A stretch of DNA of 27,458 nucleotides from a virus, in the IMG/VR virus record IMGVR_UViG_3300002460_000040, positions 1-27,458 of that record; one strand, written 5' to 3'. Of this stretch, positions 1 through 27,458 are shown one piece after another (position 1 is the stretch's first letter; every line of letters starts with the position of its first letter). A model generated the notes under the pieces. That model searched no databases and was not told the origin of the DNA. It saw only the letters and a program-made list of their open reading frames with translations. The translations under genes and the position numbers were made by a program.

Positions 1-16
1 GCAAGCGGAGATTTGA

Positions 17-754
17 ATGTTATCGGCAGATGGAGCATTCAATCAAAAATCGTCCTGGCCGGCGGAACATGGATTTCCGACAGATATAAATTTCAAGTGC
101 ATGACGTCAATGAATGATTCGCAAATATTGACGAACGAACGCATTTACATAGATCGCCCTGACTTCTATGGACATGATATGATTGAAAGGCATCTTAACA
201 GGTATCGATGGGCATCGACTGGAATCGTTCAGGGAGGCAAAGTCCTTGATGCGGCATGCGGGACCGGATATGGAGCGGCGATCCTGCTTAATAGCGCCAA
301 GAAATATATCGGTGTCGATATCGATGAAAAAGCCATAGATTATGCCATTAACCGAGCTGCTAAAATGGATATATGGGACAAGGCTCAATATATCATCATG
401 GATATTTCCAAGCTCGAATTTCAAAATGACTCGTTCGATTCTATCGTTTGCATTGAAACCATAGAGCATCTTGATGCCGATGATCAGGAATTGTTTATGA
501 GAAATGCCGTTCGATGCCTGAAATCTTCGGGTGATTTAATGATTACCACGCCGCATAAAGACAAAGAACCAATGACCGAATTTCATAAACATGAATTTTC
601 TCTTGAAACGTTTTCAATATTCCTTAAACAATTTTTCGAGAAGATAGATTTTTATGATCCAATTGAATTTAAAATTCCAGAAACGTTCATATTGGCAAAA
701 TGTTCTCATGGCTGGCTTCTAGAGACTCCTATGGTCCATGAGACCCACGGATGA
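17..754 (+). CDS. Class I SAM-dependent methyltransferase
   Basis: Small-molecule or glycan methyltransferase of the Rossmann (class I) type. Motif I is VLDAACGTGYGA at residues 76-87. The acidic end of strand 2 follows in GVDID (99-103), and a motif IV-like stretch (FDSIVCIETIEHL) lies near 140-153, the usual order for the Methyltransf_11/25 families. The start at 17 is chosen because GCGGAG lies six bases upstream and a possible upstream frame ends in TGA at 14-16, giving a TGAATG junction; ATG 104 is possible but has no ribosome site. The last dozen residues (after about 235) are encoded by the repeat array that follows, so the native C-terminus has probably been replaced. The substrate is unknown. 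Its place beside a nonulosonic acid synthase suggests sugar decoration, but that is inference. Confidence 0.8.
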   Translation: MLSADGAFNQKSSWPAEHGFPTDINFKCMTSMNDSQILTNERIYIDRPDFYGHDMIERHLNRYRWASTGIVQGGKVLDAACGTGYGAAILLNSAKKYIGVDIDEKAIDYAINRAAKMDIWDKAQYIIMDISKLEFQNDSFDSIVCIETIEHLDADDQELFMRNAVRCLKSSGDLMITTPHKDKEPMTEFHKHEFSLETFSIFLKQFFEKIDFYDPIEFKIPETFILAKCSHGWLLETPMVHETHG

Positions 755-870
755 TCCCTGAGGCACCCGGATGGCCCTGGAGGCCCCGGAGGCTCCCGGA
801 GGCTCCCGGATGGCCTCGGAGGTTCCCAGATGCCCCCGGATGGTTTCTGGAAGATGTCTAATGGTCTTAG
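722..870 (+). repeat. Degenerate ~10-bp minisatellite, array 1
   Basis: About 14 imperfect units, mostly exactly 10 bases apart, built on ATGGCCCCGG and AGGCTCCCGG. Examples are ATGGCCCTGG, AGGCTCCCGG (twice in succession), ATGGCCTCGG and ATGCCCCCGG. The array begins inside the methyltransferase reading frame and ends just before a TATAAT box in front of the NeuB gene. The same consensus returns in the arrays near 17530-17736 and 25212-25432, in the same orientation. Confidence 0.85.
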
Positions 871-874
871 GATC

Positions 875-880
875 TATAAT
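875..880 (+). promoter_or_regulatory. Possible -10 box for the NeuB gene
   Basis: A perfect TATAAT lies 20 bases before the NeuB start codon, directly after the repeat array. No good -35 box is seen at 16-18 bases upstream. If used, transcription would begin near 887 and leave a leader of about 14 bases. This would fit an accessory (moron-like) gene with its own promoter, but the evidence is one hexamer. Confidence 0.3.
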
Positions 881-900
881 GCATCTAAGAAAAAATTGAT

Positions 901-1995
901 ATGAAACTTTTCAATAAGAATATAGGATCCGGCAATCCATGTTTCATAATCGCGGAAGCAGGGATCAATCACAATGGATCGATGGATAAAGCGATTGAAA
1001 TGATCAATATTGCCGCCAAAGCGGGAGTGGATGCCATTAAATTTCAAAAGAGAAATTTAAAAGCGCTTTATAGAACGGATGCCTTGTCAAATTCATCAAA
1101 AGAATCACATAGTCTTGGAGTCTATATTCCAATTCTATATCAATGCGAACTCAGCGAAGACAACCATAAAAAAATCTTCGATGAATGTCATAAAAAAGGA
1201 ATTGCATATTTATGCAGTGCATGGGATATCCCCAGCGTGGATTTTTTAGAAAGGCTGGGAGTAAGGGCATACAAAATCCCCAGCGCATGTTTCAGTGATA
1301 TATTTCTTATCAAACGTGTGATTGAAACGGGAAAACCTATGATCCTCTCTACGGGAATGCATTCTGAAAAAGAGATGGATGATCTTATTCCCGAATATCT
1401 CGCGATGGACAGCAAAAATCATTTGAGACCGGGCATTGCCCTAATGCATTGCATTTCATCTTATCCAACGGATAATAAAGACATCAATCTTGGATTCATG
1501 ATTAATATGAAGAAAAAGTATGATGTGCCGATAGGATATTCCGGCCATGAACGCGGCATTCCCACTTCTGTGGCAGCAGTGGCTATGGGTGCCAATTTGC
1601 TGGAAAGACATTTTACGCTGGATAGGACTCTGCCGGGTCCAGATCATTCCGCCAGCATAGAACCGCATGGTTTGGAAACACTTGTAAGACATGTAAGAGC
1701 CGTAGAAGAAGCTATGGGATCTGAAAAAAAGGTCAATCAAGGAGAAAAAGTAGCCAGAGAAATTTTGGGTAAATCTTTGACATGGGCCAGGTCTTATTCC
1801 ATTGAATCCGAGAACATCATAGAAGAAAAAAGTTTTTGCGCGACCAGTCCAGGTTACGGCATTCCTCCAAATGAAGCAGATAAATTTTTTGGATTATATT
1901 TAAGACATAATGTATGGATGGGGGAAAAAGTTGAGCTGACTGATTTCATGGAAGCTGATTTTATAATGTCTGAAAAAATGGCGATGCCGATATGA
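901..1995 (+). CDS. neuB: N-acetylneuraminate (nonulosonic acid) synthase, NeuB family
   Basis: Condenses phosphoenolpyruvate with a six-carbon amino sugar to make a nine-carbon nonulosonic acid (sialic, legionaminic or pseudaminic type). The 364 residues match the usual family length. Visible motifs are EAGINHNG (19-26), KFQKR (47-51), STGM (150-153), HCISSYP (183-189), GYSGHE (212-217) and ERHFTLDRTLPGPDHSAS (235-252). His216 and His237 correspond to the metal-binding histidines of NeuB enzymes. The end (about 285-350) fits the SAF, antifreeze-like domain. The start at 901 agrees with the family N-terminus, although no strong ribosome site precedes it. The next gene overlaps it (ATGA). The exact sugar made cannot be read from the sequence. 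No CMP-sugar activating enzyme (NeuA) or UDP-sugar epimerase is seen in the window, so these would come from upstream or from the host. Confidence 0.93.
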   Translation: MKLFNKNIGSGNPCFIIAEAGINHNGSMDKAIEMINIAAKAGVDAIKFQKRNLKALYRTDALSNSSKESHSLGVYIPILYQCELSEDNHKKIFDECHKKGIAYLCSAWDIPSVDFLERLGVRAYKIPSACFSDIFLIKRVIETGKPMILSTGMHSEKEMDDLIPEYLAMDSKNHLRPGIALMHCISSYPTDNKDINLGFMINMKKKYDVPIGYSGHERGIPTSVAAVAMGANLLERHFTLDRTLPGPDHSASIEPHGLETLVRHVRAVEEAMGSEKKVNQGEKVAREILGKSLTWARSYSIESENIIEEKSFCATSPGYGIPPNEADKFFGLYLRHNVWMGEKVELTDFMEADFIMSEKMAMPI

Positions 1996-2834
1996 TGCGA
2001 TGCGGCCTCAAAGCCAGGCCTTACGATATAAAAACAGTCATTTCCTTAAACCCGGAAGTGGTGGAAATCCATGCATCAAGCGATGATATGGTTCAAGATA
2101 TAACCGATTCTTATAATCTGCCTTTGATCGTTCATTTTCCAGAATACGATGGAACTGAATTGATGGATTCATCGAGTTTAGATGAAAGTAAAAGGCTTAG
2201 AGCTGAGCGATTTTATAATAATTGTTTTTCGATCACCAGAAAATGGGGGGAAAACTTTAAGGGGAAACCTAAAGCGATTCTTCATCCTGGAGGATGGTCG
2301 ATTGATCCGACAAAATCATGGGAAAAACATTATATAAGGCAGGCTTTGAAAAAAACTTTGAGAGGATTGAACCACACAGGCGTGGATTTCTTGATAGAAA
2401 ACATGCCCCCTAAACCGTGGTTTTATGGCGGGCAATGGTATTGTAATATCCTGATGGAACCCGTGGAAATACTCGATTTTTGTTTGACCACTGGACGCGG
2501 CTTATGTTTGGATTTATGCCATGCTTTCCTTTGGTGTCAATTCGTAAATTATGACATCATTCAATTCGTTAAAAAGGTTAAACCGGTCACGGCTCATATT
2601 CATATATCCGATGGAAAAGGAACCGATGGAGAAGGTATCCAAATAGACGAGGGAGATATGCCGATGGCTCAATTAATTCAATTGATTAAAGAATGGAACG
2701 TGGGAGTGGTTCCCGAGTGTTGGTGGGGCCATAAAAACAATTATGGCGGATTCAGAACGGCATGGTCTAGAATATCTGCTCATGCCGGGATCAATTCATT
2801 TTTCCCTGAAGGATCAAATGGCAACAGAACTTGA
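1992..2834 (+). CDS. TIM-barrel sugar isomerase/epimerase-like protein
   Basis: Resembles the xylose isomerase-like TIM-barrel superfamily (AP endonuclease 2/sugar phosphate isomerase). Motifs typical of metal-binding strand ends are visible: VEIHASSDD near 25-33, ILHPGG near 96-101, LIENMPP near 135-141, CLDLCHAF near 172-179, AHIHISDGKGTDGEG near 202-216 and VPECWWGHKNN near 241-251. The Glu, His, Asp and Glu in these motifs are the expected metal ligands. The start codon overlaps the NeuB stop (ATGA), so the two genes are translationally coupled and probably serve one pathway. TIM-barrel proteins of this kind are found beside neuB in surface-sugar clusters. The exact reaction is not known to me. 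The 3' end overlaps the next gene by 17 bases. Confidence 0.75.
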   Translation: MMRCGLKARPYDIKTVISLNPEVVEIHASSDDMVQDITDSYNLPLIVHFPEYDGTELMDSSSLDESKRLRAERFYNNCFSITRKWGENFKGKPKAILHPGGWSIDPTKSWEKHYIRQALKKTLRGLNHTGVDFLIENMPPKPWFYGGQWYCNILMEPVEILDFCLTTGRGLCLDLCHAFLWCQFVNYDIIQFVKKVKPVTAHIHISDGKGTDGEGIQIDEGDMPMAQLIQLIKEWNVGVVPECWWGHKNNYGGFRTAWSRISAHAGINSFFPEGSNGNRT

Positions 2835-3114
2835 TGAAACCAGTCTGATATCCAAATTGGCTGATATAGATTCAGAGATCGCCACCATCACCGATACCCT
2901 GGGAACCAGCGGGACCGGAGGCGTCCAATATACAGATTATAGTATCGGCAATAAATCGGTCTCTGGAAGCAAAAGACTTGAACTTCTGATCAAGATTCGA
3001 GAGCATTACCAGGGACTTTTAGAAAAGGTCCCCAAAATCATTCGGCGCGATACCGGATATGAAATTGAGGATCGAACAGGCGCGCCTTTATATCAGCAAA
3101 TTGGCGATGAATAA
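2818..3114 (+). CDS. Small head-tail connector protein, possibly gpW-like
   Basis: A 98-residue protein with a helical N-terminus (ISKLADIDSEIATI), a short beta-hairpin-like centre with GNKSVSG, and a helical C-terminal half with ELLIKIREHYQGLLEK. This order recalls the gpW/head-completion type of small connector protein, and the next genes are head-closure and neck genes. The start at 2818 is preferred over the longer frame from 2743 because GAAGGA lies just upstream and the extra 25 residues would be read from inside the preceding gene. Assignment to gpW is by context and general pattern, not by a decisive motif. Confidence 0.6.
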   Translation: MATELDETSLISKLADIDSEIATITDTLGTSGTGGVQYTDYSIGNKSVSGSKRLELLIKIREHYQGLLEKVPKIIRRDTGYEIEDRTGAPLYQQIGDE

Positions 3115-3135
3115 TTGAAATTAAAGGAGGATCAA

Positions 3136-3342
3136 ATGATTGAATTAAACTTCGAGAATTTATCGATACCTATTCCATCAAAAGAAGAAATTCATTCCAA
3201 CATGTCGCAGATGGACGTACAAGATACAAATAATGAATTTTTTAAAATTGAAATGGAACTTCATGATATGCTCAAAGGAATGACGTTAGAACAAAGACAT
3301 AAAATTAATGATATAGTCAAGAAATTTATCGACGAAGAATAA
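3136..3342 (+). CDS. Small acidic phage protein of unknown function
   Basis: A 68-residue acidic protein, not recognised. It begins with an extended stretch (MIELNFENLSIPIPSKEEI) and ends in two predicted helices (FFKIEMELHDMLKGM and EQRHKINDIVKKFIDEE). The start is set at ATG 3136 because a perfect AGGAGG stands six bases upstream. An in-frame TTG at 3115 would include that ribosome site in the coding region and is rejected. It lies between the connector gene and the head-closure gene and is probably made with them. Confidence 0.7.
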   Translation: MIELNFENLSIPIPSKEEIHSNMSQMDVQDTNNEFFKIEMELHDMLKGMTLEQRHKINDIVKKFIDEE

Positions 3343-3345
3343 GTC

Positions 3346-3714
3346 ATGTCTTTATCAGATGATACTGCTGATTTGCTTGATACCGCCTTATGGGGAGAAT
3401 TGGTGACGATTCGGCGTAACACGCCGGTTTATGATGATATAGGAACTGAAACCGATTCATCCGGCTGGGCCACCGTCACCACAGCCAATGCTGATATTCA
3501 ACCGATATCGGGTGGTATGAATCAAGGCGAATTAGGAGAAAAGGTGATTTCTACTCACGTCATATTTTTTGGCAGCGGTATAGATATCATTGAAGGCGAT
3601 AGAATCAGACAAAGCGGCTGGTCTACTGGAGATGATGAATTCACGGTCAATAAAATCAATTCTCATGATGATCATTCAGAAGCGCTCTGTTCGGTTGCAA
3701 GGGGACATTCCTAA
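3346..3714 (+). CDS. Phage head closure (head-tail joining) protein
   Basis: The 122-residue protein has the pattern of the Phage_H_T_join/SPP1 gp16 family: an N-terminal segment, then a small beta barrel with VTIRRNTPVYDDIGTETDS, a WATVTTANADIQPISG strand pair, THVIFFGSGIDIIEGDRI and a closing strand pair. Proteins of this family plug the portal after DNA packaging and give the tail its docking site. Length and position, just before an HK97-gp10-like gene and a tail terminator, agree with this. Its stop overlaps the next start (TAATG). Confidence 0.78.
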   Translation: MSLSDDTADLLDTALWGELVTIRRNTPVYDDIGTETDSSGWATVTTANADIQPISGGMNQGELGEKVISTHVIFFGSGIDIIEGDRIRQSGWSTGDDEFTVNKINSHDDHSEALCSVARGHS

Positions 3715-4184
3715 TGTCTGTAGAATTCGATGAGATCAGATTAAAGAATCTGCTCATGAAATTAGGAAAGATCGGCAGCGAAGTTGTTCCGATCCTTCAG
3801 AATGCCGTGGATGTTGGGACGGCGATGGTCCAGAAACATGCTAGAGAAGGACATTTTCAAGTGGGGACCGGCATTGGATCATCTAAAAAAGCATTGGACA
3901 GTTTTATGATATTTACAAATCCCGATGGAACGCCAAGGTTCAAAATCAGGACCGGAAATCTAGTAAGCTCTATACAAGCCACACCTTCTAGAAAAAAAGG
4001 GTCTTCTGTGGAAGGAGAAATAAATGTCGGCCAAGAATACGCGGCTGCGGTCGAATATGGAGCACCCGGTAGACAGCCATTTCCATTCATGCGTCCTGCT
4101 TTGGAAGAAACCAAGCATCCTTGGATTAAGGAATCTGCCGATCGGATAGAAACCTGGCTTAAAAAATACGATGAAAGAAGTTGA
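3714..4184 (+). CDS. HK97 gp10-like tail completion protein
   Basis: A 156-residue protein with the typical end of the HK97-gp10 family, EYGAPGRQPFPFMRPALEE, preceded by IRTGNLVSSIQATP and a glycine-rich strand pair with NVGQEYAAAVEYG. Members act at the head-tail interface of long-tailed phages and help tail assembly or completion. The gene order of head closure, gp10-like, tail terminator and tail tube is standard. The coding region overlaps the next gene by 14 bases. Confidence 0.87.
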   Translation: MSVEFDEIRLKNLLMKLGKIGSEVVPILQNAVDVGTAMVQKHAREGHFQVGTGIGSSKKALDSFMIFTNPDGTPRFKIRTGNLVSSIQATPSRKKGSSVEGEINVGQEYAAAVEYGAPGRQPFPFMRPALEETKHPWIKESADRIETWLKKYDERS

Positions 4185-4638
4185 AGAGGAACTTTATAAA
4201 TCTTTGAGAGACGACGATGATCCCAATGACGGCATTCCGGCGCTCCTGGGGAACACATCCACGGCGCCTTATAATGTTTATCATTCTCATCTTCCAGAAA
4301 GCGTTGATTTTAGGCAGGATGATGATCATAGTTTCATCACATATTTCCTCGTTTCTTCTATTGGAGACCAGGATCAACATGATAGAAGTGGCACAACGCT
4401 CGAACAACTTTATCAATTCACCGTATGGTCAAGATACTTATCCAAGATGCACGATATCCACGCCAGGATCAAACTTAGACTCAACAGGAAATGGAAAGTA
4501 TCTGATCCAACGGAAAATGCCGTGATTCATCAGGTAAGGTTCGAAGCGGACGGCCCTGAAACATGGGACGATGATTTTAAGGTATTCACCAAGCCTGCGA
4601 CATATAGAGTATGGGTGCGCGATGACAACATTGGTTGA
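4171..4638 (+). CDS. Tail terminator/tail completion protein (DUF3168-like)
   Basis: 155 residues. The order of a helical N-terminus (EEELYKSLRDDDD), an early strand (YNVYHSHLPE), a strand with LYQFTVWSRYLSKMHDIHARIKLRL and a final strand (VFTKPATYRVWVRD) fits the family of tail terminators that includes DUF3168 proteins. These form the ring at the top of the tail and fix tail length together with the tape measure. The start lies inside the preceding gene. The end overlaps the following Maf-like gene by 17 bases, so translation of that gene is tied to tail expression. Confidence 0.7.
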   Translation: MKEVEEELYKSLRDDDDPNDGIPALLGNTSTAPYNVYHSHLPESVDFRQDDDHSFITYFLVSSIGDQDQHDRSGTTLEQLYQFTVWSRYLSKMHDIHARIKLRLNRKWKVSDPTENAVIHQVRFEADGPETWDDDFKVFTKPATYRVWVRDDNIG

Positions 4639-5887
4639 TCAAACAGTCAGGATAGACAGGCAGCAAAAAGAAAAACATGCCGGCCAATATAAGGATGTTT
4701 ATAAGCCTTTTGCCGATTCTGTCTGCGATATCGATTTGAGCGAGAAAGATTCTGGATGTCGTGTCAGGTTCCAGAACCGTGTAGAACTGAATATAGACGA
4801 TAGGATCATCTTTGATGAATTCGTCATAACCATTCGCCGGATCATGCCGAATGGTGCATTCCCCCAGGCTGATGGAAACCTTGATATACTGGAATCACAG
4901 CTTCTCAAGATGGAAAAATCGGGCATTAGAATAGAAAAAGGATTTCCATTAAAAACAATTGATAGAGATCCTATCGCCGATCAGGTAATGGATGAATGGG
5001 TTGGAACATATGCCATCAATATAGCAGAACATTATCACGAAATAAAATCCGGCAGGCATATAGGCGAATTTGAAAATATAGCCAAAAGGAATGTTCCGGC
5101 GGTATGCGTGGGAGCCGGCCCGAGTTTAGATAAAAATATCGATGAACTTCATAGGTTCCCAGGGATCATTATATGCGCGGATAGGGCTTATAAAATGCTT
5201 CTAGCCCGTAAAATAGAACCGGATATAGTGATCAGCATTGATTGCCATTATGAGCTGGTGGCGGAATATTTGAATCATCCGTGGAACGAGCGCCACACGC
5301 TTATCCTCAACGTTTGTGCTGATCCGAAAATATGCGATATATGGAAAGGCCAAAAATTTTGGTTCATCATGATGCATCCAGGCGTGCAATTCATGGATAG
5401 GATCCTTCCCGTTCTTTTCCCAAAATTTCAGGGTCTCATCAATGCCGGCTGCGTAGGGAATTCGAGTGTTCTTTTAGCCGATAGAATGGGATTGGATCCC
5501 GTATTTTTGGTGGGACAGGATTTTTCATATACAGGGGGAAAGGTCCATGCCGATAGGTTTGAATTCGATCAACATAGCGGCGAATTCAAGGGAAAGATAC
5601 AAGACAATCATGCTGAATTGTTGGCGAAACGATCCGGGAAAATAGAGATAAACGGCATTCAAACTTATGTGCCGTTTAAAATGTATATGGAAACAATGTA
5701 TGCGCTCAGAGAATCAATGAAAATAAATGTGATCAATTGCACGGAAGGCGGCATCCTGAACCGCCTCCCCCAAAAAAACTTGAAAACGACGATCGATGAA
5801 CTTTGGGCCAGCACCAATGGGATTTATCTTGATGTAAAAGAAAAATTGAAACTTATGCGCCATTCAAAAGGCGCATGGAAGCAATAA
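4622..5887 (+). CDS. Maf/DUF115-type nonulosonic acid transferase-like protein
   Basis: 421 residues with a clear MAF_flag10 (formerly DUF115, MptE-like) core. Signature stretches are VCVGAGPSLDKNID (161-174), IEPDIVISIDCH (198-209), FLVGQDFSYTGGKVHAD (295-311) and NVINCTEGGI (369-378). In bacteria, Maf proteins of this family move nonulosonic acids onto Ser/Thr residues of flagellin; archaeal MptE relatives are pterin diphosphokinases. The first 110 residues are outside the core and not recognised. The start at 4622 lies within the tail terminator gene; a longer frame from 4571 has no ribosome site and is less likely. The gene sits between tail terminator and tail tube, an unusual place for an enzyme, and the window also encodes NeuB. 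I infer that it glycosylates a tail protein, most simply the tail tube encoded next. A pterin role cannot be excluded. Confidence 0.85.
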   Translation: MTTLVDQTVRIDRQQKEKHAGQYKDVYKPFADSVCDIDLSEKDSGCRVRFQNRVELNIDDRIIFDEFVITIRRIMPNGAFPQADGNLDILESQLLKMEKSGIRIEKGFPLKTIDRDPIADQVMDEWVGTYAINIAEHYHEIKSGRHIGEFENIAKRNVPAVCVGAGPSLDKNIDELHRFPGIIICADRAYKMLLARKIEPDIVISIDCHYELVAEYLNHPWNERHTLILNVCADPKICDIWKGQKFWFIMMHPGVQFMDRILPVLFPKFQGLINAGCVGNSSVLLADRMGLDPVFLVGQDFSYTGGKVHADRFEFDQHSGEFKGKIQDNHAELLAKRSGKIEINGIQTYVPFKMYMETMYALRESMKINVINCTEGGILNRLPQKNLKTTIDELWASTNGIYLDVKEKLKLMRHSKGAWKQ

Positions 5888-5909
5888 TCTATTTGAGGAG
5901 GAATATAAA

Positions 5910-6668
5910 ATGGCCATAGAAAAACAAAATCTTCTGCTTGGCTTGGGAGAATTATACTTCAAAAGAAAAAATGACGCATCTGGCAAATATAGGCGCGTCG
6001 GAAACCTGAAAGGAACGGTAACTTTTTCTTATGAATATGATGTGGCTGAACAAAAGCCGGGCGATAGGTTGACCATAGCTAAACGCGTTAAAACTGCTGA
6101 AAGATGTTCATTGGTGGCTGAGGTGGCGGATTTTACGGTGGCTCAGCTTATACCAGTATTAGGGCTTACCATATCAACATCACAACTCACTGGCACCACA
6201 ACGATCAGGATCCACGAACAACTGACATTGGGCGCGAGCATTACGACCACCACGAACCTTGCGCAAAGTGCCGTCAGCATCACCAGTCAAGAATACACCA
6301 AACTTGATCAAAGCGTCAGGTACACGAGAGGAACGAACTTGACCGCAGCCATCGCCAAAATCAGGCATCTGAACGCATCTTTAAACAGCGCCGTGATCAA
6401 TGTGTATTATGATTACAAAGACACCAATTCGCTCAGGGTGCGGGTGGGCGATGACAAAGATCTTGAAGAGGTCGACTTGAAATTCGTTCACAAAGATGGG
6501 AATGGAAAATTCATTCAGATTGAAATCCCCATTGCCACAATAGCCGGCGGCTTATCGATTCCGTTCAATGAAACGGCATTTACCACTTATGGGATTACAT
6601 TTCAGGGGCTTGGCAGCACAACGGCTGGCCCTGGATTGAGCCTGTTCAAAATAATTAGGGAGGTATAA
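5910..6668 (+). CDS. Major tail tube protein
   Basis: 252 residues, largely beta-strand, starting MAIEKQNLLLGLGELYFKR, which is a common way for siphovirus tail tube proteins to begin. It lies directly before the two-frame chaperone genes and the tape measure, the conserved place of the tube gene. A strong GAGGAGG lies ahead of the start, as expected for an abundant structural protein. A Ser/Thr-rich central part (residues about 90-135, with STSQLTGTTTIRIHE and ASITTTTNLAQSAVSITSQ) would offer many acceptor sites for O-linked sugar. That last point is inference from the neighbouring Maf-like gene. Confidence 0.82.
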   Translation: MAIEKQNLLLGLGELYFKRKNDASGKYRRVGNLKGTVTFSYEYDVAEQKPGDRLTIAKRVKTAERCSLVAEVADFTVAQLIPVLGLTISTSQLTGTTTIRIHEQLTLGASITTTTNLAQSAVSITSQEYTKLDQSVRYTRGTNLTAAIAKIRHLNASLNSAVINVYYDYKDTNSLRVRVGDDKDLEEVDLKFVHKDGNGKFIQIEIPIATIAGGLSIPFNETAFTTYGITFQGLGSTTAGPGLSLFKIIREV

Positions 6669-7090
6669 TGGCTGAAGAACCTATCATCAAAAAAAATGGA
6701 AACAAACCGGATCCATTCGATCCTGAAATAGGGGAAACGTATGTCATAGCAGGCAGGAAATTGAAGCTGCGTCCTCTCAATTCGATCAAGTTAAAACGCC
6801 TGTTTAAGAGACTTGAAGAATCGCTTGATGATTTTGCTTCATCGAGTGCGGGCAAGAAATTTTCAGATATAATCAACTTGGCTGATGAAAGATATTTTGA
6901 AATGCTTCAAATTATATTTTCGCCCGATCAATTTGAATTCTTAACCAAACAATTCGTGGATGAAAATATAACCTTTCCTATGCGCAAGAGGATCGTAGAG
7001 GATTGCATAAGATTGAACGAGTTGGAGGATTTTTTATCCAAGATCGGCATCGCGATCCCGGCGATGTCGGAAAAAAACAAGACGGGATAG
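6668..7090 (+). CDS. Tail assembly chaperone, zero-frame product (gpG-like)
   Basis: 140 residues, mostly helical after an N-terminal strand pair (ETYVIAGRKLKLRPLNSIKLKRL). Size, place between tail tube and tape measure, and an overlapping -1 frame make it the lambda gpG equivalent. Such chaperones coat the tape measure before the tube polymerises. The start codon overlaps the tail tube stop (TAATG). Near its end lies a canonical -1 slippery heptamer (7072-7078); without slippage the ribosome stops at TAG 7088-7090, giving the short form. Confidence 0.85.
   Translation: MAEEPIIKKNGNKPDPFDPEIGETYVIAGRKLKLRPLNSIKLKRLFKRLEESLDDFASSSAGKKFSDIINLADERYFEMLQIIFSPDQFEFLTKQFVDENITFPMRKRIVEDCIRLNELEDFLSKIGIAIPAMSEKNKTG
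7072..7078 (+). promoter_or_regulatory. Programmed -1 frameshift slippery site A-AAA-AAC
   Basis: In the zero frame the codons read GAA AAA AAC AAG, so the heptamer is A AAA AAC, one of the best X-XXY-YYZ slippery sites. After a -1 slip the frame continues CAA GAC GGG ATA and runs open to 7404. The slip occurs 12 bases before the zero-frame TAG. A GC-rich stretch follows (GACGGGATAGGATGGCCCGGG) that could aid pausing, but I do not claim a fixed stem. Confidence 0.88.
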
Positions 7091-7404
7091 GATGGCCCGG
7101 GATGTACCATGCGCTCATGTCCGCATACGGCTGGACTATAGCGGAAATCAATGAGCTCACATATCCTCAAATTAAGGCTCTCATGCCTTATATCACGGAA
7201 AATCCTCCAACCCATATTCTTCTAAAAGCCCTTATTCAGGCTTTCGCTGGATCGAAATATGCTTCTGAAAAAGATTCCTCATTGATGATAAACTCAAAAT
7301 TGAAACACATGGGAGATCATGTCGCATTTAAAGAAGTTAAATCAAAGATTCGTGATACGGTAAAAAGCATGGTCGTAAAAAAAACCGGCAAAAAATTAAA
7401 ATGA
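7078..7404 (+). CDS. Tail assembly chaperone, -1 frame extension (gpT-like)
   Basis: This is the downstream part of a fusion made by -1 slippage, as in lambda gpG-GT. The full fusion starts at 6668, shifts at 7072-7078 and ends at TGA 7402-7404, giving about 245 residues of which about 108 come from this frame. It reads QDGIGWPGMYHALMSAYGW and then AEINELTYPQIKALM; the motif of a short helix ending in YGW followed by an aromatic/proline turn is usual for the T domain. The basic C-terminus (KSMVVKKTGKKLK) may contact the tape measure or tube. A separate ATG at 7003 in this frame has no ribosome site, so independent translation is unlikely. Confidence 0.83.
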   Translation, partial: QDGIGWPGMYHALMSAYGWTIAEINELTYPQIKALMPYITENPPTHILLKALIQAFAGSKYASEKDSSLMINSKLKHMGDHVAFKEVKSKIRDTVKSMVVKKTGKKLK

Positions 7405-7405
7405 T

Positions 7406-9493
7406 ATGGCGATAATTGGAACATTAACAGCCGTTTTAATAGCTGAAACGAAAAATTTTAGCGCGAATCTCAAAAAAGCATCGGAGGACGTTTCGGGTTT
7501 TGCGAGCAAAACCAGAAAATTTCTATTAGACCATAAAATCCTTATAGGTGCGGCTGTCACTGGATTGGTTGCATTCACCGTCAAAGCTATAAAAGAATTC
7601 GGCGAAGAAGAAAAAGCAATTGTCGCTCTTACCCAATCGCTCAAAAATCAGGGGATTACCAGTTTGGCAGTGGTTGAAGATTTGAAACAATATGCTTCAA
7701 GCCTTCAAAAAATAACGACATTTTCGGATAACTCCATCCTTTCAATGCAAACCCAATTAGTCACTTTTGGACTTACTGGAGATGCTCTCAAAAAAACCAC
7801 GAAAACGGCCCTTGATTTTGCTGCCGCCACTGGAACAGATTTGACACAATCGGCGAAAATACTTGGGAAAGCATTCGTCGGCGTTACGGGAGAGCTCTCT
7901 CGTCATGGCATTATAATCGATGAAAACATTCCCAAAAATCAAAAATTCAATGCAATCTTAAAACAACTTGAAGAAAGGTTCGGCGGGCAAGCGGAAGCAG
8001 AAAGGAATACGACCCTTGGCCAATGGAAGGCATTGAACAACGTATGGGAAAACACGATGGGTATTATTGGAGGTTTAGTCGGCGGACCTTTGACAAAGTT
8101 GGCGGAAATATCGGCTAAACAACTTGAAAAAGTAAACGAGTCAATTCCTATTTTAAAAGAATTTTCTGTAGAAATACTCCAGCAACTCGGGAAAGAATTC
8201 AAGCAACTCGCAGAGGATCATAACGAATTCGCAAGAGATTTCACCAATACCATGAAAGCCTTAATATCAAAATCTACCGGCGTACTGGGATTCCGTTTGG
8301 AAATGCAGAGAACGGCCCAGGTAACTGGAAGAAGTTGGGACGTTATTGAAGGAGGCGCTAAGGAGGTTACAGGTTCGATTAAAGAACAATCTGAACAAAC
8401 GAAAAAAACTGCCGTTGATTGGGAAGCTCTGCAACAAAGAATAATCAATGCCACTATCGTCACTACTGAAGACCTCAGATCGGAATATCTTAAAAGAACG
8501 GATGCGGCCAATGAATCATTTGAAAATACGGCCAACTTTTCACAACAATTTGCCGTCCGTATGGCTGAAGATACCAAATCATGGAACACTATCGGCATCG
8601 ACGCCATATTTAAATTTCGAGATGCTTTTGCTTCCGGCATGGCCGATATGATATTAGAAGGCGGCAAGTTTAAAGATGCGATGGAGCAAATAGGCAAGGA
8701 TATATTAAGGATCTTCATCGAAGAAGTAATTAAAAGAATGGTTGCTGCATGGATTACGGCAATGGTTCAAATGGCGGTTGCACAAGGATTAATAAGCGGA
8801 GCAGGAGCAGCAGCAGGAACAGAAGGAGCAGGAGCAGGATTGATCGCTCTAGGTCTACCTGTTGCCATTATTGCAGCTATCGCCTTATTAGGTGGACAAG
8901 CAATTACCGGACATGGAACATTCGGTGAATTTACCAGAAGGGGATTCGGAGGAAGAAGCGAATCTGGAAGGAGGAAAGAAGGAATTCAAGCTGCTGCTGA
9001 AATATTCCGGGCCAAGATGAACAAACCTCTAAACATGCCCAGGATGGTAAGGGAATGGCTGCAAAACAGGGACCCGGATGTATTATTTCGCATCATGTCT
9101 GAAGAAGCAGGCACTGGTCCAGAATTTGCGACAAAGTGGCTGCCCACGGTTATAGAAAGAATTGAAGCGGGCGACACGGCTGCAAGGATAGTTGATATTC
9201 TCACACATGGCCACTATGGGCCTCTTTTGGCCGCCGCTGCTCATGGAGCTATCATAAGAGAACCTGCTATTTTCAGAACGCTCAGATCAGGAAAAATGGG
9301 GATCATGGGAGAAGCGGGTCCTGAAGCCATAATTCCACTGGGCGGGAGAGGAATGGGGATCACCAATTTAAACATCACGATTTCAGGACAATTCGTCGAG
9401 GCCGATGAAGCCAAATGGGATAGATTGATACGGGCCAAATTGATACCGCAAATCGATAGGATCAACCATAAGCGAAGGACGGGTATCATCTGA
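7406..9493 (+). CDS. Tape measure protein
   Basis: 695 residues. It begins with the pattern common to tape measures (ILTAVLIAETKNFSANLKKASE-like, residues 5-27) with a hydrophobic segment near 46-60. Long helical stretches follow, then a strongly hydrophobic part (about 444-498, with VAAWITAMVQMAVAQ and LIALGLPVAIIAAIALLGG), and near 634-645 the typical GEAGPEAIIPLGG. Tape measures set tail length and may help DNA enter the cell. At 695 residues the predicted tail is rather short for a siphovirus, by the usual rule of length per residue. The stop overlaps the next start by one base. Confidence 0.9.
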   Translation: MAIIGTLTAVLIAETKNFSANLKKASEDVSGFASKTRKFLLDHKILIGAAVTGLVAFTVKAIKEFGEEEKAIVALTQSLKNQGITSLAVVEDLKQYASSLQKITTFSDNSILSMQTQLVTFGLTGDALKKTTKTALDFAAATGTDLTQSAKILGKAFVGVTGELSRHGIIIDENIPKNQKFNAILKQLEERFGGQAEAERNTTLGQWKALNNVWENTMGIIGGLVGGPLTKLAEISAKQLEKVNESIPILKEFSVEILQQLGKEFKQLAEDHNEFARDFTNTMKALISKSTGVLGFRLEMQRTAQVTGRSWDVIEGGAKEVTGSIKEQSEQTKKTAVDWEALQQRIINATIVTTEDLRSEYLKRTDAANESFENTANFSQQFAVRMAEDTKSWNTIGIDAIFKFRDAFASGMADMILEGGKFKDAMEQIGKDILRIFIEEVIKRMVAAWITAMVQMAVAQGLISGAGAAAGTEGAGAGLIALGLPVAIIAAIALLGGQAITGHGTFGEFTRRGFGGRSESGRRKEGIQAAAEIFRAKMNKPLNMPRMVREWLQNRDPDVLFRIMSEEAGTGPEFATKWLPTVIERIEAGDTAARIVDILTHGHYGPLLAAAAHGAIIREPAIFRTLRSGKMGIMGEAGPEAIIPLGGRGMGITNLNITISGQFVEADEAKWDRLIRAKLIPQIDRINHKRRTGII

Positions 9494-10167
9494 TGTCGAC
9501 CGCGGCATTGACCAACGATACCACCCCAACTTTGAATTGGGCCGATGTTTCCGGCGCTAATAAATATCACGCTCAAATATCTCAAGACGCCGATTTTTCA
9601 TCCATCACGATTCAAGATAATACATTAGCGACCAGCACGTTTACTCCTGGATCTGCTTTGACGGATCAGAAAAAATATTATTGGCGATGGAGATCATCCA
9701 CGGATGGCGGAGCTACCTGGAGTGTCTGGAGCGAAAAATACTCCTTTTGGCTTGATTCATCATGGTCAACTACTATTACTCCAACGACATGGATGTTGGT
9801 GAATGCATCGGATATCACAGACACCTATTCTTTTGATGCTTATCCAGAACATTCTATCTTGGAAGATCAGATCCTAAGGAGCAAACGCAGGAACCTTGCG
9901 GGAGATCTATTGACTGAAATAACCACGGTAAAAGCCACAATAAATTTAATCCATGACGGAGCATTCATGACCGAAGCTCAACGAAATGAAATCCTGAGAT
10001 TTTATCACATGACGCAAGGATTTTATCTTCTAGCGGCGATTGATAACGGCGTAGAAGGCGTAGAAAAATCATGGAAATGCGTTTTTTCAGAAGCCCCGGA
10101 ATTCAATATGCTCGCACCCGGGCGAGAAGATCATTACAGAACAACTTTGACAATAGAGGAAGTTTGA
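9493..10167 (+). CDS. Tail-tip protein with N-terminal Fn3-like domain
   Basis: 224 residues in two parts. Residues about 10-88 look like a fibronectin type III or related beta-sandwich domain: TPTLNWADVSGANKYHAQIS, then STFTPGSALTDQKKYYWRWRS and WSVWSEKYSFWL. Residues about 120-224 resemble a distal-tail or lambda gpM-like minor tail protein, with LRSKRRNLAGDLLTEITTVKATI, a helix MTEAQRNEILRFYHM and a closing strand. It follows the tape measure, as distal tail genes do. The Fn3-like part may bind host-surface sugar while the virion is waiting, but that is inference. Confidence 0.68.
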   Translation: MSTAALTNDTTPTLNWADVSGANKYHAQISQDADFSSITIQDNTLATSTFTPGSALTDQKKYYWRWRSSTDGGATWSVWSEKYSFWLDSSWSTTITPTTWMLVNASDITDTYSFDAYPEHSILEDQILRSKRRNLAGDLLTEITTVKATINLIHDGAFMTEAQRNEILRFYHMTQGFYLLAAIDNGVEGVEKSWKCVFSEAPEFNMLAPGREDHYRTTLTIEEV

Positions 10168-10170
10168 AGC

Positions 10171-12525
10171 ATGCCCACAAATAATGCCGATTGGATTCAA
10201 CCACAAAGTTTGCCTGCCAAGAAACGGGATAGGAGCTCATGTCTTTCCCCAAATTATTTCGCTGCACCTCAATATACGATCGTTGAATTTCTAAAACAAG
10301 TGGATAACAAGCTGGATGTCAGGCCTATTGAAAAAATCATCCTTAAACTGGATTCAGGCGATATCGATATCACATCAAATTATGAAAGCGGCGCCACCAT
10401 AGAACACACCAAAGAAGAATCGCCCAATGAAATAGAATCAAGCGATTTAATGCTTACGTTCAATAATTATGATGACACCTTTACGGAATTCAAAGCTGGC
10501 ACGAGCTTGGATGGCGAAATCTACCATGACAAAAAATTGGAATTTTATGCTGGTTTCAAACTGCCGGATGGTACCAAAGAATATAACCTCCAAGCCAGCA
10601 TGTATGTCACTGAGCTTTTATTTGATAGCGCTTCTTCCAGAGTGACGATTCATTGCCAGGATAAAATAAGGCGGTTGATAGATGGAACCATCAATATAAA
10701 ACCAGCCGGGATGATACCTGTTGCGGCAGCAGGAAACGTCGGCAACGGCACGGTGACGGATGTGGCCATAAAGCCTTTTTCTACGGTTGCCGAAAATTGG
10801 ACATTGACATGCACGACAGGCGGCGCGGATGGAGCGGCTATCTTTGACGTGGTGGGATCGGTGTCGGGCGATATAGGAGATGCCACAAGCGGTACTGAAT
10901 TCACGACAGGGAACAAGGTTAAATTCACCATTTCGGCTGGCAGTACAAACTGGGCCATAAATGATGCATTCACATTTTCAACGGTTCAAATGATGGAATA
11001 TAACACCGTTAACCCGATAAAGATCATATGGTCCGTTCTGACAGGCGTTAATTATGATAGTGGGGTCAACGAATCATGGAAAACCAGAACGCCAGAATTT
11101 TCTTCTGATAAAACGTCTGGGAACCCAGATTTAGATCCTGAATCATTTGAACGGGCCGCCAACAAAGCATATTTCAATCTGAAAGGATATGTTGATTGGG
11201 ATAAAGAATTGGCCGAACTGCTTGAAGAAATATCCACCAATTTTTTGGGATCCGTATATTCCACGCCTGAAGGGAAATTAGCTGTTGATTGGAATGCGCC
11301 AATTTTCGGCCAATCCAATGTGAAAACATTCTCAAGCTCAAATAAAAACATGGAATTTTCTTATAACAGGGACATCGCGAACGTGGTGAACTATGCTGCA
11401 GTCAGATATAAGAAACGCGATTCATGGGACTGGGAGGATGTTGATTTTGTTTATGACGGATTTTTTCAAGCCTCAAATTCCGCGTCTATCACCAACTATG
11501 GCAGGATCTCTAAAAATATAACGACGAGGTGGCTCGAAGCGAACGGCAACCAAGCTCAGGAAATTGCCAATAGATTGGTGAATAGATATTCACAACCGCC
11601 CGTTATCGTCGAATTTGAAACAGGATCTGATGCAATATTAACGAGGATAACGGATAGGATTTTGCTCACAGATGCAAAAGCCAACATAACAAATCAAATC
11701 GCCGAGGTGATAAAAACCGAAAAGAGTTTCTCAGAGAGGCCGCGCACCACCAAGATCACGGTCCTATTTGAGGAAGAGGTGCAATGGGGATTCCTGGGAA
11801 GTACAGCTATTGAAGGAGATGGATTATCGCCACAAGAGCGGGATTATGACGACGCTTCGGCCAATGACAGAAGGTTCGCCTATGTAGGGACGCCCGGGAC
11901 TGTCGCTTTGACGAACACATTCCATATGACCCATATTTATAACGGGAAAAATTTGCCTCAAAACGAATCTCCTGCCTGGACTAGAACAACGAGTAGCTTA
12001 AATATTAATACAGAAGCCGTTGCGAATGGAATCCTGTCTCTTGACGTGACCAGTATTAATCCTGGAATTACCACGGGGAGTCTGGCATATCGATATCCAC
12101 CTCAGAACTTCAATGGAACATCATTGGAATTCGGCATAATAGCGGATTTTGCTAATCTAGCGAATGATTCCACTGTAGATTCTTTCGCTATCAGTGTTCC
12201 TACATCTCAATCCGGGGATGGTTATCGAATCGTCATAGGATCGACTGAAATATATGTAAACACATCTCCAGGAGGCGATTTTACTCATAGCGGAATGGGT
12301 AGGGGCATTTATAAATTTGTAGTTTTTGATACTGATAAAATATATGCGATCAAAGACGGCGTCCTGCTTGGCAGCGCGACCCATAATTTTACGGGGATCT
12401 CCATTGGATGGCGAATGAGCATCGTTTCAAAATTTAATAGCAATGTTTCTGCCAACATAGAAAAAGCCTGGGTAAGGAATTTCGGAGATACGGATTTGGA
12501 TGTCCCGAATTATAGGATGTTTTGA
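10171..12525 (+). CDS. Large tail-tip (hub/adhesin) protein
   Basis: 784 residues. The N-terminal part (to about 170) carries a strand-rich hub-like segment with SSDLMLTFNNYDDTFTEF and LDGEIYHDKKLEFYAGF. Residues about 184-272 form an inserted repeat-like domain (GNGTVTDVAIKPFST, WTLTCTTGGADGAAIFDVVG, VKFTISAGSTNWAINDAFTF), a pattern I have seen within other phage tail proteins. The middle (about 330-560) continues the hub with EFSYNRDIANVVNYAAVRYKK. The end (about 645-775) looks like a LamG/concanavalin-type beta sandwich, likely to bind host surface sugar. Position between the tail-tip gene and the fibre fits a hub or receptor-binding role. Confidence 0.65.
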   Translation: MPTNNADWIQPQSLPAKKRDRSSCLSPNYFAAPQYTIVEFLKQVDNKLDVRPIEKIILKLDSGDIDITSNYESGATIEHTKEESPNEIESSDLMLTFNNYDDTFTEFKAGTSLDGEIYHDKKLEFYAGFKLPDGTKEYNLQASMYVTELLFDSASSRVTIHCQDKIRRLIDGTINIKPAGMIPVAAAGNVGNGTVTDVAIKPFSTVAENWTLTCTTGGADGAAIFDVVGSVSGDIGDATSGTEFTTGNKVKFTISAGSTNWAINDAFTFSTVQMMEYNTVNPIKIIWSVLTGVNYDSGVNESWKTRTPEFSSDKTSGNPDLDPESFERAANKAYFNLKGYVDWDKELAELLEEISTNFLGSVYSTPEGKLAVDWNAPIFGQSNVKTFSSSNKNMEFSYNRDIANVVNYAAVRYKKRDSWDWEDVDFVYDGFFQASNSASITNYGRISKNITTRWLEANGNQAQEIANRLVNRYSQPPVIVEFETGSDAILTRITDRILLTDAKANITNQIAEVIKTEKSFSERPRTTKITVLFEEEVQWGFLGSTAIEGDGLSPQERDYDDASANDRRFAYVGTPGTVALTNTFHMTHIYNGKNLPQNESPAWTRTTSSLNINTEAVANGILSLDVTSINPGITTGSLAYRYPPQNFNGTSLEFGIIADFANLANDSTVDSFAISVPTSQSGDGYRIVIGSTEIYVNTSPGGDFTHSGMGRGIYKFVVFDTDKIYAIKDGVLLGSATHNFTGISIGWRMSIVSKFNSNVSANIEKAWVRNFGDTDLDVPNYRMF

Positions 12526-12854
12526 TGAAAACCAAATTGATTGAACGAAGGAAAGTTATTAAAATTTCATGCTATCGCGAAACCAAATTTGCTGATTCAG
12601 CTGATGATCCTGGTTGGATCAAAAAAATGAAATCCGAAAAAAGGGAATGCATATTCGGATTTGATAAAATCATGCCAGCATGTCAAGAATGCCGTTGGTT
12701 TTATATGCAGAAAATAGACGATGGATTCGGCAGGGCACTCATCGTTGATAGAGAAATTGAAAATGTAGACATCGATAAACTCATCAATGAATATTCTAAA
12801 ATGGATACAATCATGATATCGGAATCATTGAAAGAAGACTCGGGAGGACGTTGA
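12525..12854 (+). CDS. Small cysteine-containing phage protein, unknown function
   Basis: 109 residues, not recognised. Four cysteines (16, 42, 53 and 56) include a PACQECRW motif, so metal binding is possible. The second half is acidic and helical (IVDREIENVDIDKLINEYSKM). The start is ATG 12525, which overlaps the previous stop (TGATG); a TTG at 12522 is in frame but less likely. It lies between the large tail-tip gene and the fibre, so a tail or fibre assembly role is possible, without direct evidence. Confidence 0.6.
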   Translation: MKTKLIERRKVIKISCYRETKFADSADDPGWIKKMKSEKRECIFGFDKIMPACQECRWFYMQKIDDGFGRALIVDREIENVDIDKLINEYSKMDTIMISESLKEDSGGR

Positions 12855-12855
12855 A

Positions 12856-13566
12856 TTGTCGACATATACAGATCAGACGGCTGAATACGATTATAAAGAC
12901 TTGATAACCTGGCAAAATTTGGATCAGGGCGCTGAAAATGCCAACAAACATGAAGAGATTCTAACCGGCGTCGATACGACTCAAATACTTAAATCGCTCG
13001 GAGCAGTTGGAACTCCAGGTTATTCTTTCACGGGAGACGCGAACACGGGCATGTGGTCTTCGGCTGCCGATACGCTTAGTTTTTCCACGGCTGGAGTCAA
13101 AGGCTTGGAAATAGATTCTGCCGGCATAATAACAAAACCGCTTCAATCATCATTCCTCGTAACGGCTCCCAGCAATACGGCCAATGTAACCGGCAATGGA
13201 ACGATACATACAATTGAATATGACACGGAAATATATGACCAAAATGCAGATTTCAATTCAGGAACTTATACATTTACGGCGCCTGTGACTGGAAGATATT
13301 TCTTAAATGCGTCCGTTATAATGGCCACATCAACCGGTGACGGTCAGACAAATGCCGTATTTCGCGTTGTGACATCGAACAGAACTTATAGAGTGAGAAA
13401 AGACCAGGTTGAAAACACTCTCAATCATCAACATATAAATGTCTTAGCTGATATGGATGCGAACGATACCGTCACATGTACGATAGAGATTTCGGGTGGC
13501 ACACAGATAGCTGAAGTAGACAATGACGCGACGTATTCTTATTTTTCAGGCTCTTTGATAAATTAA
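12856..13566 (+). CDS. Tail fibre with C1q-like C-terminal domain
   Basis: 236 residues. Residues about 51-90 show the fibre repeat GTPGYSFTGDANTGMWSS followed by DTLSFSTAGVKGLEIDSAG, which is common in phage fibre and spike proteins. From about 98 to the end the sequence fits a C1q/TNF-like trimeric head: a strand pair after SNTANVTGNGT, FNSGTYTFTAPVTGRYFLNASV, and closing strands ending YSYFSGSLIN. Such tips usually bind the host receptor. The start is TTG 12856 with GGGAGG nine bases ahead; no ATG in frame is near. An alternative start codon for a fibre is unusual but well supported here by the ribosome site and the TGAATTG junction. Confidence 0.8.
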   Translation: MSTYTDQTAEYDYKDLITWQNLDQGAENANKHEEILTGVDTTQILKSLGAVGTPGYSFTGDANTGMWSSAADTLSFSTAGVKGLEIDSAGIITKPLQSSFLVTAPSNTANVTGNGTIHTIEYDTEIYDQNADFNSGTYTFTAPVTGRYFLNASVIMATSTGDGQTNAVFRVVTSNRTYRVRKDQVENTLNHQHINVLADMDANDTVTCTIEISGGTQIAEVDNDATYSYFSGSLIN

Positions 13567-13577
13567 GGAGAGAAAAA

Positions 13578-13847
13578 ATGGCTTTTACATTTAATAGGAT
13601 CTTCACCGATATGGAAGAAAAGATATTAAAAGATCGGATCATCGGAGAGCCCGTGGATTGGATCAATGGAGCAATAGATGGAAAATTAAATAATTCCTTA
13701 AAAGCTCTAGCATCCAGAAGGCGCAAAGAACTTTTAGAATCAGGCGCTTTGACTGTACCTGCTAAAGATATAGATCTAGCTAAAGATGCTTTTTCCGATC
13801 CTGGTTATAAAAATGCGAAGACTAGAACGGAAATACCGATTCGATGA
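13578..13847 (+). CDS. Small phage protein after the fibre gene, unknown
   Basis: 89 residues, with AAGGAG ahead of the start. It has mixed charged helices (DMEEKILKDRIIG, SLKALASRRRKELLES) and no signal or membrane segment. Not recognised. The gene lies between the fibre and a membrane protein that overlaps it by four bases (ATGA), so it is likely to belong to the same late transcript. Confidence 0.65.
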   Translation: MAFTFNRIFTDMEEKILKDRIIGEPVDWINGAIDGKLNNSLKALASRRRKELLESGALTVPAKDIDLAKDAFSDPGYKNAKTRTEIPIR

Positions 13848-14188
13848 ACGCGATCTCCATGTTTAGCGCTCCTAAAGAATTAGAATGGATCATATATGTT
13901 TCCGGCCTGTTCACGATTGGCGGGATTGGATTTCTGATCAAAGAAATAATTCAATCAATTGTAAGGTTTTATTTCTCAAGACAATATAAGAACGGATCAA
14001 TAGATAGGAGAAGAGAAACCGACGGTTATGTTCATGATATGATCTTAACGCAAAAAGAAATACTTAATTCTTTGAACCTCATGACAAACATAACCCGCGA
14101 AATGGGACATATCCAACGCACCAATATGGAAACATTGACGGCGAAATTTGAAACATTGATCCAAGTTTTTGCTAACCAAAATAAATGA
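13844..14188 (+). CDS. Small single-pass membrane protein, possible lysis role
   Basis: 114 residues with one clear membrane segment (about 13-36, WIIYVSGLFTIGGIGFLI). A basic stretch follows (FYFSRQYKNGSIDRRR), then an amphipathic helical tail (MILTQKEILNSLNLMTNI to the end). The form with one membrane span and a long helical coil, next to an amidase, suggests a holin partner or spanin-like protein, but no family is recognised. Start and stop both overlap neighbours by four bases (ATGA). Confidence 0.6.
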   Translation: MNAISMFSAPKELEWIIYVSGLFTIGGIGFLIKEIIQSIVRFYFSRQYKNGSIDRRRETDGYVHDMILTQKEILNSLNLMTNITREMGHIQRTNMETLTAKFETLIQVFANQNK

Positions 14189-14802
14189 TCACTCTTATTG
14201 AACGCATTAAAAATTGGATATATGAAAAGAGAAGGGACCGCCAGAGACAACCGGAGATTGTTCCTCTGGAGAATGATTCCATAAAAAACTGGAAAACGAT
14301 TAAAATTGTGGAAATGATCGAATTGCCCATCATCAAGCCGATTTCATTTGTCGCCGAATATATCGTTTTGCATCATTCTTTGACCAAAGATAATATCACC
14401 GTCAACTGGAATGCAATAACAAGGTTTCATCTTGCACAAGGCTGGAGCTGGAACGGTTACCATTTTGGGATAGAACGGATCGGCGAAGAATATAAAATCA
14501 TGGCCGGAAGGCCGATGAATTATGAGGGAGCTCATGCCAAAGAAGGCGGCATGAATAAAAAGAGTGTGGGGATCTGCATGATCGGCAATTTTGATCTGGA
14601 GCCTCCGCCCGAGAAACAAATGTTCCTGGCTATGATGCTTGTTAAAAAGATTCAAAGTGTTTGCGGCATCCAAAACAAAAATATCATCGGCCATAGGGAG
14701 GCTCAGGCGATAGGAGGTGTCCCTGCAGATAAGCGCAAAACATGTCCTGGCTTGAAATTTTCAATTTTGGATTTCAAAAGAAATTTGGCCAAGATATCAT
14801 GA
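14185..14802 (+). CDS. N-acetylmuramoyl-L-alanine amidase (endolysin)
   Basis: Cuts the bond between muramic acid and the stem peptide of peptidoglycan to release phage. 205 residues with an Amidase_2 (PGRP-like) domain from about 55. Likely zinc ligands are His63 in YIVLHHSLT, His170 in IIGHREA and Cys187 in KTCPG. The central GYHFGIERIGEEYKIMAGRP and GAHAKEGGMNKKSVGICMIGNF are typical for the fold. The first 50 residues are basic and form an extra N-terminal part, without a signal peptide. It sits among small membrane proteins that likely serve as holin and partners. The stop overlaps the next start (ATGA). Confidence 0.9.
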   Translation: MITLIERIKNWIYEKRRDRQRQPEIVPLENDSIKNWKTIKIVEMIELPIIKPISFVAEYIVLHHSLTKDNITVNWNAITRFHLAQGWSWNGYHFGIERIGEEYKIMAGRPMNYEGAHAKEGGMNKKSVGICMIGNFDLEPPPEKQMFLAMMLVKKIQSVCGIQNKNIIGHREAQAIGGVPADKRKTCPGLKFSILDFKRNLAKIS

Positions 14803-15191
14803 AGGTCTCTCCTATTGAAGAAGAACTGGCCTTCCTGATGAAAATTAAAGACATAGATCAACCGATTCGAGAATATTGTTTTCATCCATCTAGGAAATGG
14901 AGATTTGATTTCGCTTGGGTTGGAGAAATGGTCGCTGTTGAATGCGAAGGCGGCCAGTGGATCGGCGGCAGACATACCAGACCGACCCATTTCGATGATC
15001 AATGCGAGAAGTATGCCGAAGCTGCTGTGATGGGTTGGGCGGTTTTAAGGTTCACACCCAAAATGATCAAAAATGGAGTTGCAACGGAAATGATAGAAAG
15101 AGCTCTTAAAATTAGGGAGAAAAATCATGAGAAATATTTCGATCGCAATTTGCTTGATCTTAATGTTAGCGCTAAAGGCAGCAGCAACTGA
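14799..15191 (+). CDS. PD-(D/E)XK-like endonuclease (DUF559/Vsr-like)
   Basis: 130 residues. The core reads EYCFHPSRKWRFDFAW (25-40), VAVECEGGQW (45-54), GRHTRPTHF (57-65) and EAAVMGWAVLRFTP (74-87). Asp37, Glu48 and Glu50 are probable catalytic residues of a restriction-endonuclease-like fold, and the strand MGWAVLRFT is usual for DUF559/Vsr relatives. The start at 14799 overlaps the amidase stop (ATGA); a longer frame from 14742 would lie inside the amidase. Its place in the lysis block, away from the recombination genes, is odd. A role in packaging, resolution or host-DNA breakdown cannot be told from sequence. The end overlaps the next gene by 65 bases. Confidence 0.75.
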   Translation: MKVSPIEEELAFLMKIKDIDQPIREYCFHPSRKWRFDFAWVGEMVAVECEGGQWIGGRHTRPTHFDDQCEKYAEAAVMGWAVLRFTPKMIKNGVATEMIERALKIREKNHEKYFDRNLLDLNVSAKGSSN

Positions 15192-15582
15192 GTTGAAATT
15201 TGAAATAAAAGGAATGACTTTGATCCTTCCTTTTCAAAATATCGAAGCAGGCTACCTATATGATTTCATCAATGCTGAAAATTTGGCGGGAGCGGAAACC
15301 TCTTTTTGGAGGATAAACAAGATCAATTTGGTCGGCACATTAGGATCAGCCAAATCAATCGATTCCCCGGGTTCTAAAGCTATGGCATATCTGGGGGCAC
15401 ATATAAATACACCGGAGGATTTGATTAAAAAATCTTTTTCTTTTGGCGTATGGGGCGCATATGATTTTAATGCCAATGGCAAGGAACGTGATTTTTTATC
15501 TTCACCCAAAGATGATCCGAATCGAAAACGATGGCGTGCTGGAGTGAAAGCCTCTATTCCTTTCGGCTTAGGAGAAAAATAA
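15127..15582 (+). CDS. Secreted small protein, unknown function
   Basis: 151 residues with a Sec signal peptide: MRN, then the hydrophobic run ISIAICLILMLALKAAA, and a likely cleavage near residue 20-21 (AAA-TE). The mature part is beta-rich (LKFEIKGMTLILPF, SFSFGVWGAYDFN, WRAGVKASIPFGL), like a small periplasmic or outer-membrane barrel-like protein, but no family is recognised. GGGAGA stands eight bases ahead of the start, inside the previous gene, so the 65-base overlap is probably real. In the lysis region it may act on the outer membrane at release or alter the surface against other phages; both are guesses. Confidence 0.7.
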   Translation: MRNISIAICLILMLALKAAATELKFEIKGMTLILPFQNIEAGYLYDFINAENLAGAETSFWRINKINLVGTLGSAKSIDSPGSKAMAYLGAHINTPEDLIKKSFSFGVWGAYDFNANGKERDFLSSPKDDPNRKRWRAGVKASIPFGLGEK

Positions 15583-15824
15583 TGCAAACAAATTGGATAG
15601 CGAACATTGCTTTTAAAAAAGGCGTCAAGATAGCAATTGAAACATTCATTAGTTTCTTGATTGCACTCGAACTTCAAAAAATGGGCGTATCAATAAATAT
15701 TGATGAGCAAACAGTTACAATCTCATTGACGATTTTCATAACGGCTATCCTTGAAATAGCGCGAAACTGGATGAAAATTAAATTGAAGGGAGGAAAATTG
15801 GGCTGGTTGTCTAAAATAATATAA
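15582..15824 (+). CDS. Holin-like two-span membrane protein
   Basis: 80 residues with two hydrophobic segments, near 13-31 (VKIAIETFISFLIALELQ) and 43-61 (VTISLTIFITAILEIARNW), joined by a short polar turn, and a basic end. This matches small class II holins in size and layout, and it lies in the lysis block. The start ATG 15582 overlaps the previous stop (TAATG) with GGAG ahead; the longer frame from 15531 lies inside the previous gene and is rejected. The gene is the last before a strong terminator. Confidence 0.68.
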   Translation: MQTNWIANIAFKKGVKIAIETFISFLIALELQKMGVSINIDEQTVTISLTIFITAILEIARNWMKIKLKGGKLGWLSKII

Positions 15825-15852
15825 TTTGATATTTAAGGATGTGATTTCAAAA

Positions 15853-15878
15853 CCCCGGAATTTTCCGGGGGTTTTTTT
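15853..15878 (+). terminator. Intrinsic terminator of the late operon
   Basis: CCCCGGAA (15853-15860) pairs with TTCCGGGG (15863-15870) around a two-base TT gap, followed by seven T at 15872-15878. It stands 28 bases after the holin-like stop and marks the end of the structural and lysis block. The T-run ends only eight bases before the next gene's ATG. Confidence 0.92.
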
Positions 15879-15885
15879 ATTTCAT

Positions 15886-17398
15886 ATGACGACAAAAGAT
15901 TTCCATGCGTGGACAAAAGAAGAACTTATCGCAGAAGTAATGCGATTAAGGAAGCGCAAGAAATACGGTTTAGTTTGGGAAGATAAACCTGAAGACATCT
16001 CAGAACTTTGTAAAACAAAATTACCTGTTTTGGCGGAATCTACCGATAAGGAAGTTTCGTTCAATACATCTACACCAACCAATATTCTGATTGAAGGAGA
16101 AAATTATCATGCCTTATCAGTTTTAAATTACACGCACAAGGGAAAGATCGATGTCATTTATATCGATCCACCTTACAATACCGGAGCAAAGGACTGGAAA
16201 TACAATAACAACTATGTCGACATAAATGACAGTTACCGTCATAGCAAATGGCTCAGCATGATGTCGAAAAGATTGCAGCTTGCAAAAAATTTGCTTACAC
16301 ATGACGGCGTTTTAATTTGTGCCATTGACGATAATGAATTTCACCATTTGGGCACACTTTTGGAAGAGATTTTTTGGGGTTGGGAGATTCATTGTGTTAC
16401 GATTGTGCACAACCCCAGAGGTATTCAGGGGGCAAATTTTTCATATACGCACGAATATGCCTACTTTGTATTTCGGAAAAACCAAAAAGTAATTGGTCAT
16501 CGCAAAATAAACCGAGAAGACATAGACTGGCGCAATCTCCGCGCCAACGGTGGAGAATCGTTAAGGACAGGTGCAAGAAATTGCTTTTACCCAATTTTAG
16601 TTAAGGAAACCAATTCTAAGAACTAAAAAGACAACAAATGGATTTGAAATAAAGATAGGAAAAGACTTTGGTATGGTAAGAACTGTTTGGCAAGACAGCC
16701 GGTATGATGCTAACGAGTATGGAACAAAATTGGTTCATTCTTTGGTTCCAGGCACTGATTTTGATTTTCCTAAATCAGTATTCAATATATATGACTGTAT
16801 TGCGCCTATTCTTTACAAAAGGAAAAATGCGGTTGTTTTGGATTTCTTTGCTGGATCTGGAACGACCGGGCACGCAGTTTTAATCCTCAATAAAGAGGAC
16901 AAAGAAATTGGGTATATAAATTTCATCCTTTGCACAAACAATGAAAACAAAATTGCTGAGGATGTCTGTTATCCACGAATCAAAAAGGTTATAAAAGGTC
17001 ACAAAGATTATCCTGAGCTCACCAATATCCCGGCCAATCTGAAATATTTCCGCACGGATTTTGTTGATGCTGAACCCACGAATAGAAACAAACAGAAACT
17101 AACCAGGAAGGCAATCGAAATGCTTTGCTTCAAAGAAGGAACTTTTGAAAAAGTAATAAGTAAAAAGAACTTTAAAATATTCCGCAATTCAAACCATTTT
17201 ACCGGTATCATATTTGATCCTCTTCAAATTCCCGAATTTAAAAGCACAATATCGAAAATAAAGGGATCAATAAGTGTCTATATCTTTTCGCTTGGCGGAG
17301 ATTTGTATGAGGATGAATTTGATGAGCTCAAAAGTAAAGTGACCCTATCCCCGATACCCGAAGCCATCCTGCGGCTGTATAGGAAGATTTTTAAATGA
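15886..17398 (+). pseudogene. Broken type III-type (beta) DNA methyltransferase, Mod-like
   Basis: Type III Mod proteins methylate one strand of a short recognition site. The first reading frame (15886-16626) keeps an intact N-terminus (KYGLVWEDKPED) and the catalytic motif IV, DPPYNTG (94-100 of this part). It then ends at TAA 16624-16626. A second frame (open from 16601, ATG 16673, stop 17398) continues with FDFPKSVFNIYDCI and the SAM-binding motif I, DFFAGSGTTGHAV. The order IV before I is that of the beta class. The two parts are in different frames (frame 1, then frame 2), and the part normally found between FYPILV and the FDFPKS region seems shorter than usual, so there is both a frameshift and a likely internal deletion. 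No promoter is visible between the terminator and the ATG. Two separate chains that join again cannot be excluded but are unlikely. Confidence 0.85.
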
Positions 17399-17529
17399 TT
17401 CAAAATGACGGAGCTTCTTAATGATGGAGCTTCTTATGGTTCGTGAACCGTAGAAAATTTGTCCATCCAGATCAAATCTTTCCCAATAACCAATTCTTTC
17501 ATTTTTGAAATCTATATCGCCTATGCCCG

Positions 17530-17652
17530 AATGGCCCAGGTGCAATTGCCCGGATGACCCGGGTGCAATTGCCCGGATGGCCCGCGTGCAATTGGCCGGA
17601 TGCCCCGGGTGCTTTGGCCCAAATGGCCCCAAAATGCCCACAGATAACCCCC
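17530..17652 (+). repeat. Minisatellite array 2a, 23-bp units
   Basis: Three near-perfect 23-base units at 17541-17563, 17564-17586 and 17587-17609, and a diverged fourth from 17610. Each is TGCAATTGCCCGG plus a decamer of the type ATGACCCGGG. The decamer part has the same consensus as arrays 1 and 3. The block ends with plain decamers such as ATGGCCCCAA and ATGCCCACAG. Confidence 0.88.
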
Positions 17653-17736
17653 AGAATAGCCCAGATAGCCCCAGAATAGCCCCAGATAGCCTCAGAATAG
17701 CCCCAGATAGCCTCAGAATAGCCCCAGATAGCCTCA
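17653..17736 (+). repeat. Minisatellite array 2b, 21-bp units
   Basis: Three perfect or nearly perfect copies of a 21-base unit at 17673-17693, 17694-17714 and 17715-17735, with a 20-base diverged copy before them. The unit is a doublet, AGAATAGCCCC then AGATAGCCTC, again a variant of the ATGGCCCCAG decamer. Identical copies here and worn copies elsewhere show that this block expanded most recently. Confidence 0.9.
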
Positions 17737-17842
17737 GACATCGTTCTTCGTTTCACGCTCGAGACAACAGCATGACCACCCATATTGTTTTCCTTAAGGC
17801 CAAGCTAAGGATATCAAAGAGAGAAATATTTTAAAATACCAC

Positions 17843-17871
17843 TTGACATCCTTTTGCAATCATGCTAAACT
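17843..17871 (+). promoter_or_regulatory. Sigma-70-type promoter for the RHH gene
   Basis: A perfect -35 TTGACA (17843-17848), a 17-base spacer and a -10 TAAACT (17866-17871, four of six). Transcription would start six or seven bases later, at about 17877-17879, which is the ATG of the next gene (17878). There is no ribosome site, so the message is predicted to be leaderless. Confidence 0.75.
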
Positions 17872-17877
17872 ATCATT

Positions 17878-18039
17878 ATGAAACAAAATTCTTTGACTGA
17901 AAAACGAGCAGCCGTGATAGTGCGCATGAGTCGAGAAGAAAAGAACAAACTCAATAATCTGGCAAAATGCGAACGGATGAGTGTAGCGGGTTTTATCAAA
18001 TGGTTAATCGGGAAATTTGAACGTGGCCTGATTAATTGA
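17878..18039 (+). CDS. Small ribbon-helix-helix DNA-binding protein
   Basis: A 53-residue protein with the Arc/CopG pattern: a beta strand (AAVIVRMS, residues 11-18), helix one (REEKNKLNNLAKCE), a turn with the small residues of RMSVAG, and helix two (FIKWLIGKFERGLI). Such proteins form dimers that bind DNA with paired strands and act as repressors or antitoxins. No toxin partner is beside it. It has a good promoter with a predicted transcription start at its own ATG. It is the only clear regulator in the window and may control the regulatory block itself. The small palindrome near 17439-17450 could be a site, but I have no support for that. Confidence 0.78.
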   Translation: MKQNSLTEKRAAVIVRMSREEKNKLNNLAKCERMSVAGFIKWLIGKFERGLIN

Positions 18040-18091
18040 TTTTTTTTGTAAAAAAAATGATTTAAAATTGCAATCAAAAAGGAGACTAAAA

Positions 18092-18118
18092 ATGGAATCC
18101 AAACGGAGGACAAAATGA
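18092..18118 (+). CDS. Eight-codon upstream ORF (leader peptide)
   Basis: ATG 18092 has its own ribosome site (AAGGAG, eight bases before) and encodes MESKRRTK. Its TGA (18116-18118) overlaps the ATG of the zinc-ribbon gene at 18115. The second ribosome site (GGAGG) of the zinc-ribbon gene lies inside this ORF. This arrangement would couple translation of the two. Product function is unlikely; the ORF may serve as a translation primer. Confidence 0.4.
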   Translation: MESKRRTK

Positions 18119-18312
18119 AAATCTGCGAAAAGTGCGGGGAAGAAATCGGAAGCGGGGATGCGGATACCTTGTGCGCGGACTGTGACGAAGCACAAGCGCG
18201 TGGGCGGAGGAATGTGCAGGCCCGCGCCAATCGGCGGGCTCGGGAAGCGGTACTCAGGGAGCTGAGCCTTGTGAAGGTTCGGGGCAAGCTGGGCGGGACT
18301 TACTGGGAATAG
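18115..18312 (+). CDS. Small zinc-ribbon protein
   Basis: 65 residues with two CxxC-type knuckles: Cys4-x2-Cys7 and Cys20-x2-Cys23. A long basic helix follows (EAQARGRRNVQARANRRAREA), and the end reads KVRGKLGGTYWE, an ending I recall from small hypothetical phage proteins. The gene is richer in GC than its surroundings, which suggests transfer from another phage. CGGAGG stands ahead of the start. Zinc and nucleic-acid binding are likely; the exact job is unknown. Confidence 0.72.
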   Translation: MKICEKCGEEIGSGDADTLCADCDEAQARGRRNVQARANRRAREAVLRELSLVKVRGKLGGTYWE

Positions 18313-18448
18313 AAAGGCGTCTCAGTCGGTAGGTATAAAACCATAGGCTCCTTTTTTTAGGGGCTTTCCTGGCCAACGTTGTGCGTCGTAGAAGTCAGTT
18401 TGATCGCAAAAGATCAAAAAGAAACCAAATGCTTAAAAAGGAAATCAA

Positions 18449-19387
18449 ATGATTGAAAGAGAAAATCGATATATTTTAAAAGAAACATTAGATGAGGCAC
18501 AATCTTCTGTCGGATCTGTACATTTGAGCGAAAATGGTCAGACATTGGTAACTGGAAGCGTTGACAAGAAAGTGCGAATATATCGACTTGAGAATAAGAA
18601 ATATGCATTGAAGGAAGAATTAAACCAGGCGCAAAGCTATATTTGGTCTTTGCATATGAGCGGAGATAGTCAGACACTTGCAAGTAGAAGCGCCGACGGA
18701 AAAGTGCAGATATATCGACTCCAAAATGGACAATATGAATTGAAAGAAACATTGAATGAGACCGCGGTTTTTGTCCGAGCTGTGCATGTGAGCGGGGATG
18801 GGCGGATCCTTGTGAGCGGAAGTGATGATGGAAAAGTGCGGGTATACCGGCGCCAAAACGGGCAGTATATGTTGAAAGAAACATTGCGTGAGGCGAAAGC
18901 CTCTATTTGGTCTGTGACTATGAGCAGGGATGGCCAAACGCTTGCGAGCGGAGGCGATGACAAAAAAATGCGAGTGTACCGCCTTGAAAATGATTGGTAC
19001 ACATTGAAAGAAACGCTGGATGAAGCACGGGCTCCTATTTGGTCTATACATATGAGCAGAGCTAGCCAGACACTTGTGAGCGGAAGTTATGACGACAAAG
19101 TGCGAGTGTATCGATTTAAAGACAAGCGGTATGTGCTAAGAGAAACATTGGATGAGGCAGAAGTCTCTAACCTAACTGTGTATATGAGCGAAGATGGCCA
19201 GATATTTGTGAGCGGAAGTGCTGACGATAAAGTGCGGGTATACCGCTTTGAAGGCGGGCGATACGCATTGAAAGAAACGTTGGATGAAGCGTGGGGTCCT
19301 ATTTGGTCTGTGACTATGAGCGGGAATGGCCAGACACTTGCGAGCGGAAGCTATGATAACAAAGTGCGGGTATATCGATGCGTCTAA
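18449..19387 (+). CDS. Seven-bladed WD40-like beta-propeller protein A
   Basis: 312 residues made almost wholly of seven repeats of 44 residues after a six-residue start. The repeat reads YxLKETLDEA, a variable stretch of about four residues, then xSVxMSxDGQTLxSGSxDxKVRVYRLENG. This is the WD40 blade pattern with EA in place of GH and YR in place of WD. Seven blades should close one ring. There is no signal peptide or membrane segment, so the protein is expected in the cytoplasm. Propellers of this kind bind proteins or peptides. AAGGAA is eight bases ahead of the start. A second complete copy follows at 20034. Blades of this type are rare in phages, and I know of no named family for it. Confidence 0.8.
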   Translation: MIERENRYILKETLDEAQSSVGSVHLSENGQTLVTGSVDKKVRIYRLENKKYALKEELNQAQSYIWSLHMSGDSQTLASRSADGKVQIYRLQNGQYELKETLNETAVFVRAVHVSGDGRILVSGSDDGKVRVYRRQNGQYMLKETLREAKASIWSVTMSRDGQTLASGGDDKKMRVYRLENDWYTLKETLDEARAPIWSIHMSRASQTLVSGSYDDKVRVYRFKDKRYVLRETLDEAEVSNLTVYMSEDGQIFVSGSADDKVRVYRFEGGRYALKETLDEAWGPIWSVTMSGNGQTLASGSYDNKVRVYRCV

Positions 19388-19406
19388 ACACGTAACCGGA
19401 GATAAA

Positions 19407-19559
19407 ATGTTTAAAAAAGAAAATCGGTATGTTTTAAAAGAGACATTAAAAGAGGCACAATTTTCTATCGTAGCTGTCCATATGAGCGGGGACGGTCAGA
19501 CATTGGTGAGTGGAAGCGTTGACAAGAAAGTGCGGATATATCGGCTTGAAAATGGGTAG
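19407..19559 (+). pseudogene. One-blade fragment of the propeller gene
   Basis: A 50-residue frame that begins like the other two copies (MFKKENRYVLKETLKEAQ) and keeps exactly one complete blade, ending VRIYRLENG before a TAG. It starts 20 bases after the stop of copy A and has GGAG ahead of its ATG. Since one blade cannot form a closed ring, it is probably the remains of a third copy cut down by deletion. It could still be translated. Confidence 0.7.
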
Positions 19560-19618
19560 TCAGGAAGACAGAAAATCATTTCAAAGAATATGGAATCATA
19601 GGCTGACTTTTTTAAAGA

Positions 19619-20041
19619 ATGCGAAAAATGTTAAGACATTATTGGCGTAAATTTATAAAAGAAATGTTGAAAGGAAGTAAGATAAAAAGAAGCAATATAA
19701 TTGAAATAAACGATGGAGGAGGAATATATCCATCAACAAAGAAAGTTTGGAGAGAAATTTACGGGACGCAAGAAATTCTCCACCCTGGAATGACCCTCCG
19801 CGATTATTTCGCAGGAAAGGCTTTGAGCTCATTAATTTTAGCTCCTAACCAATCAAATGCCGATCATTGTATTGATTCTCAAAATAAAAAGTTGAAACGA
19901 TCAAAAGATAAGCATTGTAGTTATTGTCTAAACAAAAAACCAAGAACAAGGCAAGATTTGAGTAACGCTGCTTATTTCTACGCCGACGCCATGATTACTG
20001 CACGATCTTATATTCCAAATAGAGGGAAAATAAATGATTGA
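19619..20041 (+). CDS. Hypothetical phage protein between the propeller genes
   Basis: 140 residues. HPGMTLRDYFAGKALSSLI (about 54-72) and, near the end, LSNAAYFYADAMITAR (about 115-130) form a pair of motifs I recall from many small phage hypothetical proteins, usually near the early genes. The middle (CSYCLNKKPRTRQ) is a less conserved insert. The start codon is uncertain since no good ribosome site is seen; ATG 19628 is possible. The end overlaps the second propeller gene by eight bases. Its presence between propeller copies suggests that the cassette was inserted around it or duplicated across it. Confidence 0.65.
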   Translation: MRKMLRHYWRKFIKEMLKGSKIKRSNIIEINDGGGIYPSTKKVWREIYGTQEILHPGMTLRDYFAGKALSSLILAPNQSNADHCIDSQNKKLKRSKDKHCSYCLNKKPRTRQDLSNAAYFYADAMITARSYIPNRGKIND

Positions 20042-20990
20042 AAAAGAAAATCCATATTTTTTAAAAGATACATTAAATGAGGCACAAAAATCTGTCAGAT
20101 CTGTACACGTAAGCATGGATGGCCAAACACTTGCGAGCGGAAGTACCGACAATAAAGTGCGGATTTATCGTCTTGAAAACGGGCGGTATGTATTGAAAGA
20201 GGAGTTGAATGAGGCGCAAGACAATATTTGGTCTGTGTATATGAGCGGAAGTGGACAAATCTTGATAAGCGGAAGTCTCGATAAAAAAGTGCGAATCTAT
20301 CGGTTTGAAAGTGGTCGGTATGCGCTAAAAGAAACGTTGGATGAGGCAGGGGACTGTGTCTTATCCGTGCATATAAGCGAAGACGGTCAGTTGCTGATGA
20401 GTGGAAGTGCTGACAATAATGTCCGAGTGTACCATCTTGAAGGTGGGCGGTATGTGCTAAAAGAAACATTGCGTGAAGCGAAAGCTTCTATTTGTTCTGT
20501 GATTATGAGCAGGGATGGCCAAACGCTGGCAAGCGGGAGCGACGATAAAAAAGTGCGAGTATATAGGCTTGAAAATGGACAGTACGCGCTAAAAGAGATA
20601 TTGGATGACGCGCAAGATTATATCATGTCCGTACATATGAGCGGAGCTGGCCAGACGCTGGCAAGCGGAGGCATTGATTATACAATGCGAGTTTATAGAT
20701 TTGACGGCAAGCAATATGTATTCAAAGATATGTTCGGTGAAGCGAAAAAATATGTCATGTCTGTATGCGTGAGCGAGGATGGAAAGATTCTTGTGAGCGG
20801 AAGTGCTGATAACAAAACCCGGGTGTACCGACTTGAAAGCGGGCGATATGCGCTAAAAGAGACATTGGATGAAGCGCAAGATTTTATTCTATCTGTGCAT
20901 ATGAGCAGAGACAATCAGACATTGGTGAGCGGAAGCTATGATGCCAAAGTGCGAATTTATCGGCTTAGAGAAAGACCAAAAATAAGTTGA
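20034..20990 (+). CDS. Seven-bladed WD40-like beta-propeller protein B
   Basis: 318 residues, again seven 44-residue blades after MIEKEN, with a short tail (RERPKIS). The blade pattern is the same as in copy A. The fourth blade of each copy shares LKETLREAKASI and about 24 identical bases (TATGAGCAGGGATGGCC and on), so the two genes come from duplication of the whole gene rather than from growth of blades alone. Differences gather in the four to six residues after EA (QKSVR, QDNIW, GDCVL, KASIC, QDYIM, KKYVM, QDFIL), at the edge of the top face. Function unknown; a binding protein for several partners is likely. Confidence 0.8.
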   Translation: MIEKENPYFLKDTLNEAQKSVRSVHVSMDGQTLASGSTDNKVRIYRLENGRYVLKEELNEAQDNIWSVYMSGSGQILISGSLDKKVRIYRFESGRYALKETLDEAGDCVLSVHISEDGQLLMSGSADNNVRVYHLEGGRYVLKETLREAKASICSVIMSRDGQTLASGSDDKKVRVYRLENGQYALKEILDDAQDYIMSVHMSGAGQTLASGGIDYTMRVYRFDGKQYVFKDMFGEAKKYVMSVCVSEDGKILVSGSADNKTRVYRLESGRYALKETLDEAQDFILSVHMSRDNQTLVSGSYDAKVRIYRLRERPKIS

Positions 20991-21035
20991 TGAATCCAAA
21001 AAATGCAAACGAATTGAATGAAAGGGGGTATTTTC

Positions 21036-21305
21036 ATGTTGAAAATAAGCGGAAACGGAAACTCTGATATCGGACGCCAAGACAGGCTGGAACTTGCCGT
21101 CAGACTTCAATTGAAATGGCGTGCAGAAAGGACAGCCAGCCTTTCAAGGAAATTAGCGGACATGCTTATTAAGAATGCTGAAAATATAGATCATCTTGGA
21201 GCAGTCGCGGCAGTGGCGCCCGGGCTGGATGATTTCATGGAAATAAGGAGGTTATGTTCCGAAATCAAAGGCTTGAAAATAATGATCCATGCCATGCGTA
21301 CATGA
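21036..21305 (+). CDS. Small helical protein, unknown function
   Basis: 89 residues, not recognised. Two long helices (DRLELAVRLQLKWRAERTASLSR region and AENIDHLGAVAAVAPG to EIRRLCSEIKGLKIM) suggest a helical hairpin, maybe a dimer. The start ATG 21036 has AAAGGGGG seven bases ahead; the longer frame from 21018 would run through that ribosome site. It is the last gene before the structured leader of the recombination module. Confidence 0.65.
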   Translation: MLKISGNGNSDIGRQDRLELAVRLQLKWRAERTASLSRKLADMLIKNAENIDHLGAVAAVAPGLDDFMEIRRLCSEIKGLKIMIHAMRT

Positions 21306-21334
21306 AATGAAATCCAACAATCAAAAAAGAGCTG

Positions 21335-21363
21335 TTGATTTTGTGCGGAACATATAGTAAAAT
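21335..21363 (+). promoter_or_regulatory. Promoter of the recombination module leader
   Basis: -35 TTGATT (21335-21340), a 17-base spacer and -10 TAAAAT (21358-21363), each five or four of six from consensus. The predicted start near 21370-21373 falls on the first bases of a 13-bp helix arm (GGGAAACGGCGAG), so the RNA would begin with its own structure. Confidence 0.65.
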
Positions 21364-21405
21364 AATGAATATGGGAAACGGCGAGTTTATAGATCGGCCA
21401 GACAA

Positions 21406-21440
21406 CCCGGGGCGTAAATCAACGCTTGCGGGATTTTTTT
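21406..21440 (+). terminator. Early terminator inside the leader (T1)
   Basis: CCCGGGGCGT (21406-21415) pairs with ACGCTTGCGGG (21422-21432), counting two G-T pairs and one bulged G, around the loop AAATCA. It is followed by A and seven T (21434-21440). Termination here would give a 70-base RNA. Confidence 0.72.
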
Positions 21441-21441
21441 C

Positions 21442-21496
21442 GCCCGGCGACCGCTCGTCGTTTCCCAAAAACTAAAGCGTCGCCGGGCTATTTTTT
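21442..21496 (+). terminator. Second terminator of the leader (T2)
   Basis: The perfect 10-bp pairing GCCCGGCGAC/GTCGCCGGGC with a 27-base loop is followed by TATTTTTT (21489-21496). The loop holds the 3' arm of the 13-bp helix (21454-21466), so formation of that helix and of this terminator would influence each other. Confidence 0.6.
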
Positions 21497-21520
21497 GGCG
21501 ACATGGAGAGGTGAAAAACA

Positions 21521-22411
21521 ATGACAATTCAGCAAGAAATAAAACCACAATCAATTAAAAAAGAAATACCAGACCAGCAATTAAAAGAAATGATCGAACG
21601 AGGTATGACAGTCGTTCGAATGGAAAATGAAACGCAGCAGCAAATCGCATTACAAAAACCCAGGGACGAATCGCGCGTATCAGATGAGGCAATATTAGAA
21701 CTCAAGGCTTATCCCGAATTCGCAAAGAAAGCCTATTATTCAATCCCTTATAAAGAAAGGAACGAAGGGCTGGAAAGGATCGTCATGATAGAAGGTCCCT
21801 CTATCAAAGCGGCTATGGCGCTGGCTAGGAAATGGGGGAACGCGGCTGATGCAGCCAGGATCGTGGACGAATCAGATTCTAGGATCACCGTGGAAGGCGT
21901 CTTCTTTGATTATCAGACGAACAGACGCACGCTCAGGACCAAAAGTATATCGCGGTTAGGATGGAGCAAACAGGCGAAATCAATGGTTCCATTAAGGATC
22001 GACAGGCTCAATATAGCGATTGAAGCAGGCATGTCAAAAGCCGTCAGGAACGCAATATTAGCCAGCCTCCCAGTGGGTTTGATAGAAAGATATATGGCTG
22101 AAGCGAAACGAATAGTTTCTTTGCCGAAACCGAATGCAAAATCGAAACCGGCAAAAGAAAGGATAGACGAATCAATGAATTGGTTCGTCAAACTTGGAGC
22201 CGGAAAGGATGATGTCAAAAGTTATATCAATGGCCTGGGCCTTGAAACTGATGATGATGTCGTCCAACATTTGGCCGGCCTTTATACGGCGATCAAAGAT
22301 GGTCAGATAACGATAAAACAGGTATTTTCCGGCGGCGAAAACCAACCCGATGAAATCGCCAATGAGCTGCCTTTGAAAGAACCAAAAAATAAAAATGAAC
22401 CCAAGATTTGA
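21521..22411 (+). CDS. Probable phage recombination protein (single-strand annealing type)
   Basis: 296 residues. The conserved part (about 85-190) reads IMIEGPSIKAAMALARKWGN, then GVFFDYQTNRRTLRTKSISR, then RNAILASLPVGLI. I recall this pattern from many phage proteins that sit where RecT, Erf or Rad52-like annealing proteins usually are, just before PD-(D/E)XK nucleases. The end (about 205-260) holds a small helical domain, MNWFVKLGAGKDDVKSYINGL. Role as annealing protein is inferred from context and general shape; no RecT signature residues are certain. GGAGAGG is ahead of the start, and a structured leader with two terminators precedes the gene, so its expression is probably controlled at transcription end. 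Confidence 0.6.
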   Translation: MTIQQEIKPQSIKKEIPDQQLKEMIERGMTVVRMENETQQQIALQKPRDESRVSDEAILELKAYPEFAKKAYYSIPYKERNEGLERIVMIEGPSIKAAMALARKWGNAADAARIVDESDSRITVEGVFFDYQTNRRTLRTKSISRLGWSKQAKSMVPLRIDRLNIAIEAGMSKAVRNAILASLPVGLIERYMAEAKRIVSLPKPNAKSKPAKERIDESMNWFVKLGAGKDDVKSYINGLGLETDDDVVQHLAGLYTAIKDGQITIKQVFSGGENQPDEIANELPLKEPKNKNEPKI

Positions 22412-23006
22412 ATTTGATCCAAGCAAACATGAATATAAGCTCGATGGATTGATTATCCCTCATGTGACGGGCATCCTGCGTGAAACCGGGATCATCAATT
22501 TGGATCCATATGGACCGGCCTTCTATGGAAACGGGGCGTTGGAACGTGGTCGGATCGTGCATAAAATCCTAGAATTTGAAGATAAATTTGAACTTGACTA
22601 TGGATCCGTCGATGAAAGGCTTTTCGGCTATTTGGAAGGATGGAGAAGTTTTAAAAAAGATGTCGAATTCATTCCAAAGCACATCGAAACTCCGTTATTC
22701 CATCCAGCTTTCAAATATGCTTGTACCATTGACAGGATTGGAACAGCCGGAGGATTGAGACATACATGGGTCGTGGAGATAAAGACGGGAAAAGAAGATA
22801 CTTGGCATGCTATTCAATTAGCAGGCCAGGAATTGATTGTCCGCGCCAATGATCTAGCCTGCAAAACTGACAAGCTCTCCAGGATAAACGTCCTATTGGA
22901 TGGAATTGATGGATACAAAATTAAAACATATTCTGATCCACAAGATTATGACATTTTCATGGCTGCGCTCACAGTGGCAAATTGGAGGAAAAATCATGGA
23001 AAATAA
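22395..23006 (+). CDS. PD-(D/E)XK exonuclease, RecB-like
   Basis: 203 residues. Motifs in order: GRIVHK (52-57, with His56), TIDRIG (111-116, with Asp113), VVEIKTG (126-132, with Glu128 and Lys130) and QLAGQELIV (141-149, with Gln141). This is the arrangement of RecB/lambda-exonuclease-like nucleases, in which Asp, Glu and Lys bind metal and cut DNA, here probably to make 3' single strands for annealing. The gene overlaps the preceding one by 17 bases, so the pair acts together. No cysteine cluster is seen in this nuclease, in contrast to the second one downstream. Confidence 0.83.
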   Translation: MNPRFEFDPSKHEYKLDGLIIPHVTGILRETGIINLDPYGPAFYGNGALERGRIVHKILEFEDKFELDYGSVDERLFGYLEGWRSFKKDVEFIPKHIETPLFHPAFKYACTIDRIGTAGGLRHTWVVEIKTGKEDTWHAIQLAGQELIVRANDLACKTDKLSRINVLLDGIDGYKIKTYSDPQDYDIFMAALTVANWRKNHGK

Positions 23007-23652
23007 CGGTCAATTGAAAAACCTTACCCGCGTTATCTCTGAGGTGCAGAAGAATAAAAAAGAAATCAGGATAACAAACACGGAATCGTACGTTCAGCTG
23101 GCTCATCTTTTGATGAACGTAAAAAGCGCTATTGCAGCAATCAAATCATATTGGGATCCGGTCTGCAATAAAATGAACGCGGCCCATAAAGAAGCTACAA
23201 CTCAAAGAGCAAGGATGATGCGCCCAATCCTGATTCTGGAAGAAGAAATCAAAACCGAAATATCGCATTGGATAACCTCTGAAAAAGAAACCAGACGGCA
23301 GGATGAAATGACTGCTGCTCTGGCTGAAAAAAAAAGGCGGGAAGACCAGCTCTTGATAGAAGCCGAAACGTTCGAAAAAATGGGAAGACATCAGGATGCA
23401 TCCAGGACGATAAATATAGATATAAGCGTTCCCATGATCCCATTGCCGACCGGAATCCCCAAAATAAGCGGGATTTCCGAAACAATCATGTGGCGCTTTA
23501 AAATAACGGATCCAGAAGCCGTCCCAAGAGAATACTGCATACCAGATGAATCAAAAATTAGAAAGATCGTTTCGGCACTTGGCGAAAAAGCAAATATACC
23601 AGGCATAGAAATCTATTCCGAAACGGTCATCCGTTCAAGGGAGATGAAATGA
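22996..23652 (+). CDS. Coiled-coil recombination-module protein, unknown function
   Basis: 218 residues. An N-terminal helical part with strong charge pattern (EVQKNKKEIRITN, then LEEEIKTEISHWITSEKE and AALAEKKRREDQLLIEAETFEKMG) spans about 15-135. The C-terminal part (about 155-218) reads ISETIMWRFKITDPEAVPRE and then IRKIVSALGEKANIPGIEI, an ending found in phage proteins next to annealing and nuclease genes. ATG 22996 is chosen since GGAGGA is nine bases ahead; the longer frame from 22900 lies inside the nuclease gene. It may shield DNA ends or act as partner to the nuclease (Gam-like), but this is not shown. Confidence 0.68.
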   Translation: MENNGQLKNLTRVISEVQKNKKEIRITNTESYVQLAHLLMNVKSAIAAIKSYWDPVCNKMNAAHKEATTQRARMMRPILILEEEIKTEISHWITSEKETRRQDEMTAALAEKKRREDQLLIEAETFEKMGRHQDASRTINIDISVPMIPLPTGIPKISGISETIMWRFKITDPEAVPREYCIPDESKIRKIVSALGEKANIPGIEIYSETVIRSREMK

Positions 23653-24392
23653 ATAAAACGAAAAAACCCTGGCGTTTATCGCCAAGCTCGATCGGAGAAT
23701 TCAATAGATGCCCGAGATGTTTTTACATAGATAAGCAATTGGGCATTCCCACGCCGCGCGGGATCTTTCCATCTTTGCCCGGAGGAATAGACAGGGTCAT
23801 GAAAAAATTTATGGATAAATGCAGATTTACCGGAGACCTTCCTTACGCAAATATCCAGGATTGTCCCGATTGGTTGAAGCTGTATCAAAATTCAGAAAAT
23901 CTTGAACACTGGCGGAATTGGCGGACAGGATTGACTGCAAAATTAGATGACGCGATTTTGATCGGCGCCATCGATGATTTGCTTATAGGGAAAAACGTTC
24001 ATTGGGTTTTTGATTATAAAACCAAAGGCGCTCAACCAAAAGAAGGCGAATGGGTGAAGTATTATCAACACCAGCTGGATTTATACGCGGTCCTCCTCTC
24101 GAAAAATGGGCTAATGGTCGGCGATAAAGCATTTTTGCTTTACATGTGGCCTACATATGTTTCTGAAGTATTCAATCAAACATTAATGAACGTTCTCTTT
24201 TCTTTAAGAATGATCGAAATGGATATATCGCTCACGCGCGGAATCGAGCTGATGAAAAAAGCCATTGCCTGTCTGAATGGCGCGCTTCCAAACCCGGCCC
24301 CTGCCTGCGAATATTGTCAATCAGCTCATGATAAATCCATCAAGAATATAGCGGAAATATCAGCAGAATTCAAAGGAGGATCAATCAAATGA
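23649..24392 (+). CDS. Cas4-like PD-(D/E)XK nuclease with four-cysteine cluster
   Basis: 247 residues. Cys21 and Cys24 in RCPRCFYID, and Cys220 and Cys223 in ACEYCQ, form the four-cysteine iron-sulphur arrangement of Cas4 and AddB-type nucleases. The active site is visible as GAIDD (106-110), FDYKTKG (121-127, with Asp122 and Lys124) and YQHQLDLYAVLL (139-150). No CRISPR array or cas1 is in the window, so a role in phage recombination or DNA end processing is more likely. AAGGGAG is ahead of the start, which overlaps the previous stop (ATGA). It is the second nuclease of this fold in the module. Confidence 0.83.
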   Translation: MNKTKKPWRLSPSSIGEFNRCPRCFYIDKQLGIPTPRGIFPSLPGGIDRVMKKFMDKCRFTGDLPYANIQDCPDWLKLYQNSENLEHWRNWRTGLTAKLDDAILIGAIDDLLIGKNVHWVFDYKTKGAQPKEGEWVKYYQHQLDLYAVLLSKNGLMVGDKAFLLYMWPTYVSEVFNQTLMNVLFSLRMIEMDISLTRGIELMKKAIACLNGALPNPAPACEYCQSAHDKSIKNIAEISAEFKGGSIK

Positions 24393-24802
24393 AAAAACTT
24401 GCTCGTTTAATGGTTCCATTGGTTTTTACGATCGGCTGTAGTATGATCGGATGTGCCGTAAAACAGGGCACTCAATATGGCTCGATCGATAGATTCTTCA
24501 ACTGGCTTGATGGTAAACCATCGTTCGAGGAGGTAGCGACCGCCAAAAAGACGCGAAGAGAATCATATCTGACCGCAAACCCGAAAATGCCGGATGTTTT
24601 CAAAGATGCTATCATGAAGGGCGGGATCATGATTGGCATGACACATGAAGATGTCACGGCAAGCTGGGGAGCTCCATACGATAAAAGACAATTTATGATT
24701 TCTGGCGAATTGGGCGAAACCTGGGAATATGGACTCTCCGATGGAATCGCCAACAGATTGATTTATTTCAGGAACGGATTAGTATACGGGTGGAATAATT
24801 AA
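24389..24802 (+). CDS. BamE/SmpA-like lipoprotein
   Basis: 137 residues. The N-terminus is a lipoprotein signal: MKKLARLMVPLVFTIGC with a second candidate at MIGC (Cys17 or Cys22). The later part (about 75-130) reads GIMIGMTHEDVTASWGAP, then GETWEYG and LIYFRNGLVYGW, the pattern of the BamE/SmpA fold, which in bacteria is a small subunit of the outer-membrane assembly machine. A phage copy could change the outer membrane to block other phages, or help lysis. It lies at the end of the recombination operon with ATGA overlap, an odd place for a lysis gene and more fitting for an early-expressed exclusion protein. Both roles are inference. Confidence 0.75.
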   Translation: MKKLARLMVPLVFTIGCSMIGCAVKQGTQYGSIDRFFNWLDGKPSFEEVATAKKTRRESYLTANPKMPDVFKDAIMKGGIMIGMTHEDVTASWGAPYDKRQFMISGELGETWEYGLSDGIANRLIYFRNGLVYGWNN

Positions 24803-24844
24803 AAAATAAAATGCTTGACATGCTTTAAATTGTTATGCAAGGTT

Positions 24845-24995
24845 TCATCATGGATATTGAGACAAGACCAAAAATGACTTCTTATGCCCGTCTTCCGTCC
24901 AAAAACGGGAGCCCTTTTTATTGGTCTTTGGGCATATCCAGGCGGGCATAAGAGGAAGGCTCAATCAAGTTGAAAAACTTGATTGGGCTTTTTTT
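24845..24995 (+). ncRNA. Candidate structured non-coding RNA with pseudoknot
   Basis: A 16-bp helix joins CTTCTTATGCCCGTCT (24878-24893) with AGGCGGGCATAAGAGG (24940-24955), two G-T pairs and no mismatch. Inside it are a hairpin (CCGT 24895-24898 with ACGG 24905-24908) and another of GCCC (24911-24914) with GGGC (24930-24933). The loop of the latter contains TTGGTCTT (24921-24928), the exact complement of AAGACCAA (24864-24871) ahead of the long helix, so a pseudoknot is possible. An alternative pairing of ATGCCC with GGGCAT at 24930-24935 exists. A strong terminator follows. A TTGACA box stands at 24815-24820, but no good -10 is at the right distance. A 33-codon frame (24850-24951) crosses the structure and is probably chance. 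Confidence 0.65.
24958..24995 (+). terminator. Intrinsic terminator after the candidate RNA
   Basis: GGCTCAATCAAGTT (24958-24971) pairs with AACTTGATTGGGCT (24976-24989) around the tetraloop GAAA, 14 bp with two G-T pairs, followed by a run of T to 24995. It ends the recombination operon or the non-coding RNA, or both. Confidence 0.93.
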
Positions 24996-25435
24996 ATTAT
25001 CAAGCAACATTGAGAAAAGCTGAATACGAACCAGACCTGGGAAGTTTGGATCACATGCTGAAATCGGGAAAACAGTTATTATTCGCGTCGACTGATTGAA
25101 TCCTGTAGTATCTTCCCGGGTCAGATATGCGCATAACATGAGAATCATTGACATTCAACGATATTACTATTGTTTTTAAAATGTCTCCGAAATGATCTCT
25201 GATGACAACTGATGCCCTAACATCCAGGATCACCCCAAGATGAACCCGGTTGGTCCCAGCCGGCCACAGGATGCCCCAGGATGGCCCCAGGATGCCCTAG
25301 AATGGGCTTAAATGGTCCCGGTGGCACACACCGGTCCTATGGCCCAAATGACCCAAAATGGCCCCAGGATGGCCTAAAATAGCCCTAGCCGATTCCAGAC
25401 TGCCCCAGGATGGCCCAATGGTCCAATTGTCCATC
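24996..25435 (+). other. Gene-free stretch before the replication gene
   Basis: Bases 24996-25211 show no convincing gene. A minus-strand frame (25051-25233, 60 codons) gives a protein-like SDPGRYYRIQSVDANNN but has no recognisable family and no ribosome site I trust; it may be a remnant. The rest is the repeat array entered separately. No replication origin repeat was recognised, though the place just before a primase gene is a usual one. Confidence 0.5.
25212..25432 (+). repeat. Degenerate ~10-11-bp minisatellite, array 3
   Basis: About twenty worn units of the form GGATGGCCCCA and GGATGCCCCA, for example 25268-25300, with AAATGACCCA and AAATAGCCCT variants. An internal inverted repeat CCGGTG/CACCGG lies at 25318-25334. 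The consensus and direction agree with arrays 1 and 2. The array ends just before the small gene at 25436. Confidence 0.85.
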
Positions 25436-25591
25436 ATGCACTATCGCAACATCAGGATTGAAAAAAACCCGCCGATACCCGAAAAATTCAGACAAGCTAA
25501 AAAAAGAAAAGGCAAACATTTTCTCAAAGCTGTCATGAGAGAATCTTCCGATAACGGCATTGTAATCAAAGACTACGAGGTCAAATCATGA
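25436..25591 (+). CDS. Small basic protein upstream of the primase, unknown
   Basis: 51 residues, strongly basic in the middle (PEKFRQAKKRKGKHF), not recognised. ATG 25436 lies at the end of the repeat array and has no ribosome site; a longer frame from 25358 runs through the repeats and is not credible as coding. The stop overlaps the start of the primase gene by four bases (ATGA), which supports real translation and coupling. Function unknown; a small DNA-binding or primase partner is possible. Confidence 0.5.
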   Translation: MHYRNIRIEKNPPIPEKFRQAKKRKGKHFLKAVMRESSDNGIVIKDYEVKS

Positions 25592-27458
25592 AGAAAATCG
25601 AATGGGCGCTCCAACTCGCCGCCGGCGGGTTGCCTGTTTTTCCCTTGGAACCGAACGGAAAACGCCCACTGACCAAAAACGGCTTCAAAGACGCAACTAC
25701 CTCAGTGTACCAAATCAAAAAATGGTGGGACGAGAACCCTGAAGCCAATATCGGCATCATCATGGGACAAGCTTCGGGAAGGGCATCCTTGGATGTGGAT
25801 ATCAAGAACGGAGCCAAAGGGCGGGAATCCCTGGCGTCGATTAAAGGGATCACACCGACCTTCACCGTCCGAACGCCTAGCGGAGGTTTCCATCTCTACT
25901 ACAAATCGCCCGGCCCCCTGCGAAGCCGTATCGGTCTCCTGCCCGGACTCGATCTCAAAGCCGACGGCGGCTACATCGTCGGACCCGGTTCCGAAATCAA
26001 CGGGACGATCTACAAGATCATCGATCCCGAGGCGGCTGTTGAGGAGCTGCCGGAATCGATTCTTGCCCTAATGCGAAACCGCAATGGAATCAAACACGCG
26101 CAGGGTGATGGAAAGGTTATTTTAGAAGGATTTCGGAATGGGGCTCTGGCCAGCCTGGCCGGTACTATGAGATGCAAAGGCATGTCTGGCGATGAGATTG
26201 TGGCTGCGCTCATGGCCGTCAATGCCAAGCGATGCTCGCCGCCTTTACTAGATAAGGAAGTGGAGGCTATCGCCAATAGTATCGCAAAGTATCCCGCCGG
26301 CGACGGTTCGGAACCGTTCGAGGATGAGGAGCTGCGGCCACCTGAGTTTACCGACGATGCACTGGCTTTAAAATTCACCTCACGCCATGCGATGGACTGG
26401 CGTTACGTGGCCGCCTGGAGTTGCTGGCTTCATTGGGATGGCTCCTGCTGGCGAAAGGAGAGGACTCTTCGCATCTACGATCTGGCACGGATGATCTGCC
26501 GCGAAGCTTTCGCACAGCATCACAAGCCCAAGATCCCCACAAAAATAGCGTCGGCTATCACCATCGCTGCTGTGGAAAAGCTGGCTCGGGCAGACCGAAA
26601 ACACGCGGCCATGTCCGACCAGTGGGATGAAGATTTTTTGCTGTTTATCTTATCGATGAAGGAAATCACCGGAGAGATTCTGAGGATTGTCCAAAGCATC
26701 CAGAATCATCGAGGCCTCATGAATCGCATGCTTGTACTCGCAGGAGGAGATGGAAAATCCGAAATAGATGGCGTGAAGATGAGGCCGCATAGAAGGGAGG
26801 ACTACTGCACAAAGATATCTCCAGCTTGTCCCGGTCCCGACAAGGAATGTCCAACTTGGCTCAGCTTTCTCGCGGACATCACTGCCGGAGATGTCGATTT
26901 GCAGCGTTACCTCGCGCGGGTCGCGGGCTACTGCATAACCGGCCTCACGATCGAGCACGTGATGTTCTTCCTCTACGGCACGGGCGCGAACGGGAAATCG
27001 GTCTTTCTCAATACGCTCGCGGCCATTTGGGGAGATTATGCGACTAACGCGCCTTTCGGTATGTTCATGGAAACCCGGGGCGACCGTCATCCTACGGATC
27101 TGGCCAAGCTCCGCGGCGCAAGGCTCGTTATCGCTACGGAAGTAGGTCAGGGCAGACATTGGGACGAAGCCAAGATCAAGGCCTTGACTGGCGGTGACAC
27201 AATCTCGGCGCGATTCATGCGTCAGGACTTCTTCGACTACAAGCCGCAATTCAAGCTCATGATCGCGAGCAATCACAAGCCATCATTGCGGAATGTGGAT
27301 GAGGCTATGCGGCGGCGTCTGCATCTAATCCCCTTCACCGTAACCATTTCACCTGAGAAGCAGGATAAGACGCTCCCCGAACGCCTTTGGGCCGAGAAAG
27401 ATGGCATCATGACCTGGGCGATCCGAGGTTATGCGGAATGGAATCAGATAGGGTTGAA
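25588..27458 (+). CDS. Prim-pol/D5/SF3 helicase fusion protein (partial, no stop in window)
   Basis: At least 623 residues, open to the window end. An N-terminal bifunctional primase-polymerase domain (about 1-150) has GLPVFPLEPNGKRPL, SLDVDIKNGA with Asp69 and Asp71 as metal ligands, and GGFHLYYK with His102. A PriCT-like part (about 180-235) follows with FRNGALASLAGTMRCKGMS. Then comes D5_N and an SF3 helicase core with Walker A GTGANGKS (464-471), LRGARLVIATEVGQGRHW and FKLMIASNHKPSLRN. The protein primes and unwinds phage DNA. The gene is richer in GC than the rest of the window (37 of 60 bases at 26941-27000 against 23 of 60 at 22921-22980). Residues 350-396 (26635-26775) replace the NTPGG-type stretch usually found before MRPHRREDY with unrelated sequence of about 30 extra residues. 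The frame is kept, so it may be functional. Confidence 0.92.
   Translation, partial: MKKIEWALQLAAGGLPVFPLEPNGKRPLTKNGFKDATTSVYQIKKWWDENPEANIGIIMGQASGRASLDVDIKNGAKGRESLASIKGITPTFTVRTPSGGFHLYYKSPGPLRSRIGLLPGLDLKADGGYIVGPGSEINGTIYKIIDPEAAVEELPESILALMRNRNGIKHAQGDGKVILEGFRNGALASLAGTMRCKGMSGDEIVAALMAVNAKRCSPPLLDKEVEAIANSIAKYPAGDGSEPFEDEELRPPEFTDDALALKFTSRHAMDWRYVAAWSCWLHWDGSCWRKERTLRIYDLARMICREAFAQHHKPKIPTKIASAITIAAVEKLARADRKHAAMSDQWDEDFLLFILSMKEITGEILRIVQSIQNHRGLMNRMLVLAGGDGKSEIDGVKMRPHRREDYCTKISPACPGPDKECPTWLSFLADITAGDVDLQRYLARVAGYCITGLTIEHVMFFLYGTGANGKSVFLNTLAAIWGDYATNAPFGMFMETRGDRHPTDLAKLRGARLVIATEVGQGRHWDEAKIKALTGGDTISARFMRQDFFDYKPQFKLMIASNHKPSLRNVDEAMRRRLHLIPFTVTISPEKQDKTLPERLWAEKDGIMTWAIRGYAEWNQIGL

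Follow-up and report, generated by a model that had tools for sequence, protein, structure and literature searches.

Maf-type glycosyltransferase genes and nonulosonic-type sugar genes beside the capsid and tail genes of a phage: probable modification of the virion

Genes of the locus

The stretch of DNA analysed here, referred to as the window (27,458 nucleotides), forms the start of a 49.9-kb record of an uncultivated tailed phage, which has terminal repeats of 32 bp. The record is probably a complete, circularly assembled genome. The window begins with genes of sugar enzymes, and these are followed by head and tail genes:

17..754, + strand: SAM-dependent methyltransferase (PF13649, E 7.3e-20)
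901..1995, + strand: NeuB-family PEP-condensing synthase (PF03102, 263.7 bits, E 1.8e-78)
1992..2834, + strand: xylose-isomerase-like TIM barrel (PF01261, E 1.4e-16)
3346..3714, + strand: head completion/head closure protein (PF05521, E 1.6e-5)
3714..4184, + strand: neck/tail completion protein, HK97 gp10-like (phrog_5, E 5.2e-14)
4171..4638, + strand: tail terminator-like protein (weak matches: phrog_78, E 0.0034; phrog_123, E 0.018)
4622..5887, + strand: DUF115-C, with a Maf-type glycosyltransferase domain (PF01973, E 3.9e-29; PseD, E 9.9e-23, the score being far below the PseD cut-off of 670 bits, which suits full-length proteins)
5910..6668, + strand: major tail (tube) protein (phrog_2175, E 4.7e-8; phrog_807, E 1.7e-4)
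7406..9493, + strand: tail tape measure protein (phrog_991, E 2.3e-9)

An earlier sequence-only reading had proposed a methyltransferase, NeuB, an isomerase-like TIM-barrel protein coupled to NeuB, and a Maf/DUF115 protein encoded between the tail terminator and the tail tube. The profile matches agree with all four assignments, and the TIM-barrel and NeuB genes overlap by 4 bp. The true start of the methyltransferase is probably at about 101–110. DUF115-C may start at 4571 or 4622; the latter, which was the start first proposed, is better, as the gene in a relative (L008) begins with the same 17-bp overlap.

Sugar-pathway genes of the phage

PF03102 spans the full length of NeuB, and the active-site residues of the barrel are kept, as in the NeuB/PseI/LegI synthases. 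Glu19, Lys47, Gln49, Lys125, Ser128, Ser150, Tyr188, His216, Glu235, His237 and Asp248 are invariant in all four sequences aligned. Unlike these synthases, the phage protein falls below the equivalog cut-offs for NeuB_NnaB (300 vs 399.65 bits) and PseI (220.5 vs 340.25 bits). Arg314, which reads the N-acetyl group, is replaced, with Ser316 at the aligned place, and the C-terminal antifreeze-like domain is degenerate; it is wholly absent in the relatives G002–G004. With no equivalent of Arg314, and no C-terminal domain in these relatives, the product of the enzyme may be unusual. The enzyme families support a nonulosonic-type sugar, as proposed, but not a likeness to sialic acid in the N-acyl groups. 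This NeuB was matched by 3 of 50,697 annotated-phage records, and one of the three is a bacterial contig.

The TIM-barrel protein is a candidate epimerase/isomerase that feeds NeuB. It is conserved among five phages, in all of which Glu136, Asp174, His177, His204 and Glu242 are kept. An orthologue of the methyltransferase is in the sugar cassette of every relative where the region is visible, and the protein is probably a tailoring enzyme of the cassette. The same record encodes, beyond the window, a B12 radical-SAM protein. There is also a BNR/sialidase-like gene within the cassette.

The sequence-only reading had found neither an activating enzyme (NeuA) nor an epimerase. This is correct for NeuA within the window, but the record has a NeuA-type PF02348 cytidylyltransferase gene at 42824–43594, and absence of NeuA from the phage was therefore rejected. 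The best match of the cytidylyltransferase profile is the CMP-Neu5Ac synthetase 1EYR (E 1.3e-35); the protein misses the PseF equivalog cut-off (82.4 vs 205.7 bits). As to the epimerase, no gene of the NeuC/LegG type (PF02350) was found, the search covering G000, G001, G002 and G004, but the record does encode a GMD/LegB-like SDR, similar to nucleotide-sugar dehydratases, at 34699–35673. This SDR has been seen in just two lineages of the phage family. Nor was a DegT aminotransferase (PF01041) found in a search of G000–G004. As read from its genes, the phage does not have a complete legionaminic, pseudaminic or Neu5Ac pathway, and steps towards every known N-acylated nonulosonic acid are missing.

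DUF115 proteins and their conservation

Two more DUF115/Maf genes, DUF115-A and DUF115-B, are situated outside the window, directly 5′ of the major capsid gene. All three proteins exceed the curated cut-off of PF01973, which is the Maf_flag10 domain (PMC11339370), and the best NCBIfam model for DUF115-C is PseD, a Maf. The C-terminal N-x-T-E-G-G region is present in DUF115-A and DUF115-C across all lineages aligned; it is degenerate in DUF115-B, which has lost key motifs. DUF115-A and DUF115-B are under purifying selection.

The proteins resemble the Maf flagellin glycosyltransferases (5MU5 of Magnetospirillum magneticum, PseD/Maf4 of Campylobacter) in the central PF01973/Maf_flag10 domain, the N-x-T-E-G-G region, the presence of several paralogues per genome, and linkage to genes for a NulO synthase and a CMP-NulO synthetase. 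They differ in being phage-encoded, with capsid and tail-tube genes as neighbours and no flagellin gene recognised among the annotated genes. They are also shorter, with little or none of the helical/TPR part at the C-terminus. The three-domain architecture of Maf, with a Rossmann-like N-terminus and a helical/TPR C-terminus, is not that of DUF115-C, which has 438 aa and short C-terminal helices.

A structure model of DUF115-C (pLDDT 84.5; a first prediction, from four sequences, was poor at 49.9) was compared by Foldseek, and phage neck proteins were matched in addition to 5mu5; the output for this model gives no query range. The N-terminal domain of DUF115-C appears to have a phage neck/head-tail-adaptor fold, in place of the Maf N-terminal domain. 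The profile comparison of this domain with the head-closure protein was not significant (probability 1.4%) and a PHROGs search with it gave no significant match, so it is the fold comparison that suggests a neck-like domain.

Single-sequence viral scans with the DUF115 and NeuB of the window gave no matches, and relatives were recovered by alignment-based viral scans. INPHARED has no match to DUF115-C, DUF115-A, the DUF115 of contig L103 or the tail tube. The diverged relatives range from 40 to 63% GC, and the gene layout is kept: Maf-Maf-capsid; NeuA-radical SAM-methyltransferase-NeuB-isomerase; and Maf-tail tube. This order is shared by G000, G001, G002, G003/G004 and a phage from a Sphingomonadales MAG. 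Wherever the stretch is present in these phages, two Maf genes are 5′ of the capsid gene and one is 5′ of the tail tube gene. In comparisons of close relatives, pN is far below pS for the Maf, NeuA, capsid and decoration genes, with dN/dS about 0.04 where calculable; G001/L097 and G003/G004 are near-identical pairs, each representing one species, and gave no dN/dS. What these sequences show directly is which genes are present, to which families they belong, that they are linked to capsid and tail genes, and that the set is conserved; it recurred in each of the related phages recovered.

Bacterial contamination was rejected, as capsid, portal, terminase and tail genes share contigs and two records have terminal repeats. 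Chance open reading frames were rejected as well, the profiles being strong and the gene order conserved. A search of genome contigs with DUF115-A found no relative. The sole lead to a host is the phage-like contig within the Sphingomonadales MAG, which is possibly mis-binned.

The sequence-only reading had asked whether NeuB and DUF115 co-occur in other phages, and they do, in relatives and in unrelated phages. Contigs found via DUF115 alone represent 17 lineages. In four of these, DUF115 has NeuB as well as NeuA in its vicinity, and one was never seen without the other; this contrasts with the 3 matches to NeuB among 50,697 annotated-phage records. The remaining 13 have no NeuB near DUF115, many of the loci being partial. 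In L103 the order is capsid-151 aa-DUF115-NeuA-NeuB. Other phages combine DUF115 with NeuB and NeuA independently. DUF115 precedes the capsid gene in all contigs retrieved via the capsid gene; outside the phage family, its adjacency to capsid or tail genes is suggestive and not statistically strong.

Possible function of the phage-encoded system

In the most probable reading, the phage produces a nonulosonic-type sugar, activates it with CMP and attaches it to its own capsid and tail-tube proteins during assembly. This would be a cytoplasmic O-glycosylation system that the phage runs on its own building blocks. NeuB would join PEP to a sugar of host or phage origin, perhaps supplied by the TIM-barrel enzyme together with the SDR; the methyltransferase and the radical-SAM protein would tailor the product, in an order that we infer; and the NeuA-like enzyme would activate it with CMP. 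The three Maf-type glycosyltransferases would then transfer the sugar to Ser/Thr residues in virion proteins. DUF115-A, acting jointly with DUF115-B or assisted by it, would modify the major capsid protein, and DUF115-C the tail tube, to which it may be docked by its neck-adaptor-like N-terminal domain. The benefit might be shielding or an altered particle surface; the mimicry or hiding first suggested is likewise conjectural. Maf modifies flagellin in the cytoplasm (PMC13317340), and this suits virion subunits as acceptors.

The tail tube is the presumed acceptor of DUF115-C. A Ser/Thr-rich part had been pointed out in this protein, and Ser/Thr content indeed reaches 38–40% in 40-residue windows at about residues 81–130, compared with 12% in the proteome; alignment shows the stretch conserved in three relatives. 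Counting against this sign is that phage tails often contain Ser/Thr-rich beta proteins. The original proposal, a phage-made sugar on the phage's own particle, gains from the better match to Maf, the co-occurrence and the presence of NeuA, but the picture of the target changes: because two of the three Maf genes adjoin the capsid gene, the tail is no likelier to be modified than the capsid.

The enzymes might instead act on the surface of the host, on its capsule, LPS or flagellin, which would bring about superinfection exclusion or receptor change, their position among late genes being an accident of insertion. This is unlikely. There is a precedent in EpaA/EpaB of Acinetobacter prophages, which remodel the host's capsular nonulosonic acids (PMC12053666); many viral contigs carry large glycan clusters with NeuB, and the BNR/sialidase-like gene of the cassette would fit as well. 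EpaA/EpaB are alike in that nonulosonic acid chemistry is borne by a phage, but they act during lysogeny, on a capsule sugar that the host makes, and have no transferase linked to virion genes. The known cases are prophages, and no tyrosine integrase was found in the phage described here, which makes lysogenic conversion less likely. In addition, even across deep divergence the three Maf paralogues keep their positions next to capsid and tail genes, none of the annotated genes was recognised as coding for a flippase, a polymerase or flagellin, and the predicted neck-like domain of DUF115-C points to the virion.

Improbable to a greater degree is that the DUF115 proteins are MptE-like pterin kinases, or virion-assembly factors that are no longer catalytic. 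Pfam labels the domain MptE-like, MptE (an archaeal 6-hydroxymethylpterin diphosphokinase) shares the PF01973 core fold and GAGPS motif and is the second-best structural match, and DUF115-B is without key motifs. Maf 5MU5 is nevertheless the better match by sequence (phmmer, E 7.5e-5 vs 0.28 for 8sd5), profile (4.6e-19 vs 2e-14) and predicted fold (Foldseek, E 3.6e-10 vs 9.6e-5), which favours Maf in a question raised by the sequence-only reading. Only the Maf profile match reaches the C-terminal N-x-T-E-G-G region, which MptE does not have, and the genomic context of MptE is different. Among the annotated genes of the phage, none was recognised as belonging to a pterin pathway. Against this view are also the motifs kept in DUF115-A and DUF115-C, the selection on A and B, and the four separate lineages in which DUF115 is linked to both NeuB and NeuA. 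It is very hard to credit that the NeuB/NeuA product serves another end (a small molecule, DNA modification) while the Maf proteins draw on a CMP-sugar made by the host: NeuB is not seen nearby in most DUF115 phages and the radical-SAM and methyltransferase genes could serve another pathway, but biosynthetic and Maf genes are co-inherited in the phage family, and its NeuB proteins form a single clade on the tree (SH-aLRT 89).

For mycobacteriophages, glycosylation of capsid and tail tube by phage-encoded enzymes is described as established (Freeman et al. 2023, cited in PMC12619734 and PMC11652166). The virion modification proposed here is similar in that the glycosyltransferases are phage-encoded and the targets are presumed to be the same. 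The mycobacteriophage enzymes reportedly belong to other glycosyltransferase families and the sugars are said to be supplied by the host. In the present case the enzymes are Maf-type and part of the sugar pathway is phage-borne; the glycan is predicted here, whereas it has been shown in mycobacteriophages.

A broader idea, put forward tentatively and with some doubt, is that phage Maf-type glycosyltransferases are a widespread and unrecognised virion-modifying class. In this phage family there might be one enzyme per virion protein, and the tail enzyme might dock on the growing particle via a captured head-tail-adaptor domain, with a phage-made nonulosonic-type sugar placed on capsid and tail during assembly. 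A pairing of one transferase with one neighbouring acceptor gene, if borne out, would help to explain how Maf proteins choose acceptors without a sequon.

If virion modification is correct, phages would apply the chemistry of bacterial flagellin glycosylation to their own capsids and tails, and much of the sugar pathway would be theirs too. A function would be assigned to phage proteins now labelled ‘MptE-like’, and a natural way of making sialylated-like phage particles would be known. It would also become testable why the coat of a microbial virus bears a charged nine-carbon-type sugar, be it for protection, diffusion, adhesion or evasion.

The record and its sugar genes

The virus record totals 49,940 bases, of which 1–27458 form the window. 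Its first 32 bases are identical to its last 32, so it probably represents the whole genome, 49,908 bp long and assembled as a circle. It encodes a terminase, a portal protein and a capsid protein, together with proteins of the neck, the tail tube and the tape measure; neither a tyrosine integrase nor a tRNA was found in the record. The sequence-only reading proposed that a phage-encoded nonulosonic acid system decorates the phage's own tail, and its NeuB, TIM-barrel, methyltransferase and PF01973 (DUF115) genes were all confirmed. It reported the activating enzyme NeuA as missing, but a gene of this type lies outside the window; the NeuA profile matches the CMP-Neu5Ac synthetase 1EYR at E 1.3e-35.

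Sugar and transferase genes, with neighbouring virion genes (entries up to 6668 are in the window, the others outside it)
17-754, methyltransferase
901-1995, NeuB
1992-2834, TIM-barrel protein, coupled to NeuB
4622-5887, PF01973 protein (DUF115-C), precedes the tail tube
5910-6668, tail tube
34699-35673, SDR of the GDP-mannose dehydratase/LegB kind (PF16363, E 2.3e-75)
38793-39854, DUF115-A (PF01973, E 3.2e-29)
39805-40674, DUF115-B (PF01973, E 2.3e-20), directly 5′ of the major capsid gene
40689-41663, major capsid gene (PF25209, E 1.5e-17)
42824-43594, NeuA/PseF-type cytidylyltransferase (PF02348, E 2e-17)
43576-45291, B12 radical-SAM protein (PF04055, E 3.2e-18)
45288-46391, BNR/sialidase-like protein (PF13088, E 6.6e-7, below cut-off)

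The barrel residues of NeuB are retained, but Ser stands at the equivalent of Arg314, a residue which in the Neisseria enzyme touches the N-acetyl group of ManNAc. Structures 4IPI and 4IPJ, mutants of that enzyme, depart from the native chain at this place (Ala and Lys). In the related contigs G002–G004, NeuB lacks the C-terminal domain. No aminotransferase or NeuC-type epimerase was found in the phage. The TIM-barrel protein retains a site of acidic and histidine residues like those that metal-dependent epimerases typically have, and is the likeliest candidate source of an acceptor sugar. In view of the Arg314 replacement and the missing enzymes, the product would be some form of NeuB-type ulosonic acid, perhaps tailored by radical SAM chemistry and methyl transfer.

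Elsewhere in the window, beta-propeller (WD40-like) repeat proteins stand in tandem at 18449-20990, two of them full-length and a third only a fragment; their repeat units are very alike. In addition, a Mod-type DNA methyltransferase (15826-17398) is seemingly split into ORFs 15826-16626 and 16673-17398.

DUF115-C as a Maf-type protein

PF01973 takes in both Maf_flag10, of the flagellin glycosyltransferases, and MptE, an archaeal pterin kinase. That DUF115-C starts at 4622 agrees with the relative L008, where the gene likewise overlaps the one upstream by 17 bp. The Maf structure 5MU5 came ahead of MptE by phmmer (E 7.5e-5 vs 0.28) and with a 31-sequence profile (4.6e-19 vs 2e-14), where the Maf match alone extends into the C-terminal N-x-T-E-G-G region. 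The alignment behind this profile also gave a confident structure model (pLDDT 84.5, pTM 0.74), with which Foldseek ranked 5MU5 first (E 3.6e-10; MptE 9.6e-5). Among NCBIfam models the best match is PseD, a flagellin-modification protein (E 9.9e-23, far under its cut-off). Pfam01973 has been named as the central domain of Maf (PMC11339370).

Foldseek also returned matches of about 100 residues to phage neck/head-tail adaptor proteins (7z4w, 8hdr, 9b42), with BFVD adaptor matches down to E 3.9e-5. Outside the Maf domain, only residues 18–116 of the 438-residue reading form a region of comparable length and beta content; sequence comparison gave no confirmation of a neck-like domain. The fold match suggests that an adaptor domain was captured, through which DUF115-C could be recruited to the tail.

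Relatives and other DUF115 lineages

A viral-contig scan with a NeuB alignment yielded at least 545 NeuB-bearing contigs. Among the best 80 of these, L008 (G001, one species with L097) is closest, and repeats the whole layout with most genes at 35–72% identity. The layout is likewise kept in G002 and in G003/G004 (one species) at about 25–50% identity, and, SDR included, in a Sphingomonadales-MAG contig (65.6 kb, 58-bp terminal repeats, 62.6% GC). Two Maf genes stand 5′ of the capsid gene in this record and every one of these relatives, and one stands 5′ of the tail tube wherever the contig includes the tail region. A capsid-alignment scan returned seven loci, and in each of them DUF115 precedes the capsid gene. 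In the genes for DUF115-A, DUF115-B, NeuA, the capsid and the decoration protein, replacements of amino acids accumulate far more slowly than silent substitutions (dN/dS about 0.04 where silent sites are unsaturated), and the family's NeuB forms a single clade (SH-aLRT 89).

DUF115-B has degenerate active motifs (ENRTTSTI, AASPNLSQT, AAGASLAKS) in the record (39805-40674) and at L008:2575-3483, L009:4599-5423 and L011:4784-5605, yet always adjoins DUF115-A; perhaps it is a non-catalytic partner. In L096 (7894-9896) the decoration-like gene before DUF115-A is present twice.

Contigs reached by scanning with DUF115 alone form 17 lineages when grouped at 35% identity. In four of these both NeuB and NeuA occur near DUF115, and neither was found there alone. 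By comparison, the window NeuB matches three of 50,697 annotated-phage records, one a bacterial contig. The association, whose recurrence the sequence-only reading had asked about, is unlikely to be chance, although the collections compared differ and the comparison is therefore informal. Gene orders include capsid, 151 aa, DUF115, NeuA, NeuB (L103), and tail fibre, DUF115, methyltransferase-like, NeuA, then further on radical SAM and NeuB (L115). DUF115 immediately follows the tail tube in L118 and L122, and lies two genes after a major head protein in L111. In the unrelated phage L116 (4222-10805), NeuB, a NeuC-type UDP-GlcNAc 2-epimerase, NeuA and DUF115 lie a short way upstream of terminase, which makes for a more complete Neu5Ac-type pathway together with a Maf.

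Several further loci were noted by eye. The 563-aa DUF115 protein of L115 (6682-8373) has a C-terminal part resembling a methyltransferase domain. L005 (LR756508.1, a 484-kb phage; 5252-12068) has a NeuB-family gene by GDP-sugar enzymes and by several short ORFs that look like glycosyltransferases of the sialyltransferase type. The marine Kyanoviridae genome L006 (MH319754.1; 6116-8816), a cyanophage, carries consecutive cytidylyltransferase-like, aminotransferase-like and NeuB genes, a NulO cluster, near a psbA-like gene. In addition, many viral contigs (L030–L079) have two different NeuB genes per large glycan cluster.

Virion or host surface

The main rival is modification of the host surface, as EpaA/EpaB do (PMC12053666). 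Gene placement, the lack of a tyrosine integrase and the neck-like domain of DUF115-C speak against it and favour modification of the virion. As virion subunits are cytoplasmic, modifying them would not require export. In the tail tube, the stretch rich in Ser/Thr that the sequence-only reading pointed out is real (38–40% vs a proteome mean of 12%) and conserved, but is weak evidence for a glycosylation target, since many beta-rich tail proteins are composed in this way.

Searches of the open-access literature turned up no paper that connects Maf/DUF115 enzymes with capsid or tail genes, or a phage NeuB/NeuA pathway with these. In mycobacteriophages, capsid and tail tube, the predicted targets here, are known to be glycosylated by phage enzymes (Freeman et al. 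2023, as cited in PMC12619734 and PMC11652166).
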